Counted from the stretch's first letter, positions 1 through 64,000 are shown. The stretch: DNA of 64,000 nt from an uncultured Gemmataceae bacterium (GCA_937923405.1 CALDUY010000029.1:62001-126000), one strand, 5' to 3'. The notes: generated by a model not told the origin, from the letters alone. Numbers and translations: made by a program.

Positions 1-1731
1 AAAGGCTGCCGTGGCTGGCTTACGCTGTAGCAGCGGTTCCACGTCATCCAAAGCGACCACGCAGAAGAGTCGATCCCCCGGTTCTAGTCGTCCCGCCAGC
101 AGGGACTTAGGCGGCGGCACCGTTGCTTTGGTGCGTTCGAGACAGACCGGTAGCATGTGGTAATCGACGGCCAAGGCTCGAATCGTTTTCCCGGCAAATC
201 GATCTCCTTCGTCGATGATTAAGTCAATGACGGCGAACAGGCGTTCGTCGATGAAGAAGACACTTTCGACACGGTCGCCGAACAGGCCAGCGAGGAAGGC
301 TGGAGCCGCCAGAGCTGGTACGCAAACCGCCAAGGCCACGCCTGCCGCGTCGCGCAGCATCTGAGCAAACTGTGGATCGTTGAGCAACAGAACCATGCGG
401 CACTGCGGATTCAACTCCTGCACCAACAGAGCGACTTCGAGGTTGGTCATGTCGTTGTTCGTCGCCGACACCACCGCTCGTGCCGTGCCGACGTTGGCCT
501 GACGCAACAGTTCGATGACGCTGGCATCGCCGATCATCACGGCGGCTCCCAGTCGCCGGGCCGTGCTGACGAAGCGGTTAGTGGGATCGAGTTCGATGAC
601 GACGACCGGCTCCTTGAGGCGGACCAACTCCTCGACAACGCGAAAACCGACGGTACTCAGTCCGCAGACGACGACATGCCCCGATTCGGGAATGCGGCGA
701 ACCTCCAGCGCGCCGCCGAGTTTGGCCCGCAGCAGATATTGTGTGACAAAGGCAGTGAATGCCGCCAATAGTACTGCGCCGGTGATCCGCAGAGCGCTGA
801 CATACACCCGAATGACGTCGTACTTCTCGTCGGGCAGTGCCGCCGCCGTCGCCATCACGCTGACGGTCTGCAACAAGGCTTTGGCGTAGGTGTAGCCCTC
901 GACGTTGGCCTTCAGCACGAGGGTGCTGAGGGCGACGACAGAGAAGAAAACCAGGGCACAAATCAGAACAGCCTTCTCCATCTCCAGGACGGTGTTCCAG
1001 GCAGCCCGGCCCATGCGAAACATCCAGTTGGCCCAGCGAGTGGGCGGATCCTGGCGTTCGCCGCTGGACAACAGCGGGGCCAACTCGTGCGGTTCGCCGT
1101 GAACGATCAGATGATCGCCAGCGGCCAGCACGGTCTCGGGGTGGACTTCTAGTAGCGTGCGCCACTTTCCATGCTGGCCGCAGTGGGCCAGGAACACCAC
1201 GTTGCGACGAGTCATCAGTTCACTGAGCGTACGACCACGCAACGGCGAGTTGGGGCTGATGGTGATGTCGACAATCTGACGTAACCCCTCGGGTTGCTCG
1301 TCGACGCGGTAGGTGCCCAGAGCCTGCCCGGTCAGAGCGGTGATGGCCAGAATTGGCGCGGTGAGCATCGACGTAGACAGGGCGAAGACGTTGGACACGG
1401 CTTTGCCCAGCCGAGCCAACAGGTTCTGATTGAACATCCGCAGCACGATGCGAACGTCGCGATTGAGGCTACGGACGGCCAGAGCCGTTGTAACATTAAT
1501 CAGATCGTCATTGGTGAGAATAAGGACACCGCCTGCCTCGTCCGCGCCGGCGGCTTGCAGCACCTCCCGCTGGCGGCAGTCGCCGACGATCAGCCGCGCA
1601 CCCCGTAGCCGGGGATCGTCGGGTTTGCACACGGTGTCGATGATGACCACGGGACGCCGAGTCGCCAGTAGATAATCAAGCACGCGACTGCCCATCCGGC
1701 CCAAGCCACAGAGGATGATCGGTTTTTCCAT
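1..1731 (-). CDS. Two-RCK (TrkA-N/TrkA-C) channel-like membrane protein, 3' end outside window
   Basis: The visible part is 577 residues from an ATG at 1731; the C-terminus lies beyond the left edge. It opens with a Rossmann RCK_N domain (PIILCGLGRMGSRVLDYL, residues about 4-21), followed by an RCK_C-like region. Two membrane helices come next (about 252-272 and 305-325), then a second RCK_N (HVVVCGLSTVGFRVVEEL, about 350) and a second RCK_C. The order RCK-RCK_C-2TM-RCK-RCK_C suggests a nucleotide-gated ion channel or a regulator of K+ flux at the inner membrane. The re-entrant loop between the helices reads TVSVMATAAALPD, where a K+ channel would carry TVGYG, so potassium selectivity cannot be assumed. 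The start lies 28 bp past the mfd stop on the same strand, so both may share a transcript. The fold is clear; the transported ion is not. Confidence 0.8.
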   Translation of the reverse strand, partial: MEKPIILCGLGRMGSRVLDYLLATRRPVVIIDTVCKPDDPRLRGARLIVGDCRQREVLQAAGADEAGGVLILTNDDLINVTTALAVRSLNRDVRIVLRMFNQNLLARLGKAVSNVFALSTSMLTAPILAITALTGQALGTYRVDEQPEGLRQIVDITISPNSPLRGRTLSELMTRRNVVFLAHCGQHGKWRTLLEVHPETVLAAGDHLIVHGEPHELAPLLSSGERQDPPTRWANWMFRMGRAAWNTVLEMEKAVLICALVFFSVVALSTLVLKANVEGYTYAKALLQTVSVMATAAALPDEKYDVIRVYVSALRITGAVLLAAFTAFVTQYLLRAKLGGALEVRRIPESGHVVVCGLSTVGFRVVEELVRLKEPVVVIELDPTNRFVSTARRLGAAVMIGDASVIELLRQANVGTARAVVSATNNDMTNLEVALLVQELNPQCRMVLLLNDPQFAQMLRDAAGVALAVCVPALAAPAFLAGLFGDRVESVFFIDERLFAVIDLIIDEGDRFAGKTIRALAVDYHMLPVCLERTKATVPPPKSLLAGRLEPGDRLFCVVALDDVEPLLQRKPATAAF

Positions 1732-1759
1732 GTAATGCCTCTCTAGTTGCTCGACCAGG

Positions 1760-4700
1760 TCAAGGACGCAACAACTCGCGAACCACCTCGACCAGCGCTG
1801 CCGGTGGTAGCTGATTCTCTCCCAGTTTGTAATAGGCGCTCTGATCATCGACGATGCGTAGCTCGTTGCAGCGGGCGGCCAACTCCTTGATCTTGCGCGG
1901 TCCCTTATAGCGGAATACCAAGTAAGTGGCTCCCGTGGTCAATCCTTCAGGTGGACCTTCGAGATGAACGTCGGCGATGCGCCAATTGGTCGCCAGGATG
2001 CGGAGTTCCTGGAGCCGAAGCAGCCACTCGGCCACCTCCGGAATCGGGCCGAAGCGATCGCGTAACTCGTCGCGAAACTCGTCGAGCCGCTCCAGTGTCG
2101 CCACCCGCGCCAGCCGACGATACACCTCGATACGGGCTTTCTGTCCCGGGACGTAGTCGCGCGGTAGATAGGCCTCGATGGGCAGATCGACGTTCACTTC
2201 CAACGGCGTACGCAGCGGTTCACGCTTCATCAGGCGGACGGCGTTCTCTAAGAGCTGACAGTAGAGTTCGTAGCCGACGGCGGCGATGTGGCCGGACTGT
2301 TCTGTGCCCAGAATGTTGCCCGCACCGCGGATCTCCAGGTCGCGCAGGGCGATTTTGAACCCCGCGCCGAGCGAGGCGAACTCTTCCATCGCCTTGAGCC
2401 GTTTCGCCGCTATCTCGCTGACCTGCTTGCGGCCATCGAGCAACAGATAGCAGTAGGCCCGATGGCGATAGCGGCCAACACGACCGCGCAGCTGATGCAG
2501 GTCGGCCAAGCCGTAGTGATCCGCCTCGTTGATGAACATGGTGTTGGCGTTGGGAATGTCCAGACCGCTCTCAATGATCGTCGTCGCCAAGAGCAGGTCG
2601 ACCTCGCGGCGAACAAACCGAGTCATGCCGCGTTCCAGCTGGCTTTCCGGCATCTGGCCGTGGACGACGGCGATCTTGAGATTGGGCACGATCTTCAACA
2701 GGCGATCGCGTATCTCTTCGATGTCTAGCACTCGATTATGCACGAAATAGATCTGCCCTTCGCGGTTCAGCTCGCGCAAAATGGCTTGGCGAATCAGTTC
2801 CGGATCGAAGCGAACGATGCGCGTCTCGATGGCCAGGCGATCCGGAGGTGGAGTTTCTAGATTGGAAATATCGCGTATTCCTAGCAGTGATAGATGCAGG
2901 GTGCGCGGAATTGGTGTGGCCGTCAGCGTCAGCACATCGACCTGAGAACGCAACTTCTTGAGCCGCTCTTTGTGTTCGACGCCGAAGCGCTGTTCCTCGT
3001 CAATAATTACCAGGCCGAGATCCTTGAACTGAACGTCGCCACTGAGGATGCGATGCGTACCGATGACAATGTCGATGCCGCCGCTGGCCAGTTGTTCGAC
3101 AATCGCCTTCTGTTCCGAGCCGGTGCGGAATCGATTCAGACATTTGACAACGAAGGGATACTCGGCGAGACGCTGGCTGAAGGTGCGGTAGTGTTGCTCG
3201 GCGAGAACGGTTGTGGGAACGAGAACGGCCACTTGGCGTCCGTTGTCGATGGCCTTGAAGGCGGCGCGAATGGCCAGCTCGGTTTTGCCATAGCCGACAT
3301 CGCCGCAGAGCAGCCGATCCATTGGTCGAGGCCGCTGCATGTCGGACTTGATCTCGGCGAGACTGGTGAGCTGGTCCGGCGTTTCCTGGTAGGGAAAGGC
3401 GGCCTCGAACTGCCGTTGCCAATCGGTGTCGGGAGGAAAGGCGATGCCCGGTTGAGCGGCGCGCAGGGCCTGAAGCTGAATCATGTCGGCGGCCAGATCC
3501 ATGACCGCAGCCTGGACCTTCTCTTTTTTCGTCTGCCAGCTGGTGCCGCCCAGTTTCGACAGTTCCGGCGTGGTTTTCGAGCCGCCCACGTACTTTTGCA
3601 CTAGGTCGATCTTGGAGGCCGGCACATACAGCTTGACGCCCTCGCGAAACTCCAAAATAAGATGCTCCTCGATGTTGCTGCCCCGCTTGCCGCTCACCTC
3701 TTTTTGCAGCATCGTCATGCCGCGAAAGCGCGCGATGCCGTGGCTGACGTGAACAACCAGATCGCCCTCGGTCAGATCGAGGAAGCTGTCGATGGCCCGC
3801 GATTCGAGCCGACGACGTGGCATCAACTGACGCACATCGTCGCGATGGAATAGCTCCTGACCGCCCAGCACGACGATACTGCCGCCCCGTTCGACGAGGC
3901 GGAACCCAGCGCGGACGTGGCCAGTGACCAACCGCAGCCGGTCCGACTGGGCCAGCTGACCGGCGGCTAGCACGTCGTTCAAGCGTTTGCACTCGGCGTC
4001 ATTCTCACAGGCGATCCAGACCAGATCCTGGGCGGCGACGGCGTCAAGTTCGTCGCGAATCCGCTTGACGTCGCCAGATAATCGCGTCACCGACTCGACG
4101 CGCAGATGACACATGGCCTCCAGGGTAGGACTCGGCAGAGCCGAGACCCGCAGACTGGGAAACTTCAGCAGTTGAGCAAACACCCCCTCGACGGTGAACA
4201 ATCCTGTCGAGTCGGTCAGCCGGTCGTGGTAGTGCTTGCCCTGCTCGACCAGTTCCTCAGTCTCGATCAACACGACGCGCGAACCAGTCGGCAGATAGTC
4301 GCAGAAGTGCCCTGTAGAACTCAGCTGTTGCCTGGGGTCGGCGTTGCTCGCAAGAACGGCCAATGGGCTAAGCTCGGCGATTTCGAGTGTGTCCAACGAG
4401 CGCTGAGTGTCTAGAGCGAAGAAACGGATCGAGTCCAATTCGTCGCCGAAGAACTCCAAACGGAGTGGCATTTCGGCATCGGGTGGAAAGACATCGACGA
4501 TGCCGCCACGACGCGAGAACTGCCCAGCTTGCTCGATGGCCTCACTGGGCTGATAGCCCTGCTCGACCAGCCAGTGAACGAGTTCGTCGAGATCGACGGT
4601 CTGGCCGAGGTGCAGCCGTCGCCGACTTTTTTGAAGATATTGTCGATCTGGAACAGGCTGAATGAGAGCCTGAAAGGTGGTGAGGATGACGGCAGGCGGT

Positions 4701-5059
4701 TGCTCCGACTCCAATCGACGCAACAGCCGCAGTCGTTGACCGGCCACGTCGTCGCTGGGACCGCTGCCGGGAATGTGGTCCCAGGCGGGGAGCAGGGTTG
4801 GCTCGATGCCACTGAAGCTGTGCAGATCGGCGGCCCAGGCGTCGAGATCCCGAGGATGAGCGATGACGATGAGAACGGGTTGAGACGACTGTCGGGCCAG
4901 GGCGGCGGCCACCAGTGCCGACGACGAAGCCCACGCGCCATCGACCGTGGCGCTACGGCCACGCTCCAGCGCTTCTAACACTGTGTCGAAACCGTCGCAG
5001 CGAGTGAGCAGGTCTGTGAGATCGAGTAGAGTCGAGGGAACGGCGAGGGTGTCGGCCAC
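1760..5059 (-). CDS. mfd: Transcription-repair coupling factor Mfd
   Basis: The product has 1099 residues, close to the usual Mfd length of about 1150. Mfd displaces RNA polymerase stalled at DNA lesions and recruits UvrA. The N-terminal third is UvrB-like and lacks a helicase core. A CarD-like RNA-polymerase-binding module starts near residue 431 (GDLVVHVSHGIARFRGM). The RecG-like translocase has Walker A GDVGYGKTE near 586 and the DEEQRFGV box near 690, followed by TATPIPRTL, the QLRGRVGR motif and a C-terminal TRCF domain. The start is a GTG preceded by GGGAGGA about seven bases upstream. It lies between the MoxR gene and the RCK protein on the same strand. All expected motifs are present and nothing looks damaged. 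Confidence 0.98.
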   Translation of the reverse strand: MADTLAVPSTLLDLTDLLTRCDGFDTVLEALERGRSATVDGAWASSSALVAAALARQSSQPVLIVIAHPRDLDAWAADLHSFSGIEPTLLPAWDHIPGSGPSDDVAGQRLRLLRRLESEQPPAVILTTFQALIQPVPDRQYLQKSRRRLHLGQTVDLDELVHWLVEQGYQPSEAIEQAGQFSRRGGIVDVFPPDAEMPLRLEFFGDELDSIRFFALDTQRSLDTLEIAELSPLAVLASNADPRQQLSSTGHFCDYLPTGSRVVLIETEELVEQGKHYHDRLTDSTGLFTVEGVFAQLLKFPSLRVSALPSPTLEAMCHLRVESVTRLSGDVKRIRDELDAVAAQDLVWIACENDAECKRLNDVLAAGQLAQSDRLRLVTGHVRAGFRLVERGGSIVVLGGQELFHRDDVRQLMPRRRLESRAIDSFLDLTEGDLVVHVSHGIARFRGMTMLQKEVSGKRGSNIEEHLILEFREGVKLYVPASKIDLVQKYVGGSKTTPELSKLGGTSWQTKKEKVQAAVMDLAADMIQLQALRAAQPGIAFPPDTDWQRQFEAAFPYQETPDQLTSLAEIKSDMQRPRPMDRLLCGDVGYGKTELAIRAAFKAIDNGRQVAVLVPTTVLAEQHYRTFSQRLAEYPFVVKCLNRFRTGSEQKAIVEQLASGGIDIVIGTHRILSGDVQFKDLGLVIIDEEQRFGVEHKERLKKLRSQVDVLTLTATPIPRTLHLSLLGIRDISNLETPPPDRLAIETRIVRFDPELIRQAILRELNREGQIYFVHNRVLDIEEIRDRLLKIVPNLKIAVVHGQMPESQLERGMTRFVRREVDLLLATTIIESGLDIPNANTMFINEADHYGLADLHQLRGRVGRYRHRAYCYLLLDGRKQVSEIAAKRLKAMEEFASLGAGFKIALRDLEIRGAGNILGTEQSGHIAAVGYELYCQLLENAVRLMKREPLRTPLEVNVDLPIEAYLPRDYVPGQKARIEVYRRLARVATLERLDEFRDELRDRFGPIPEVAEWLLRLQELRILATNWRIADVHLEGPPEGLTTGATYLVFRYKGPRKIKELAARCNELRIVDDQSAYYKLGENQLPPAALVEVVRELLRP

Positions 5060-5117
5060 AACGAGATCCTCCCTGAATCATTATACGATCCAGCCGTGTC
5101 GAGATTTTTCCCCGCGA

Positions 5118-6125
5118 CTAGTCAAAATGATCCTTACCCATCTGCGGCGACACGGGAACGCGCACCTCGCTAACAATCTCGTGCAACAGCGCCGCTGGTG
5201 TCACTTTCCGCAATCGGCTCTCGGGCCGCAAGATCACTCGATGAGCGAGGACCGGCTGCACCATCCGTTTGACATCATCAGGAATGACAAAGTTGCGTCC
5301 CTGGATGGCGGCCAGCGCTTGGGCGGTGCGGAACAGGGCGATCGACGCGCGCGGACTGCCGCCTAGCTGAATGTCGTCGTGCATGCGGGTGCCGTGGACG
5401 ATCTCCAACAGATACTTTCGCACCTTGTCGTCAACGTGAACTTCGCGAACCGCCTCCTGACAGCGGATCCAGTCGGCGGCGCTGACTACAGGTTTCAGGT
5501 CGTCAATGGGGTGGCCATGCTGGAGCTTGGCCAGCATCTTGCCCTCTTCCTCCAGGCTGGGATAGCCGACGCTGAGGCGAATCAGAAAGCGATCGAGCTG
5601 AGCCTCGGGCAGGGGGAAGGTGCCTTCGTGATCGACGGGATTTTGCGTGGCCAGTACCAGAAAGGGCGGCTGCAGGGCGTAGGTCTGGCCATCGACAGAG
5701 ACGCGGCGTTCGGCCATCGCCTCCAGCAGGGCCGATTGAGTGCGAGGCGTGGTGCGGTTGATCTCGTCGGCCAACAGCGTCTGAGCAAAGATCGGTCCAG
5801 GGCGAAACTCGAACTCGGCGGTCTTCTGATTAAAGATCGACACACCGGTTACATCGGTGGGCAACAGGTCCGGCGTACACTGCAAGCGTTTGAAGGTGCA
5901 GCCAACACTACGAGCCAACGCCCGAGCGAGCATCGTCTTGGCCACGCCCGGCACGTCTTCCAGCAGGATGTGCCCTTCGCAGAGATATGCCACCAGGCAC
6001 AGCGTCACCTGAGACCGTTTGCCGATTATCACCTTTTCGATGTTGGCCAGAATCTTGTTGACCGTGGCGGCAACCTCGGCGATGGAGAGCGTCTTGCTGT
6101 CACTGCTAGATTCGGTGCGGGACAT
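5118..6125 (-). CDS. MoxR-family AAA+ ATPase
   Basis: A 335-residue AAA_3/MoxR ATPase. It has the Walker A LLEDVPGVAKTMLARALA, Walker B LLADEINR, the sensor-1 region FLVLATQNPVDHEGTFPLPEAQLDRF, and a C-terminal lid domain with SPRASIAL. The alanine before Lys-Thr in the P-loop is common in this family. MoxR proteins act as chaperones that mature or insert metal cofactors into partner proteins, which often carry VWA domains. They are usually followed by DUF58, transglutaminase and VWA genes. None of these follow here; mfd lies downstream, so the partner is unknown. It is divergent from the gene at 6300 across a 174-bp gap that should hold both promoters. Confidence 0.95.
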   Translation of the reverse strand: MSRTESSSDSKTLSIAEVAATVNKILANIEKVIIGKRSQVTLCLVAYLCEGHILLEDVPGVAKTMLARALARSVGCTFKRLQCTPDLLPTDVTGVSIFNQKTAEFEFRPGPIFAQTLLADEINRTTPRTQSALLEAMAERRVSVDGQTYALQPPFLVLATQNPVDHEGTFPLPEAQLDRFLIRLSVGYPSLEEEGKMLAKLQHGHPIDDLKPVVSAADWIRCQEAVREVHVDDKVRKYLLEIVHGTRMHDDIQLGGSPRASIALFRTAQALAAIQGRNFVIPDDVKRMVQPVLAHRVILRPESRLRKVTPAALLHEIVSEVRVPVSPQMGKDHFD

Positions 6126-6299
6126 GCGGTTTGGCAGCGTCGTCCAGGAACGAAAGAGATTCCGAAAAAGGTTCCTGGCCCTTTTTCAGCCTACGCTCAT
6201 ATTCGATCAGAGTACCAGCGAGGGAGCAAATCGGCAATCGCAGGCGGCTTGACAATCTAGCGGGTGGCAGATAGTTCCAAAGAAAACTAGAGGTTTTCC

Positions 6300-7145
6300 A
6301 TGTCCAGCGACGCGGCCCAATCCTCGACACTGCCCTATCCCACTCGGTTCAGCTGGGCAATGCGCTTGTTCCTGGGCTTGTTCCTGTTCAACATGCTTTT
6401 TCGGAGCTTCTCTGTCCTTTATCCTTGGCAAGACTGGGCCGACGAGTTGGACCTGACCACGATGCCGCGCCGGCTGCCCACTCGCGCGGAGCTGGCCGCG
6501 CTGCCATGGCGGGCTGATACTCCCCAGAGCAACTCGATCCGTGGGGAGTTGCGGCGGACACTGGACTCCCTGGGCGACTTCGTCAAACCCTGGCCTGAAG
6601 CGTCGGCACGACAGCGGATTCACTCCTGGGCCGACGGCGGCAAATGGGCGCTGGCCTGGACCTCGACTCGCCTGGGATTTCTCGAAGGGCTGGTCGGCGT
6701 CAATCAGGAATGGCCGATGTTCTCGCCGTCGGTCTCGCGCTACAAGTTGATCCCCCGTGCCCGGCTAGTCTACGCCGATGGCAGCGAGCAAATCGTCCGG
6801 GGCAAGTGTGATCCCGCCGATCTGACCTGCTACAGCCACTGGTGGGAAGAGAAGATCCTTGACTACGAACTGAAGGTGGCTCCAGGTGGCGAAAGCAAGG
6901 CCGAGGACAACTTCGGCTACTGTAACGTGCTACAACATCGCTACCCACACAATGATCAGGGGGCTAAATTAAAGACTATTTATCTCTTCATAGTGCGCAT
7001 TGAGCATCCGCCACCAGGGGTCGATGCCCGCGCCTGGTTGACGGTCCAGAGCGGTCCCCCGCCTCAGCAGATTTACCCCGACTTTTACGAATTCGACGTA
7101 GCCCAAGGACGCAGCAGAATTCTTCAGCGCAGCTATGACAAGTGA
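6300..7145 (+). CDS. Membrane-anchored protein of unknown function paired with HTTM protein
   Basis: 281 residues, ATG with AGAGG seven bases upstream. One hydrophobic helix near the N-terminus (AMRLFLGLFLFNMLF, about 20-34) should anchor a mostly soluble extracytoplasmic part. The segment NQEWPMFSPSVSRYKLIPR resembles the N-Q-x-W-x-M-F-x-P signature I associate with small proteins encoded beside HTTM genes (DUF5819-like); this is from memory and unsearched. Its last 11 bases overlap the start of the HTTM gene, so the two are probably translationally coupled and work together. No catalytic motif was recognised. Confidence 0.75.
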   Translation: MSSDAAQSSTLPYPTRFSWAMRLFLGLFLFNMLFRSFSVLYPWQDWADELDLTTMPRRLPTRAELAALPWRADTPQSNSIRGELRRTLDSLGDFVKPWPEASARQRIHSWADGGKWALAWTSTRLGFLEGLVGVNQEWPMFSPSVSRYKLIPRARLVYADGSEQIVRGKCDPADLTCYSHWWEEKILDYELKVAPGGESKAEDNFGYCNVLQHRYPHNDQGAKLKTIYLFIVRIEHPPPGVDARAWLTVQSGPPPQQIYPDFYEFDVAQGRSRILQRSYDK

Positions 7146-8058
7146 CTCTCGTCTGTCGCTGTGGACGCGCTTCTGGCATAAGCCGGTCCGCGCCGAACGC
7201 TTGGCCCTGATGCGTTGGCTCGTCGGCTTGTCGCTGTTGACCGATCAACTGATTCAGTACTGGCCGAATTTGCTGGAGTTCTTTGGCCCACACGGCTGCG
7301 CTCCCGCTGGACTTCACGACCGCTATCAACTCAGCCAATGGCGCTGGACGGTGTTGTTGTTCAACCACGACGACCCCGCTATTCTCTATCCGGTCTTCTG
7401 GACGTGGGTCGGTCTCACCGCTGTCTGGACCGTGGGTCTGTTCACGCGGCTGACCGGAGTGCTGGTCTGGTTCGGCACCCTATGTTGGATCAATCGCAAC
7501 CCCAACCTGCTCAACGGCGGCGATGACACTTTGCAGGTCGCGTTGTTTCTGCTGATGCTGGCTCCCTGCGGTCGGGCGCTGTCGTTGGATGCTTGGCGGT
7601 TGGGCAGCTCGCGGCTAGTTCCGCCTTGGTCGGTGCGTTTGTTACAGATCCAACTCCAAATCATTTATCTGACAACAGGGATCGTCAAACTCGCCGGCAC
7701 TGGCTTGGGCGAGAACTACCTGCCAACCGGCACCTGGTGGGAAGGCACGTCGATTCACTACGCGCTGAACTACACGGCGATGAGCCGCTGGTCCTACGCT
7801 CAGTTGCCGGTGCCGCTGTGGCTGACCGCGCCGCTGACCTACTTTACGCTGTTCTGGGAAATCGGCTTCACGCCATTGGTGCTGTGGCGACGCACACGAT
7901 ACTGGACATTATGGATCGGTGTAGGTTTCCATCTGGGCATCTGGTTGACGCTCGAGGTGGGCTGGTTCAGTTTCTACACCTTGGCGTTCTACGGCGTGTG
8001 GGTGCCCGACTCGTTTTGGCAACGGCGCGATGCTAACGAGGCAACTCTCCCAACCTAG
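7135..8058 (+). CDS. HTTM (vitamin K-dependent gamma-carboxylase-like) membrane protein
   Basis: 307 residues with repeated hydrophobic helices in the pattern of the HTTM domain, the bacterial relative of vitamin K-dependent gamma-carboxylase. Supporting features are RAERLALMRWLVGLSLL near the N-terminus, WINRNPNLLNGGDDTLQV, LLQIQLQIIYLTTGIVKL, and a later run of helices ending in the WFSFYTLAFYGVW segment. Bacterial HTTM proteins are of largely unknown function; the eukaryotic relatives carboxylate protein glutamates using reduced vitamin K. It overlaps the upstream membrane-anchored gene by 11 bases. It converges with the gene at 8065 with only six bases between the stops, leaving no room for separate terminators. 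Confidence 0.88.
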   Translation: MTSDSRLSLWTRFWHKPVRAERLALMRWLVGLSLLTDQLIQYWPNLLEFFGPHGCAPAGLHDRYQLSQWRWTVLLFNHDDPAILYPVFWTWVGLTAVWTVGLFTRLTGVLVWFGTLCWINRNPNLLNGGDDTLQVALFLLMLAPCGRALSLDAWRLGSSRLVPPWSVRLLQIQLQIIYLTTGIVKLAGTGLGENYLPTGTWWEGTSIHYALNYTAMSRWSYAQLPVPLWLTAPLTYFTLFWEIGFTPLVLWRRTRYWTLWIGVGFHLGIWLTLEVGWFSFYTLAFYGVWVPDSFWQRRDANEATLPT

Positions 8059-8064
8059 CCGAGG

Positions 8065-8892
8065 TCACTCGCGGCGACAGGGGCGTTTGCCCGCTGGCCC
8101 AGGGCCGTCGCCGTCCAACCAAGGCCGCACCTTGGCCGGCACTTCTCCACCGGGACAGAGCGTCCATCGGGCCGGCGGATCCCACTCGCACAGCGTCAGA
8201 TGTTTGTCGAGGTAAGGGTTGATCGATCGACCAAAGAACAGATCGCGGGGATACGTTGCCGAGGGACGAGCTGTCTCCGGATCGATGGCGCAGGCGGCGA
8301 CCAGGGCTTCCGTGACCAGCTCGGAGCAAAAGTAGGTCTTTTTGAGGCCGTCACGGCTGCCGTCTGCCTCGAAGTGCCTGGCTTTCGCTTTGCCCACGAA
8401 CTCGGTTCGCACCGGGCCGCGTGTCCGCAACGGCGTGACCTGCTTGAGCAGCCGACCCACGGCGAAGCAATTGCCGTCCACCGATTCAGCAAAGAGAGTC
8501 AGTCGCCGTTCCTGCTCGGGGGTCAAAGGCACTTTCCGCGCCCGGATCCAAACGCGCTCGTGCTGAGCATAGGCGGCCAGATGCGGTTCGAGCGGATCCA
8601 TAATGCGACAATGCAGAGTGTTAAAGGGGCCTCCTTCGAGCAGACCGATCCGCCCATCGCAGCGACGTACAACGATGCCGGAATGCTGCGGCGCGCCGGT
8701 ACAGCCGAGTTTGTGTCCTATCTTGGCTAGAAACGCCTTGTCCGTGGCCAGGAAGATGTCGCCCGGCTGCGGTACATAAGGACGGGGCGAGCCGCGCAGC
8801 TCGTGATCCATGCAAAAAGATGGCTCGTAGAGATACGAGGCCCTAGGGCAAACTTCCGCGCAGGATAAAGCGGCGAGTAGAAGCAGCGGCAT
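8065..8892 (-). CDS. Exported permuted papain-like (YiiX/YebB-type) NlpC/P60 protein
   Basis: 275 residues from ATG 8892, chosen because GGGAGGA lies seven bases upstream and the product then begins with a signal-peptide-like segment (MPLLLLAALSCAEV). The frame is open for another 57 codons upstream, but that part is basic and unlike a leader. GDIFLATDKAFLAKIGHKLGCTGAPQHSGIVVRR is in two parts: a GD-type strand and a Q-H-S/G-I segment that would carry the catalytic His. TYFCSELVTEALVAA provides the candidate catalytic Cys. This is the order of circularly permuted NlpC/P60 enzymes such as YiiX, which cleave peptide or acyl bonds, often at the envelope. The substrate is unknown. It converges with the HTTM gene. 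Confidence 0.75.
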   Translation of the reverse strand: MPLLLLAALSCAEVCPRASYLYEPSFCMDHELRGSPRPYVPQPGDIFLATDKAFLAKIGHKLGCTGAPQHSGIVVRRCDGRIGLLEGGPFNTLHCRIMDPLEPHLAAYAQHERVWIRARKVPLTPEQERRLTLFAESVDGNCFAVGRLLKQVTPLRTRGPVRTEFVGKAKARHFEADGSRDGLKKTYFCSELVTEALVAACAIDPETARPSATYPRDLFFGRSINPYLDKHLTLCEWDPPARWTLCPGGEVPAKVRPWLDGDGPGPAGKRPCRRE

Positions 8893-9087
8893 GCGGGATC
8901 CTCCCGAGTGCGTGGGGTGGGATACCCAGAGTCTACCTTCCCTTCTCGCCCGAGGTGGCGGAAGTCTGCTTTCCCGGAGCAAAACATCGACTCGATCGTG
9001 CGGACTGGCGCGATTGAAGCGGTGAGTTCGACGAATCAAGTCGCTTCTACCCTGCGCGACCACAACCCCCCGAAGTCTGCTCTGTCG

Positions 9088-11277
9088 TTACTTCCCGTTG
9101 ATCCGCGTGACCGCTTGGCCTGTCAGTAACGGCTGATTGGTCACGTCGAATTTCGCCAGCTGGAAAAAGATCGGCTTGCCCTTATGGACGCAGGTGAACT
9201 CCACTCGATGCTTCCCCGGTGGAACGACTAGTTGATGCTTCAGCTCGACTCGTCCAGAAGGAATCGTGTGAGTCGCTGTCAATAATCGCCCGTGTACCCG
9301 ATGTTCCACCGCAGACGGAGCGAGGACTTCGTAGCTCAGTGTGATCGTTCGTGGAAGGTCGAGCGGGTTGAACAGTTCGACCGCGCCGACACCGTGTTCA
9401 AAACCGCGAACGCGGTCAGGATCGGCGGGATTGATGGGCAGATTGCCGCACCACAGCGCCACTTCCGTAGGATGGCGTGCGTCCAACTCCAGCTGTGTCC
9501 AGCTCGACGCTCCGACTCGCTCTCGGAAGCGCGCGGTCCACGGTCGCAGGTCAAAGAAAAGATCGCGTCCGTTGGCACAAACGATCGCCTCCACGTCTAG
9601 CAGTTGCCGCAACCGCGCGACCATGTCAGCACCGTTTTTGGGATACCCCTTTCGGTCGAGGTGGATACCAGCGAAGCCCATAAGGGCGGCTTGCTCGATC
9701 TGTCGTTCGAGCGGGGCCCGACCCAGGGCAGCGAATACAGCATCGGGATAACGTCCGCGTACCATGCCGTGGCTCCAGCGTAGCTGGCGACTGGTCACGG
9801 ACAAGCGGAAGTGATCGCAGTCCCCCGTACCCAGCACCCCGGTTGACTCCGGAAATGAGACGATGGGCAGTTGCAGAACCATCGAGTCCGGCGGCAGTAT
9901 CGCTTCCAGCTGAGCCACAAACTCCCGCACCGGAGCGACTCCGGACGGATCGGCAGGCCGGGCGTGGAACATCGGTCGTGGGGACTGATCGAATAGCCCG
10001 CCAACCAGCAAAACCAGTGTCGCCGCTACTGCCCCGACGAATGAACCTCGGCCACGAGCCTTGGCCCACTGGAGCAGCGGATCAAGAACGAGACACACTG
10101 CGGTTAGCGAGAAGAACGCCAGGAAGATCGAGATGCGGTTGTAGGCCCGGATCATGGGCGAAATAAAGTAGGCGAACAGGTAGGCAAAGCCGGTCACGGT
10201 GGCCAGCAGCAGACCGGCTAGAGTGAACAGCCCCAATACCCGACCCAGCGACCAAGTCGTGGATTGTCGCGGCCAGAGGAGAAAGTAACCGATCAGGCCG
10301 ACCAACCCCACCGCTCCGACCAGCCCCAAGCCGCTCATCTGGGCTTCGTTGTTGGCCCCAGGCACGGCGGTTAGGTAGGACTGATTCAGGCGAGCGAAGC
10401 GGTCGATCTGATGATGTGGAATCGGCAACAGCAGGTGGACGAGGCGCAGCCCGTAGACCTCGGCCTCGACCGGAAAGCGCGTGGCCACATCGCGATTAGT
10501 GCCCAGCGTGGACCGCGTGTGCAGCGTCGGCGCGATTTGAGCAAACAGGCCGGCTGTGATAACCGTCACCAGCACCGCGGACGGAACCAGCTGGATCAGA
10601 CGGCCCTGAGCCACTGCACAGGCCAACCCAGCCACGGCCAGGAAAAAGCAACCGAAGAAGGCGTAATAGACTCCACCGCCAGAGGCCAACACCGCGATCA
10701 GTAGCGCTGCCAGCCAGCGACCCCAGGGGAACTGACCATCTGCTCCTCGTGACAATTCGCCCCGACAGGTCCAGATCGCGATCAGAACAATCAATGGCAC
10801 CAGATAATACGACGCCAGGAACAAGTGTCCGAAGCGGAAGTAATGGTAGGGAGTAAAGGCGAAGAGCAGGCTGCCGACCACCGCGGCCAACGCCCCGACC
10901 CGGAGTGTTCGCAACGTCAGCAGGGCGGTCGCTGCCGTCAGGGGGAAACCCAGGAGGAAAAAGACGTTGACCAGCCAGTGAATGTCGGAAGAGAAGTAGG
11001 ATAGCCCGCGAATCATCAGCAGGTGGACCGTCTCGACGGCAGGAAAGTCGCGCATGTCGGTGCCGAACGGTGCGCCGCGTCGCTCGGAGAAAAGCGGACT
11101 TCCCGTCTCCAGATAGTTCTGAATGAAAGCCTGAAAGAACAGTGTGTCGCCATACCAGTTGAACGGTTCGGAGAGGGTCGCGGGGTGGAGGCGATACGCC
11201 AGCACCACGATCAGCACGGCCAGGCTAACGGTGACCAGATAGAGGACCAACTCAGCGAGATAGGATCGCGCTTTCAT
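9088..11277 (-). CDS. Large polytopic membrane protein of glycosyltransferase (PMT/DUF6311-like) type
   Basis: 729 residues. About a dozen hydrophobic helices fill residues 10-420, starting with a signal-anchor (LAELVLYLVTVSLAVLIVVLAYRL cut short here). The soluble C-terminal third (about 430-729) contains HARPADPSGVAPVREFVA and a beta-rich end. The arrangement resembles lipid-linked-sugar glycosyltransferases of the PMT/ArnT/DUF6311 group: an acidic loop after the first helix (NWYGDTLFFQAFIQNYLETG), aromatic FTPYHYFRFGHLF, and a periplasmic C-terminal domain. It is last in a minus-strand series with a methyltransferase, a DPM1-like glycosyltransferase and an epimerase. This suggests a role in transferring or flipping a polyprenyl-linked sugar during surface-glycan assembly. 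The exact enzyme class is inferred. Confidence 0.7.
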   Translation of the reverse strand: MKARSYLAELVLYLVTVSLAVLIVVLAYRLHPATLSEPFNWYGDTLFFQAFIQNYLETGSPLFSERRGAPFGTDMRDFPAVETVHLLMIRGLSYFSSDIHWLVNVFFLLGFPLTAATALLTLRTLRVGALAAVVGSLLFAFTPYHYFRFGHLFLASYYLVPLIVLIAIWTCRGELSRGADGQFPWGRWLAALLIAVLASGGGVYYAFFGCFFLAVAGLACAVAQGRLIQLVPSAVLVTVITAGLFAQIAPTLHTRSTLGTNRDVATRFPVEAEVYGLRLVHLLLPIPHHQIDRFARLNQSYLTAVPGANNEAQMSGLGLVGAVGLVGLIGYFLLWPRQSTTWSLGRVLGLFTLAGLLLATVTGFAYLFAYFISPMIRAYNRISIFLAFFSLTAVCLVLDPLLQWAKARGRGSFVGAVAATLVLLVGGLFDQSPRPMFHARPADPSGVAPVREFVAQLEAILPPDSMVLQLPIVSFPESTGVLGTGDCDHFRLSVTSRQLRWSHGMVRGRYPDAVFAALGRAPLERQIEQAALMGFAGIHLDRKGYPKNGADMVARLRQLLDVEAIVCANGRDLFFDLRPWTARFRERVGASSWTQLELDARHPTEVALWCGNLPINPADPDRVRGFEHGVGAVELFNPLDLPRTITLSYEVLAPSAVEHRVHGRLLTATHTIPSGRVELKHQLVVPPGKHRVEFTCVHKGKPIFFQLAKFDVTNQPLLTGQAVTRINGK

Positions 11278-11348
11278 GTTTTCTCCGATGCATTCACGGT
11301 TTGCTGATGAGTCAGCAAGACACTTTTCCTTTCGTCAATCTCTTCTGT

Positions 11349-12602
11349 TCAAGCCACCGAAGCCACGGGTCGGCTGGCATAGTGCGGTCGCGGTAATGGC
11401 AGCAAGAATTGACCCCCGCGCCGGAGGTACTCTGCCTGCTGACGGAAGATCTCGTCGGCAAAGTTCCACGACAACAGCAGCGTGACATCCGGTCGACGTC
11501 GCAGCAGTTCTTCCGCGGGCAGAACCGGGATGTGATGGCCCGGCGTCAACAGCCCTTGTTTGTACGGGCTTTTGTCCACGATGTACGGCAGCAGGTCGGG
11601 GCCTATGCCGCAGTAGGCTAGCAGCGTCATTCCCTTGGCCGGCGCGCCGTATCCCGCCAATGTCCGACCCGACCGCTGGAGGCGGTTTAGTTCGTCGCGG
11701 AGCAGTTCGCGCTGCTGAGCCACCTGGGCTGCGAACGTCGCCCACCGAGACGGATCGCGCAGCCCCAGGTCGTTCTCTCGCTGCAGCAATTGCCCAACCG
11801 AGTCGGAGCGCGATCGCGGACCGCCTCGCCGCTGGGCCACGACCAGGATCGAGCCGCCGTGAATCGCCACTTCGGTTACGTCGATCAATTCCATGCCGAC
11901 CTGCTGGAACAAGCGATCGAGGACACCAACCGACAGGTAGCAGTGGTGTTCGTGGTAGACCGTGTCGTACTCCAGCTTCTCGAAGAACGGCACCAACCAG
12001 GGGCACTCGACAACGGCCACGCCATCGTCGGTCAACACTCGTTCCAGGCCACGGGCGAAATCGACTTGATCGTCGACGTGTGCCAAGACGTGCCGGGCCA
12101 GGATCAACTTGGCCACGCCGACTTCGTCGCGCAGCTGAGCCGCCGTCGTCTCGCCGAAGAACGCGCAGCGAGTTGGCACTCCGTCTTCAACCGCTTTGGC
12201 AGCGATGTTCTCGGCTGGCTCGATCCCCAGTACCTCCAGGCCGCGCGCTTGGAAGGCGCGCAACACGGTGCCATCATTACTGGCCGCTTCAAACACTCGA
12301 TCGCCTGGTCGCAGACCGAACCGGCTGCTTAACGACGAGGCCAGGAACTGGGCGTGCGACCGGGCCAGGTCCGACGTTCCCGTGACGTAGAGGTAGTGCT
12401 TGAACATCGTCTCAGGCGGCACCTTCTCATCCAGCTGCACCAATCCACAGTCGGGACAAAGTACCAGCCGCAACGGAAACAGCGGCTCGGGATCCTCGAT
12501 CCGGCTCGGCGGCAGAAACGAATTCGCCAGCGCGGTTACGCCGAGGTCGAGAATCGGCTCAAGCCCAGTCGTCGAACAGATGCGGCACTGATGGACGTGC
12601 AT
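11349..12602 (-). CDS. SAM-dependent C-methyltransferase (zinc-ribbon, TylCIII/NovU-like) for deoxysugars
   Basis: 417 residues from the ATG that places MHVHQCRIC at the N-terminus, with AAGGA and GAGG upstream; longer starts at 12614 or 12656 are possible. A four-cysteine zinc site is formed by C6, C9, C49 and C52 (Methyltransf_13). The SAM domain follows with EAASNDGTVL near 105-114. The C-terminal Rossmann-like domain carries GYGAPAKGMTLLAYCGIG and PGHHIPV. Enzymes of this build methylate C-3 of NDP-keto-deoxysugars; others in the superfamily act on different carbons. It lies between the GT2 gene and the polytopic membrane gene, supporting a role in nucleotide-sugar tailoring. Confidence 0.85.
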   Translation of the reverse strand: MHVHQCRICSTTGLEPILDLGVTALANSFLPPSRIEDPEPLFPLRLVLCPDCGLVQLDEKVPPETMFKHYLYVTGTSDLARSHAQFLASSLSSRFGLRPGDRVFEAASNDGTVLRAFQARGLEVLGIEPAENIAAKAVEDGVPTRCAFFGETTAAQLRDEVGVAKLILARHVLAHVDDQVDFARGLERVLTDDGVAVVECPWLVPFFEKLEYDTVYHEHHCYLSVGVLDRLFQQVGMELIDVTEVAIHGGSILVVAQRRGGPRSRSDSVGQLLQRENDLGLRDPSRWATFAAQVAQQRELLRDELNRLQRSGRTLAGYGAPAKGMTLLAYCGIGPDLLPYIVDKSPYKQGLLTPGHHIPVLPAEELLRRRPDVTLLLSWNFADEIFRQQAEYLRRGGQFLLPLPRPHYASRPVASVA

Positions 12603-12698
12603 AGCCTCGATCATCCTTGAGAAGGCCCAGGGAAGAGGTTCCCCGAGTCGGATCAATTGCCCTCCGTCGCTTCGTGCCGGACAGGGCCAACGGCAAGT

Positions 12699-13736
12699 TC
12701 AGGCGGCGCGTCCTTGCTCCGAGGGTGCGTCGGGGACGGTCGGTGGCGCGGCCAGGAACCCGACGGTACGGCGGCCGTCGCGGACTTCCTCGCCCCAGTT
12801 AAAGTTGATCGTGTAATCCACCAGCCACAGCGGACGTTGCTTGCACTCCGCGTAGATCCGCGCGATGTACTCCCCCAGTACGCCGATGCCCAGCGACAGC
12901 ACTCCCAACGTGATCAGTTGCAGGAAGAAGATCGTCGTCAGGCCGGGCGGCTGATGCGAAAACGCCCACAGCAGGAAGTACACCAACATCAGCCCGCACG
13001 CTCCGGTTAGCACCGCCAGGCCGAACAGACTGAACATCCGCAGCGGTTTGACCGAGAAGTTGAACACTGCGTTCCAGGTGAAGCCAATCAAGTACAGCGG
13101 GTTGACCTTGCTCTCGCCCTGGGTCCGACCTCGGCGAGTGTACTCGATGCCCACCTGTTTGTAGCCCAGCCAATGGATCATGCCGCGAACGTAACGGCTG
13201 GTCTCCGGCAGCAGCGCGTAGGCATCGCGCACTCGTCGGCTAATCAGACGGAAGTCGCCGGAGTGCAGCGGCAGCTTGACCTCATCGCTCATCCAGCTGA
13301 TGAAGCGCATCGCTAGCATCGTCAGGCCAATCCGTAGGGGCGACTCCCCGACTCGCTTGGATCGCACCCCGTAGACGATGTCGTAGCCTTCCTGCCATTT
13401 GGCGAAAAACTGGGGAATCAGTTCGGGTGGGTCCTGCAAGTCGGCGTCGATGACCATGATAGCCTCGCCGCGCGCTGCCATCATGCCGGCAGTAATGGAG
13501 TTTTGATAGCCAAAATTTCGACTAAGTCGCAGATATTTCCACCGCCGATCTGCCTCGCACAGCTCGGCGACCAGCTCGGGAGTACGGTCCGTGCTGCCGT
13601 TATCGACGACAATCACCTCAAACGGCACTCCCAGTTGGGTTAGATGCTCGTTGAGTGTGGCGTAGGTGTCGCGGATCACTTCCTGCTCGTTGAGAACCGG
13701 GACAACCATGCTGAACAAGGGACTGCCATTGGCCAT
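12699..13736 (-). CDS. DPM1/GtrB-like family 2 glycosyltransferase
   Basis: 345 residues. The GT-A domain begins SMVVPVLNEQEVI and has FEVIVVDNGSTDRTPEL, then VIDADLQDPPELI with the DxD-type metal site, typical of polyprenyl-phosphate glycosyltransferases. Two C-terminal helix pairs (FGLAVLTGACGLMLVYFLLW and FFLQLITLGVLSLGIGVL) anchor it in the inner membrane, followed by GEYIARIYAECKQRPLW. The predicted reaction is transfer of a sugar from a nucleotide donor to a polyprenyl phosphate. It follows the epimerase gene on the same strand by 27 bases, so both are probably co-transcribed. The sugar is not predictable. Confidence 0.93.
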   Translation of the reverse strand: MANGSPLFSMVVPVLNEQEVIRDTYATLNEHLTQLGVPFEVIVVDNGSTDRTPELVAELCEADRRWKYLRLSRNFGYQNSITAGMMAARGEAIMVIDADLQDPPELIPQFFAKWQEGYDIVYGVRSKRVGESPLRIGLTMLAMRFISWMSDEVKLPLHSGDFRLISRRVRDAYALLPETSRYVRGMIHWLGYKQVGIEYTRRGRTQGESKVNPLYLIGFTWNAVFNFSVKPLRMFSLFGLAVLTGACGLMLVYFLLWAFSHQPPGLTTIFFLQLITLGVLSLGIGVLGEYIARIYAECKQRPLWLVDYTINFNWGEEVRDGRRTVGFLAAPPTVPDAPSEQGRAA

Positions 13737-13763
13737 GATGGAAGGTTCCTATGAAGACCGCGC

Positions 13764-14705
13764 TCAGGCGGCGCAAAGGGATCTCGCACGATACCACTGC
13801 CAGGTCGCTCGAACCCCGGCTTGCAGGTCGTATCGAGCCGACCAGCCGAGCAGCTCCTGAGCTAAGCTAACATCAGCAACCCAGTCGAGCGGCTCGTCGG
13901 GCCGATTGGGCACCGCGCCGTAGGTCGCTCGAACCCCAGTCCCGCTCTCCTGGAGAATTGTCTCAACCATTTCCGCTACTCGATGCTGTCGTCCAGTGCC
14001 GGCGTTGAGGATGCGGCCCCGCGCTGCCGGATGCCGAACCGCCCGTTGCAACAACTCGACGACATCTGCGACGTAGATGAAGTCACGTCCTTGTCGACCC
14101 GACGACACCTGGGGCGACTGGCCAGCGGCACAACAGCCCATGACATAGGGCACCAGCCGAGAGGGGGCTTCCCACGGACCGTAGACATTAAAGAGGCGAA
14201 TAGTCGAGATTGGGGCACCACGGAATGCCTCGGCCTGGCAGAACAGAGTAGCGGCGGCTTTAGTAACGGCATAGTCCGATCGAGGATCGAGGCGGTCGGA
14301 TTCGCGCATCGGAGCATTCTTGTGGCCGTACTCCGCCGACGAGCCAGCGTGAACCATGCCGAGGAAGTCACGTCCGGCCAAGGCGTCGAGCAGGTTCACG
14401 GTGCCCGTCAGATTGGCGGCCAACAGGGTTGCTCGATCGCTGGCAGTGGGGGACACGCCACAGGCCGCCAGGTGGTAGATGATCTCGGGGCGACACGCCT
14501 CGACAGCTCGGCGAACATCGACAGCGCGGGTCAGATCTCCTTGATAGACGACGAATTGACCAGCCAGATCCGCCAACCGCCAAGGTTGGGCTTCCTGTCT
14601 TAGCAGCAGGTGTACCTCGTTGCCAGCGGCGATTTCCGCGCGGACCAAGTTGGCCCCAATGAATCCGCTCGCACCAGTAATCAGCACTCGCCAGGGCCGG
14701 GCCAA
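13764..14705 (-). CDS. NAD-dependent nucleotide-sugar epimerase/dehydratase (extended SDR)
   Basis: 313 residues. The Rossmann loop is ITGASGFIGANLV near the N-terminus. The catalytic set is GSSAEYG plus YAVTKAAATL (YxxxK), followed by the usual RLFNVYGPWEAPSRLVP and GRDFIYVADV segments. The start is TTG at 14705 with GGAGG seven bases upstream; no closer ATG is in frame. Extended SDRs of this type act on NDP-sugars as epimerases, dehydratases or reductases, and the motifs do not separate these. It is first in the minus-strand glycan set (epimerase, GT2, methyltransferase, polytopic protein) and is divergent from the Anbu gene across 224 bases. Confidence 0.9.
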   Translation of the reverse strand: MARPWRVLITGASGFIGANLVRAEIAAGNEVHLLLRQEAQPWRLADLAGQFVVYQGDLTRAVDVRRAVEACRPEIIYHLAACGVSPTASDRATLLAANLTGTVNLLDALAGRDFLGMVHAGSSAEYGHKNAPMRESDRLDPRSDYAVTKAAATLFCQAEAFRGAPISTIRLFNVYGPWEAPSRLVPYVMGCCAAGQSPQVSSGRQGRDFIYVADVVELLQRAVRHPAARGRILNAGTGRQHRVAEMVETILQESGTGVRATYGAVPNRPDEPLDWVADVSLAQELLGWSARYDLQAGVRATWQWYRARSLCAA

Positions 14706-14929
14706 GGCGGACCCTCCATGTCGCCTTCGCTGGGACGTATCTTAAGAGAGCGAAATGATAGCCCCCCTGCCGCACGCCGTTCAAGATCAACTTTCTCGAC
14801 CCAGCCAGTGGGTATTACGATCTCTTTAGAAGCTAGCGGGTTCGCCTTTCCCCTCTTTCTTGGGGCCGCTGGCCTATGTTACGATACTTCATCAAGAGAA
14901 GCGGGCGACCGAATCGGAGAGGGCGAGAC

Positions 14930-15676
14930 GTGACCTACTGTTTGGGAATCCTTACGCATCAAGGGTTAGTAATGGCGTCGGACTCGCGGACCAACGCCGG
15001 CATGGATCAGGTCAACGTCTGCCGCAAGATGCATTTTTTTGTTCGCGAGTCGGAGCGGGTCTTCATCTTGCTAACCGCGGGCAGTCTGTCAGTGACGCAG
15101 TCGGTCACCACGCTGTTGCGGCGCGACTTTGACCTGGGCAAAGGATTGGCCGTGGCTCCGACGTTTTACGACGCCGCTCGCGTCGTGGGCGATCAGGTAC
15201 GCCGAGTCGCCGAGCTGGACCGCGCGGCCCTGGAACGCGATCACTTCGCCTTCAACATTCATCTGTTGCTCGGCGGACAAATCGCTCATGAACCGCCTAA
15301 TTTATATCTGATTTATCCACAAGGCAACCCTCTCTCCGCCACCGAAGATTCCCCCTACCTACAAATTGGTGAGTCTAAATATGGACGACCGATCCTCGAC
15401 CGTGGTGTGCGCTTCCGTCTGACGACGCTGGAGGAGGCAGCTAAGTTTGCCCTCATCTCGATCGACTCGACGATGCGTTCCAACGTGACTGTCGGTCCAC
15501 CCATCGATCTGACCGCCTACCGCGCCAACGACTTGAGCATCCGCCGCTACCGCCGCTTCACGCCCAAAGATCCCGACCTGCAACGGGTGCAGTTTCAGTG
15601 GGAACATGCGCTACGCAAAGCCGTGCTGGAACTGCCCGACATTGTCTTCGAGGATGAGGGAGAACCGGTGATCTGA
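14930..15676 (+). CDS. Anbu proteasome-like peptidase (ancestral beta subunit)
   Basis: 248 residues from the GTG at 14930, preceded by GGAGAGGG. With this start the protein begins (M)TYCLGILTHQGLVMASDSR, the hallmark N-terminus of Anbu. The second residue Thr would become the nucleophile after Met removal, with an Asp in ASDSRTNAG and a Lys in CRKMHFF completing the Ntn-hydrolase site. The frame stays open upstream to 14876, but that would bury the nucleophile. Anbu forms self-assembled proteasome-like particles without a known regulatory ATPase; its substrate is not settled. Usual neighbours (alpha-E, ATP-grasp and transglutaminase genes) are absent. Instead a pyroglutamyl peptidase gene starts two bases after the stop. 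Confidence 0.88.
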   Translation: MTYCLGILTHQGLVMASDSRTNAGMDQVNVCRKMHFFVRESERVFILLTAGSLSVTQSVTTLLRRDFDLGKGLAVAPTFYDAARVVGDQVRRVAELDRAALERDHFAFNIHLLLGGQIAHEPPNLYLIYPQGNPLSATEDSPYLQIGESKYGRPILDRGVRFRLTTLEEAAKFALISIDSTMRSNVTVGPPIDLTAYRANDLSIRRYRRFTPKDPDLQRVQFQWEHALRKAVLELPDIVFEDEGEPVI

Positions 15677-15678
15677 CC

Positions 15679-16302
15679 GTGAAGATGCGCGTACTGGTCA
15701 CTTCGTTCGAGCCGTTCGATGGCCACGAGTTGAACTCCTCCCTGGAGGTCGGTCGTGCCCTAGGCCCGCTGCCGGGAGTCGAACTGAGTTGGACGACGTT
15801 GCCGGTGGTTGCCGGCTTATGCGTCGAGCGCGCCTGGGAACAGGTCCAACGTAAACAACCAGAGGTGCTCGTCGCTCTGGGCCAGGCCGGCTCGTCGCCG
15901 CTGGTGCGCCTGGAAGATCGGGCGGTGAACTTCGATCACTTCGCCTTACCGGACAACTCCAACCAGGTGCGAACCCACTCGATTATTGTGCCTGGGGCAC
16001 CGGCCCTCCTACGCACACCGATCCCTTTGTCCCAGCTGCACCAACGACTGCAAGCCTTGGGCCAGCCGGTCCAGTTGTCCTTCTCCGCTGGCAGCTTCGT
16101 CTGTAATCATCTGTACTTTCACTTGCTTCATCGAGCGAGCGCCAGGCTGAAGGTACTGTTTGTTCATCTGCCATTACTGCCGACCCAACCCGCCGCCGCG
16201 CATGTTCACACCATGCCGTTGGAACGTCAAGTGGAGTGCGTTCGCCAGACCATCCTCGCTTGTGTAGAGTTGCTCAGCGGCATGGAACAAGAAGCGCGAT
16301 AA
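15679..16302 (+). CDS. pcp: Pyrrolidone-carboxylate (pyroglutamyl) peptidase, family C15
   Basis: 207 residues. A GTG at 15679, two bases after the Anbu stop, or an ATG at 15685 is the start. The N-terminus VTSFEPFDGHELNSS is the family signature. The catalytic triad is visible as Glu in RLEDRAVNFDHFALPDN, Cys in SAGSFVCNHLYFHLL, and His in VLFVHLPLLP. The enzyme removes N-terminal pyroglutamate from peptides in the cytoplasm. Length and motifs are normal. The tight spacing implies co-translation with the proteasome-like Anbu, so the two may act in sequence on peptides. Confidence 0.93.
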   Translation: MKMRVLVTSFEPFDGHELNSSLEVGRALGPLPGVELSWTTLPVVAGLCVERAWEQVQRKQPEVLVALGQAGSSPLVRLEDRAVNFDHFALPDNSNQVRTHSIIVPGAPALLRTPIPLSQLHQRLQALGQPVQLSFSAGSFVCNHLYFHLLHRASARLKVLFVHLPLLPTQPAAAHVHTMPLERQVECVRQTILACVELLSGMEQEAR

Positions 16303-16369
16303 CAGATGCTCTGAGTCCGAACTTCCTCCGCTCAGACAAGCCGCGTCCGCCTTCGACAATTCTCCTGTG

Positions 16370-16399
16370 TTGGATCCTGACAAGTCATTCGTGTATGAT
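16370..16399 (+). promoter_or_regulatory. Possible sigma70-type promoter for the PIN-TRAM gene
   Basis: A TATGAT hexamer at 16394-16399 lies 18 bases after TTGGAT at 16370-16375, some 70 bases before the GTG at 16468. The -10 match is good and the -35 match is weak. It sits in the 165-bp gap after pcp, where a new transcript would be expected to begin. Confidence 0.3.
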
Positions 16400-16467
16400 A
16401 GAAGCAGACGGGACGATCAAGGCAGCCACCCTGGTATTGTCTCTCCAAAGGTCACGGGAGGTTCTCC

Positions 16468-17631
16468 GTGTTTCATCTGCTTCGCCGCACCTGGAGGTGG
16501 CTGGCCAGTTGTTTCCCAGGCAGACCCCAACAAGGTCAGGTGCTCTTGTGGGTGCTGCGCGGTGTTTTCGGTGCGATCGTCATTAGCATGGCGATGATTG
16601 CCTTTCAGTTCACGCTGGGTACCCCAGCAGATTCCGAACGGCAACCGGACACCGGTCCTGCCTACTTGGTGTTTTTCAGCATCCTTGGCGGCGGCCTGCT
16701 GCTGGTTCTCACCGATATTTGGATCCGCAACAAGCAGATCACCACGATCTCGGCGATCTACTTCGGCCTGCTGTTGGGGTTGCTCTTGGGCAACATTCTA
16801 TCCACGGCGCTGGAGCCATTCCTCTTCGAGTGGAATCCCCAGGCCACCACTCCTTGGCAACAACAACGCAAGGCTCTGATTACCTTGTTGATTACTGTTG
16901 CCTGTTGTTACATCACTATCTCGACCCTGCTTCAAACCAAGGACGAATTCCGCTTTATTATCCCCTATGTGGAATTTTCCAAGCAGCTCAAAGGGGCGAA
17001 ACCGCTCGTTTTAGATACCAGTGTAATTATTGATGGCCGAATTGCCGATATATGCGATACGCGCTTTATCGATACTCGCCTAATCGTACCGCGCTTTGTG
17101 CTTCAAGAGTTGCAGTCCGTGGCCGACAGTTCCGACAAACTCAAGCGGAATCGTGGGCGGCGCGGCCTGGACATGCTGAAGCGGATGCAGAACAACAACA
17201 AGGTCGAACTCGTTCTCCACGATGCCAATCTGCCCGAACTACGCGAAATCCATAAGGTGGACGAACGTTTGGTTATGTTGGCTAAAGTCTTGGGAGCGCG
17301 AGTTGTTACTAATGACTACAACCTGAACAAAATCGCTCAGTTGCAGGGAGTAGACGTCATCAACCTCAATGAGCTGGCCAACGCCATGAAATCGGTGGCT
17401 TTGCCGGGTGAGGTGATGAATGTCCGTGTAGTCAAGGCGGGAGATCAGCTGGGGCAGGGAGTGGGCTATCTCGAAGACGGCACGATGGTCGTCGTCGAAC
17501 AGGGTCGCTCGTACATCGGGCAAGAGGTCACGATCACCGTCACCAGCGTGCTACAGACTCCCGCAGGTCGGATGATCTTCGGTCGTGTCGAAGCACGATC
17601 AGGAGTGCCCACCGGGTCGCAGCCCGTGTAG
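16468..17631 (+). CDS. Membrane PIN-TRAM domain protein (YacL-like)
   Basis: 387 residues from GTG 16468, with GGGAGG seven bases upstream. Four hydrophobic helices occupy about residues 30-165. The PIN domain follows: KPLVLDTSVIIDGRIADIC with the first catalytic Asp, VPRFVLQELQSVAD, and VVTNDYNLNKIAQLQGV with later acidic residues. A TRAM domain ends the protein (GQGVGYLEDGTMVVVEQ...). This is the architecture of B. subtilis YacL. PIN domains are metal-dependent ribonucleases and TRAM binds RNA; the cellular target of this family is not established. A TPR gene starts 24 bases later on the same strand. Confidence 0.93.
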   Translation: MFHLLRRTWRWLASCFPGRPQQGQVLLWVLRGVFGAIVISMAMIAFQFTLGTPADSERQPDTGPAYLVFFSILGGGLLLVLTDIWIRNKQITTISAIYFGLLLGLLLGNILSTALEPFLFEWNPQATTPWQQQRKALITLLITVACCYITISTLLQTKDEFRFIIPYVEFSKQLKGAKPLVLDTSVIIDGRIADICDTRFIDTRLIVPRFVLQELQSVADSSDKLKRNRGRRGLDMLKRMQNNNKVELVLHDANLPELREIHKVDERLVMLAKVLGARVVTNDYNLNKIAQLQGVDVINLNELANAMKSVALPGEVMNVRVVKAGDQLGQGVGYLEDGTMVVVEQGRSYIGQEVTITVTSVLQTPAGRMIFGRVEARSGVPTGSQPV

Positions 17632-17655
17632 CCTACGCACAAAGGAGATCCAGGA

Positions 17656-18393
17656 ATGACCAAGACCCGACATGGTTGGATTGTCGCGGCGGGGAGCTTC
17701 CTGGTTCTTTGGTCGCTGAATCTGTCCTGCGCTCAGGACAAAAAGTCGAGCAACCAGCCCGCCGGCAAGGTCAGCGACGTGCAGCTGGTCGAGCGATTGT
17801 TGGCGGCTCGCAAAGAGTATCAGTACACTCTCGAAGCTCTACGCAAACATTACCTGCAAACCGGCGACGTGGAACGCGCGCGTTGGGCCGAGGAAGAACT
17901 GAAAGAGTATCATCTGATTACCAAACAGGTGTTCTTGCTCGTCCTCGATGTGCCGCCTCCGACTCTGAAAGGCGAGCAGAACATCCCCGAGGCGAACCAG
18001 CTCTATCGGCATGCCCTGGAGTTTAAGGACAAGGGCTGGGGCAAAGACTACATCTACAATCAGCGACGGGCCGAGATTCAGTTGCAGAAACTGCTCACGG
18101 AGTATCCGCAGAGTAATAAGATCTCCGATGCGGCTTTTATGCTCGGCGAACTGTACGAGAGTAAAGCCTTCAATCAGTTGCATCGCGCGGCAGCGTACTA
18201 CGAACGCTGCTTCCAATGGAACAGCGCTACCCAGCATGACGCTCGTATCCGAGCTGCTCGGTTATACGAGCGAAGTCTGAATAACCGGCCCCGAGCCGCC
18301 GAGATCTACAAAGAAATCATCACGCACGAAACCAATAGCAGACACATCGACGAGGCACGCAAACGCTTGCAGGAGCTGAGCGGCAAGCGCTAA
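17656..18393 (+). CDS. Exported TPR-repeat protein (BamD/YbgF-like repeats)
   Basis: 245 residues. The N-terminus (GWIVAAGSFLVLWSLNLSCAQD) is a signal peptide. Its Cys is not in a canonical lipobox because the -3 residue is Asn, so cleavage by signal peptidase I after SCA is as likely as lipidation. TPR-like helical pairs fill the second half, for example IQLQKLLTEYPQSNKISDAA, FMLGELYESKAFNQLHRAAA and AAEIYKEIITHETNSRHIDE, which resemble the repeat phasing of BamD or YbgF. A function in envelope assembly would be inference. It probably shares a transcript with the PIN-TRAM gene 24 bases upstream. Confidence 0.75.
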   Translation: MTKTRHGWIVAAGSFLVLWSLNLSCAQDKKSSNQPAGKVSDVQLVERLLAARKEYQYTLEALRKHYLQTGDVERARWAEEELKEYHLITKQVFLLVLDVPPPTLKGEQNIPEANQLYRHALEFKDKGWGKDYIYNQRRAEIQLQKLLTEYPQSNKISDAAFMLGELYESKAFNQLHRAAAYYERCFQWNSATQHDARIRAARLYERSLNNRPRAAEIYKEIITHETNSRHIDEARKRLQELSGKR

Positions 18394-18410
18394 CCGACCG
18401 AGCTGCGACC

Positions 18411-18522
18411 AGCCCGCGGCTACCAGAAGAAGCGGTAGTCGCAGGCTTCAGCGCTGCGCAGAGGCAGCGCCGGCTAAAGCCCGCGGCTACCAATCATTTC
18501 ACCCTCTTGCGACGCATACTAG
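18411..18522. repeat. Partial copy of a MITE-like palindromic element
   Basis: A 15-bp perfect direct repeat, AGCCCGCGGCTACCA, occurs at 18411-18425 and 18478-18492. Between them is a stem of GCGCTGC (18451-18457) and GCAGCGC (18464-18470). The right end, read on the minus strand from 18522, begins CTAG and matches the terminal repeat of the element at 58338-58500 with a few changes. Internally CGGTAGTCGCAGGCTT is nearly identical to sequence in that element. A matching left end is not recognisable, so this copy seems incomplete. Its right end includes the stop codon of the Uma2 gene. Confidence 0.6.
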
Positions 18523-19205
18523 GCTTTCTTGCGACGGCGGCGAGTTGACGGAGGAGTCGGAGCCGGCAGCCGCTCGAACAGCCGACGCACCGGCAGCTTC
18601 AGTCCCGGCAGCAGCGTTCCGCCCTCTAACGTGTCCGCCTCGCCTAACTCCTTCGCTTCATCCGGAGCCGTATGCACCGTCACCGTTCGACGTACCGGAT
18701 CCACCAGCCACACCAGCACTGTGCCCGTCAGAAAGTAGTCCTTCAGCTTGCGTCGCATCTCTCCGGCAGTGTTGCTCGGACTCAGCACTTCGATGGCCAA
18801 GTCCGGCACCAGGTCGGGAATCGGCGTTGTCGGTAGCGTCCCTCCGGGGAACTTCTCCCAGCGCGTGAACGACACATCCGGTACTCGCACCAGCCCCGGC
18901 ATCAGACGCACCGTCCCATCTGCTCCCGCCAGGTTTCCGAGTTCGAACACGTCGATCGACATGGCCAATAGGTGAGCAATCCACACGGCCAGGCTGCTTT
19001 CGAGGTAACCGATTGGTTTCTCCACGAGGACGCCGTCGACCAGTTCGTAGAGTCGTTCCGTCATCTGTTGCAGCCGCAGCAGATCCGCCTCCGTCGCTTT
19101 ACCCAGCGAGGGCGTACAGACGATGCGATCCAGCGGCACGTCGCCCAATCGGTGGATCATCTCGTCGAGTTTTTGCACCGTCTTGCTCCGCGATCGTGTG
19201 GCCAT
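18519..19205 (-). CDS. Uma2 family (DUF820) PD-(D/E)XK endonuclease-like protein
   Basis: 228 residues, ATG with GAGGAG about nine bases upstream. The restriction-endonuclease-like core is visible as VRVPDVSFTRWEKFP, then PDLAIEVLSPSNTAGEMRRK and VLVWLVDPVRRTVTVHT, giving the D...ExK-type site. Uma2 proteins are abundant in planctomycetes and cyanobacteria and their role is unknown; a nuclease activity is inferred from the fold. The C-terminus is a short basic Ser/Thr/Arg/Lys tail (TPPSTRRRRKKA). The stop codon lies inside the end of a repeat element. A second, damaged Uma2 gene is at 61650. Confidence 0.88.
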   Translation of the reverse strand: MATRSRSKTVQKLDEMIHRLGDVPLDRIVCTPSLGKATEADLLRLQQMTERLYELVDGVLVEKPIGYLESSLAVWIAHLLAMSIDVFELGNLAGADGTVRLMPGLVRVPDVSFTRWEKFPGGTLPTTPIPDLVPDLAIEVLSPSNTAGEMRRKLKDYFLTGTVLVWLVDPVRRTVTVHTAPDEAKELGEADTLEGGTLLPGLKLPVRRLFERLPAPTPPSTRRRRKKA

Positions 19206-19346
19206 GCCGCATCTCCTCGCCTCGAGATGGCTGGATTATTCCGTCTGCTGACTCTTGCGGTCAATGCCTGCGCAGCTTGCGTCAAAACAGGGCGACCGGG
19301 TATGCTCCGTGAAAACCACCTTCTGGGCACTGCGGAGAGTACGACA

Positions 19347-21101
19347 ATGGACCGCGAGGACGTGGCCGCGATACTGGCTGAGATCGGCACCATGCTCGAA
19401 CTGCAGGGCGAAAGTAGCTTTCGAGTCAACGCCTATCACAACGGCGCTCGGGCGATTCTGCAAATGGAAGAGGATCTCGGCGAAGTCGTGCGTCAGGGCC
19501 GGTTGGAGTCGATCCCCGGCATCGGAGCGACGTTGCGTGAGAAGATCACCACGCTGATGACCACGGGGAAGCTGAAGTTCTACGACGATCTCAAGGCCAA
19601 GACGCCGCCGGGACTGCTCGACATGCTGCGCATTCCGGGACTGGGGCCGAAGAAGGTGATCGCCTTGCAAGAGCAGCTGGGCATCGACACGCTGGAGAAA
19701 CTGAAAACAGCCTGTGACGCCGGCCAGGTCGCTCGGATCAAAGGCTTCGGTGTCCGCACCCAGGAGAAGATTCTCGAAGGGTTGCGATTCATCCAGGAGA
19801 TCGGCAACCGTGTGCGGCTGGACCAGGCGATGGCCGTGGCCGACGGTCTCGTCGCTGGTCTGCGCGACCTGCCGGGGGTCGAGCAAATCGAAGTGTGCGG
19901 CAGCATTCGCCGTCGCCGCGAAACCGTCAAGGACATCGATTTGCTCGTCAGCTGTACTGGAGACGCCGCGCCGATCATGGAGCAGTTCGTCCACCTGCCG
20001 GGGGTGATTCAGGTCACGGGGCAGGGCGAAACCAAGTCGAGCGTGATCGTTCAGAAGATTCTGTCCTCGGGGAACAAAGTTACGCTCAACGCCGATCTGC
20101 GGGTTGTCTCGCCGCGACAGTTTCCCTTCGCCCTGCACTACTTCACGGGCAGCAAGGAGCACGGCATCGCCATGCGTGTGCGGGCGCAGCGGCAGGGGCT
20201 GAAGCTCAACGAGTATGAGTTGGCCGGCGAGAGCCAATCGATCGAGGCGGCCACGGAAGCCGACCTCTTCGCCGCTCTGGGGCTAGCCTGGATCCCGCCG
20301 GAGCTGCGCGAGGACACCGGCGAACTCGACGCCGCCGAGAAGGGCACTCTGCCGCGACTGCTCGAACCAGAGCAGATCCAGGGTGTCTTTCACAATCACA
20401 CCGTTTATAGCGACGGGGGGAACACAGTCGAAGAGATGGCTCGCGCGGCCCAGGCGCTGGGCTGGAAGTATCTGGGCATCGGCGATCACTCTCAATCGCT
20501 GACCATTGCCAACGGCTTGTCGCCCCGGCGCGTCCGCGCCCAACAGCGTGAGATTGACGCGCTGAATAAGAAATTGAAGAATTTCCGGATCTTCAAAGGG
20601 ACAGAATGTGACATCCTGCCCGATGGCTCGCTGGATTACGACGATGAGTTGCTGGCGACGTTCGACTATGTTGTGGCCAGTGTACATACCCACTTCAACC
20701 AGAGCCGCCAAGAAATGACCGAGCGCATCATTCGAGCAGTTCGGCATCCGTTGGTGACGATGCTGGGCCACTCGACGGGACGACTGTTGCTGCAACGCGA
20801 AGGCTATCAGGTGGACCTGGAGGCAGTGCTACGAGCGGCCGCGGAGTCCGGCTGTATGATCGAGATCAACGCTGACCCGCATCGCCTCGACCTGGACTGG
20901 GTGCATTGCAAGCGGGCCCGAAACCTGGGCGTACTGCTGGTCATCAATCCCGATGCGCACTCGACCCAGGGACTAAGGAATTATTGGTTCGGCGTTAGCG
21001 TGGCTCGTCGCGGTTGGCTGGAACCGGCCAACGTCTTCAACACGCGAGGCCCCGACGAAGTCGCCGCTTGGTTCGCCCAACGCAAGGCCGCTGCTAGATA
21101 A
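19347..21101 (+). CDS. polX: DNA polymerase/3'-5' exonuclease PolX
   Basis: 584 residues from the ATG at 19347, with GGAGAG about eight bases upstream; the frame is open a further 125 codons upstream but overlaps the divergent Uma2 gene and has no family match. Helix-hairpin-helix motifs lie in about 45-140 (IPGIGATLREKI, IPGLGPKKVIAL). The nucleotidyltransferase site is CGSIRRRRETVKDIDLLVS near 183-201 with DxD, and the third Asp is in NADLRVVSPRQFPF. The C-terminal PHP domain has FHNHTVYSDG near 348, GIGDHSQS near 378, and later VASVHTHF and NPDAHS. PolX fills gaps in base-excision repair and its PHP domain gives 3'-5' exonuclease activity. Fully intact. Confidence 0.96.
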   Translation: MDREDVAAILAEIGTMLELQGESSFRVNAYHNGARAILQMEEDLGEVVRQGRLESIPGIGATLREKITTLMTTGKLKFYDDLKAKTPPGLLDMLRIPGLGPKKVIALQEQLGIDTLEKLKTACDAGQVARIKGFGVRTQEKILEGLRFIQEIGNRVRLDQAMAVADGLVAGLRDLPGVEQIEVCGSIRRRRETVKDIDLLVSCTGDAAPIMEQFVHLPGVIQVTGQGETKSSVIVQKILSSGNKVTLNADLRVVSPRQFPFALHYFTGSKEHGIAMRVRAQRQGLKLNEYELAGESQSIEAATEADLFAALGLAWIPPELREDTGELDAAEKGTLPRLLEPEQIQGVFHNHTVYSDGGNTVEEMARAAQALGWKYLGIGDHSQSLTIANGLSPRRVRAQQREIDALNKKLKNFRIFKGTECDILPDGSLDYDDELLATFDYVVASVHTHFNQSRQEMTERIIRAVRHPLVTMLGHSTGRLLLQREGYQVDLEAVLRAAAESGCMIEINADPHRLDLDWVHCKRARNLGVLLVINPDAHSTQGLRNYWFGVSVARRGWLEPANVFNTRGPDEVAAWFAQRKAAAR

Positions 21102-21280
21102 CTGGACATTCGCGACCGTCCACATTGTTCGGCTTTTCCCTGCGACAACGATCGTAGCATGCCTTCAGACGTCCAACTGAGTCGAGAACTCGATCATTTG
21201 AACGCCACCCCTTCAGGAAGCGCGCATATTGATGATGTCCCTTCCGTGTTCTGACGAATCCGGAGGCGGATACGGGTTGG

Positions 21281-21323
21281 TGGAACCGCTGACGGGGGGC
21301 CGGAGTGCCCCTCGTCGGTTCCA
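21281..21323. terminator. Hairpin between convergent polX and histidine kinase genes
   Basis: TGGAACCG (21281-21288) pairs perfectly with CGGTTCCA (21316-21323). GACGGGG and CCCC-CGTC inside extend the stem with a bulge. It ends five bases from the histidine kinase stop. No T tract follows on either strand, so it may be a transcript-end stabiliser or a factor-assisted terminator rather than a classical intrinsic one. Confidence 0.4.
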
Positions 21324-21327
21324 GCTT

Positions 21328-22422
21328 TCAGCACGGCTCCCCGCGAACTAGTTCTGCCGGGATAATCAGATCAAACCGACTGCCCTGGCCCACGGCGCTG
21401 GAAATCTCCAGTGTTAGTCCTAGTTCGACGACCAAACGGTCGACTGTGGCCAACCCGATGCCGCTGCCGCCGGAGTCGCTGTCGGCCATTCCTGCTTGCC
21501 CACGATGGAACGGCTCAAAGATGGATTCTTGCTCTTCCTCGGTCATGCCCGCGCCGGTGTCCTCGACCGTGATAACCAGAGCCGGTTCCGGCTCGGTTCG
21601 CCAGCTGGTGTACAGTCGCACCTTGCCCGCCGAGGTGTAGCGTATCGCGTTGACCAACAGGTTGCCGATCAGTCGCCCGAGACGGACCCGGTTACTCAGG
21701 ATCGTCTGTCCACGCACCGCCTCCAGGTCCATCTCCAGCCTGATGCCCTTGTTCCGCGCTGACATCTCGTGTTCCAGCACCAAACTGGTGAGCAAAGGTT
21801 CCAGAGGCATCCAGTCTCGGACGGCACGGAGGGCGACCTGCACCGGAGCCTTGCACCACTCGAGCAACTCCTGAGCAATGGACATGGCGCGATCCGACGC
21901 ACTACGAATCCGCTGCAACACGTCGGCCATCGTCTCCGGACCAGGCTGGGTCAGGGCTAAAGGCACGAGCAATCGCAGGGCCTGAAGCGGCGTGCGCAGA
22001 TCATGCGACAGCCCAGCGAGTTCTTCCCAATCGGGTGCATGTGGCCCCAGCACCACCGTCGCCGTGACCCCAACCGCGGTTCCTTGTTGGTCGGTCAGCG
22101 GAGCAGCGCTCCATGACAGCACCTCGGCAGCGCCTCCAGGACGCGGCCAGAGGAACGTCGCTTCCCGACAGGCCCGTTCGCGTCCCGCCGCCAGGATCGG
22201 CAGCTGGCTTTCCATGACCGGCTCACCGTTCATGTGCAACAGAGGCTGTTGGGCCAAATCCGCCGGGTTGATGGGGATTCCTTCCTGCACCAGTTGCCGT
22301 GCCGTTTCGTTCAGACAGAAGAGTCGCCAGTCGGTCAGGTTGAGATAAAAATGAGCCACCCGCGGCGCAAGAAACGGGTGAGGCCGGCGAGCGCCGCCGC
22401 GACGAGAGAAGGTATTCAGCAT
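21328..22422 (-). CDS. Sensor histidine kinase (cytosolic, PAS-like sensor)
   Basis: 364 residues. The N-terminal half is PAS-like (FYLNLTDWRLFCLNETARQLV; later WSAAPLTDQQGTAVGVTATVV). HisKA carries the phosphorylated His in ELAGLSHDLRTPLQALR (around residue 140). The HATPase_c domain has the N box LIGNLLVNAIRYTS, the G1 box VEDTGAGM, the F box FEPFHRG and the G2 box GGSGIGLATV. No membrane helix is evident, so it should sense a cytoplasmic signal. No response-regulator gene adjoins it, so it is an orphan kinase. It converges with polX. Confidence 0.93.
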   Translation of the reverse strand: MLNTFSRRGGARRPHPFLAPRVAHFYLNLTDWRLFCLNETARQLVQEGIPINPADLAQQPLLHMNGEPVMESQLPILAAGRERACREATFLWPRPGGAAEVLSWSAAPLTDQQGTAVGVTATVVLGPHAPDWEELAGLSHDLRTPLQALRLLVPLALTQPGPETMADVLQRIRSASDRAMSIAQELLEWCKAPVQVALRAVRDWMPLEPLLTSLVLEHEMSARNKGIRLEMDLEAVRGQTILSNRVRLGRLIGNLLVNAIRYTSAGKVRLYTSWRTEPEPALVITVEDTGAGMTEEEQESIFEPFHRGQAGMADSDSGGSGIGLATVDRLVVELGLTLEISSAVGQGSRFDLIIPAELVRGEPC

Positions 22423-22510
22423 CGATTGGCTCCAGGCGACCCGCTGCTGTCGGTGGGGTCGCCATTGACCGGAGGGGGGATTCAGACGGGTTCTTTTTTA
22501 ATATACAACG

Positions 22511-22572
22511 AGAAAAAACCCGCTGCTAGCCCTCCTGGCGGTGCCGACACCAGAAGAGCCGCATGGCGGGTT
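22511..22572 (-). terminator. Candidate intrinsic terminator downstream of the small minus-strand gene
   Basis: On the minus strand AACCCGC (RC of 22566-22572) pairs with GCGGGTT (RC of 22517-22523) across a loop of about 42 bases that contains a smaller GGTG/CACC stem. A run of six U follows immediately. The long loop weakens the case, but the U-tract is in the right place for a transcript coming from 22799. Confidence 0.45.
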
Positions 22573-22581
22573 CAAGGGAGT

Positions 22582-22599
22582 TCAGTCTGAACAGACTGA
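22582..22599. repeat. Perfect 8-bp inverted repeat just after a small gene
   Basis: TCAGTCTG (22582-22589) and CAGACTGA (22592-22599) form a perfect palindrome with a two-base centre. It begins six bases past the stop of the minus-strand gene at 22605. It could be an operator-like site or the first hairpin of a bipartite transcript end together with the U-tract hairpin beyond it. Confidence 0.5.
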
Positions 22600-22604
22600 T
22601 GGCG

Positions 22605-22799
22605 TTAGCACGCCTCCGGTCGATGACCGATAAAGTCCCGTAAGACTTGACGCACCATCTCGGCCGCTGTCAGGCCGCGATGATGAGCCTCTCGCTCCAA
22701 TTCCGACAGTTGCCAACCGGAAAGCAACAGCGGCATCTCGACCACGTCACAATGATCGAAGTGCGGATCATCAGAAAAGTGGGGGGTTTCCGAAGGCAT
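22605..22799 (-). CDS. Small ribbon-helix-helix-like protein
   Basis: 64 residues. The segment MPLLLSGWQLSELEREAHHRGLTAAEMVRQVLRDFIGH (given in parts: strand MPLLLSGWQ, helix SELEREAHHRG, turn, helix AEMVRQVLRDFIG) has the strand-helix-helix rhythm of MetJ/Arc/CopG DNA-binding proteins. The N-terminal 20 residues are acidic and His-rich (HFSDDPHFDHCD). No Shine-Dalgarno site is evident before the ATG. It is bracketed by hairpins at 22582 and 22903. If real, it may be a small DNA-binding regulator, or an antitoxin without a partner toxin nearby. Confidence 0.5.
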   Translation of the reverse strand: MPSETPHFSDDPHFDHCDVVEMPLLLSGWQLSELEREAHHRGLTAAEMVRQVLRDFIGHRPEAC

Positions 22800-22902
22800 A
22801 GTTGCAATCAGATGGCTCAGTCTTTTGGACCAGTGTCTCTTGGTGCAACTATCGAAAGCAAACTTAATGCCAACTGTCGCGTTCCCTTCAAATTTTGCCT
22901 AA

Positions 22903-22942
22903 GTGAAGCTCTTCACGCCTGTTAGAGAAACAGGAGCTTCAC
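22903..22942. terminator. Two-tier hairpin between the TPR gene and the small RHH-like gene
   Basis: GTGAAGCTC (22903-22911) pairs perfectly with GAGCTTCAC (22934-22942), and inside this CCTGTT (22918-22923) pairs with AACAGG (22929-22934). It lies about 70 bases past the stop of the minus-strand TPR gene. It lacks a T tract, so it may act as a 3'-end hairpin or as a leader structure for the small gene. Confidence 0.4.
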
Positions 22943-23011
22943 ACTACGTTCATTAGCAGCGGCACGATGCAACAACCCTGTACAGGAACTGCCTATCGGG
23001 CGCGCAGTCTC

Positions 23012-23752
23012 TCAGACCGGCACTAACATCTGATACAATCGCGCCAGATGGTGCCAGGCGCTGGAGTCGGGCAGCTGAGCGATGACGGCATCCAGCGCCG
23101 ACAGAGCCAAGTCAGACTCTCCCAAGAACAGCGCGGCCATACCTCGATTAAACAGCACGGGCACGGAGTCGGGCTGCGCCAGCCAATCGGCCAAGGCGGC
23201 GCGGTGGTCGCCTCGATGCCAGGCCAGGGCGGCACGCTCGTTGGCATGCTGAGCCTGCCAGGTCGCACTGGGCGGCTGGGCTAGCAAGCGCTGAGCAGTG
23301 TCGAACTGTCGCGCCAGGCGAGCGACACCGGCGGCCAGGTAGCGGCTCGGCTCGGCATGGGCCTGATTGAGGTACTTGTTCAGTTCGGGCAGATCGATCG
23401 GTTCGGAAAGCGGCTGGCGCAGAGCCAACGCTTCGCCGGTCAACAGCGGTTGCAACTCACGGACCAGTTGCGGATAGTTGCCCAAAGCCAGGGCGATGGC
23501 CACGGTCGGCTCTTGCAGACTGACTAGCGTCGGCCAGCCTGGCGGCACCTGCCAACGCTCTGCCGCCAACCCTGCTGTCGTCGCATCGCTCCATGCCTGT
23601 TGTGGATCGACCGGCTGCACGGGCACGGCATCAAACGGCACGGCCTGTTCGCCCAGATCGACAAACCCCAGGCCGTTGGCTTGGGCCTGGATCTGCTGCC
23701 TTAGATAGTTCGTCAACAGTTCGTCTACCGAAGGCGGTTGCTGCCGAGTCAT
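23012..23752 (-). CDS. Cytoplasmic TPR-like protein of unknown function
   Basis: 246 residues from ATG 23752, where TAGGAG sits seven bases upstream; an in-frame extension to 23785 lacks such a site. There is no signal peptide. The sequence is rich in Gln, Ala and Leu and ends in TPR-like repeats (NERAALAWHRGDHRAALADW, VLFNRGMAALFLGESDLALS, ALDAVIAQLPDSSAWHHLAR). The first half (DELLTNYLRQQIQAQANGLG and onward) was not recognised. It follows the M16 peptidase gene by 66 bases on the same strand, so both are probably one transcript. Confidence 0.7.
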   Translation of the reverse strand: MTRQQPPSVDELLTNYLRQQIQAQANGLGFVDLGEQAVPFDAVPVQPVDPQQAWSDATTAGLAAERWQVPPGWPTLVSLQEPTVAIALALGNYPQLVRELQPLLTGEALALRQPLSEPIDLPELNKYLNQAHAEPSRYLAAGVARLARQFDTAQRLLAQPPSATWQAQHANERAALAWHRGDHRAALADWLAQPDSVPVLFNRGMAALFLGESDLALSALDAVIAQLPDSSAWHHLARLYQMLVPV

Positions 23753-23818
23753 CGTTCCACTCCTACCGAGGTGTTCAGAATCCAACTTGAAACGCTCGGG
23801 TTGTTTCGACTTGCGCGG

Positions 23819-26518
23819 TCATTTATTCTCGGCCAACGGCTTGCCGGTCGAGTCCACGGCTCCGGCAGCGACCAGCACCATACGGTCGGGGTGCAGATGC
23901 TTCCGGGCCACCGCCTGCACGTCGTCCGCCGTCACTTTGGCCACCTCGCGTTGAAACCGTTCCAGGTAGTCGAAGCCCAGGCCGAAGCGTTCAAGGGCGG
24001 CCAACTGTGCCGCGATGCCGCTGTTGGTGCCGAACTGCAACTGCCGACTGCCGATCAGATAGGTCTTAGCGTCGTCCACCTCGCTGGCCGTCGCCTTTTC
24101 TTCGCGGATGCGGTGCAGCTCTTCGAGAAACATCTTCTTGACGACGGCGAACTTGTCGGTATCGGTGCCGATGTAGCAAGTGAAGGTGCCCGGTTGGAGG
24201 CCGGCATTGCTGGTGATCGTGCCCTGCACGGTGTAGGCCAATCCCTCACGATCGCGCAGCCGACCCGAGAGGCGATCGGTGAAGCCCGGCCCCGTGCCGA
24301 GAATGTGATCCATCACCAGCAGTTTGAAGTAGTCCGGATCGTTGCGGCGAATGCCGACGTGGCCGAGGAACATCTGTAGCTGGGCGGCGCGCGGCATAGT
24401 CAGGATCGTTTGGGTGAACCGGGGTGGCAACGTCACTTCGGGCGTCTCCAGCTTCGGCAACTCGACCGGCTTCCAGTCCTTGACCAACTCGCGGATCTCC
24501 GCCAGCACTTCTTTGCTGTCGAAATCGCCCACGACCACCAGGATGCAGTTGTTCGGCCCATAGACGCGACGATGGAACTGGCGGCAGTGTTCCGCGGTCA
24601 GTTTGGCCACCGTCGCCGAGGTGCCGTTCAGTGGTCGCCCCAGTGGATGCTTGCCGTAGACCTGACGGCGAAACTCGCGCGAAGCTCGGGTCTCCGGCTG
24701 AGCCTCCTCTTCGTCCAGCTCGGCCAGCAGCCGCTCCTTGACCGGCGCGAACACCTCCTTGCGAAAGGCTGGCTGGGTCACGCACTCCAGCAACAGGCTC
24801 AGCCCCAGCTTGCGATGCGGAGACAGCACCTTGACCGACCCGCCCGAATTGAGCGTCATTCGTCCGCCGACGCTCTCGATCAGATCGGCGATCTCCGGTC
24901 CAGTCTTCGTGGTCGTGCCCTCATCGAGCATCAATCCCGTCAGCTGGGCTACTCCCAACTGGTCGTCCGGCTGATACAACGCCGACTCGCGCAACACCAG
25001 CTGGGCATCGATGATCGGCAGGCGGCGTTGCTGGAACAACACGACCACCAAGCCGTTGGGCAGCACAACGCGCTGAGCCTGCTTCAGATCAAACGCTGTG
25101 GTCTTCGCATCAGCCTGGCGAGTACGGATGGTCTGCGGTCGAGTCGAGTGCGGCGCGGCCAGCTGGCCGGAGCGTTTGGGCGGCACCGACCAGACGGTGG
25201 CAGATTTGACCGGCACCAGATACTTGCGGGCCACACGCTGCACGTCCTTGGGCGTGACGGCGGCGATGCGTGGCAGATACTCCCGGGCCAACTCCAGCGA
25301 CGTGACCGTGGCGGCGTGACCGATTCGATTGGCCAGGCCATAGGTGCTTTCCAGGCCGAAGATCGTCGAGGCGAGGATCTGCTGTTGCACGCGCTGCAAC
25401 TCCTCGGGGCTGACCAGCTCTTCACGGAGTTTAGCGATCTCCGCTAGCAGTAATCGTTCGACTTCCAGCCGATCCTTGCCCGGCAGGACCTCGGCGAAGA
25501 CCGCTAGCCAGCCGGGATAACGGCCCGGCGTGTGATCCGCACCAACGGTCGAGGCTACTTCCGCTCCTTCGACCAGGGCCCGATACAGCCGACAGCGTTT
25601 GCCCGTGCCCAGGATACCCTCCAAGACAGCTAGGGCGGCCTGATCGTCGTCGCCAGCTCGCACCGTCGGATAGCCGATCAGCAGACGCGGTACCGTGAAC
25701 TTCGACTCCATCTCATAGCGAGTCGGTAGCTTCGACGCTCCAGGGGGAATAGTCTTGCGTGCTGGCAGTTTGCCTCGTGGAATTGGACTAAACAGATCGC
25801 GTATTGTCTTCTTTGCCTCAGCAGGATCGAAGCCGCCCACCAGCACCAGGCAGGCGTTGTTGGGATGATACCAGCGGTCGTAGAAGGCTTTGATGATCGA
25901 CTCGGTGGCGGCCTGCACATGTTCCGCCTCGCCGATGATGGGATGGCCGTAGGGATGCTCCCTACCGAACAGGCGCGGCAGGATCGCCTTATATTCCAGA
26001 TCCCAGGGCGTGTCCTCGCCGCCAGCCAGCTCGTTGATCACCGCTCCTTTTTCCTTGTCGAACTCATGCTCCCGATCGATACGCAGGTTGCGCATGCGAT
26101 CCGCTTCGACGACCAGCGCCTCCTTCCAGCGACCCGCCGGCAGTGTGAAATGGTAGGCGGTCACGTCGGTCGAGGTGTAGGCATTGTTCGACCCGCCGGC
26201 TCGAAAGGTGATTCGGTCGATGTCGCCAGGTTTCAGTTTCCCCGTGCCCTTGAACATCAGATGTTCCAGGTAGTGGGCCAGTCCGGTCGAGGTTTTGTCT
26301 TCGTCGGCGCTGCCGACCTTGTACATCACCATCGTCGTGACCGAGGTCGATCCGGGAATCGGCTTAAGCAGCACGCGTAGGCCGTTGTCCAGTTCGTACT
26401 CCTGAATGTCGTCGTAGAGAGCCGCTGCCGTGCGCAGGGCCAACTTGAGATCTGAAGCGAGAAGAGACGAGGTGGTGAATCCCAGTGACAGAACGGTCCA
26501 ACAGAACAAACGCGACAT
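23819..26518 (-). CDS. Exported M16 family zinc metallopeptidase (fused double-domain)
   Basis: 899 residues from ATG 26518, with AAGGAGG five bases upstream; the frame is open further to 26590. The N-terminus MSRLFCWTVLSLGFTTSSLLA is a signal peptide, so the enzyme acts outside the cytoplasm. The first M16 half has the inverted zinc motif HYLEH near residue 80, with the third ligand in KGAVINELAG near 157. The second half starts near 476 (VVLPNGLVVVLFQQRRLP) and has GVAQLTGLMLDEG where HxxEH would be, so it is the usual catalytically dead half of a processing-protease-like pair fused in one chain. These enzymes degrade peptides. A TPR gene follows at 23752. Confidence 0.95.
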   Translation of the reverse strand: MSRLFCWTVLSLGFTTSSLLASDLKLALRTAAALYDDIQEYELDNGLRVLLKPIPGSTSVTTMVMYKVGSADEDKTSTGLAHYLEHLMFKGTGKLKPGDIDRITFRAGGSNNAYTSTDVTAYHFTLPAGRWKEALVVEADRMRNLRIDREHEFDKEKGAVINELAGGEDTPWDLEYKAILPRLFGREHPYGHPIIGEAEHVQAATESIIKAFYDRWYHPNNACLVLVGGFDPAEAKKTIRDLFSPIPRGKLPARKTIPPGASKLPTRYEMESKFTVPRLLIGYPTVRAGDDDQAALAVLEGILGTGKRCRLYRALVEGAEVASTVGADHTPGRYPGWLAVFAEVLPGKDRLEVERLLLAEIAKLREELVSPEELQRVQQQILASTIFGLESTYGLANRIGHAATVTSLELAREYLPRIAAVTPKDVQRVARKYLVPVKSATVWSVPPKRSGQLAAPHSTRPQTIRTRQADAKTTAFDLKQAQRVVLPNGLVVVLFQQRRLPIIDAQLVLRESALYQPDDQLGVAQLTGLMLDEGTTTKTGPEIADLIESVGGRMTLNSGGSVKVLSPHRKLGLSLLLECVTQPAFRKEVFAPVKERLLAELDEEEAQPETRASREFRRQVYGKHPLGRPLNGTSATVAKLTAEHCRQFHRRVYGPNNCILVVVGDFDSKEVLAEIRELVKDWKPVELPKLETPEVTLPPRFTQTILTMPRAAQLQMFLGHVGIRRNDPDYFKLLVMDHILGTGPGFTDRLSGRLRDREGLAYTVQGTITSNAGLQPGTFTCYIGTDTDKFAVVKKMFLEELHRIREEKATASEVDDAKTYLIGSRQLQFGTNSGIAAQLAALERFGLGFDYLERFQREVAKVTADDVQAVARKHLHPDRMVLVAAGAVDSTGKPLAENK

Positions 26519-26658
26519 AACGCCTCCTTGGCGAAAGGATACCAACGATGCCGAGTGGGCGTGTCTCTTTATTATTACGGGAAGGGCCAACGCGAGAATA
26601 CGTTCCCGACCAAGGCGACGGCGAAGCTCTCCATACTAGCCAACCCAGAGGTAGGCCG

Positions 26659-27903
26659 ATGTCCGTGACATTCAGTCGGTTCAGCGAGGGACTGCAAAGC
26701 GAAAAGGCGTTCGACGTGCTGGCCGTGGCTCACACGCTCAAGGCACGCGGCAAAGAGGTGATCGAACTGCAGATCGGCGACAGCCCGTTTCCGACGACGA
26801 AGCACGCTCGGGAAGCCGGCCTAGCGGCCATCGTCGCCGGCCAGACGCACTATTGCCCCTCGCCCGGTCTGCCGGCCTTGCGGCAAACCCTGGCCAGCAA
26901 CTACACCCGCGAGTTTGGCGTGGCGATTGGACCGGAGAACATCGTTATTGGGCCGGGGGCCAAGCTGTTCGAGCAATACTTCTGCGAACTATTTCTCGAA
27001 CCCGGCGATCGCGTGCTGGTCTTCTCGCCGCATTTTCCGACCTATCAGCCAAACATCGAACGTCGCGGCGCAGTTGTGGTGACGGCTCCGCTGCGGCAAG
27101 AGCAGGCCTTCCGTCCTGACCTCGCCGCGATCGAACAGTTTCTCGACTCGCATCCGCGCGCCCGAGCGATCTTTCTCAACTCGCCGCACAATCCGACGGG
27201 CGGCGTGGCCACCAGCGACGACTTGGCTGCATTGGCGCGACTCATTCGTGGCCGCGATGTCGCCGTCTTTTCTGACGAGCCGTACTGCCACATGGTCTGG
27301 CACGGACGACACGAGACACTGTTGGCCCAGCCGGGCATGCTGGAACAGACGGTCGCCTGTTACACCTTCAGCAAGTCGTACAGCATGAGCGGCTGGCGGC
27401 TGGGTTACGCGGTCTGTCAGCCACGCACCGCCGAGTTGCTGGGCAAGATGGTAAACACGACTCTATCCTGTGTGCCGCCTTTCGTGCAACTCGCCGGAGT
27501 AGCGGCCATCGAACACGACGCTGCCGAACGCGACGAGATAATGGCCCAGTTTCGTCGCAAGGTCGAACTGCTGGTGGCGGCGCTGAAGACCGTTCCGGGC
27601 GTGCAAGTTGAAATGCCGGCGGGCACCTTCTATGTTTTCCCCAATGTCGAGATAATTTGTCGTCAATATGGCATCACCTCGCATGGCCTGGCGATGTATC
27701 TCCTAGAGGGCGCGGACGAGCAGCTAGGCATCGCCTGTCTGGGCGGCGAATGCTTCGGCCCAGCCGGAGCCGGTTTTCTCCGCTTCAGTTGTGCCGAACC
27801 GGACGAGCGGCTGATCCGGGCCATCGATTTCCTGCGCGACGCCATCGAGCGAAGCGAGCGCGTAGCCCGCTACCTCGACCAACACGCCGAATACCGCCGC
27901 TGA
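26659..27903 (+). CDS. PLP-dependent class I/II aminotransferase (AspC/AlaT-like)
   Basis: 414 residues from ATG 26659, preceded by AGAGGTAGG; the open frame extends upstream to 26548 without family similarity. Fold-type I features are all present: HYCPSPGLPALRQTL, the PLP-contacting FLNSPHNPTGGV, FSDEPYCHMVW, and the Schiff-base Lys in YTFSKSYSMSGWRLGY near residue 237, with the substrate-carboxylate Arg in GFLRFSCAEPDERL. The product transfers an amino group between an amino acid and a 2-oxo acid; motifs suggest the aspartate/alanine-type subgroup, but specificity is not determined. It is divergent from the M16 gene. Confidence 0.92.
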   Translation: MSVTFSRFSEGLQSEKAFDVLAVAHTLKARGKEVIELQIGDSPFPTTKHAREAGLAAIVAGQTHYCPSPGLPALRQTLASNYTREFGVAIGPENIVIGPGAKLFEQYFCELFLEPGDRVLVFSPHFPTYQPNIERRGAVVVTAPLRQEQAFRPDLAAIEQFLDSHPRARAIFLNSPHNPTGGVATSDDLAALARLIRGRDVAVFSDEPYCHMVWHGRHETLLAQPGMLEQTVACYTFSKSYSMSGWRLGYAVCQPRTAELLGKMVNTTLSCVPPFVQLAGVAAIEHDAAERDEIMAQFRRKVELLVAALKTVPGVQVEMPAGTFYVFPNVEIICRQYGITSHGLAMYLLEGADEQLGIACLGGECFGPAGAGFLRFSCAEPDERLIRAIDFLRDAIERSERVARYLDQHAEYRR

Positions 27904-27916
27904 GCAACTTTTTGCT

Positions 27917-27933
27917 TGACAACCTCCTTGTCA
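27917..27933. promoter_or_regulatory. Interrupted palindrome overlapping a TTGACA box
   Basis: TGACAA (27917-27922) and TTGTCA (27928-27933) form a perfect 6-bp inverted repeat with a 5-base spacer. The left arm overlaps TTGACA at 27916, a consensus -35 hexamer, 79 bases before the ATG at 28000. No convincing -10 box follows at the correct distance. It could be an operator or merely a short hairpin after the aminotransferase stop. Confidence 0.3.
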
Positions 27934-27999
27934 GATGGGAAAACGACCTCACACACTCGGACGGAGTGCAGGCACGTTCTCCCCGGCAAGGAGGCATCG

Positions 28000-28644
28000 A
28001 TGGTTCAGGCATCCTTGAGTTCGACCGATTCCGCTGAGGCGTCCAGTCACATTCAAGAGCCTCTTCAGACCGAGTTCCGCCCGACGCCAGCGTCGTTTTT
28101 GGAATCGTTGCAGGCGCTGCATCTGCATCAACTCCGCCACCTACGCTTGCATGGAACCGATCCGACTCAACACCCGGATTTTGTCTGGATGTTGACGCGC
28201 TTGTTGGAACAAGTGACGACCGTGGAAGTGCATGCTCCAAGCCTGGTGCCGCACTTCGTGGTCAAGAAACTGGAGCAACTGCCGGCGGAGCGCGTCACGC
28301 TGTACAAGCCGCTAGTACTACCCGGCGAAGTCTGGCCGCATCAGTTGCAGCAACAGCTTCACCTTTTTAGCCGACTGGGGCCGCGCGTCCTTGTGGGGAT
28401 CGATCTGTTGTTCACTTCGGTCAAGCTCGATTATGCTCTGAAGTGGATCGAGCAGTATCAGTTGGCTCGTCGAGTGCGGCTGGAACTACGGCCGCAACCC
28501 CAATCAGACGACGCGGAACTAGTACGAATGTTCGGCGAAAGTGTTAGCCGGGCTCAGACACACGGGGTAGTCCTGGAACTGGATCCGCCACCGGGGCCAA
28601 CTCTGGAACTGCTCCCCGATGGACGTGTTCTGCTGGCACCGTGA
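28000..28644 (+). CDS. Cysteine-free radical-SAM-barrel-like protein
   Basis: 214 residues from ATG 28000 with a perfect AAGGAGG five bases upstream; the frame is open to 27916 but that part looks non-coding. Patterns such as LRHLRLHGTDPTQHPDFVWML resemble the GGEP-strand region of radical SAM barrels (IRLTGGEPTLHPDF-type), and later alternating strands and helices (VTTVEVHAP; RVLVGIDLLFTSVKLDYALKW; GVVLELDPPPG) fit a partial TIM barrel. There is not a single cysteine, so no CxxxCxxC iron-sulfur site can exist. It may be a catalytically dead relative or an unrelated barrel. It converges with mcsB. Confidence 0.6.
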   Translation: MVQASLSSTDSAEASSHIQEPLQTEFRPTPASFLESLQALHLHQLRHLRLHGTDPTQHPDFVWMLTRLLEQVTTVEVHAPSLVPHFVVKKLEQLPAERVTLYKPLVLPGEVWPHQLQQQLHLFSRLGPRVLVGIDLLFTSVKLDYALKWIEQYQLARRVRLELRPQPQSDDAELVRMFGESVSRAQTHGVVLELDPPPGPTLELLPDGRVLLAP

Positions 28645-28650
28645 GCCAGG

Positions 28651-29718
28651 TTAGTTGGGCATGGCACCAGCTTCACGAAGTCGCGTGCGCAGATAGCGTG
28701 CCCGAGCGGCATTGCGTTCCTCACCGTCCAACGTCGTGCCCATCAATTTTTGCAAATGAGCCGGTTGGGTGTGGATGAACAGTTCATTAACGGTGGGAAT
28801 GGTGATGTCGTCGATCAGCTTGAGGTTGATGCCCAGACGCACATAGGAGAGCAGTTCCATCGTCTCTTCCGAGGTCATCATGGTGGCTGAGCAGAGGGTG
28901 CCGTGGGCCCGAGAGATCTTGTCCTGTAGGCTCTGCTTGTTCTCGCGGAGCCAGGTTTGTCGGGCCATCCGCTCGTACTGCACGATCTCCAGGATGGTGG
29001 TCTGGATCTCTTCGAGGATGCGTGGCTCGCTCTTGCCGAGAGTGATCTGGTTGGAAATCTGGTAGAAATGGCCAGAAGCGCGGCTGCCCTCGCCGTAGAG
29101 TCCGCGGACGGCGAGATTGATCTTCTGGAGGGAGCGAAAGACTTTTTCGATCTGTTTTGTATGTTCAAGAGCGGGCAGGTGCAGCATGACGCTGGCCCGC
29201 ATGCCAGTACCCACGTTGGTGGGGCAGGCAGTCAAGTAGCCGAACTCCTCGCTGTAGGCGTAGGTGATCCGTTCTTCGAGCATGTCATCGACGCGGTCGA
29301 TCTCCTCCCAGGCTTCGTTGAGGGTGAAGCCGGCACGCATAACCTGCAGACGGAGATGATCCTCCTCGTTAACCATTAGGCTGACGGTTTCGTGTTCTCC
29401 CAAAGCCACACCGCGCGGCCCCTCCGAGGCGGCAAATTCACGGCTGATGAGTTGGCGTTCGACGAGGAACTGGCGATCCAAAGGCGACAAGCCAGGAACA
29501 TTGACGTAGCCTAGCTTGGGCGTGATGTCGAGTTTGCTAATGCGATCGCGCAGCAGTGACTCGATCTCGGCCTTTTGATAGCTGGAGGCACGATTGGTGA
29601 ACGGAAAGGCCGCTAAATTACGGGCGAGGCGAACCCGGCTGGAGATAACGATGTCGGACTCTGGGCCGCTGCCTCGCAACCACTCACCACTGGTATGAGT
29701 CAGGCTATCCAGATTCAT
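28651..29718 (-). CDS. mcsB: Protein arginine kinase McsB
   Basis: 355 residues from ATG 29718, overlapping the end of the upstream mcsA by 14 bases. The guanido-kinase fold shows DIVISSRVRLARNLAAFPF, the region GEHETVSLMVNEEDHLR, AYSEEFGYLTACPTNVGTG and RASVMLHLPAL, plus a C-terminal ISRAHGTLCSATMMTSEETM. McsB phosphorylates protein arginines to mark them for ClpCP degradation in Firmicutes, with McsA as activator. Length is normal. No ctsR or clpC is in this window, so the classical ctsR-mcsA-mcsB-clpC operon is not conserved here. Confidence 0.95.
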   Translation of the reverse strand: MNLDSLTHTSGEWLRGSGPESDIVISSRVRLARNLAAFPFTNRASSYQKAEIESLLRDRISKLDITPKLGYVNVPGLSPLDRQFLVERQLISREFAASEGPRGVALGEHETVSLMVNEEDHLRLQVMRAGFTLNEAWEEIDRVDDMLEERITYAYSEEFGYLTACPTNVGTGMRASVMLHLPALEHTKQIEKVFRSLQKINLAVRGLYGEGSRASGHFYQISNQITLGKSEPRILEEIQTTILEIVQYERMARQTWLRENKQSLQDKISRAHGTLCSATMMTSEETMELLSYVRLGINLKLIDDITIPTVNELFIHTQPAHLQKLMGTTLDGEERNAARARYLRTRLREAGAMPN

Positions 29719-30202
29719 CCGTGGTTTCCCTTTCTCGGAGCAAGTCTCGAATACGAGCGGCTTCTTCGTAGGCTTCGGCTTCCACGGCCGATTGAAGCTG
29801 CCGCCGCAACAGTGCAACCTCGACCAAGCGATCGGTAGCTGGAGACCCTTGCCGGGGCGTCTTGCCCTGATGGCGGGTCGAACGATGGATTCGCTGCAAC
29901 AGTGGGTCGAGTCCGCGTCTAAATACAGTGTAGTCGTGCGGACAGCCCAGCCGACCGACCCCGCGAAACTCCATATATTTGATACCACAAATCGGGCAGG
30001 CAAGGCGAGCTAACTCGTCCATCTCGGGGCCAAGATGCTGCCCAATCAGGGATTGCAAGATGGCCGGCAGGTTTAATTCTTGCTGCTTAACCAGCTGCTG
30101 AGCCTCGGCGCACGCCTGGCACAAGTGCAGTTCCTTCTTTTTATTATTAACAATGTCCGTCAGGTGAACGGTAGCCGGCTTGGAACAGAATTGACACTTC
30201 AC
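29705..30202 (-). CDS. mcsA: McsA-like zinc protein with UvrB/UvrC motif (adjacent to mcsB)
   Basis: 165 residues from the GTG at 30202, which places VKCQFC at the N-terminus and has AGGAAGG upstream; longer in-frame starts exist to 30325. Cysteine pairs C3/C6, C28/C31 and C69/C72 are in McsA positions. The fourth pair is altered: GCPHDY has one Cys (87) and a His where McsA of Bacillus has CxxC. The C-terminal UvrB/UvrC-type helix pair is RRQLQSAVEAEAYEEAARIR. McsA activates the arginine kinase McsB. The 14-base overlap with mcsB argues for coupled synthesis. Confidence 0.88.
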   Translation of the reverse strand: MKCQFCSKPATVHLTDIVNNKKKELHLCQACAEAQQLVKQQELNLPAILQSLIGQHLGPEMDELARLACPICGIKYMEFRGVGRLGCPHDYTVFRRGLDPLLQRIHRSTRHQGKTPRQGSPATDRLVEVALLRRQLQSAVEAEAYEEAARIRDLLRERETTDESG

Positions 30203-30272
30203 GCCAGCTGTCCTTCCTGAGTGTCCCGCCATGAGAGCCGTTCCACCAGGGCCGCTCTCAACCAAGCCCGCG

Positions 30273-30737
30273 TTAGTTTTCTTCCAGCTGGCGAATCCGA
30301 TCACGCAGCTGAGCGGCCTCTTCATACGCTTCTCGATGCACCGCCAGAGAAAGCTGTTTGCGCAGCTGAGTTAATTCCGCCTGCATTTGTTTACACTGTG
30401 GCAAGCGACGAGGAACCTTGCCACAGTGGCGCGTCTCGCCGTGGATGTTCTCCAGCAGTTGGAGCAACTCTTCGCGAAACACTTCATAGTCGTGCGGACA
30501 GCCCAGCCGACCGGTATTACGAAAATCGACGAACTTGATGCCGCAGGCTTCGCAAACTCGATTGGCCCCATCCAGATCGTCGTCGCGAATGGAGCCTTTA
30601 GCTGCAGCTTTTGGCTGGGGTTCGGAGAGATACTTGTGAGCACAAACCTCGCACAAATGTAACTCCTCGACATGATCTTCGCCGAGGATTTCCGTAATGT
30701 GCAACGAGGCGGCATTGGGACATTTCTGACACTTCAT
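30273..30737 (-). CDS. Second McsA-like UvrB/UvrC-motif zinc protein
   Basis: 154 residues beginning MKCQKCPNAASLHITEIL. Cysteine pairs C3/C6, C29/C32 and C62/C65 match McsA, and again the last site is GCPHDY (Cys 80) rather than CxxC. The C-terminal helices LRKQLSLAVHREAYEEAAQL form the UvrB/UvrC motif. It lies 70 bases upstream of the mcsA at 30202 on the same strand, so mcsA-like, mcsA and mcsB probably form one operon. The two McsA-like proteins share the layout but differ clearly in sequence, so the duplication is not recent. Confidence 0.88.
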   Translation of the reverse strand: MKCQKCPNAASLHITEILGEDHVEELHLCEVCAHKYLSEPQPKAAAKGSIRDDDLDGANRVCEACGIKFVDFRNTGRLGCPHDYEVFREELLQLLENIHGETRHCGKVPRRLPQCKQMQAELTQLRKQLSLAVHREAYEEAAQLRDRIRQLEEN

Positions 30738-30834
30738 CGCCGCTTACCTCAACGGGCCGAGGCCGGTACATCGGCCTCATGTGCCATTCTAACAGGGGGG
30801 GGTATCCTGTCAAGCAGAGGGTCCAAGCTCTCGT

Positions 30835-32271
30835 TTAACGGAACACTCGTGCATCTGCCTCCTCGCTCTCATACCAACGATCCAGCACGACCAGATCGCG
30901 GGATTGTCCGCCCGGAGTGCCGAACGGCTCTGGCCAGAAGCGACGATGCAGTACTCGCACCCGCAGTCGTTTCGGGACATCGGCGAACTCGAACCTCTGC
31001 TGGTCGGGCTGATGCGGTATCAAGCGCATATCGCGGATCTCTAATGGCGTTTTCCAGAAAGCCACCGGAGCTTCCGGCTCATCGTTCGTCGGCCAGCGGG
31101 CATAGATTCGCCCGGCGCGACCAGCATAGCCTCCTGCCGCTGGAGGCAATCGCGGGCCACCGACTTGCGCCAACGCTTGATTCTTCTCATCGAACGCTTC
31201 GACGAGCAGCAGCAGTTGGCGATCGACAAATCCCGTGGGCACACGATGACCGACGTTCTCGGCGACGAGGCGCGTGGTCACTCGGCGGCCATCACGCTGC
31301 AGCGTTAGCCGTACCGACTGACGTAGCATGTCCAGCTGCGAGCCGTCCCAGAAGCGATGATTTCCCAGCGTCCAGGCATCGCGCGGAAGTCCGCCATGGC
31401 CTGGGGCGATGTTGCTCATCCGTCCGGTCGGCTTCATGTGGCAATGCTGACAGTGTAGACCGGCTCGGGCCGCTGGACTGTCCAGCCATTCGCTGTAGGT
31501 CGAGTAGACGCGCACGCCGAACAACACGCCTTCATGGCAGGCGGCACAGTAGCGGCTGTCACGGTAGAACGGCGAGTAGGCATCCTCGCCGCGATCTACA
31601 TCATCTAGTGGGCCAAAGAACAACTGGCCGTGTTTGGGCCGCAGTACGTCGAGCAGGAACCGGCCATGCGTCAAGCCGATCTCTCCCTGGCCTAGCTCAC
31701 GGATTTTGTGGCAATAGTCGCAGTGAACGCCGCGAGCGGCCACACCGCGCACCTCAGTCAGATCGAAGACGGCCTCACCGCGGGCCGTCGGCGCGTGACA
31801 GGAGGCGCACACCCCAGAGCCGTCTGGATGCTCCCGCAACAGATGAGTGTAGACTCCTTGGAATGAGGGCGAATTTACGGAGCGAGAATGTCGGCTACTT
31901 TGCCACTCTGAATAAATCTCTGCATGACAGTTGCCACAGCGCTGCTCGTCGGTCGGCTTGGGAGTGGGATCGATCCACTGGTAGTCGGGATAATCGGCGT
32001 CGGGCAAGCGCTGCAGGCGCAACGGTCTGCCGGGGTCGGCTCCGGCGATGAAAAAGTCCGGATGCCAGGCGGTCCAGCGTCGGCCCGGCGGGAGACGGAA
32101 CCACCCTGCCGAGTCGGTCAAGGTGTGCCGCTCCGTCGCTTGCAGGCGCACGAGAACGCCGGGCAAAGGTGGTTCGACGCGACCGAGCCAGTCCGTCGAG
32201 CGCGTCGTCGGCCACACGGCCACTGCCGCCAGACACAGCCCCAGCAAAGGCACAAGTCGGAGGCCGCTCAC
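30835..32271 (-). CDS. Exported pentahaem cytochrome c-type protein
   Basis: 478 residues. The N-terminus (LRLVPLLGLCLAAVAVWPTT) is a signal peptide. Five CxxCH haem-attachment motifs are visible: CGNCH near residue 114, then CASCH, CDYCH, CAACH and CQHCH, the last followed by MKPTGRM. The region before the haems (GVLVRLQATERHTLTDSAGWFRLP) looks like a carboxypeptidase-regulatory-like beta domain. The ~160 residues after the last haem motif are soluble and unrecognised. The architecture fits the cytochrome c554/hydroxylamine-oxidoreductase-like group of electron-transfer proteins in the periplasm. The GTG start overlaps the S9 peptidase stop in a GTGA, so translation is coupled. Confidence 0.88.
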   Translation of the reverse strand: MSGLRLVPLLGLCLAAVAVWPTTRSTDWLGRVEPPLPGVLVRLQATERHTLTDSAGWFRLPPGRRWTAWHPDFFIAGADPGRPLRLQRLPDADYPDYQWIDPTPKPTDEQRCGNCHAEIYSEWQSSRHSRSVNSPSFQGVYTHLLREHPDGSGVCASCHAPTARGEAVFDLTEVRGVAARGVHCDYCHKIRELGQGEIGLTHGRFLLDVLRPKHGQLFFGPLDDVDRGEDAYSPFYRDSRYCAACHEGVLFGVRVYSTYSEWLDSPAARAGLHCQHCHMKPTGRMSNIAPGHGGLPRDAWTLGNHRFWDGSQLDMLRQSVRLTLQRDGRRVTTRLVAENVGHRVPTGFVDRQLLLLVEAFDEKNQALAQVGGPRLPPAAGGYAGRAGRIYARWPTNDEPEAPVAFWKTPLEIRDMRLIPHQPDQQRFEFADVPKRLRVRVLHRRFWPEPFGTPGGQSRDLVVLDRWYESEEADARVFR

Positions 32272-34409
32272 TCGCCACCCGGAGTCACATACTTCGTCAG
32301 CCAGCCAAACACCTCCTTATGCCAGTATTCGCTGTTTTTGGGCTTGAGTACCCAGTGGCCCTCGTCGGGGAAGTTGATCATGCGGCTAGGCACTTTAAGC
32401 CTCTGTAATGTCGTGAATAGTTCGTGTCCCTGGCCAATGGGGCAGCGGAAATCGAGGTCGTTGTGGATCACCAACATCGGTGTTTTGAACTTGGCCAGGT
32501 TGGCCGCGTACTTGTGCGGCGAATGCTTCTCGTAAGAATGGCGATTCTTGCCCCAGGGTGGCCCACCATGCTCCCACTCATCGAACCAAAGTTCATCGGT
32601 GGTGGCGTACATGCTCTCGAAGTTCCAGACGCTACAGTGAGTGATGAGGCACTTGAATTTGCCGGTGTTGACAGCGAACCAGTTCATCATATAGCCGCCG
32701 AACGAGGCTCCCGCCGCCCCCATGCGGTTCTTGTCGATGTAGGGCTGACTCTCCAGATACTCGACGCCCTTCATCAGATCCTCGTAGCACTTGCCGCCCC
32801 AGTCGCCGGAGATCTCATCGACGTACTTCTGGCCAAAGCCGGTGCTGCCGCGCGGATTGGGCAGGGCGACGACGTAGCCCTGGGCGGCCCACAGCGACGG
32901 GCACCAGCGGAAACTCCAACCGTCCTCCCACGCCCCCTGGGGTCCGCCGTGGACCAGATAGGCCAGCGGCCATTTCAGCTTGGGATCGAAGCCCGGCGGT
33001 TTGAGGATCCACATCTGCATCGGCGTACCGTCGGCTCCTGGAATGGAGACGGTTTCTGGCTCAGGCAAGTTGAGGGATCCGAGAAGTCGGTTATTGGCCT
33101 TGCTCACGGGAGTGGGCGGCACAGGCTTGGCACTGCCCACGTCGGCCAGCGTGAAAACCTCCGGCGGAGCGGTCATGCGAGCCACGGTCAAGGCCAGTTG
33201 CCGACCACTGGCATCAACCGACAGTGAACCAACCACTCCTTTCTCGACCACCGGCTCGGTGATTTTCCCCTGCTCCGAAACGGCGAAAAGAGGTCGGCGT
33301 CCCTGAAAATCAGCGGCGAAGACGAACCCCGTCCCGGTCTTGCCCTGGTGCGTGACTTTGGCCCAGGCGTAGTCGTCGATGGAGCCGGCTGGCGACTTCG
33401 CCGCCACACGCGGTTTGCTCTGAAATGAGCCATCGGCGGCAGTGTCCACCACCATCAGCACCCACTGATCGGCCTCGTAGCCGGGCCGCTTCTGCGCCCG
33501 GTAGGCCAGCTTCTTGCCGTCCGGCGAGAACTTCGGAGCGCCATCGGCAGCGGCGTTGTCCTTGGTCAAATTTTCCGCCTCTCCACCGGCCACGGGAACA
33601 CGCCAGATGTCGTAATTGGTACTCCATGCCTCATCTTCCAGCGGTGGAGCGGTGAAGAGCAGATATTTGCCGTCCGGGCTGAAGGTGTGGTCGTCGCCCA
33701 GGGCGAAGGTCGTTGAGGTAGGCACGGCGTCGCGGTCGCCAGGGGTGACGTCGCGTGGCTCACCGGCCTTGCCGTTCTTGAACGGCATCACGAACAGATG
33801 TTGTCGCTTGTCTTCGACGTAGCTGTCCCAATGGCGGAAGAACAGACGGTTGAACACCTTGGCCTTAACGGGATTCTTCTCGATCTCTTCGAGCTTCTTC
33901 TTGTTCAGCGCGTCAGACTCCTTGAACGGTTTGTCGGAGAATTCTGGATAGACGGCGGAGACGAAGGCGATCATCGAGCCGTCCGGCGACCAGATGGCAT
34001 CGCTGGCGTCGGTGCTGAGAGAGGTTAGCTGGCGAGCCTCACCACCGTCCAGCGAGATGAGAAACAGTTGACTGCCGCCTGCTCGATTGGACTCGAACAG
34101 AAGGTGTTTGCCATCCGGACTCCAGCGCGGGTGGCGATCCTTCTTGCCGTCGGCGGTGAGCTGGCGCGGCTCGCCCTTGCCCACGGGAGCGATCCAGATC
34201 GACGAAGTGATCTTGTTCTCAGCGAGGTTGACCTGACCGACGACGTAGGCGATGTGCTTGCCGTCCGGACTGATTTGGGGATCGCTAATCCGCTTGAAGC
34301 GGAACAGATCCTCCAGTTTCATCGGACGGCGTTTGTCCTGGGCCATGGCCGACGAGGTGGTGAGGCCAAGCAGCACACAAGCGAACAGCAGAGCTAGCAA
34401 GCGTTCCAT
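32268..34409 (-). CDS. Exported S9 family prolyl oligopeptidase-like serine peptidase
   Basis: 713 residues from ATG 34409, with AAGGA seven bases upstream; the open frame continues to 34490. The signal peptide is LLALLFACVLLGLTTSSAMA. A beta-propeller of WD40-like PD40 repeats covers about 35-420 (ISPDGKHIAYVVGQ; RWSPDGKHLLFESN; WSPDGSMIAFVSAV). The alpha/beta hydrolase domain has Ser in GAAGASFGGYMMNW near 569, Asp in HNDLDFRCPIGQ near 652 and His in DEGHWVLKP near 684. This is the acylaminoacyl-peptidase/DPP-type subfamily, cleaving short peptides outside the cytoplasm. It is the promoter-proximal gene of a two-gene unit with the pentahaem cytochrome. Confidence 0.95.
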   Translation of the reverse strand: MERLLALLFACVLLGLTTSSAMAQDKRRPMKLEDLFRFKRISDPQISPDGKHIAYVVGQVNLAENKITSSIWIAPVGKGEPRQLTADGKKDRHPRWSPDGKHLLFESNRAGGSQLFLISLDGGEARQLTSLSTDASDAIWSPDGSMIAFVSAVYPEFSDKPFKESDALNKKKLEEIEKNPVKAKVFNRLFFRHWDSYVEDKRQHLFVMPFKNGKAGEPRDVTPGDRDAVPTSTTFALGDDHTFSPDGKYLLFTAPPLEDEAWSTNYDIWRVPVAGGEAENLTKDNAAADGAPKFSPDGKKLAYRAQKRPGYEADQWVLMVVDTAADGSFQSKPRVAAKSPAGSIDDYAWAKVTHQGKTGTGFVFAADFQGRRPLFAVSEQGKITEPVVEKGVVGSLSVDASGRQLALTVARMTAPPEVFTLADVGSAKPVPPTPVSKANNRLLGSLNLPEPETVSIPGADGTPMQMWILKPPGFDPKLKWPLAYLVHGGPQGAWEDGWSFRWCPSLWAAQGYVVALPNPRGSTGFGQKYVDEISGDWGGKCYEDLMKGVEYLESQPYIDKNRMGAAGASFGGYMMNWFAVNTGKFKCLITHCSVWNFESMYATTDELWFDEWEHGGPPWGKNRHSYEKHSPHKYAANLAKFKTPMLVIHNDLDFRCPIGQGHELFTTLQRLKVPSRMINFPDEGHWVLKPKNSEYWHKEVFGWLTKYVTPGGE

Positions 34410-34497
34410 GGAGCATCCTTCATACAAGTAATGATTCGGAATCCGGATGGAGTTCACTTTGAGGGCATCAGACGACGATGGCAAGAGCAAGACGGGT

Positions 34498-37400
34498 TCA
34501 ACTCCGCGCCGAAGCCGTGCTGCCCGGAGCCAGGCGAGGAGAGCGATTCCACAGCCAACGCACCAAAAGCAGCAGTCGACTCAGCAAGCCTAACCCCGCC
34601 ACGACGAGAATGGGCACAGTCGGTCCGGTGAACTGACCCAGGCCAAACGCCAACACTAGAAGTATCTCGGGCCAGAACCAGCGGGCCCCGGTTCGTAGCA
34701 CCGTGGAAATACTGATGGTCCACAGAGCAATCAGGGCGAACACCCAGCCTGCGGTGAACAGGACGGCCTGTTGGGTCTGACTGCGCGAGCTGGGGATGAG
34801 TCGGACACTCAAGGTGACTTCGGGTCGATCCCTGCGCCAGCTGAACGGTGTTCCCAAAGGACAAGCCGTCTCGACCGACGGTTCACTCAGCAACGGTGGG
34901 AAATCGCCGGCCTGTTGTTGCAACTCGGACAACCAACGAGACAGAGCAAGCCCTTCTGGTCCCAGGGCACGCTCGCCCGCAACACCGGTCTGGATCGCCA
35001 ACCGAGCCAAGGCCAACGAACGAGCCAGCCGTTGCCCAGCCGCCATCGCCTCCGCCGTCCGCTGCGAGGCGGTCAACTCGCGGAATAGCTCCAGTTCGAG
35101 ACTAGCGCGATGCAATTCGAGAACGGCTCGACGAGTCGCGCCGCTGCCTAGCCGAGTGCCTCCCGTGGACGACGACACCTCCCAGCCAGGCGGGATCTGC
35201 ACAGTCCACAGCAGCGGTCCGGGTTTGGCTCCGTCGAAAACCGGCGGTGTCAAGTCGGGCTGATCGAGCGATTCGCGGGCGGGATCGAAGCGATACCGAA
35301 TCACCACTTCGCGGATCCCTAAAGGAGCAGAAAAAGGCAGCGCAACCACGGAGCCAGTCAACGTAGTGGCTGCCGCGTCATCGACTCGGGCCTGGGCCGA
35401 CTCGACTCCTGCCGGTAGGCGGATCCGCAGTTCCGCTGGTGAGTCGTGCCGGATCCAATAGCGGGCCTCATGGCTCCAATGGTTGCCATCGGGCACCAGC
35501 GAGCGGACCTCGCCTAGGAGCAGTTGCACCGGCGCGAAGCTGGTCGAGGGGCGCGGCTCAACCCGCAGGCTCCACCTCGGTTCGCTCACCTGCCAGATCG
35601 ACTTGTCTCCTTGCGTGCGAGCCTCCACCCCAAACGCATTTTCGATCGACAGACTCTCGTCCAAATCGAGCAGCAACGTAGTTTTGGCTCCCTGGACGTG
35701 CAGATCGGGCAACGACACCGGGCCTTGAAAGGGCAGGCGGCCACGTACCGTGAAGCGGAAAGGATCGGCCTCTCCTGGCGATAGTTCCAGGATCCAGGAA
35801 CGTTCGCGACGGTTGCCCTCCTGGCGATGTTGTTCGCGGCGTCGGGTCTCGCTTCCGGCTGGCGTCTCCAACCAGGCGTCACCGTCCCAGTCGCTTAGGA
35901 GCACACTCAGAGAACGAGATTCGCTCAGGCCGCGCAACTCGCCCCGCGCGGTGAAGACTAGTTCCTTGTCCTCGCGCTGCGCCTGAAGCTGTATCGTGGC
36001 GTTGGGAACCGGTCCGGGTTGTACCAGGATGTTGCCGGCATAGCCCGGCTGCGAAGCCACCAAGACCAATTCGCTAGGGCTGCTGGGGCGATCCGGCGTG
36101 AGTTGCCGCATCTCCTGAGCCTCCAAGAGCAGCCCCGGCGCGGGTCGGAGTATCAGCCGCGCTCGCGACGACGTGGCCGAGCGCACCTGGAGGGAAGGAA
36201 GCTGAAAATAAGGAGTAACAGGCGTCTTTTTATCGTCTTTTGTAGTGGTGAGCGGCAGCCAGCCGATCAGATCGAACTGGGTCGAGCTAGTCGTTTTTTC
36301 CAGCCAGACCAACAGTCGTGTGCCGGACTGACTCCAGCGTCCGACCTCCGGCCCGGTGACGTTGGCAATGGTCCAGGGCTGTGGAGACTGTAAGTCGATC
36401 TCGATCACGGAAAGATCGCGAGTCGGTGCGGACAGTTCCAGACGCGCCGTCACCTCAGCCCGGTTGGGGCCGATCAGGAACGACAGTTCCTGCTTGGCCT
36501 CGATCTGCTGCCGAGCTGCCGAAAGGGCTAGGGACAACTCGGGCGGTTGACGTGGATCGCGACGAAAGCTACTGGCGTAGTCCAGCGAGTTGGCCGCCGG
36601 TCGCGTGCTGCCCGTCCAAAACGGAGCGAACTCGGCGGGCTTTAACCCCGACAGACGAAACCAGTTGGTTCGCTCGACACGCAGCCCCTGATGCCGATAA
36701 GCAAGGTATCCCGGAATTTTCGGATCCGGTTCGCCGCGCGGTCGAGGCAAGGGCAGCAGCACGGACGCGCCCCAGGGACCAGTTGGCACCAACTCCAGGG
36801 TGATCTCGATTTCGCCGGAGACCGGCACGGGAAAATCGAGGCGAACCGTTCGTTCCTCACCGTCGTTTTGCGTTGCCCAGTTGGTCAGTCGAATAGGATC
36901 AACAAGCGCTTTCAACTCTCCAAATAGTGATTTATCGTCGCTGGGTCGCCGGGCCTGCGCCGAACGAATCTCCAGAGAGGGGGGCACGTCCAGGAACAAC
37001 GAGGTGACTGCTCCCTCGCGAACCGTGTAACGGAGCAAGGCGGTGAGCAAGCTGGCATCGATCCGAAGATCCCAGAGGTAGGCTTCGCGGAACTCCAGAC
37101 GTGGCGGCTTGGCAGCACGCGGTTCCTGATACCAGCGAATCTGCAACGGCGACGAGATCGCCCCGAGTTCGACCTCTAGCCGCCGCGTCGTCCCTTGTTC
37201 GACCAGCCGTTGGGCCCCGTGCTTGATGAAGACGCGAGGATAGGTGGCTCCGTCGGGCACCTGGAAGTTGACCTGACTCTGGACCAGAGACGGCACACTG
37301 CAACGGACCTGACGTGTGCCCTCATCCTCGGAGGTCCGAGTTAACGCCGTCTGAAAGCGCAGCTCGATGTTGTGTCGGCCCGGCTCACTTAGTCGCAACA

Positions 37401-40400
37401 GATAGCCATTCCGCGGCGCGGGAAGTGCGGTTGGCCAGGCGCGCTTGCCGTCGACTAGCACGTCACCGATGAGTTGCACCTCGTCGAACGGTAGCTCCAG
37501 CAGGGTGGCTCCGTTGGCAAAGGAGTAGGCTTGCAAGGTGGCGGTGAACTCGGCACGATCGTTGACCACTCTTCCTTCGTAGCTGGCGTTGAGCAGGACG
37601 GCCCCGGCGGTTGCCATTGCCTTGGGACGAGCCAACTCCCGTAAGCGTTCCAGCAGGGCGGGGCGGACCAACACTGTGCCCGTGGGATCCTCACCGTCGG
37701 GCAACAACAAAACGAGGTTGTCGTCTGGGTCGGTCGGCTGGCCGGGACACACGGCAACGACGACGAGTACCGCCGCGGTGGTGGCCACGATCGGTTTGCG
37801 GATGGCCCAGACGAGAAAGGCAATGAAGGTCAACGCCAAGGCCAAAAGCAGTGGCCACCAAGCCAATGGCACCAGCGCCGAAGGCAGCCAGGCAACGGCT
37901 AGACCGGCACCGGCCAAACTGAGCAGCAGCACTTGCCAATACGAGTTAAGGGATCTTCGATAGAGAAAAAGTAGTCCCGCCGCCAGTACTCCCGCCAGCA
38001 GCAGACCACCCGCGGTCACCCAGTTCGCTCGCACCACGACGAGAGATTCTTCCGACGTTCCCGCGACCGGTATCCAGGTGGTCCAACCAGTCAGATCTTC
38101 AGCAGGACGGAACAGGCCCGGTTGCGTCGGCCTGGTTCGGCCTGAGCTGAGCCATTCCACCGCAGTGACGTATCTTCCGGTGACGTCCCGGCCATGCACG
38201 GCAGCATCCGTGATGGCGTTGTGCAGTGCCGCAGGCACCGTCGTCGAGAGGTCGCGCAGTTGCTCCCGAGTCGTCAAAATGACGGCGTTGGGCAGCGGCA
38301 ACAGGATGAGCGATTGTTCCTCCCAAGGAGCCAAGGCATCCTGTTCGTCCAGGCGAGCGCGTAACTGCACCCGAGTCGCCAGGGTGTAGCCACCCCGTCC
38401 CAGTGCCAGGCGATCGATCAAAACCGGAACCGATACGCCGAGGGTTTCACCTACGAGTTGTTCGACGAGCAGGGCTAAGGCAAGCGAGGTACCGCCATGC
38501 TCGGCACACAAGGCGGCACAGGCATCGATCACCGTTCGCCGAGTTGCTTCTCGGGAATCGACCGTTTGGCTGCTCCACGCTGGCCCTAGTTGAAACAGAT
38601 CCAGCAAGCGCGACGTGGTCGGACGCGGCCCAGCATCATGACGGCCATCGGGCAACAGCAGGGTGCGGCCATCTCTCAACGGCAACAATCCCGGAGGCAA
38701 CAGCCAGCGGCGTTCGAAGGCCGCCGGCGCGACGGGAAGTTCGGGGGCGGGAGCGTGCAGAACGAAGCCGATTCCGTCGCCGGTCGTCGACGTGGAGTAC
38801 AGCAACTCATACAGGACAAGTTCCTGATTGAGCGGCACGGGCAGGGCGACCGTGTATTGCTCGTCGAGCCTGGCTCCGTGTTCCAGCCATTGTCCGGCGA
38901 TGGCGACGGCGAGCAGGTTGCTCCTAGGGGGCAGGCGGATCGGCAAGGTACGCTGGGGCCAGCGCGCCAGACGGAAGCGAAGATGATGGTACAGTTCGCC
39001 GTTGGTGGTCAGCCAGCTGGTCAGTCGCGTTCGTTCGATGGCCGCATCTTCGCGCGGACCAGGACTGCTGGGACGATTTTCTAACACTAGACGTGGCATC
39101 TGCCCAGTGTAGCGATAGCCGCGACGATCCGACGAAGAGCGCGGCAGCTCGCGCAGGCCACTTCGCTCGACAACGCCCACGTCGGCATCGTTCAGCTGAA
39201 TGGTCAATTCGCCCTGTTGACGCACTGCTCCGGGCACGGTGACAAACGGCACCTCCCAAAGATTGCCGTCACGTGGCACGAGCAAACGGGTAGCTCGTAA
39301 AGTGGTCGATTTGCGAGCCGACAGGGGGCGATCGAACCACAAGCGCCAGGCCGAGCCAGCAGGACGGGCGGCGAGTAAAGTCAGAGTGTGCAGAGGCGAA
39401 CAGGGATCGAGAGCCGCCAGGGCGACCGAGGCATCGATAGCGGGCAGCGGCTCGCTGCGGATCGGCGGGCCAGTAGCGTTGCCGGTGCGCCACTCCCAGA
39501 GCGGCCCTTCCCCATCGAGCAGGCGAACGTCTACATAAGCCGGCGTGCCGCTCTCGCCTTCGACGGTAAGGCGAGTATCCAGCACGGCTCGGCGACCGGC
39601 GAGCAACAATTCCGAAGCGATCCGTGCCAGCAAGCGCGGTGGGCGTCCCTCGATTCGCAGCCTTCCAGTAAGACTTTCTCCACGAAACGGATAGTAATAA
39701 TCCGGATTAGACTTGCCCCATGGTCCCCCTGCGATTGCCTCTCCAGGGACAAAGGAACTGGAGACGCTGGCTCGGTAGGTTTGTTCGTCGAACTCGATGG
39801 CCAGGCCACCCTCGCGATAGCGCGCACCAAGCGGCACGACGTCAGGGAAGGGCCACTCTCCGGTTGGGCCGTCGGTACGGCGGAGTCGCACCACCAGTGA
39901 CGTGGTCGCCTCGCCGGCCCCCATTCGCAGAGGGCGACGCAGTTCGACGAGCAGCCGCGTGCCACGCTTGTCAGAGCGCACGCCCCAGCTGCGCAGAAGG
40001 TCCGTCGGCGTCAGCTCGACCGTATCGACCTCCCAGGCTGGAGGCAGTCGTAGCGGTAGTTGAAACAGCTGGCCCTGGCGTAGTTCATAGTCGATCTGGG
40101 TGACCAGCTCCATGCCGTCGCTGGCCAGTTTCCACCAAGACTGCTGCCCGGCGCGAAACTCGACACCGCCGGCCTGGATCTGTCCACCGGGGCGGCGCGG
40201 TCGGCCCGCAGCGGTGGCCAATCCGCCTCCTTGCAACGTCAGTCGCCGCAGCGTGATGCCGGCCTCGGCTTCGGGAATCAGCGACGAGTCGATCAGCCGA
40301 TAGTCCCCCGGTTGCCAGGACAGCAAGCGTAGCTCCGGATGCAGCCATAGTTCCAAGGTTTCGCCACGCGGCACGGTGCCCAACAGTTGCAGCGAGGGAC

Positions 40401-41469
40401 TGGTCCACGGCACGACAATAGCTCGGTTGGGTTGCGGCTCGGTGGGCAGCTCGCTGGCCAGTGGTGCCACGCAGCGAATCTCGATCACGCCCTCACGCAA
40501 GGGTTTACCCAGGCGAATCATCAGACGGCCCGGTTGTTGGGCGGCGACTGGCAGTGTATCCCAGCGTTCGATCTCTGGAGCCTGCACCTCGACGGGACGC
40601 AAGAGTGGGTCGTATTCGCAGACCAGCTCGCGGACATCCTGGCCCAAAGCCTCGACATTGAACAGGCTGGTCGTCTCCAGGCCGTCGGGGGAGAGTCGCT
40701 GCGTCATTTTGTGCCAACTTAAGACGAGAGAAGATCCTTCGGTCTCGGCACGACGCAGCAACAAGGTCAATTGTGACTTGCCGCCGATCGGCAATCGCCA
40801 CAATTGCCGGTTCGGGGTGGCCGTGGGATGCGGTCCGGAAACCAGCGACCCATCGATCAACGACAGCAGCCGATCCGCCGGCAGCTCGACCTCCAGTGAA
40901 CCAGCAGGACACTCCGGCAAGCGTAGATCGACGAGCAAGCCTTCCGGGCGTGGCTCGGTGCGTGCCGACCACTCGAAGGTAACGGTCTGTTCCCCGGGCT
41001 GATCGAGGTACAACGCTAGTGAGCGGCCTTTGCCGTCGCCTTCACTGAAGGTGGTCAGTATGGCGTCACGGTTATCGAGACGCGGCTGCTTGACGGCCAG
41101 ATTGAAGCTAGCTCCCTCACCTGTGAGTTTCAGCAGAGCCGGGGCAGGGCCTTGCAACGAGACGCGCCATTGCGCCGTACCGACCAGGGCCGAACTCTCA
41201 GAGAGACTGGCTCGATAGCGAGCCTCGATCAATTTAGGAGCAGAGAGGGCCTTTTTACCTCGGGCGGCTTCGCGGACCAACTGCTCGAACTGGGAACGTG
41301 GCAGGCGAGTCAGCACCCCTTCCTTGAGCCGTTTCAGTTCCTCCGACCACCGCGACTGGGGAAGCAGCACACGACGAAGCGGCAACGGATCCGGCTCCTC
41401 GGAAACGGCTCCCGTGGCGACAGCCCCCAGCACGACCGTGAACAATAACCCCAGAATCGCGCGCGTCAT
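34498..41469 (-). CDS. Giant exported/membrane protein of unknown function (2323 aa, two fused units)
   Basis: 2323 residues, not matched to any family I know. The signal peptide is AILGLLFTVVLGAVATGAVSE. Hydrophobic helices cluster twice: about 1147-1250 and about 2230-2310. Long beta-rich stretches between them alternate short hydrophobic strands with Pro/Gly turns (LRLPPAWEVDTVELTP, FNVEALGQDVRELVCEYDP). A similar module begins each half: SQFEQLVREAARGKK at about 59-73 followed by EARYRASLSESSALVGTAQW, and VLVRPALLERLRELARPKAM at about 1266-1285 followed by LNASYEGRVVNDRAEFTATL. So this protein looks like two tandem units, each an extracytoplasmic region plus membrane bundle. Its ATG overlaps the upstream gene stop (ATGA). 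Sequence suggests an envelope protein; no enzymatic motif was found. Confidence 0.85.
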   Translation of the reverse strand: MTRAILGLLFTVVLGAVATGAVSEEPDPLPLRRVLLPQSRWSEELKRLKEGVLTRLPRSQFEQLVREAARGKKALSAPKLIEARYRASLSESSALVGTAQWRVSLQGPAPALLKLTGEGASFNLAVKQPRLDNRDAILTTFSEGDGKGRSLALYLDQPGEQTVTFEWSARTEPRPEGLLVDLRLPECPAGSLEVELPADRLLSLIDGSLVSGPHPTATPNRQLWRLPIGGKSQLTLLLRRAETEGSSLVLSWHKMTQRLSPDGLETTSLFNVEALGQDVRELVCEYDPLLRPVEVQAPEIERWDTLPVAAQQPGRLMIRLGKPLREGVIEIRCVAPLASELPTEPQPNRAIVVPWTSPSLQLLGTVPRGETLELWLHPELRLLSWQPGDYRLIDSSLIPEAEAGITLRRLTLQGGGLATAAGRPRRPGGQIQAGGVEFRAGQQSWWKLASDGMELVTQIDYELRQGQLFQLPLRLPPAWEVDTVELTPTDLLRSWGVRSDKRGTRLLVELRRPLRMGAGEATTSLVVRLRRTDGPTGEWPFPDVVPLGARYREGGLAIEFDEQTYRASVSSSFVPGEAIAGGPWGKSNPDYYYPFRGESLTGRLRIEGRPPRLLARIASELLLAGRRAVLDTRLTVEGESGTPAYVDVRLLDGEGPLWEWRTGNATGPPIRSEPLPAIDASVALAALDPCSPLHTLTLLAARPAGSAWRLWFDRPLSARKSTTLRATRLLVPRDGNLWEVPFVTVPGAVRQQGELTIQLNDADVGVVERSGLRELPRSSSDRRGYRYTGQMPRLVLENRPSSPGPREDAAIERTRLTSWLTTNGELYHHLRFRLARWPQRTLPIRLPPRSNLLAVAIAGQWLEHGARLDEQYTVALPVPLNQELVLYELLYSTSTTGDGIGFVLHAPAPELPVAPAAFERRWLLPPGLLPLRDGRTLLLPDGRHDAGPRPTTSRLLDLFQLGPAWSSQTVDSREATRRTVIDACAALCAEHGGTSLALALLVEQLVGETLGVSVPVLIDRLALGRGGYTLATRVQLRARLDEQDALAPWEEQSLILLPLPNAVILTTREQLRDLSTTVPAALHNAITDAAVHGRDVTGRYVTAVEWLSSGRTRPTQPGLFRPAEDLTGWTTWIPVAGTSEESLVVVRANWVTAGGLLLAGVLAAGLLFLYRRSLNSYWQVLLLSLAGAGLAVAWLPSALVPLAWWPLLLALALTFIAFLVWAIRKPIVATTAAVLVVVAVCPGQPTDPDDNLVLLLPDGEDPTGTVLVRPALLERLRELARPKAMATAGAVLLNASYEGRVVNDRAEFTATLQAYSFANGATLLELPFDEVQLIGDVLVDGKRAWPTALPAPRNGYLLRLSEPGRHNIELRFQTALTRTSEDEGTRQVRCSVPSLVQSQVNFQVPDGATYPRVFIKHGAQRLVEQGTTRRLEVELGAISSPLQIRWYQEPRAAKPPRLEFREAYLWDLRIDASLLTALLRYTVREGAVTSLFLDVPPSLEIRSAQARRPSDDKSLFGELKALVDPIRLTNWATQNDGEERTVRLDFPVPVSGEIEITLELVPTGPWGASVLLPLPRPRGEPDPKIPGYLAYRHQGLRVERTNWFRLSGLKPAEFAPFWTGSTRPAANSLDYASSFRRDPRQPPELSLALSAARQQIEAKQELSFLIGPNRAEVTARLELSAPTRDLSVIEIDLQSPQPWTIANVTGPEVGRWSQSGTRLLVWLEKTTSSTQFDLIGWLPLTTTKDDKKTPVTPYFQLPSLQVRSATSSRARLILRPAPGLLLEAQEMRQLTPDRPSSPSELVLVASQPGYAGNILVQPGPVPNATIQLQAQREDKELVFTARGELRGLSESRSLSVLLSDWDGDAWLETPAGSETRRREQHRQEGNRRERSWILELSPGEADPFRFTVRGRLPFQGPVSLPDLHVQGAKTTLLLDLDESLSIENAFGVEARTQGDKSIWQVSEPRWSLRVEPRPSTSFAPVQLLLGEVRSLVPDGNHWSHEARYWIRHDSPAELRIRLPAGVESAQARVDDAAATTLTGSVVALPFSAPLGIREVVIRYRFDPARESLDQPDLTPPVFDGAKPGPLLWTVQIPPGWEVSSSTGGTRLGSGATRRAVLELHRASLELELFRELTASQRTAEAMAAGQRLARSLALARLAIQTGVAGERALGPEGLALSRWLSELQQQAGDFPPLLSEPSVETACPLGTPFSWRRDRPEVTLSVRLIPSSRSQTQQAVLFTAGWVFALIALWTISISTVLRTGARWFWPEILLVLAFGLGQFTGPTVPILVVAGLGLLSRLLLLVRWLWNRSPRLAPGSTASARS

Positions 41470-44400
41470 AGCGGTCGTCCCGTGCGTTCCACACTACTGC
41501 CCATCGGACGAGGCACATCGACGGTCGAAGGTTCGACCGGCGGTCGGGCTGGTTCGGGCCGCGATAGCGAGGAGCCTTGCTTAGAACGACTGAAGCTCGG
41601 CAGAAAAACCAGCTGCCGACGATAGCGTTCGTGCAACCCCCACTGCACCAGACCCAGTACGGCCAGCACGAGCACGCCAGGTATGGCCCCGTAGGCCAAC
41701 TCACTGGCCAGCAGTGGCCAGAGAAAGGCCACCACTAGCACCAGCACTAGCACCGTCAGCAACAGCAGCCAAGCACTGGTTCGCACCTGCCCGCCAGGCA
41801 TGGGGATCGACAACCACCACAAAGCGAGGCCCAGCAGCGTGACGGTCAACGAACAAAGCAACAGCCAGACCTGTCGCGGGGCGTGAACCAGCTGAAGGAT
41901 AGTGGCTCCGTCATGCCAGAGGACGAGTGAAGGAGCCTCATCCTCCGTTGGGCGCGGGGGGAATTCGCCGGCAAACCAGCGTTCCAACTCGGCGGTCCGA
42001 ATGGCGGACTCGGGAGCCGGCAGCCAGCCGCGCCAGCCCCAACGCAGTGGTGCCGATGGTCCGGGTTCGGGAGCCAACACAATTCGGTTAGCGGGAAGGC
42101 GAATTTGCCAACGTGTCGGAATTTCCGCCAGGTCGCCGAGGAGGCGCGGCAGAACTAGCGGCGTCGTCAGCGTCGTGGCCTGAACTCTTCCCGGATCCAA
42201 CCGATAGGAAATATCCAAAATAGCCGGCTTCCGTACTAGGTCTGGAGCCAGACGCAGTCGCACGATCCGGCCGCGCTGTTCGGCTCGCTCGGTAGGGACT
42301 GGCTCGGGGCTTACCTGTCGACCGTCCAATTTGACTTCCAGGCCGATCATCGACGATGGAGCCGGCAGCTCTATTTCCAAAGAGCGCGCGGCCAGGCGGG
42401 CCACTCGGTAGCTGACGTGGTACGACTGCATGCCATTGGCCGCTACCTGCACTCGGGCCAGGGCACGTTCTAGTAGCGCCGGCGTCGCTGGTTCTCCGTA
42501 CCCCAGATCGAGCATCAATGGCTGATCGACCCGTTCGGAGCGTACCACGAGAACCGGCAGTTGCGACCGGCCAGCCACGATCTCAATGTTCTGCTCACTC
42601 CAGCCAGGAGCCGCCAACGCAAACGGCCCGCCCTCGCTCCAGAGCCGAACCCGCGTCTCGCCGCGCGTCGTCTGTTCCGGCACAACCAGGGGTATGGAAA
42701 CCGGTTCCCCCAAGGGCACACTAGCCAGCGGCACCGAGTATTCCAGGATTAGCAACGGCTGACGAGCGTCGGCGGGAAGGATGGTGACGGTCTCCTTAGA
42801 GCGGCCCTCGACAAGGCGTCCGCCTTCACGCAGTTGCACTCGCCCCGCTAGCGCTGCTGGAAGTTTCAGATTCAGCCGAGACGAGGCTTGTGGCAAGGTA
42901 TAGCGCAGCTCGTGACGAATGCGGGCCTCGGCGGGCAGCAGGGTGACATCGATCAGCGACGTCACTTGGACCGGCGGACGGTACGGTTGCCAGGACAGTT
43001 CCAGCGTCTCCGGCGCGGCGCGGGGATAACGCCAGGTCAGTTCGTGTGTGGTCTGTCGCGTCAGCTCCAATCCGGGAACAGCCATCGAGGCCACTAGCTC
43101 GACCATCGGCGGCACCTGTGCGGTGATCGTGCCGTCCTGCTCTAGCGTACCAATCGGACGCGGTAAGCCGAGTATGACTTTATCTGGATTTTTCAGATCT
43201 ACAATAGAAGAATAATTAGCGTCAACTCGAACAGAGAACGGCGTGAGGACGGCATCGGGACCGCCTCGGGACAGGCGAAACTCGACGGTGCGTGTGGCCG
43301 GGTCATACTGCACACCGCGCACTCGATCCGGCAGTTGGAACCCGCTTTCTTCGTTGTAGGTACAGCCCTCGGGGAGGCGGACGGAGAAGCGATCGACCTC
43401 GGCCCAGCGTGGCGTAACCGTCAGACTCGACTGCACCTGCCAGCGTGGCCCCTCGGGCGAATCCGTCGTCAGCACGAACAGATGAGCGGCGCGGGTTTTG
43501 ATCTGACCGCGAACACTTTCGGCCTCGATCTCCAGCCAGGACGGCGAACCCCGCCAGCTGCCCCCACCGGGACCGTAGCGAAACGCCGCCGCCAGATTCG
43601 GCTCGCGTCGCAACTCCTCGTCAGTAGCCCCGCGACGAGTCAGGTCAGCATAGGCGGTGAACTCTAGGTGCCAGTCCGGCAGTGAATTGGTCACTAACAG
43701 CGTGCCGATCTGTCGAGCCGCCCCGACGACGGCGAAGGGCCCGATGCCCACACCTTTTCCTGAACCGGGTTTCGGTGCAGCCTGACTGTGCAGGATCGTC
43801 ACCGTCAGCGGTGCGGCGCTCGGCTCCTTCAGACGAATGGTTCGTAACGACACCAGCTTTTGATCGGCGACGGCGATGTTCTGAACCCGTGCTTCATCCT
43901 CGGGACTGACCTTGATCTGGGCGTGGACCGGCACCAACAGTTGCCATTGATTCGTCTGACCGCCTCGGGTTCGCAGCACCAGTTTGGCCTCGGTGGACAG
44001 TTCCGGCTGGTCTTCTCGTCGCTCGACCCGAGTAAGGATCTGTCCCTCGGCTTCGAGAACCGCCGTCGAGGCCGCCGCTCCCGCCCCGCGCCAGGCCAGC
44101 TCGAGCTTCTCGACAGGGCCAAGCCCACCCGATAGTCGATTTCCTTGCAGCGACAATAGCGATTCGGCGAGCGGTTTGCCTCCCAGGCGAATCTCCCGTG
44201 CCCCAGCGGGTAGTTCTAACTCTAGTGTGGTAATGGCGGCGCGGGGCAGATCCAGCGCTAGACTGCTGCCAGAACTGGTCGTGTTTACCGGCAGGACGAA
44301 TTCCAGGGTCAGCTGATGATCGCCTGGCTTGTCGATCTCGACCACGAACCCCTCCTCGTCGCTGGCCCGTCCTCGCGTCGCGGGACTCCGCAAGCGCGGG

Positions 44401-44855
44401 GTGCGACCCTCCAGCGATACTCCCGTGGCGATCCCCGGACTACAGGCCAACCGCACGCTTTCGTTGGCTTGCTCGGTCTCGAACTCGAACAAGGCTGACA
44501 GCGTGGCCAGATTGCCTTCGATCTTGCCTTTCAGCTGCACTCGCGAAGGCGTGCGGACACTCGGTCGCTCGACTTGCTTTTTCAGCCGCTCTAGTTCGTC
44601 CAACAGCGACTTGTACTTCTCCGGCGTCAGGACAAACGCTCCGGGAGGCAGTTTCATCAAGGCGTCGCGGAAGTTGTCATAGACGGCAATAATCGATCCC
44701 GGGGGCAACGTGGTCTCTTTCGCTAGTTTGTTGGCCTTGTCGCGAGACTCCGGCTTGTCCTGAGTCTGTTCCTCGGCGCGCGGTTCCGCCGCCAGGGCCA
44801 CCAGTCCCACCAGCAGTAACATCAGCGTGATACCACGGATGACAGTCGCGTGCAA
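41466..44855 (-). CDS. Large exported/membrane protein of unknown function (1129 aa, single unit)
   Basis: 1129 residues from a TTG at 44855, with GGAGG about eight bases upstream. The signal peptide is ITLMLLLVGLVALAAEPRA. After a charged linker come VLTPEKYKSLLDELERLKKQ (75-94) and LKGKIEGNLATLSALFEFET (108-127), which match in layout the unit starts of the 2323-residue protein. The middle is beta-rich, with many amphipathic strands. The C-terminal membrane bundle (about 985-1080) includes VWLLLCSLTVTLLGLALWWL and LASELAYGAIPGVLVLAVLG, followed by a Pro-rich cytoplasmic tail. The gene overlaps the next by four bases. Function is unknown; a role at the cell envelope is inference. Confidence 0.85.
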   Translation of the reverse strand: MHATVIRGITLMLLLVGLVALAAEPRAEEQTQDKPESRDKANKLAKETTLPPGSIIAVYDNFRDALMKLPPGAFVLTPEKYKSLLDELERLKKQVERPSVRTPSRVQLKGKIEGNLATLSALFEFETEQANESVRLACSPGIATGVSLEGRTPRLRSPATRGRASDEEGFVVEIDKPGDHQLTLEFVLPVNTTSSGSSLALDLPRAAITTLELELPAGAREIRLGGKPLAESLLSLQGNRLSGGLGPVEKLELAWRGAGAAASTAVLEAEGQILTRVERREDQPELSTEAKLVLRTRGGQTNQWQLLVPVHAQIKVSPEDEARVQNIAVADQKLVSLRTIRLKEPSAAPLTVTILHSQAAPKPGSGKGVGIGPFAVVGAARQIGTLLVTNSLPDWHLEFTAYADLTRRGATDEELRREPNLAAAFRYGPGGGSWRGSPSWLEIEAESVRGQIKTRAAHLFVLTTDSPEGPRWQVQSSLTVTPRWAEVDRFSVRLPEGCTYNEESGFQLPDRVRGVQYDPATRTVEFRLSRGGPDAVLTPFSVRVDANYSSIVDLKNPDKVILGLPRPIGTLEQDGTITAQVPPMVELVASMAVPGLELTRQTTHELTWRYPRAAPETLELSWQPYRPPVQVTSLIDVTLLPAEARIRHELRYTLPQASSRLNLKLPAALAGRVQLREGGRLVEGRSKETVTILPADARQPLLILEYSVPLASVPLGEPVSIPLVVPEQTTRGETRVRLWSEGGPFALAAPGWSEQNIEIVAGRSQLPVLVVRSERVDQPLMLDLGYGEPATPALLERALARVQVAANGMQSYHVSYRVARLAARSLEIELPAPSSMIGLEVKLDGRQVSPEPVPTERAEQRGRIVRLRLAPDLVRKPAILDISYRLDPGRVQATTLTTPLVLPRLLGDLAEIPTRWQIRLPANRIVLAPEPGPSAPLRWGWRGWLPAPESAIRTAELERWFAGEFPPRPTEDEAPSLVLWHDGATILQLVHAPRQVWLLLCSLTVTLLGLALWWLSIPMPGGQVRTSAWLLLLTVLVLVLVVAFLWPLLASELAYGAIPGVLVLAVLGLVQWGLHERYRRQLVFLPSFSRSKQGSSLSRPEPARPPVEPSTVDVPRPMGSSVERTGRPL

Positions 44856-45104
44856 CGAAACTTCCTCCAGGGAGAGCGCGGATCCGGCGACGGGAATCGG
44901 AGCGATTATACCAGTTTGGCAAGCCGCTTCGGGAGGGAAAAGCGAGCGGTTTGGGCAAACCGCGTCAACCGCGAAGACCGAATGGGAGGACGCTGTCGAG
45001 TGATCCTCAGCTGTCGCTAGTTACTCCCTTACTCACCGTTTGTAAATGGTGATAACGGCACAAGCGCGACGGCTCACCCCGCTGCCTTGCCGGCGTCTTT
45101 CTAT

Positions 45105-45713
45105 CTAACTGAGGGTCTGCAGAACCACGCCGGAGAGTTCGCCCAGATCGCTCGGCGGAGGGGCTTCTAGCGGTGATCGACTTCGCGAACGCTCGGACGC
45201 CACCAGGAAGCCGAACTCGTCGGCGAGTCGATAGATCGCTCGGCTCGAGTCAGGATTGTCCACAATCAGCAGATTCACCCCAGCCTGACGCAGCATCAGC
45301 GCCTCGGACTCGTCGAGGGAGGAGACGGCTCGACTGCTCAGTGGCAGCTTCTTGCCGTTGAGCTTCAACCCTTCGCTGGTCCATTGCAGGCGTCTCAGCC
45401 CGTGTCGCACCTCGACGGTATCGACGCGCTGTTCGTCCTGCCACAGTTCCAGCCGACCCAGGTAGAGATGCGGCGAGAGCGGCTCCCACAGGCTCGCCTC
45501 GGGAATAAGAATCCGCGCCGACAGCGCGTCCAACGGGCGAAGGGGATAGGCCACTTCGATGGTGGCAGCGAAGCGGCAGCGCGGCCCCATGCAGCGACCA
45601 CGTAACTGCGTTTTCGAGTCGCAATACTCCGGAATAATCTGGACACGTAGTTCTGCCGAGGCGGGAACCAAGTTGTGATCGATCAGCATCACCTGGACAA
45701 TGCGATTGCTCAT
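45105..45713 (-). CDS. GH2-like beta-sandwich fragment lacking the catalytic barrel
   Basis: 202 residues without a signal peptide. The centre resembles the glycoside hydrolase family 2 sandwich and its lead into the barrel: EVRHGLRRLQWTSEGLKLNGKK is here split as VRHGLRRLQWTSEGLKLNG, then a polar linker, and ALMLRQAGVNLLIVDNPDSSRAIYRLADEFGFLVASE, the first helix-strand-helix of a GH2 barrel. The chain stops before the position of the catalytic Glu residues. N-terminally, MLIDHNLVPASAELRVQIIP is a strand-rich domain with three nearby cysteines (CDSKTQLRGRCMGPRC). It starts 10 bases past the queA stop. It may be a binding protein or a decayed enzyme. Confidence 0.6.
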   Translation of the reverse strand: MSNRIVQVMLIDHNLVPASAELRVQIIPEYCDSKTQLRGRCMGPRCRFAATIEVAYPLRPLDALSARILIPEASLWEPLSPHLYLGRLELWQDEQRVDTVEVRHGLRRLQWTSEGLKLNGKKLPLSSRAVSSLDESEALMLRQAGVNLLIVDNPDSSRAIYRLADEFGFLVASERSRSRSPLEAPPPSDLGELSGVVLQTLS

Positions 45714-45722
45714 CTGTCGTTC

Positions 45723-46739
45723 TCACAAAATCAACATCGCGTCGCCGTAGCTGTAGAAGCGGTAGCGCTGTTGCACCGCCTCGGCGTAGGCGGCACGGAT
45801 CGCTTCCAGACTGGCGAAGGCACTGACCAACAGCAATAAACTCGATCGTGGAAGATGGAAATTCGTCACCAAGGCATCAACGACCCGGAACTCGAACGGA
45901 GGACAGATCGTTAGATCCGTCAGGCCGGACCATCCCGACGAGTCCGCCCCTGCCGATTCCAGCACACGCACGCTGGTGGTGCCGACCGCAACCACGCGCC
46001 CACCTCGGGCTTTGCAGGCGCCAATCGCTGTGGCCGTTTCCGTCGGCAGTTCGCCCCACTCTGCCTCGACGCGATGTTGCCGCACGTCTTCGACCTTGAC
46101 TGGCTGAAACGTCCCGGGGCCGACATGCAATGTGACAAAAGCACGATCAATACCGCGTTGGGCCAACCGCTCGAACAGTTCGGTGGTGAAGTGCAGCCCG
46201 GCAGTGGGAGCGGCGACGGCTCCAGCCTGTCGGGCATAGAGCGTCTGATAGCGTTCCTGGTCGGCGGAATGGGCGCGGCCTTTGCGGATGTAAGGCGGAA
46301 TGGGCACCTGTCCATGTCGGGCCAGCACGTCGGCGAACGATCCAGGCTCGCCAGGCCGGGCCAACCAACGCCCCGTGGGCAGCTTCTCCACGAGTTGTAG
46401 GGGCAACTCACCCGCCAGCAGAGTCTCTCCCGCCAACAAGGTGCCGCGCGTCTGCAGCAGTAATTCCCACAGACCGCCGGGATGTTCCCGCACGAACAGG
46501 CCTTCCCATTTGCCCTGTGTCTGGACCCGAACACCGACGAGTCGGGCCGCCACTACCCGCGTGTCGTTCAGGATCAGCAGATCACCCGGAGTTAGCAGAT
46601 CGGGTAACTCGGCAAAGATGCGATGTTCGCGGCCCACGCCTCGCCGCAGCACCAACAGTCGGGAGGCATCGCGACGCGCGGCGGGTTCCTGAGCAATCAG
46701 TTCGTCCGGTAGGTCGTAGTCGAACTCCTCTAGATTCAT
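45723..46739 (-). CDS. queA: S-adenosylmethionine:tRNA ribosyltransferase-isomerase QueA
   Basis: 338 residues from ATG 46739; the frame is open to 46922 but the family starts at MNLEEFDYDLPDELIAQEPA. Characteristic segments are DASRLLVLRRG, GDLLILNDTRVVAARLVG, PIPPYIRKGRAHSADQERYQ, AAPTAGLHFTTELFERLAQR, VGPGTFQPVKVEDVRQHRVE and AVGTTSVRVLESA. QueA transfers and isomerises ribose from SAM onto preQ1-modified tRNA, giving epoxyqueuosine in the anticodon wobble position. No other queuosine genes are in the window. The GH2-like gene follows 10 bases downstream. Confidence 0.97.
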   Translation of the reverse strand: MNLEEFDYDLPDELIAQEPAARRDASRLLVLRRGVGREHRIFAELPDLLTPGDLLILNDTRVVAARLVGVRVQTQGKWEGLFVREHPGGLWELLLQTRGTLLAGETLLAGELPLQLVEKLPTGRWLARPGEPGSFADVLARHGQVPIPPYIRKGRAHSADQERYQTLYARQAGAVAAPTAGLHFTTELFERLAQRGIDRAFVTLHVGPGTFQPVKVEDVRQHRVEAEWGELPTETATAIGACKARGGRVVAVGTTSVRVLESAGADSSGWSGLTDLTICPPFEFRVVDALVTNFHLPRSSLLLLVSAFASLEAIRAAYAEAVQQRYRFYSYGDAMLIL

Positions 46740-46771
46740 GCTGTGTATTGTAGGACAACCTGAGCCGCTTC

Positions 46772-46797
46772 CGAGCGGAGGCCGTAAGTCCTCCGTG
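46772..46797 (-). repeat. Palindromic dispersed repeat, copy 1
   Basis: Read on the minus strand from 46797, the sequence begins CACGGAGGACTTACGGCCTC and continues CGCTCG. It shares 20 or more of its positions with the copies at 57334 and 62427. The arms CGGAGG and CCTCCG can form a short stem with a seven-base loop. It lies in the gap between queA and metF. Confidence 0.5.
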
Positions 46798-46892
46798 TTC
46801 CCGGCCATTTTCGTAGCCGGCGAATCGAGGTTGGCAAAAGCACCTGGTTTCGCGACAATCGCTAGCAACAGCGGCTGTCGAGAGGGAGACTC

Positions 46893-47801
46893 ATGCACAT
46901 TCAGGATATTTTCGCGTCGCATTGTCCAACCTTCAGTTTCGAGTTCTTTCCGCCCAAGAGCGAGGAAGGATTTCAGGAACTATTTCAGACGATTGCTCGA
47001 CTGCAGGAACTGAAACCGTCGTTCGTCTCGGTTACCTACGGAGCAGGTGGGTCGACTCGGGAGCGGACCCACGATCTGATTGTGCGCATTCAGCGCGAGA
47101 CCAACCTGACTGCGGTGTCGCATCTGACCTGCGTCTGCCACAGCGAGGCCGAATTGGCGGCGATCCTCGATCGCTATGCTGAGTCGGGAATCGAGAATAT
47201 CCTGGCCTTGGGAGGTGATCCGCCGCGTGATCGAGCTGACTACGATCGTAGCCAGGATGCCTTCCGCTATGCCAGCCAACTGGTGCGATTCATTCGCGAG
47301 CATGGCAAACGTCCCGGTCCGCGCGGCTTCGGCATCGGGGTGGCCGGCTTCCCCGAGGGACACCCCGGCACCCCCAATCGACTTCGCGAGATGGAGTATC
47401 TCAAGCAAAAGATTGACGCAGGCGCGGACTACATCTGCACCCAGCTCTTCTTCGACAATCGTGACTTCTACGACTTCCGCGAACGCTGCGACCATGCCGG
47501 GATTCGTGTGCCGATTCTGGCCGGCATCATGCCGATTACCTCGCGTGCGGGAATGACACGCATGGCCGAGTTGGCCCTGGGGGCGCGCTTCCCGGCCAAA
47601 CTGCTGCGAGCCATCGATCGCTGTGCGGATGAAGAGTCAGTGGCGCGAGTCGGCATTCACTGGGCAACCGAACAGTGCCGCGACCTGCTGGACAATCAGG
47701 TGCGGGGAATCCACTTCTACACGCTCAACCGCAGTGATGCGACTCGGCAGATTTACCAGAACTTAGGAGTCAAAGATTCTGTCGCCCTCCGGGCAGGCTG
47801 A
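46893..47801 (+). CDS. metF: 5,10-methylenetetrahydrofolate reductase MetF
   Basis: 302 residues. The N-terminus has FSFEFFPPKSEEGFQELF, followed by SFVSVTYGAGGSTRERTHDL, with the catalytic Glu in FEFFPPK and the FAD contacts in ILALGGDPPRDRADYD. Later segments include GVAGFPEGHPGTPNRLREME, GADYICTQLFFDNRDFYDF and VPILAGIMPITS. MetF reduces 5,10-methylene-THF to 5-methyl-THF for methionine synthesis. Length is as expected for the bacterial enzyme. It is divergent from queA. Confidence 0.97.
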   Translation: MHIQDIFASHCPTFSFEFFPPKSEEGFQELFQTIARLQELKPSFVSVTYGAGGSTRERTHDLIVRIQRETNLTAVSHLTCVCHSEAELAAILDRYAESGIENILALGGDPPRDRADYDRSQDAFRYASQLVRFIREHGKRPGPRGFGIGVAGFPEGHPGTPNRLREMEYLKQKIDAGADYICTQLFFDNRDFYDFRERCDHAGIRVPILAGIMPITSRAGMTRMAELALGARFPAKLLRAIDRCADEESVARVGIHWATEQCRDLLDNQVRGIHFYTLNRSDATRQIYQNLGVKDSVALRAG

Positions 47802-48110
47802 GGCAAGATCAGTTCAGCTTCAGTAGATTCTCGTTCGGACAGCGGAGAAGACGCCGCATTCCCTGTGTCGTTTAGTCAACAACGTGAAAGCATCGAGAAA
47901 ATCCGAGGACGATTGACCCGGATTCACCCTTTACAAGCGGCTGATTGAGCGACAAGATAGAACGAGATACCGGGAGGGGCCGGCCAAGCCCCTTCCGGTG
48001 AATCCTTTAATGCAATGTAGATGGAGTTGAATCTCCGCCGCTGACGGAACCAGAAAGCAGCGTTCTTCCGGCTCGCAGGGCGGAATAGGACGGAAAACGG
48101 AAGTAGAACC
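47802..48110. other. Intergenic region between metF and greA
   Basis: 309 bases without a recognisable gene. It holds the hairpin at 47969-47999 described separately. It should contain the greA promoter, but no convincing -35/-10 pair was identified. A GGAAGT motif shortly before the greA ATG may serve as its ribosome-binding site. Confidence 0.5.
47969..47999. terminator. 11-bp hairpin upstream of greA
   Basis: ACCGGGAGGGG (47969-47979) pairs with CCCCTTCCGGT (47989-47999) with one G-U wobble and a nine-base loop. It lies 168 bases past metF and 112 bases before greA. The T-poor sequence after it (GAATCCTTTAATG) makes a classic intrinsic terminator unlikely, but it may end the metF transcript or structure the greA leader. 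Confidence 0.4.
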
Positions 48111-48593
48111 ATGTCGACCGATCGTGTTCCCATGACCCGAGAAGGGTATGAAAAGCTGAAGGCAGACCTCGACCGCATGGAGAACGTAGAGATGATCGAG
48201 GTGGCCAAGCGAATCGCGGCAGCTCGCGAATTAGGCGATCTGTCCGAGAACGCCGAGTATCACGCGGCACGGGAAGATCAAGGAATGCTCCAGGCCCGGA
48301 TCGATGCCCTGAAGGACAAGCTCGCCCGAGCCTACATGGTAGACCAGTCCACCTTGCCCAAAGATACCGTCGTGTTCGGCTCGCGGGTTCGCATTAAAAA
48401 TCTGGAATCTGGCGAATTTGAAGACTATGAATTAGTAGGTCCGGGTGACGAGGACTACGACAACAACAAGATCCTCACCACGTCGCCCCGTGGTCAGGGC
48501 CTGCTCGGCAAGAAAGTTGGCGAGACCGTCGAAATCAAGGTGCCACGCGGTATTCTCAAGTATCAGATTGTTACTATCAGTAGTGGCAGCTGA
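48111..48593 (+). CDS. greA: Transcription elongation factor GreA
   Basis: 160 residues. The N-terminal coiled coil runs from [18 protein letters not shown] through [20 protein letters not shown] and includes the acidic tip motif DLSENAEY. The C-terminal FKBP-like domain has [40 protein letters not shown] and [13 protein letters not shown]. GreA stimulates the cleavage activity of paused RNA polymerase. Sequence and length are standard. It is followed after 146 bases by the FHA gene. Confidence 0.97.
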
Positions 48594-48739
48594 ATAATTC
48601 AATTAAACCAAACCCTTTTTCAGGATCGATCCCTTCGCAGATTCATCATTTAGCGATTGACGGCAATCTGGACATCCGTAATATGGTAAGCTAGCGATGA
48701 TGTGGTGCAAGGGATCGATCTCTCCAACGAGGCCCACCC

Positions 48740-49264
48740 ATGGGCGATCCGCGGCTGAACAGTCTGCATCTAGATCCAGTTCGTCGACAAGAATTTCGAC
48801 GTGCCAAAGAAGCATTGTTGGAATCTCGGGGTAACGAGACCGTTTTTGTCGAAAAGAAGCGAGCCGAGGAAGTCGAGCCTGGCACTACCTTTATCCACAA
48901 TCTCGGGTCCACTCCTCCTCCCACCTTGCAGGTTTGGCTAGTCGATCGCGAGTACATCTATCCGCTCAAAATTGGTCTCAACACTCTTGGCCGCTCGTCG
49001 GATAACGATGTTGTCGTCGAAGATCTGTATGTTTCGCGTCGTCATTGTGCCGTTCTGGTGCATCACAATCATCAATGTGTGCTTCAAGATGTCGCCTCGA
49101 AAAACGGCACCTATCTCAACGGCAAACGCATCACCTGTCCAACGCCCCTGACCTCGGGGGATGAAATCCGTATCTGCAATCGGCAATTCATTTTCCAAAC
49201 TCGTGAGGCATGTCCACAGGGACCGCCCGCGCCGCCGAGTCCGACTCGAACCATCGCGAGCTGA
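48740..49264 (+). CDS. FHA-domain phosphothreonine-binding protein
   Basis: 174 residues. An N-terminal 50-residue basic/acidic stretch (RRQEFRRAKEALLESRGNET) precedes an FHA domain at about 68-155, with NTLGRSSDNDVVVEDLYVSR, RRHCAVLV and KNGTYLNGKRI, all three conserved FHA motifs (GR, SxxH, NG). FHA domains bind phosphothreonine, fitting the Ser/Thr kinases encoded 5-12 kb away, though no partner is shown. No membrane helix. The Pro-rich C-terminus ends in TRTIAS. It converges with the deacetylase-like gene. Confidence 0.88.
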   Translation: MGDPRLNSLHLDPVRRQEFRRAKEALLESRGNETVFVEKKRAEEVEPGTTFIHNLGSTPPPTLQVWLVDREYIYPLKIGLNTLGRSSDNDVVVEDLYVSRRHCAVLVHHNHQCVLQDVASKNGTYLNGKRITCPTPLTSGDEIRICNRQFIFQTREACPQGPPAPPSPTRTIAS

Positions 49265-49283
49265 TCCCTTGGAACTCGCTGAT

Positions 49284-50768
49284 TTACTTGCGTCCGAGTA
49301 GAGCGGGTTTCAGGGTCCAGGCTTGACGCTGCGCTACATCCATCAAATGAGGTGCTTTCATACCAGGAGGAAAGATCACCCAACTCCACAGTCGCGGATC
49401 TTCTTTGGCTACATACTTTACGACTGCCAGCGGAGTTGGGCGAACTTCTAACCGTTGGGGAAGTGCCTCCCCATCGAGCAGTTTCAGGGTAACTTCCGCG
49501 ACGGTGCGCAGAAACGCCTCGGGTGGCACGCCAACACTGCCCAACCAGACGGTTCCCGGCAGTCGACCATGATACTGGACGTAATCGACCACGTCGGCAC
49601 AGGTACGCTCGAACTGGCTGGCGTCCGTGGTCACCGGTTCGGTCAACGCCGCTACTCGACTGGTCGGCCCCAGTGGAGTGCCAGCAAAGGTGATCGAGGT
49701 GATCTTTTTATCCGCTAGCCGTCGCGAAACAAAGCGAGTTAACAGATCGAAAATTTCGCTTGGAGCCAGCGTGAGGTTGCCGTGCTTCTGGAAGATCACC
49801 TCCCGTGCCGCGGCGCGGGCGATAGCGCGTAAGTCGTCCGGCCCGAACTGCTTGCCCCGAGCCTGATCCGCGTACAGCTTGGCCGCCTCGCTGGCCGTGA
49901 TGAACTCGACGTCTGGAAACCGTTTCATGAAGGCAACGAAGTCGGCAAAAATGCGATAGGAGAGCTTGGTTTCCTCCTCGGACTTTTGCGAGGGCAGTTT
50001 CCATTGGGAGGCAGGGGGATTGGCTCCTCGGGCGAAATTCACGCCGTCCCAGAATTCCTTGTGAACCCATTCGCAGGGATGATAGACGATGCTGATGATC
50101 CCTCCTCCCTGGGCCAGGAGTTTCTGCCTGGCCTCTGCGAAACGTTTGTTGGCCTCTTCGAGCAACTCCGGCTTGTTTAGATCGGCCCGGATCAGGTGCG
50201 TCAGTTGATAGAGGTTGAACACGCCACAGTAGTAGCAGGGCAAGCCATCTAGGGCAACGTGTCGGCCCGCATCGAGATAGATCATGTTCCACTTCTTGCA
50301 AGCGGCATAGCTCTGCGGGCACCACGACGACCCCGGCTGACCGTAGCACGTCGGAGCCACGCCGAATATCCGCTCCACGTCGTCGCGACCGGGACCTTCT
50401 CGGCGGAGAAACTCAGCTACTCCCTCGTCCCACTCAAGGTTCGAGGTAAACTGAGCCGGCGTAGGTTGCGTGCTGTGCCAGTTGGAATGGTAGCCGATCT
50501 CGTGCTTCTTCAGAGCGGTGATCACATCAAAGCGTTTGCGGCTCTCCAAAGTCCGCGCTTTGTGGCCAACGATCTTGAACGTGCCGCGGATTCCCTGACT
50601 GGTAAGAAAGTCGGCGACGCGAAGGGCAGCATCATCACTGGCTGGTAGGATGTAGTCCTCGGTGTCGAACCAGAGTATTACATAGACCCGAGGCTTGGCC
50701 TCGTCGCCCCAGGCCGGCGATACCGCCCACGCTAGCAACGTGATTAAACTGATCCACGAACCTCGCAT
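49284..50768 (-). CDS. Exported polysaccharide-deacetylase-like protein
   Basis: 494 residues. The signal peptide is SWISLITLLAWAVSPAWG. The NodB-like barrel starts with VYVILWFDTEDYILPAS (catalytic/metal Asp pair) and has HEIGYHSNWHSTQP as the HxxxH-like zinc motif; CYGQPGSSWCPQSYAACKKW and IISIVYHPCEWVHKEFWDGV complete it. The C-terminal ~190 residues are an added region: PSEIFDLLTRFVSRR and VDYVQYHGRLPGTVWLGSVG have the pseudomurein-binding-repeat-like rhythm (helix, then YV..NGRLP..V.VG). The substrate would be an extracytoplasmic glycan. The gene is isolated between FHA and the hybrid kinase. Confidence 0.78.
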   Translation of the reverse strand: MRGSWISLITLLAWAVSPAWGDEAKPRVYVILWFDTEDYILPASDDAALRVADFLTSQGIRGTFKIVGHKARTLESRKRFDVITALKKHEIGYHSNWHSTQPTPAQFTSNLEWDEGVAEFLRREGPGRDDVERIFGVAPTCYGQPGSSWCPQSYAACKKWNMIYLDAGRHVALDGLPCYYCGVFNLYQLTHLIRADLNKPELLEEANKRFAEARQKLLAQGGGIISIVYHPCEWVHKEFWDGVNFARGANPPASQWKLPSQKSEEETKLSYRIFADFVAFMKRFPDVEFITASEAAKLYADQARGKQFGPDDLRAIARAAAREVIFQKHGNLTLAPSEIFDLLTRFVSRRLADKKITSITFAGTPLGPTSRVAALTEPVTTDASQFERTCADVVDYVQYHGRLPGTVWLGSVGVPPEAFLRTVAEVTLKLLDGEALPQRLEVRPTPLAVVKYVAKEDPRLWSWVIFPPGMKAPHLMDVAQRQAWTLKPALLGRK

Positions 50769-50825
50769 GGCTACGCTCCTTTTGAGTCGGGCAGTGCTTC
50801 AGTGTCGATCATAGCCCCAGATTCG

Positions 50826-53800
50826 TCAATCGGGTAACGACGACGACTCGGCAGCAAGTACCCGACGCAGTGTATGGAGCAAGGTTTCAGCGATGAATGG
50901 CTTCTGGAGAAAAGCGGCGAGTCGTGTTTCGGACAAGTTCTCCATTAGGTGCGGCTCGCCGTAGCCGCTCATCAGGATGACAGGGATATCGTCGCGAATC
51001 TCGTACAGCCGACGAGTCAGTTCCAGGCCATCGATTCCGGGCATGGTTAGGTCCAGAAGAACCAGTCGAATCTTGAAACTGGCGACGCGGAACGCGGCCA
51101 GGGCCTCTTCGCCATCGCCGGCAATCACCACCTGATACCCCGCGCTACTGAGCACCCGCGCTGCCAGCGAGCGAACTGGTTCCTCGTCATCAACGACGAG
51201 CACTACACCGGAACCGGTTAGCGTGCCCAGCACATTCCTTTCGGAGACGCTGGGTTCGGCGGACAGGGGACGATCGGTCGCGGGGAAGAGCACTTGAAAC
51301 TGCGTGCCCTGCCCCGGTTGACTGTGAATCTTAACCAGCCCATGATGGCCGCGAATGATGCCCAGCACCGCAGCTAGCCCCAGCCCACGCCCGGAGAATT
51401 TCGTTGTGAAGAAAGGATCAAAGACGCGAGAAAGCGTCTCCTGGTTCATGCCGCAGCCAGTGTCGCTGACTTCGAGCATGACATACGTTCCGGGGCTAGC
51501 CTCGTCAGAGCAATGCGGCGAGTACGCGCGAGGATCGGACAGGTGGATGACGGCGGTGCGAAGCGTGATCGTGCCCTCGCGATCGTTCAGGGCTTCGGAG
51601 GCGTTGGTAATCAGATTCATGACCACCTGACGAATCTGAGTTGCGTCGGCCTCGATTAGCGGTAGGTTGTTGGCAAAGTCGGTCTGTACCTGGGCCTTGC
51701 GCGAAACTAACGTTCGCAACAAGGTGAGCATCTCGCTAGTTAGCTTGTTCAGATCGACCGACTGAATGACGAAACGGGCCTTGCCGGCGTAGGCGAGCAG
51801 CTGACGGACCAGGTCAGCGGCGCGGCCAGCGGTCTTCTCGGCCTCTTGCAGCAGGGATAGAGCTACGGAGTCCGGCGGTAGGTGCAAGGCGGCCAGGTTG
51901 GTGTAGCCCAGCATACCGGTCAGCAGGTTGTTGAAGTCATGGGCAATGCCTCCCGCGAGAACACCTAGCGATTCCAGCTTCTGCGCGTGCAGCATTTGTT
52001 GTTCCAGGCGTCGACGTTGCTCCTCGGCCTGTCGCTTGGCGGTCACATCGCGGAACACTAGCACTACTCCGGTGATCTCCCCGTCCTCGTCGCGAATCGG
52101 TGACGCGGAGTCCTCGATCGGTATTTCTCGGCCATCGCGCGTCACCAACACGGTGCCATTGGCTAGCCCCACCGTGGAGCGCAATCGGATGGCCTGCTCA
52201 ACAGGATTTTCCATCGGCTCGTTCGACCGTTCGTTGCGGAGCGGCACCACCTCGGTCATGGGTCGCCCCATCGCCTCGGCGCAGGTCCAGCCCGTCAAAG
52301 CCTCAGCCACCGGATTGAGAAACGTCACCCGCCCAACAGGATCACAAGCGACGACGGCGTCGCCGATACTCGCCAACGTGGTCAGGTAACGCCGTTCACT
52401 ACGGAGCAGTCGGGCTTCGGCATCGCGTCTGGCCCGTTCACTGCGGCTGGCCACAATCAAGCTGGCGCTGGTGTGGAGAAAGGGTTCCAGCAGCTTGATC
52501 ACGTCGGCGTTGTAGCCGCCGGGACGATTGGCCAGACCGACTATGCCAATCACTTCGGTCCCCTGGCGAAATGGCAATCCCAGAAAAGCATGCAAGGGCG
52601 GATGCCCCGGAGGCAAACCACCTCGACGCGGATCGTTGGCCGGATCGTTCGACAACACCGGCTCACCCGTGGTCATCACCACGCCGAACAGCGACTTGAG
52701 ATTGTAAAACTCCAGTCCGCGAGCCTCGTTCTCCTCGTACAGTCGCCGTGTCGCTTCATCCCATGAGATATTGGTGATCGCGTAAGTCTTCAAATAGGGC
52801 TGCTGGTTCTCGGTGCGAAACACTTCGCCAATAAAACCGTACTCACTCTCCGTGACGGTCAACAGGGTTTGCAACAGGTCCTCGAACACCTTCTTGTTAT
52901 CCTGCTGAACGAGGAAGCGCGACTGACACCGGCTCAGCGAGTCCAGCAAGCGATTGCGTTGCTCCAATTGTTGATGGATCCGCTTGAGTTCGGTCACGTC
53001 CTGGGCGATACCAAGAAACTGGGTGACTCGACCACTGGCGTCGCGAGCAAAGACCGTATCACGACCGATAAACCAGTGCCAACTGCCGTCCCGATGCCGC
53101 ATGCGGTACTCGATCTCGAAGATCTCGTCGTCTTTGGCGGTGTCCCACCGAGCCAGCAAACTAGGAACACGGGCCAGATCGTCGGGATGCAGCAGTCGTG
53201 ACAAGAACTGGTCGCCCATCTGCTGGATCTCTTCAGGGAAGTAACCCAGGTCACGGGCGATGATGCGGTTGATGTAGATGTTTCGCCGACAAACCAGATC
53301 GAATACATAGATAATAAGCGGCGACGCTTCAGCGATGCGGGTGAGGAACCGTTTGGCCTCGATCCGCTGAGTGATGTCTCGGACGTGCAGGAGCAAGGCC
53401 GGCTGATTCAAGTAGTCGATGCGTTGGGCCCGCAACTCGACGGGAATGTCTCGACCGTCGGCAGTGCGACTGAAGCCTTGGAGCGTGTTTATTTCACCGC
53501 AGACCAGACGCTGAAAGTCCTGTCGAACCTGTTCCTGCTGACAGGGCGGTACCAGATCGAGAACATTTTTGCCTAGGAGCTGCTCGCGCGACATCCCATG
53601 TAGTATGCAAGCCGCAGGGTTCACATCGAGTACCCGCCCCGAGAAATCCTCGACGAATACCGCATCGGGAGAGGCATCGAACAGCGAGCGGAAACGTTGC
53701 TCGTTGGCGAGGATCTTGTCCCGATCCCGCCAGAACTCGCTGCGATCGCGGACGAGCAGCAGTCCCAAGGATTTGCTCTCGGTGTGGATGCGACTGGCCG

Positions 53801-54098
53801 TCACCTGCACGGGAAGCCGTTTTCCCTCCGCGCCACGCAGCCAGAGGTTATCATGGATGCCCGAGCAGGCTGTTGATTGCACTGCTTCGACCAAGCTACG
53901 GGGTAACTCACGGCCATCAGCGTCGAGCAGCTCGCCCATTCGGAGTTTAAGGAGTTCTTTTTTCCGATACCCTGTCAAACGAAGCGCGGCAGGGTTGGCC
54001 TCGCGGACCTCCAGTGAGTCTGGATCGATCACGAAAAAGGCATCCAGCGATTCGCGGAAGATCGAGCGAGCGATCTCGGTGTCATCGAGCGAACTCAC
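50826..54098 (-). CDS. Multi-PAS/GAF hybrid histidine kinase with C-terminal receiver
   Basis: 1090 residues from a GTG that overlaps the STK stop. At least four PAS/PAC modules (AFFVIDPDSLEVREANPAAL; FRSLFDASPDAVFVEDFSGR; a third with HPDDLARVPSLLARW and the PAC WHWFIGRDTVF; a fourth beginning RYLTTLASIGDAVVACDPVG after the GAF) precede and surround a GAF domain near 430-560. HisKA has the phosphorylated His in LAGGIAHDFNNLLTGML near 716. HATPase has VMNLITNASEAL, VSDTGCGMN and GRGLGLAAVLG. The receiver near 962-1080 has VLVVDDEEPVRSLAARVL and the acceptor Asp in LVLLDLTMPG near 1012. No membrane helix, so it likely senses a cytosolic cue. It is co-translated with the Ser/Thr kinase-TPR protein. 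Confidence 0.95.
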   Translation of the reverse strand: MSSLDDTEIARSIFRESLDAFFVIDPDSLEVREANPAALRLTGYRKKELLKLRMGELLDADGRELPRSLVEAVQSTACSGIHDNLWLRGAEGKRLPVQVTASRIHTESKSLGLLLVRDRSEFWRDRDKILANEQRFRSLFDASPDAVFVEDFSGRVLDVNPAACILHGMSREQLLGKNVLDLVPPCQQEQVRQDFQRLVCGEINTLQGFSRTADGRDIPVELRAQRIDYLNQPALLLHVRDITQRIEAKRFLTRIAEASPLIIYVFDLVCRRNIYINRIIARDLGYFPEEIQQMGDQFLSRLLHPDDLARVPSLLARWDTAKDDEIFEIEYRMRHRDGSWHWFIGRDTVFARDASGRVTQFLGIAQDVTELKRIHQQLEQRNRLLDSLSRCQSRFLVQQDNKKVFEDLLQTLLTVTESEYGFIGEVFRTENQQPYLKTYAITNISWDEATRRLYEENEARGLEFYNLKSLFGVVMTTGEPVLSNDPANDPRRGGLPPGHPPLHAFLGLPFRQGTEVIGIVGLANRPGGYNADVIKLLEPFLHTSASLIVASRSERARRDAEARLLRSERRYLTTLASIGDAVVACDPVGRVTFLNPVAEALTGWTCAEAMGRPMTEVVPLRNERSNEPMENPVEQAIRLRSTVGLANGTVLVTRDGREIPIEDSASPIRDEDGEITGVVLVFRDVTAKRQAEEQRRRLEQQMLHAQKLESLGVLAGGIAHDFNNLLTGMLGYTNLAALHLPPDSVALSLLQEAEKTAGRAADLVRQLLAYAGKARFVIQSVDLNKLTSEMLTLLRTLVSRKAQVQTDFANNLPLIEADATQIRQVVMNLITNASEALNDREGTITLRTAVIHLSDPRAYSPHCSDEASPGTYVMLEVSDTGCGMNQETLSRVFDPFFTTKFSGRGLGLAAVLGIIRGHHGLVKIHSQPGQGTQFQVLFPATDRPLSAEPSVSERNVLGTLTGSGVVLVVDDEEPVRSLAARVLSSAGYQVVIAGDGEEALAAFRVASFKIRLVLLDLTMPGIDGLELTRRLYEIRDDIPVILMSGYGEPHLMENLSETRLAAFLQKPFIAETLLHTLRRVLAAESSSLPD

Positions 54099-55861
54099 GG
54101 AGTGGATCCCTTGGGATTACTTAATCGATTTTCATACTCTTGAAGTAGCTTTTGCTGTTTCGTTCGCTCGCTCGCCGGTGGGGAGAGCGACAGCGACTTC
54201 TTCAGTGCCGCGACGGCTTCGGAGTAATCGCCCACCTCGGCCTGACTCTGAGCTAGCACCAGCAGTTCGCGCCAGGATTTCCAGCCTGTGATCTCGCAGG
54301 CCTGCCTGGCGTGGAAGACGGCCTGCTTACCGTCGCGAATCGAACGGTCCGGACAAGTCGCCAGCAGACTTGCCAGGGACCGATGGGCGAATGGATTGTC
54401 TGGGGTACACTCGACGGACTTGCGATGATCTTCTAGTGACTGGCGATAGCGTTTTTGATCGCGAGCGATAATGCCTCGGTAGTAATAGGCAATTCCGCAG
54501 TTGGGATCGAGAGCAATAGCACGGTCGAAATCCGCCAGCGCTTTGTCGCGATCGTTCAGGCGAAGATGTACCCGGCCACGATGGGCATGGGCGATGGCAT
54601 GAGAAGCATCGAGTTGGAGGGCGCGATCGAACAAGGGCAACGCTTCGGAAACCTTCCCCTGTTGCAACAGAATCGCACCGTGGCCGACCCAGGCTTCGGC
54701 TTGGTTGGGATCCAGTTTCAGTGCCTGGTGAATGTCAGCTAGGGCCTCGTCGTAGCGGTTCAACAACATCTGATCGTGAGCGCGGCGAATCCACGGCATC
54801 GGCTCGTGGGGGGCCAGCTGAATCGCCTCGGTGTAGCAGCGAATCGCCAGCACGCGCTCAGCCCGACCATCGTGATACTGTCCCAACCGCATTAACTCCT
54901 CGAAACGTGAGGGCTTGGGCGGTTCGTTGGGCGGTGTGGTCTTGGTCACCTCTTGCTCGATCGGTTCCGTTGGCGCGGTGGGCTGATACCAATCCCTCCG
55001 AGCCGCCACGATCATTCCCACGATCACGAGCAAGCCTCCGACGGTCAGCACGATCCATCGTCGTCCACGGGGCCGCGGCTTCAGCGCTGCCATTAACGCT
55101 GTGCCGAACTCGTCGATGGTCGGATAGCGGTCGTCAGGATCTTCCTGCAAGGCGCGGGCGAGAACGGCATCGAGGCGGGGATCGAGGCGCGTGTTCAGCG
55201 TCGAGACTGGTTTGAACCGGCCCAGCGGTCGCTTACCGGTGAGCATCTCGTAGGCCAACACGGCCAGCGAGTACTGATCGGCACGGTGATCGAGTGGCAG
55301 GCGTGCCCGCTGTTCGGGAGCCATGTAATCGTAGGAGCCAAGTACCTGCCCCGTCTGGGTCAGTTCGCCCAACTGCGAGACGCGCGAAGCCAAACCGAAG
55401 TCAGCGAGTTTGACTTGGCCCTCGGGCGTCAGCAGCACGTTTTCGGGCTTCAGATCGCGATGAACGATCCCCTCACGAGCCAGGTAGCTCAAGGCAGCAA
55501 GGATCTCCCCGAGAATGCGGGTCGTCTCGTCGAGATCCATCGGCTGGCCCGGCAGCAAGGATTGGCGCAGATCCCCACCGGCGATGTACTCCATCACCAG
55601 AAACGGTTCAGGAGCATCGCCACTGTGTCCCAGCACGGTGACCAGGTGTTCATGGTGCAGTTGCGTAGCCACCTGCATCTCGCGACCAAAACGAAGCTGT
55701 CGTTCGTGGTCGGCACAGGTAAGGAACTTGATAGCTACTTCGTGCCCAGTGGCTTGCTCGCGTGCCAGCCAAACGCTTCCCATGCCGCCGGAACCGAGCT
55801 GATGGAGCATCTCATAACCTGGCGCACGGGGTAGTAGCGAAGGAGTGTTTACCTGGTTCAT
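54095..55861 (-). CDS. Membrane Ser/Thr protein kinase with extracytoplasmic TPR domain
   Basis: 588 residues. The kinase domain begins at the glycine loop LGSGGMGSVWLAREQATGHE (about 22-42), with VAIKFLTC, the catalytic HRDLKPENVLL, and ADFGLASR (DFG). It is followed by GSYDYMAPEQRARLPLDHRA. A single membrane helix IVLTVGGLLVIVGMIVAARR lies near 268-290. TPRs then fill the extracytoplasmic half (GHGAILLQQGKVSEALPLFD; AHAHRGRVHLRLNDRDKALA; YYYRGIIARDQKRYRQSLED). This is the usual planctomycete PknB-like layout. Its TGA overlaps the GTG of the hybrid histidine kinase, so the two kinases are made together, an uncommon pairing. Confidence 0.95.
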   Translation of the reverse strand: MNQVNTPSLLPRAPGYEMLHQLGSGGMGSVWLAREQATGHEVAIKFLTCADHERQLRFGREMQVATQLHHEHLVTVLGHSGDAPEPFLVMEYIAGGDLRQSLLPGQPMDLDETTRILGEILAALSYLAREGIVHRDLKPENVLLTPEGQVKLADFGLASRVSQLGELTQTGQVLGSYDYMAPEQRARLPLDHRADQYSLAVLAYEMLTGKRPLGRFKPVSTLNTRLDPRLDAVLARALQEDPDDRYPTIDEFGTALMAALKPRPRGRRWIVLTVGGLLVIVGMIVAARRDWYQPTAPTEPIEQEVTKTTPPNEPPKPSRFEELMRLGQYHDGRAERVLAIRCYTEAIQLAPHEPMPWIRRAHDQMLLNRYDEALADIHQALKLDPNQAEAWVGHGAILLQQGKVSEALPLFDRALQLDASHAIAHAHRGRVHLRLNDRDKALADFDRAIALDPNCGIAYYYRGIIARDQKRYRQSLEDHRKSVECTPDNPFAHRSLASLLATCPDRSIRDGKQAVFHARQACEITGWKSWRELLVLAQSQAEVGDYSEAVAALKKSLSLSPPASERTKQQKLLQEYENRLSNPKGSTP

Positions 55862-55954
55862 GGCACTGAATGCGACGGCGAGTCCGGATTCCCAGTAAAC
55901 GCTAGCACAGTCAGCGGGGCTATGCGAGTCACTGACCAGCTATCTATATACTGT

Positions 55955-57199
55955 TCATCGGCAATCGTCGGAAAAAGAGGACAATCGGTCGAAAATCGGC
56001 GCGACTTGCGGGGCGAGGAGGCGCTCCAGGTACGGCGTGACGTTCCAGAACTGCTTCAGGGCCAGGTACTCGCGGACCAGAGCCGGCTCACCAACCGGCG
56101 CACCGCGCACAGCCCGGATCATCAGATTGCGTGCCGTGTGTTCCAGACTGACAAACTCGACCACCTCGGTGCGATATCCCAACAGTCGCAGCAACAAGGC
56201 GCGAAAAGCATCGGTCACGAGATCCGCCGTGCGTTGCCGCAGAATGCCGTGTCGCAGAATCGGTCGCAATACCGTGGCCTCGCCCTCGGCGCGGAGCAGG
56301 TCGTTGAGGTGGTGATGGCAACAGGGAACACCGAGAATCAGGCGTGCCTGACTGCGAACCGCCTGAGCTAGAGCGTCGTCGGTGGCGGTGTCGCAGGCGT
56401 GCAAGGCCAGCACCAGATCGGCGCGCGTTTGTAGCTCGCCAATGCGGCCACAGGCGAACGACAAGCCCTCGGCTCGCAGACGATCCGCCCGCTCCATGCT
56501 CTTGCGAATGACTTCCTCGTTGACGTCGACACCGAGAATGCGAGCTGGCAGGTGGAGAATTTCGTTCAGGTAATGATGCACCGCCAGCGTCAGGTAGCTC
56601 GCGCCGCAACCGCAGTCGAGAATCTCAATCGGGCGACCTAGGCCGCGTAATCCGGAGTCGTCGAGGAGATGAAGCAGCTGCTTGAGAAACTCATTGATCT
56701 GGGTGAACTTGTCCCGCATAGTCGGACGCACTCGTCCTGTGCGAGTCACAATGCCCATTGCTTCGAGCAGACGATCGGCTCGTCCCTCGGGAAGCGGCAC
56801 CTGTTTGACGCGGTTGTGAGCCATCGGTGCTTCGGGCGGAACAGCAACGCGACGCCGTCCGAGTTGAATCTGTCCCTTCTTGGTCGTGCGGAGGTCGATT
56901 TCCTCGTCCGCGCTACTAAGGTGAATTCCAGCAAACTGGCTCGACAGTAATTCTTCCAGGGGTGGCTCGACGGCATCGAGCGGGAAGTTATTTGTCCGAG
57001 TTTTTCGACCGTCAAAATAGCTGAATTGTAGGTGAGGCCGACCGCGTAACTGAAGCGGTCGCACGGTGACGCGCTTCCACGGCGTCGGTTCTCCGCGCGC
57101 TGGGCCGGCGAACGTGGCTCGGCGGAACCGAGCCGAGCTGAGCGTCTCGAGGAGTAGCTGGCGAACGGTCGTCCGATCGACGTTAGCGCTCATCGTCAT
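55955..57199 (-). CDS. Methyltransf_32-type SAM-dependent methyltransferase
   Basis: 414 residues; a second in-frame ATG at 57193 has a better-spaced AAGGA and may be the true start. The SAM domain has EILDCGCGASYLTLAVHHYL near 200, GVDVNEEVIRKSMERADRLR, LVLALHACDTATDDALAQAV and the downstream PCCHHHLNDLLR motif, all characteristic of PF13679, the family that includes eukaryotic METTL25 and GSTCD. The N-terminal 150 residues are a separate beta-rich region (LQLRGRPHLQFSYFDGRKTR). The substrate is unknown. It is divergent from the GYF gene at 57544. Confidence 0.85.
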   Translation of the reverse strand: MTMSANVDRTTVRQLLLETLSSARFRRATFAGPARGEPTPWKRVTVRPLQLRGRPHLQFSYFDGRKTRTNNFPLDAVEPPLEELLSSQFAGIHLSSADEEIDLRTTKKGQIQLGRRRVAVPPEAPMAHNRVKQVPLPEGRADRLLEAMGIVTRTGRVRPTMRDKFTQINEFLKQLLHLLDDSGLRGLGRPIEILDCGCGASYLTLAVHHYLNEILHLPARILGVDVNEEVIRKSMERADRLRAEGLSFACGRIGELQTRADLVLALHACDTATDDALAQAVRSQARLILGVPCCHHHLNDLLRAEGEATVLRPILRHGILRQRTADLVTDAFRALLLRLLGYRTEVVEFVSLEHTARNLMIRAVRGAPVGEPALVREYLALKQFWNVTPYLERLLAPQVAPIFDRLSSFSDDCR

Positions 57200-57543
57200 G
57201 ATCCTTTGCCGAGCAAGCGCGGTAGCTCGAAATCTCGCACGGTCAGGTCAACATTAGGCCAACGAAACGGCTGGAGGTTCGCGTCTTCGAGCTTCCGAGC
57301 AGAGTTCGTCAGTGTTCCGTGGGAGTCGCGAAGCACGGAGGGCTGACACCCTCCGCTCAGAGCAGAAGAGTCGGTTCTAAGCCATCCTACAGTTCAGCTG
57401 CAATCCACCACTAGTGATCAAGTGCAATATCCTAGCGGACTGACGAAACAAACACGAGAAAATGCTCTAGAGAGACATTCCCACCACGACATGATACAAT
57501 CGCCCTCGCCAGCGAGACGAAAGCTTCCGTGGATGATTCCTCT
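57200..57543. other. Intergenic region between methyltransferase and GYF genes
   Basis: 344 bases between divergent genes. It contains the dispersed palindrome at 57334-57360. Promoters for both genes should lie here; none was clear enough to call. Confidence 0.5.
57334..57360 (+). repeat. Palindromic dispersed repeat, copy 2
   Basis: The copy begins CACGGAGGGCTGACACCCTC and ends CGCTCAG. CGGAGGG (57336-57342) and CCCTCCG (57349-57355) form a 7-bp stem with a six-base loop, the best hairpin of the three copies. It lies between divergent genes, so it is unlikely to be a terminator. Confidence 0.55.
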
Positions 57544-58341
57544 ATGCCAAACGAGTGGTTCTACACGATCAATGGTCAACCCGCCGAGTCGCCAGTCTCT
57601 CAGTCGCAGCTGAAACAGCTGGCCGCCAGTGGGCAACTGCAGCCAACCGATCTGATCTGGCAAGAAGGAATGGAGAACTGGGCACCGGCCAGTTCGGTCA
57701 AGGGGCTGTTTCCCTCCAGCAAGAGTGAGGCTCCGGTCGAGAGCGTCCCGGCCCAGGTGAGCAGCAAACCCGCTCGACGCAGCAAGCGAACCACGCAACC
57801 CGCAGATGGTGACGACGACGAACCGGGCGGCCTGGTCGGTTTGCATCCGTTGCTCGTCTTCCTGTTGACCCTGGTTACGCTGGGCGTGTTCGGCCTGGTG
57901 TATATCTTTGTGGTAGCCAGCGCCTATTCTGAGCGCCAGCAGCGCCAGACCGACGCAGCGGGCCGACCTCTGGGTAAGCCGCGTCATCCGTTAGCTGTAC
58001 TCGTGCTGTCTTACCTGACATTAGGGATCTATTTTTACTACTGGATCTATCAGGTAATGCGCGAGTGCCGGACCTACTTGAAACAGACAGACCACGATTC
58101 TCGGATCGATCTATCGCTGATGTTGATCTGCCCGCCGTACTCGCTCTACGTCTCGGCGGTGCGGCTGTCGGACTTGATCTTGGCGACGCAGGCCGCCGCC
58201 AAGGTGCCACCGTCCTCCGTGGTGCAACACGCCTATCTGTTCCTGATCCCGTTTTTGTTCCCAGCGCTGCCGGTGCTGGCGATGGCTCAACAGGATGCGC
58301 TGAACCAACTCTGGCTGCAACCGAGCGGATCGACCTCCTAG
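57544..58341 (+). CDS. GYF_2 and DUF4234 domain membrane protein
   Basis: 265 residues from the ATG that gives MPNEWFYTINGQPAESPVSQ; a GTG 15 bases earlier is in frame. The GYF_2 domain (about 3-60) has the WFYTINGQ strand and DLIWQEGMENWAPASSVKGL, a module for binding proline-rich peptides. A charged linker with KPARRSKRTTQ follows. The DUF4234-like half has HPLLVFLLTLVTLGVFGLVY, LAVLVLSYLTLGIYFYYWIY and a final LFLIPFLFPALPVLAMA, so 3-4 membrane helices are expected. Function unknown. It is immediately followed by the MITE-like element. Confidence 0.85.
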   Translation: MPNEWFYTINGQPAESPVSQSQLKQLAASGQLQPTDLIWQEGMENWAPASSVKGLFPSSKSEAPVESVPAQVSSKPARRSKRTTQPADGDDDEPGGLVGLHPLLVFLLTLVTLGVFGLVYIFVVASAYSERQQRQTDAAGRPLGKPRHPLAVLVLSYLTLGIYFYYWIYQVMRECRTYLKQTDHDSRIDLSLMLICPPYSLYVSAVRLSDLILATQAAAKVPPSSVVQHAYLFLIPFLFPALPVLAMAQQDALNQLWLQPSGSTS

Positions 58342-58500
58342 AGCGCTTCTCCAAATGGTGTAGAGGCAACGAAGTAGGAAGCGCGTTCGCAGGCAGAAAC
58401 TTGCTTACGCAGGCTGAAGCCTGCGGCTAGCTGCCAATCCGAATCGGTAGTCACAGGCTTTCGCCTGCGATCTGTTACACCATTTTGTCACGCGCGCTAG
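58338..58500. mobile_element. MITE-like element with 25-bp terminal inverted repeats
   Basis: The ends CTAGAGCGCTTCTCCAAATG plus GTGTA (58338-58362) and the reverse complement of 58476-58500 match at 20 of 25 positions, the innermost ten perfectly. Both ends are CTAG, which could be a palindromic 4-bp target duplication. Inside are the palindrome CGCAGGCT-GA-AGCCTGCG (58408-58425) and a second stem CAGGC/GCCTG (58454-58467). No coding capacity, so transposition would need an enzyme in trans. The left end overlaps the GYF gene stop. A related partial copy is at 18411-18522. Confidence 0.65.
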
Positions 58501-58730
58501 TTTGGCAATGGTTTCAGGCTTTCATCTACTTGGCCCAGGTCGGACCAACTCCGCAAGCGGCGGTCGAAGCACGAATCAGTCGCGCGGCGGGTCCAGTCGT
58601 GCATTGGCATGAGTCACCTCCCACTTCAATATATCAGATCGTTGCTCACTCTCTCGTGCCCCGACCAGTGCCTTGGCTCGGGACGAAACTCGGTTAACTC
58701 GACGGCATAGTGGTGGGACAGCTCGCGTGA

Positions 58731-58768
58731 TCGAAAAAAGATAGCCACCCGGGGTTGACCGGGTGGCT
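58731..58768 (-). terminator. Strong intrinsic terminator on the minus strand
   Basis: AGCCACCCGG (58743-58752) and CCGGGTGGCT (58759-58768) form a perfect 10-bp GC-rich stem with a six-base loop. On the minus strand it is followed by UAUCUUUUUUC, a good U tract. It would end transcripts from the HD-GYP gene at 59144, leaving about 375 untranslated bases, or from a separate small RNA. Confidence 0.8.
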
Positions 58769-58934
58769 GGGGGTAGGTTCATTGAGTTGCCCAGGGGGAA
58801 GGAAGTAGAAGGGAGAAGCGTTCTCGGCACTGAACCGTTGCATTCCGGACTCTGGGTCGGAGAAGGCGGGAGACCTCTCCTCGTCCGGCCTGACCGACGT
58901 CGAGCCAGGGGGATGACTCTTCGTCGTTCGATTC

Positions 58935-58968
58935 GCACCGATCTTCGCTTCCGCGTGTTGATCGGTGC
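58935..58968 (-). ncRNA. Stem-loop in candidate small RNA or long 3' UTR
   Basis: GCACCGATC (58935-58943) and GATCGGTGC (58960-58968) form a perfect 9-bp stem with a 16-base loop. It lies between the HD-GYP stop and the terminator at 58731. Together they suggest a structured RNA of up to about 380 nt; no known RNA family was recognised. Confidence 0.35.
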
Positions 58969-59143
58969 AAGAGCTAGAAGCAAGGTGCGTGCCAGTCGCT
59001 GCACGACATCGGCTGAATCACCACAAGATGTTATTCAGAATAATGTTACATCGATGCTGAGCAAATGCAGAGAATGGAAATCCGTGAGGAGTAATGCTGC
59101 AAAATCGTCCGAACTGTTGTAATTCTTACAGCCGACTTGACCA

Positions 59144-61474
59144 TCACCCAGGCAGCTCACGGTAAATCTTCTCAAACTCTGGGGCCACTTGCTCGAAGGC
59201 TCGCAACAGGGCGGGATCGAACTGACCCATCGAAGCGAGAATAACCTGGACGGCGGCGACGTGGGACAGAGCGGGTTTGTAGCTACGGCGACTGCGGAGC
59301 GCGTCGTAGACATCGGCGATGCTGACCAGTCGCGCTGCCAGGGGGATGGCATCGCCGCAAAGACGGTCGGGATAGCCGGTCCCGTCGTAACACTCGTGAT
59401 GATGGCGGATGATGTCGCTGGCCATTTGCAGAAACACCCGAGCCGAGATGTGACGATCGGCCAGCTCCTGCAGCATCTCGGTGGGCAACGTCGTATGAGC
59501 CTGCATGTGAATGCGTTCGTCGGGCTGCAGCTTGCCCGGCTTGAGCAGAATGTGATCAGGCAGGCCGACCTTGCCGATGTCGTGGAGCGGGGCACAGCAA
59601 CTGACCATATCCACGAAGGCGGAGTCGATGCAACCGGCGAAATTGGGCAGGGTGGCGGCTTGGGTGGCCAGCACACGAACGTAGCGTGACATCCGTTCGA
59701 GGCGTTGGCCCGAGTCGTTCTCGCGTAGTTGCGCCAGTCGCGCCAATCCCAGGACCAAGGCCGACCGCACTTCGGAAAGATCGCTGGTACGATCCGACAG
59801 CGTCTGTTCCAGTCGTTCGTTGATCGCCAGCAGATGTTGATTGAGCAGATCGGTGCGATCCTGTGCGGTCTTCAGCCGCAGCGCCGATTGCACCCGACCG
59901 CGGAGCTGTGGCACACTGAACGGCTTGGAGAGATAGTCGTCGGCTCCGTGCAAAAGCATTTCCGACATCTCGTCTCCGGAAGCCTGGCCCGAGAACATGA
60001 TGACCTTCAGGTTCGCCGTCGGTGGATTCATTCGCAGCCGACGGAGCAACTCCGGCCCCGACATGCCTGGCATGTTGACGTCGATCAGCATCAGATCGGG
60101 GGCCTTCTGAGCAATCAGCTTCAGCGCTGCTTCAGCGTCTTCGGCGACTTCCGGCTCCAGGCCGTCGAGTTTGAGTACCTCGCGACAGTAAAGCCGAATC
60201 CCTGGTTCGTCATCGACCACCAGGACCCGCTGGGCACGAGAACCGGCGGTGGGCAAGCTGGGAAGTTTGCGAGAATCGACCTCCATCTGCGAGGGGGCAC
60301 AGGGCAGCGGCAGCGAAAGAGCCGAGTCCGGATTGAGAAACGGCAAGAGGGCTTGCATCACCTCCGTCGGGGTGGAGTAGCGATCCTCCGGCCGCAGGGC
60401 CATCATCTTGCGCACTACGGCATCGAGCTTGGAAGGCAAGTCGGGACGCAGGGCCCGAATCGAGGGCGGTTCCTGGTGGATCCGTCGCAGTAGCTGTTCG
60501 ATTTCTGGTCCTTCGTTGCTGAAGGGAATCTGTCCCGTCAGACACCAATACAAGGTGGCTCCCAGGCTCCAGAGGTCAGCTCGGATATCCACCTGGCTGG
60601 CATCCTTGGCTTGCTCAGGTGCCATGAAGTCGATGGTGCCGAGGACCGTGCCCGGCTGAGTCACCCGAGTCGGCGTGTGCCGCGATAGGCCAAAGTCGAG
60701 TAGTTTGGCTTGCTCGTCCGAAGTGACCAGAATGTTCGAGGGTTTGATATCCCGATGCACCAGATTAAGTTTGTGTGTCTCCGCGAGGGCACAGGCGATC
60801 TGATGGATAATGTTGCAAGCTGTCGCCGCCGAGAGCGGACCGCGTTGCCGGATGTACTCGTCGAGATCCTCGCCACAGACGTACTCCATGACGAGATACC
60901 ACAGCACAGGGCCGTCGGGGTCGGGGCTAAAGACGCGGCCAGCGTCCATCGCAGTGACAATGTTGGGATGTCGCAGTCGAGCGATGGCTCGCATCTCCGC
61001 GGAGAAGCGCGATTCCAGGCGAGGATCATCGCCGCGCGACAGTTGCAGCACTTTGATCGCCACCAAGTGCCGCATCTCGATGTGTTCGGCCTTGTAGACG
61101 ACCGCCATGCCACCTGCGCCGAGCCGTTCCAGCAAACGGAAGTTGCCCAGCACCAGGCCGAAGGTGTTACCCGTGCTAATCCGAGCAGCCAGGAACGAAG
61201 TGAGCAGCCCCATTTCGACCATCAGCGACAGGGCCATCTCCGGATCGGTTTGCTGCAACAGGCGATCCCGATCGTCGGAGGAAAGCTGCTCCCAGTCTTC
61301 CGCGAGAATCAGCGAGGAGCCAAGTAGTTCATAGATGAGAGCTTCGATCTCTTCGGGCGTGACTCGTGGTCGAGATCGCCGGATTTCCTGAGATCCTCGT
61401 CGTGACAGTGCTTCCATCTCTCTCTGAACTCCGGCGATCTCTGAGCGAATCTCGGCCAAAGACTCCACTTCCAC
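59144..61474 (-). CDS. Ser/Thr kinase - receiver - HD-GYP phosphodiesterase fusion
   Basis: 776 residues, GTG start without a clear ribosome-binding site; Met 20 is an alternative. The kinase has the glycine loop LLERLGAGGMAVVYKAEH near 114-131, catalytic HRDIKPSNILV and LLDFGLSR. The receiver (about 415-535) has VLVVDDEPGIRLYCREVL, acceptor Asp in LMLIDVNMPGMSG and Lys in DDYLSKPFSVP. A coiled linker leads to an HD-GYP domain: CAPLHDIGKVGLPDHILL, MQAHTTLPTEML, IIRHHHECYDGTGYPDRL. HD-GYP enzymes hydrolyse cyclic di-GMP; both kinase and phosphodiesterase motifs look complete. No membrane helix. So phosphorylation and second-messenger turnover are joined in one soluble chain. The partner phosphodonor is unknown. 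Confidence 0.94.
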   Translation of the reverse strand: MEVESLAEIRSEIAGVQREMEALSRRGSQEIRRSRPRVTPEEIEALIYELLGSSLILAEDWEQLSSDDRDRLLQQTDPEMALSLMVEMGLLTSFLAARISTGNTFGLVLGNFRLLERLGAGGMAVVYKAEHIEMRHLVAIKVLQLSRGDDPRLESRFSAEMRAIARLRHPNIVTAMDAGRVFSPDPDGPVLWYLVMEYVCGEDLDEYIRQRGPLSAATACNIIHQIACALAETHKLNLVHRDIKPSNILVTSDEQAKLLDFGLSRHTPTRVTQPGTVLGTIDFMAPEQAKDASQVDIRADLWSLGATLYWCLTGQIPFSNEGPEIEQLLRRIHQEPPSIRALRPDLPSKLDAVVRKMMALRPEDRYSTPTEVMQALLPFLNPDSALSLPLPCAPSQMEVDSRKLPSLPTAGSRAQRVLVVDDEPGIRLYCREVLKLDGLEPEVAEDAEAALKLIAQKAPDLMLIDVNMPGMSGPELLRRLRMNPPTANLKVIMFSGQASGDEMSEMLLHGADDYLSKPFSVPQLRGRVQSALRLKTAQDRTDLLNQHLLAINERLEQTLSDRTSDLSEVRSALVLGLARLAQLRENDSGQRLERMSRYVRVLATQAATLPNFAGCIDSAFVDMVSCCAPLHDIGKVGLPDHILLKPGKLQPDERIHMQAHTTLPTEMLQELADRHISARVFLQMASDIIRHHHECYDGTGYPDRLCGDAIPLAARLVSIADVYDALRSRRSYKPALSHVAAVQVILASMGQFDPALLRAFEQVAPEFEKIYRELPG

Positions 61475-61649
61475 GGTTGGACGAACACGGCAGAAGCAAT
61501 GGCCCTCGCAACTGTCCGACCTCGCAAACGGCTGGTTTGCTGCTTCAGTTGCGATGCTAGCGAAGTTGTGGTCCGAGCAAACTCTAGCTTTTCTCTACGC
61601 TCCGAGCAAATTTCTCAGTCCAGTTTTGACGAGAACATCGATTGTGCGG

Positions 61650-62232
61650 TCACGAGAACAGCTGCTGGACTGGTACGGCGAAGCCGGGCGACACATCGTT
61701 GAGGGTGAGCAGTTCGCTGGTGCCGAGTATCTGTTGGTCGTCAGCGCGATAGATCGACACCGTTCGCTTGACAGGATCGATCAGCACGACCACCCGCACC
61801 TCGACCTTGAGATACTCGATGACCTTGGTCAAAAGATCGATCCAGGAATCGGAGGGGGATTTGATCTCGACGACCAGATCCGGAGCAACGGTATGCAGTC
61901 CAGCGGGCACCGGCTGATCGCGTGGCAGCCGTTCGTAGCTGTAGAATAAGACGTCGGCTTCGCGTACCGTGTCGCTGCCGGTCTGCACGAACGAATCGTT
62001 GCTCATGACCCGGCCCAGCCAGGTCCTTAGAGTGAAGATAGATGCCCAAAGCGATCGTCATACGAGCACAAATCAAGCCGTGTTCAAGACCGGGCATGGG
62101 AACCTCATGAGGTAGGCCGTGGACGAGTTCGTGGGATTGCTTGCCGTAGCGGGCCAGAAACTCTTCGACGGTCCAACGCGGTGAAGTCGGCCCAGCAGGC
62201 ACTGCGACGGGTGGGGCAATCGTGGTGGACGT
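61650..62232 (-). pseudogene. Frameshifted Uma2 family (DUF820) gene
   Basis: The two halves of a Uma2 protein are in different frames. The first (62202 onward) reads WTVEEFLARYGKQSHELVHG and ...TIALGIYLHSKDLAG; the second (to 61650) reads RVMSNDSFVQTGSDTVREAD, APDLVVEIKSPSDSWIDLL and VVLIDPVKRTVSIYRADD, with the PD...ExK site intact. Removing one base from the CCC at 62014-62016 (GGG on the coding strand) restores DLAGRVMSNDS. The natural start appears to be ACG at 62230-62232, giving (T)STTIAPPVAVPAGP after GGAG; a GTG at 62202 is the next option. Either a decaying gene or a sequencing error in a G run. Confidence 0.7.
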
Positions 62233-62544
62233 CGGCTTGGTTCTCCTCTCGATCGAGTCAAACTACCAGTCGGATAGAACAGTTAAAGGGGAATGGTACG
62301 TCGCGTACTCCTGGCAAAACCGCGTTCAGCATAACACAGCAAGTGTGGTAGCTGTCATCAATCCGAGCAGAGGGGGTATCCTTTTCCGAGGGGAGGGGGT
62401 AAACCCTCCGTGAGACGCCGTGATACACGGAGGGCGTACGCTCTCTGCTCGAAAGAGTCAGAAGAGTGTGTGGCTGAGGGCGTGGCAACTGGACGACTTC
62501 GAGCAACTGGCCGGGATTATGAAAGAGAACTAATTGACTCTTCA
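62233..62544. other. Intergenic region between Uma2 pseudogene and DUF5690 gene
   Basis: 312 bases without a credible gene. It contains a third copy of the dispersed palindrome at 62427-62453, preceded by an inverted partial arm, ACCCTCCGTG at 62403-62412, that could pair with it. No terminator with a T tract was seen after the DUF5690 stop. Confidence 0.5.
62427..62453 (+). repeat. Palindromic dispersed repeat, copy 3
   Basis: Begins CACGGAGGGCGTACGCTCTC and ends TGCTCGA. It matches copies 1 and 2 at most positions, but the internal arms are partly decayed (CTCTCTG instead of CCTCCG). The upstream CCCTCCGTG offers an alternative pairing partner for CACGGAGGG. Confidence 0.45.
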
Positions 62545-63807
62545 TTATCCACTTCCTTCGACCTTGACCACTACCACAGTTGAGGTGGTTGCGAAGTACC
62601 GCATGGCCAGCACTAACAACAGGAGCGTACCTGCGGTTATGCTCCAGCTGAGAAGCTCGAAGAAGGCGAAGAAGCCGCTGCCCACGGCGAGAGCGTTTCG
62701 GGCGATCAGCACCGCGACGAGTCCGAGATAGCCCGCTGAGTCGGCCAGATACATCAGATAACCGATGTTGCCGCGCTCGCGGGTCATCGCCAACAGTCGT
62801 TCAAACAACGTCGTTTGTAGGACGATGTAGGGCAGGTACAGCCCCAGACCGTGCAGCACGACGAAGGGGAACGGCGACAGCGTCCCCGCGTACCAGCCAA
62901 TCAGCGCGAGCATGACCAAGGCCGGCCCCAACGCCGCCAGCAGCAGCGCGGCAAAGAAGGCCAGGCGATTGTCGCGGAGCAGCACCACCGAGCCGGTCAG
63001 TAACATCACCGAAAGCGCGACGACCAGTTCGGACTGAGCGAAGATGGCTGGCTGTTCGGTGATGCCCAGCCCCTGCCAGATCTCTCGGGCAAAGTCGTCA
63101 CGCACCCCGCGAAGAATACTGATGAGGACATACACCGCCACCAGCAGCGACAGCCCCACGGCATAGCGCGCGAAGAAGCGACTGCGCTCCGTGCCAGTCA
63201 TCGCCACTCGTTCTCCTCGGGCGGCGACATCGTCGGACGACGGCGCGGGAATCCGTGTCAGCATCCAAACGAAGCCGAGCAACGGCCCGGCGAAAAGCAA
63301 ACCAGCGACAAACGGCATCCACGCCTCGGAGACGCCAGCCTGGAGCAGGTAGGCACCGACGGAACGGGTCACGCCGCCGGCCAGTACAAAGCTGGCACAC
63401 AAGCCCGCCGTCAGCGCCTCGGTCACCTGCCGACCTTCGAGAAAGCCCAGCACCAGGCCGAACACCAGGCCCAGAGGTAAGCCGTTGAGAAACAGACAGA
63501 GGCTGTTCCACGGCGCGGGCACCACCCCGAAGAGCAACAGCGCCAACTCGGCCAGGGCGATCAGGGCCAGCAGATATGTCGTGCGTCGCGCTGGGGTCAT
63601 CTCGGCGATGACTTTGATGCCCAGGAACTTCGATAGTGTGTAGCCCAACGTCTGGGCGATCACCAGGACGGCCTTGTAGTCGATGCCCCAGAGTGGATCG
63701 TCCTCGGCGAACGAAGCAGCGGTGAACGGTTTGCGGAAGCCGTACATACAGAAGTAGCAGCCGAAGGCGGCCACGGCACTCCAAGCGGGCACGGTCAGTG
63801 TTCGCAA
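62545..63807 (-). CDS. DUF5690 family MFS-like membrane protein
   Basis: 420 residues from a TTG at 63807, five bases past the stop of the upstream gene and eight past GGAGGA; the frame stays open to 63870. It has about 12 hydrophobic helices and the opening motif AAFGCYFCMYGFRKPFTAAS, which is characteristic of DUF5690 transporters. Other recognisable pieces are QTLGYTLSKFLGIKVIAEMT, GLVFGLVLGFLEGRQVTEAL, and RDNRLAFFAALLLAALGPAL. It is related to glycerol-3-phosphate-transporter-like MFS carriers, but the substrate is unknown. The spacing suggests co-transcription with the gene at the right edge. Confidence 0.88.
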   Translation of the reverse strand: MRTLTVPAWSAVAAFGCYFCMYGFRKPFTAASFAEDDPLWGIDYKAVLVIAQTLGYTLSKFLGIKVIAEMTPARRTTYLLALIALAELALLLFGVVPAPWNSLCLFLNGLPLGLVFGLVLGFLEGRQVTEALTAGLCASFVLAGGVTRSVGAYLLQAGVSEAWMPFVAGLLFAGPLLGFVWMLTRIPAPSSDDVAARGERVAMTGTERSRFFARYAVGLSLLVAVYVLISILRGVRDDFAREIWQGLGITEQPAIFAQSELVVALSVMLLTGSVVLLRDNRLAFFAALLLAALGPALVMLALIGWYAGTLSPFPFVVLHGLGLYLPYIVLQTTLFERLLAMTRERGNIGYLMYLADSAGYLGLVAVLIARNALAVGSGFFAFFELLSWSITAGTLLLLVLAMRYFATTSTVVVVKVEGSG

Positions 63808-63811
63808 GCAG

Positions 63812-64000
63812 TCATCCTCCTCGTGGCTGGGACTCCAGCAGTTGGGCCAAAGCGCGAAGCGCTGCTGCACCCCGCTGGACCAGATGCGGCGAGTTCAGCG
63901 GAATCCACAACCCCGGCTGTCCTGTCGCGGGATCGGTGGTCAGGCGAGCGTTGGACGCCAATGCTTCCAGAAACTGTACGCCCAACAATGCCAGCGAAGA
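63812..64000 (-). CDS. C-terminal end of an unidentified protein, 5' end outside window
   Basis: The last 62 codons before a TGA at 63812-63814; the start lies beyond the right edge. The visible part reads SSLALLGVQFLEALASNARL, then TTDPATGQPGLWIPLNSPHL and RGAAALRALAQLLESQPRGG. It is Leu/Ala-rich and looks soluble; I do not recognise a family. It ends four bases before the TTG start of the DUF5690 gene, so the two are probably in one operon. Confidence 0.6.
   Translation of the reverse strand, partial: SSLALLGVQFLEALASNARLTTDPATGQPGLWIPLNSPHLVQRGAAALRALAQLLESQPRGG

Follow-up and report, generated by a model that had tools for sequence, protein, structure and literature searches.

Three paralogous arrays of beta-sandwich domains encoded by an overlapping gene pair point to an undescribed envelope complex in Planctomycetota

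The window analysed here (the whole stretch of 64,000 nucleotides, from an uncultured Gemmataceae bacterium, GCA_937923405.1 CALDUY010000029.1:62001-126000) carries on its minus strand two giant open reading frames, which we call genes A and B. Gene A starts with a TTG codon, has a GGAGG-type ribosome site in front of it and encodes 1129 residues. Gene B starts with ATG and encodes 2323 residues, and the two genes are joined at CTATGACG by an exact 4-nt ATGA overlap (coordinates are collected in Table 1). The initial annotation of the locus had described both reading frames, with these sizes and this joint, and had given each product a signal peptide; our analysis confirms the gene pair, and hydrophobic signal-like segments are present at residues 5-23 of A and 4-22 of B. 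The same annotation placed membrane bundles at the termini of the products. Such bundles are indeed found at the end of A and at the end of B, but B also has a central one, at the junction of the two units (B1 and B2) that it contains.

Table 1. Features of the gene pair and of its immediate neighbours (positions in the window; residue numbers are those of the product of A or B)
Feature	Position	Strand	Basis
Gene A = unit A: signal peptide, then five beta-sandwich repeats, a bundle of three TM helices and a cytoplasmic tail	41466..44855	-	
Gene B = fusion of units B1 and B2, 2323 aa; 4 nt ATGA overlap with A	34498..41469	-	
Signal-peptide-like N-terminus of A	44787..44855	-	hydropathy; helix 3-22 in model
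Amphipathic helix of A, rich in Leu, VLTPEKYKSLLDELERLKKQ, residues 75-94	44574..44633	-	
First beta domain of A (approx. 100-262)	44070..44558	-	
Second beta domain of A (approx. 263-437)	43545..44069	-	
Third beta domain of A (approx. 438-611)	43023..43544	-	
Fourth beta domain of A (approx. 612-776)	42528..43022	-	
Fifth beta domain of A (approx. 777-959); profile weakly similar to VIT	41979..42527	-	
Three-helix membrane bundle of A (994-1083)	41607..41876	-	
Predicted cytoplasmic tail of A; clade-conserved ...GSSLxR...EPSTVDxP motif	41469..41606	-	
Unit B1 (residues 1-1255)	37705..41469	-	profile comparison; separate gene in L067, L068
Counterpart in B1 of the Leu-rich helix, SQFEQLVREAARGKK, residues 59-73	41251..41295	-	
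Unit B1, five beta domains (approx. 78-1088)	38206..41238	-	
Three-helix membrane bundle of B1 (approx. 1143-1223)	37801..38043	-	
Fourth hydrophobic segment, ahead of B2 (approx. 1223-1245)	37735..37803	-	hydropathy
Unit B2 (residues 1256-2323)	34498..37704	-	profile comparison; separate gene in L067, L068
Counterpart in B2 of the Leu-rich helix, VLVRPALLERLRELARPKAM, residues 1266-1285	37615..37674	-	
Unit B2, five beta domains (approx. 1287-2168)	34966..37611	-	
B2 helical hairpin (approx. 2111-2161)	34987..35139	-	
Three-helix membrane bundle of B2 (approx. 2227-2308)	34546..34791	-	hydropathy + model
S9 prolyl-oligopeptidase with signal peptide, directly downstream of the pair; neighbour, no proven part	32268..34490	-	
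202-aa GH2-like protein directly upstream of A; neighbour, no proven part	45105..45713	-	

The two products had been proposed to hold three copies of one architecture. We cut gene B at residue 1255 and compared the profiles of the three units, built from orthologue alignments, all against all. Every pair gave a full-length diagonal match, A with B1 at E=9e-39 over 1014 columns, A with B2 at E=2e-39 and B1 with B2 at E=1e-35, while reversed profiles gave E of at least 0.003 and column-shuffled ones E of at least 0.67; the similarity is therefore not due to chance. This comparison, chosen beforehand as the one that could show the units to be unrelated, found them to be homologous end to end. The layout shared by the unit starts, a Leu-rich helix followed by a strand pair (at residues 75 and 108 of A, and at 59 and 82, and 1266 and 1293, of B), on which the proposal had been built, is borne out by the same alignments, in which all three helices and all three strand pairs are in register: A80 pairs with position 60 of B1, and A120 with position 98 of B1 and position 54 of B2 (B2 numbering).

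In two planctomycete lineages distant from the window's the three units are three consecutive separate genes, of 1128, 1237 and 1138 aa (locus L067, genome G117) and of 1202, 1419 and 1470 aa (L068, G069), each of which matches all three unit HMMs (E <=4e-25). At another locus, L075, a fourth unit accompanies A and B. In trees of all units, A, B1 and B2 stand apart for most lineages, some units being misplaced, probably through repeat-register errors in the alignment.

Each unit also contains a five-fold internal repeat, which the initial annotation had missed. Comparison of the units with themselves gave strong off-diagonal matches at offsets of about 165-190 residues, and when the fifteen domain slices were compared with one another, 47 of 105 pairs matched at E<1e-4, whereas no pair out of 105 did so after reversal. 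Divergence is greatest in domains 1 and 5, which nevertheless match the corresponding domains of the other units (E 4e-22 to 4e-11). In the AlphaFold models A and B2 are strings of beta-sandwiches followed by three membrane helices, with an additional helical hairpin in B2; confidence is moderate (pLDDT 70.9 for A and 72.5 for B2, pTM 0.33-0.35), and the low pTM makes the relative placement of the domains in these models unreliable. That each unit is a tandem row of about five beta-sandwich domains, each of ~165-190 aa, followed by three transmembrane helices, is well supported, A and B together comprising about fifteen copies of one domain.

With a cleavable signal peptide and three helices, the C-terminus of each unit would be cytoplasmic. 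Since three helices would leave the end of B1 in the cytoplasm, B would need a further export signal for B2. The fourth hydrophobic segment of B, seen at 1223-1241, is best read as the relic internal signal peptide of a fused gene, which would return B2 to the periplasm, a reading suggested by the standalone B2 genes of L067 and L068, which start with a hydrophobic segment of their own.

No Pfam or NCBIfam family was found above cut-off in A or B, nor any Pfam family above cut-off in 30 orthologues of A, and no PDB chain passed the cut-off by sequence (phmmer search with B, profile search with A). A match to a characterised family had been named in advance as the result that would speak against the novelty of the proteins; it was sought and none above cut-off was obtained, and the statement that they belong to no named family holds at the level of sequence. 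In the predicted models the repeated domain resembles the sandwiches of ribophorin I/Ost1, of VIT domains and of M1 N-domains, a likeness of fold and not of family. Foldseek with the model of A placed ribophorin I/Ost1 chains at ranks 1-3 (E 1e-8 to 2e-7, prob 1.0), with superpositions of TM 0.43-0.54 on the target and rmsd 5.8-6.6 A over ~425 columns; the best two-domain structural match of A has E=1e-8 and TM 0.54 on a 428-residue target. With the model of B2, integrins, Ost1, ITIH1, LTA4H and M1 peptidase were among the matches, Ost1 being one of the best, and two independently predicted units both match Ost1 by fold. ITIH1, a protein with a VIT domain, is matched by B2 in its sandwich fold (prob 1.0), and LTA4H/M1 in the N-terminal saddle beta-sandwich fold (prob 1.0), at fold level only.

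The models of A and B2 share with Ost1 tandem beta-sandwich domains beyond a membrane anchor. Unlike Ost1, which has two such domains, the units have five and a three-helix anchor, are triplicated and have no OST genes beside them; searches for an Ost1 sequence match gave no Pfam hit and no OST chain at E<=10 in the PDB-chain profile search. We also built VIT and M1-N profiles from planctomycete loci and ran 30 domain tests. Domain 5 of A matched the VIT profile with Prob 68%, E=5e-5 and 26% identity over 84 columns, the other unit domains matching it more weakly, and domain 3 of B1 matched the M1-N profile with Prob 68% and E=5e-5, against a best value of 0.18 for reversed controls compared with whole units. 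Given 30 tests, these profile links are suggestive and no proof of family membership. For VIT (PF08487/PF13757) there was no hit above the Pfam gathering score in A, in B or in the 30 orthologues of A, and no VWA domain was hit in cis in A or B. The likeness to VIT lies in the sandwich fold and in the VWA-bearing anti-sigma genes that adjoin unit genes in some lineages; unlike ITIH and the bacterial VIT-VWA proteins, however, the units form a tandem array with a membrane bundle and no cis VWA. They differ from M1 aminopeptidase and LTA4 hydrolase in having no catalytic domain.

A protein search matched gene A in 35 of 59 related genomes, and a profile search in at least 97 of 294 planctomycete genomes. 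The latter figure is a lower bound, since scoring was confined to two candidate places in each genome and missed L175, a locus found from the VWA side. A relative of gene B follows A in nearly all loci with a long enough contig, so that the two are conserved as an ordered pair, with the ATGA overlap in 17 of 88 loci. Among the planctomycete genomes searched the pair is phylum-wide; plasmids gave no match to the family, and literature searches on the gene pair, on planctomycete ECF-VWA systems and on Ost1/VIT fold relations returned nothing on the gene pair. A 3688-aa reading frame at L109, considered as an A+B fusion, is actually B with a spurious 5' extension, A being a separate reading frame there. 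Several genomes from another family, in the same class as the window's genome, have a further A-B locus that is paralogous to the first (L120-L127); next to it lies an inositol-monophosphatase-like gene, accompanied in some genomes by a UppP-like gene or by trypsin-like proteases.

In the window's own family the gene pair mostly stands alone, and its commonest neighbour is a secreted S9 peptidase downstream. The 202-aa protein encoded upstream of A has GH2 Ig-like domains as its sole match (PF00703, E=2.8e-5) and lacks a catalytic barrel, and its homologues of 235-350 aa lie upstream of A in seven close relatives; we rejected this gene and the upstream QueA as partners, their association being local synteny of close relatives. 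Elsewhere in the window lie an ORF for a McsB-type protein arginine kinase (28651-30737, minus strand; above cut-off for NCBIfam NF002194 at E=9e-135), directly upstream of which is a tandem pair of overlapping McsA-like activator ORFs (E=2e-32 and 2e-27, below cut-off), a multihaem c-type cytochrome (30835-32271, minus strand; Cytochrome_C554, PF13435, E=5e-8), a multi-PAS/GAF hybrid histidine kinase (50826-54098, minus strand) and a Ser/Thr kinase with TPR repeats (54095-55861, minus strand), which overlaps the adjacent hybrid histidine kinase by 4 nt.

Other lineages have a recurrent operon partner. In a wider sample of the phylum, a VWA/YfbK gene lies directly upstream of the unit genes in 14 of 60 loci, preceded by an ECF sigma gene in 9 of these 14 (several of the remaining loci begin where the contig ends), and L175 is a fifteenth such locus. 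The neighbour protein has an N-terminal anti-sigma-like region, usually one transmembrane segment and a C-terminal vWF_A+VWA+YfbK_C part, and the DxSxS MIDAS motif is intact in 14 of the 15 unit-linked VWA proteins. These proteins fall into two tree groups, one linked to A-B and the other to a single gene of two units; the latter arrangement, without A, accounts for 8 of the 15 loci. At L133 the neighbour is a zf-HC2+VIT+VWA anti-sigma-like protein, adjoining an ECF gene. From the frequency of PF12034 genes (one to a few per genome in 155 of 294 genomes) we estimate chance adjacency of units and VWA at about 1e-3 per locus. The ECF-VWA pair is also widespread alone: 14 of the 15 loci fetched from the VWA side (L174-L188) are without units. 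In contrast to the 15 linked loci, the system is absent at the window, where no ECF/anti-sigma genes lie in the same operon; the window's genome has no PF12034 protein and one VIT protein elsewhere, and most Planctomycetia loci have no ECF/VWA neighbour. Signalling is therefore not the sole role.

We propose, with a probability of roughly 0.4, that the units make up an undescribed, planctomycete-wide envelope complex with three paralogous subunits: an array in the periplasm, anchored in the inner membrane, that is linked to envelope signalling in some lineages. The anatomy of the array is well supported, and its mechanism is what we infer from it. Co-conservation, fixed order and recurrent translational coupling suggest that the three unit proteins form one complex; signal peptides, membrane bundles and predicted periplasmic domains suggest that this would be a complex of the envelope. 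The arms of A, B1 and B2 would project from the inner membrane next to one another, and the array may sense or organise the envelope. In many lineages it would be the partner of an ECF sigma factor and of a membrane anti-sigma factor with an extracytoplasmic VWA (MIDAS) domain. VIT and VWA pair in cis in known proteins; this pairing and the operon structure suggest that the sandwiches could engage the anti-sigma VWA domain in trans. In the window's lineage, where the ECF/VWA link is absent, the complex would act, or be regulated, independently. Counting against the proposal are this absence, the ECF-VWA pairs that occur without units, the eight linked loci that lack A, the moderate confidence of the models and a likeness to Ost1, VIT and M1 that goes no further than the fold.

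A bolder version, to which we give rather little credence, is that the three arrays bind the transmembrane anti-sigma VWA in trans and report the state of the envelope to the ECF sigma factor, a planctomycete-specific arrangement that some lineages later uncoupled, fusing two of the three genes. In the window's lineage the units may just as well serve as a scaffold or in quality control, independently of an ECF switch. Contacts among A, B1 and B2, or with VWA, are putative.

Alternatively, the concave sandwiches might capture polypeptides close to the membrane, whether nascent, unfolded or glycosylated, and pass these clients to neighbouring proteases, as a periplasmic holdase or quality-control platform, which we consider unlikely. 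Ost1 and M1 N-domains flank substrate sites, and the fold matches of A to ribophorin I/Ost1 and of B2 to M1/LTA4H speak for such a role, as does envelope-stress-type ECF regulation in other lineages. The secreted S9 peptidase occupies the same place directly downstream in L044, L046, L050 and L059 (five loci with the window), and trypsin-like proteases, recognised by sequence only, lie beside the second paralogous locus in three genomes. These protease neighbours are, however, lineage-restricted and could be chance synteny; HExxH or any other catalytic signature is absent from A and B, and no OST catalytic subunit was recognised among the neighbourhoods scanned.

It is similarly doubtful that the units are passive structural tethers, in which long, rigid beta arrays with an inner-membrane anchor would span or organise an enlarged periplasm, the paralogues serving as parallel struts. 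Such a role fits the great length of the ectodomains, with five sandwiches repeated in tandem in each unit, and the confinement of the membrane bundles to one end. Conservation across the phylum, the many loci without a conserved partner gene and the enlarged periplasm of planctomycetes (PMC11958385) fit it as well. A tether, however, leaves the recurrent ECF/anti-sigma-VWA operons unexplained, and no peptidoglycan- or outer-membrane-binding domain was found. Long matches of low similarity between integrin alpha ectodomains and A or B2 (TM about 0.1) and a sub-threshold hit to pAdhesive_11 (E=0.005) speak for surface-exposed, integrin-like adhesins acting in attachment at the cell surface. This reading is very improbable, since the integrin superpositions have an rmsd above 20 A, as expected for any string of sandwiches, the models contain sandwiches and transmembrane helices only and not the integrin head-plus-legs (beta-propeller and Ig-like domains), the three C-terminal helices are of the inner-membrane type, with no LPxTG, and the pAdhesive_11 hit, which we rejected as below cut-off, occurs in only 1 of 30 orthologues.

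If the units do form the envelope complex that we favour, the threefold level of duplication, of domain, of unit and of gene, is a clean case of a large complex built from one fold, and the lineages with separate genes make its stoichiometry and order testable. The ECF/anti-sigma-VWA operons offer a testable regulatory hypothesis. The likeness of fold to ribophorin I deserves attention given the claims of eukaryote-like features in planctomycetes, there being no sign of common descent with OST. The planctomycete envelope is one of the least understood among bacteria, and a 10-kb gene pair, conserved across the phylum and without an annotated family, provides a concrete handle on it.
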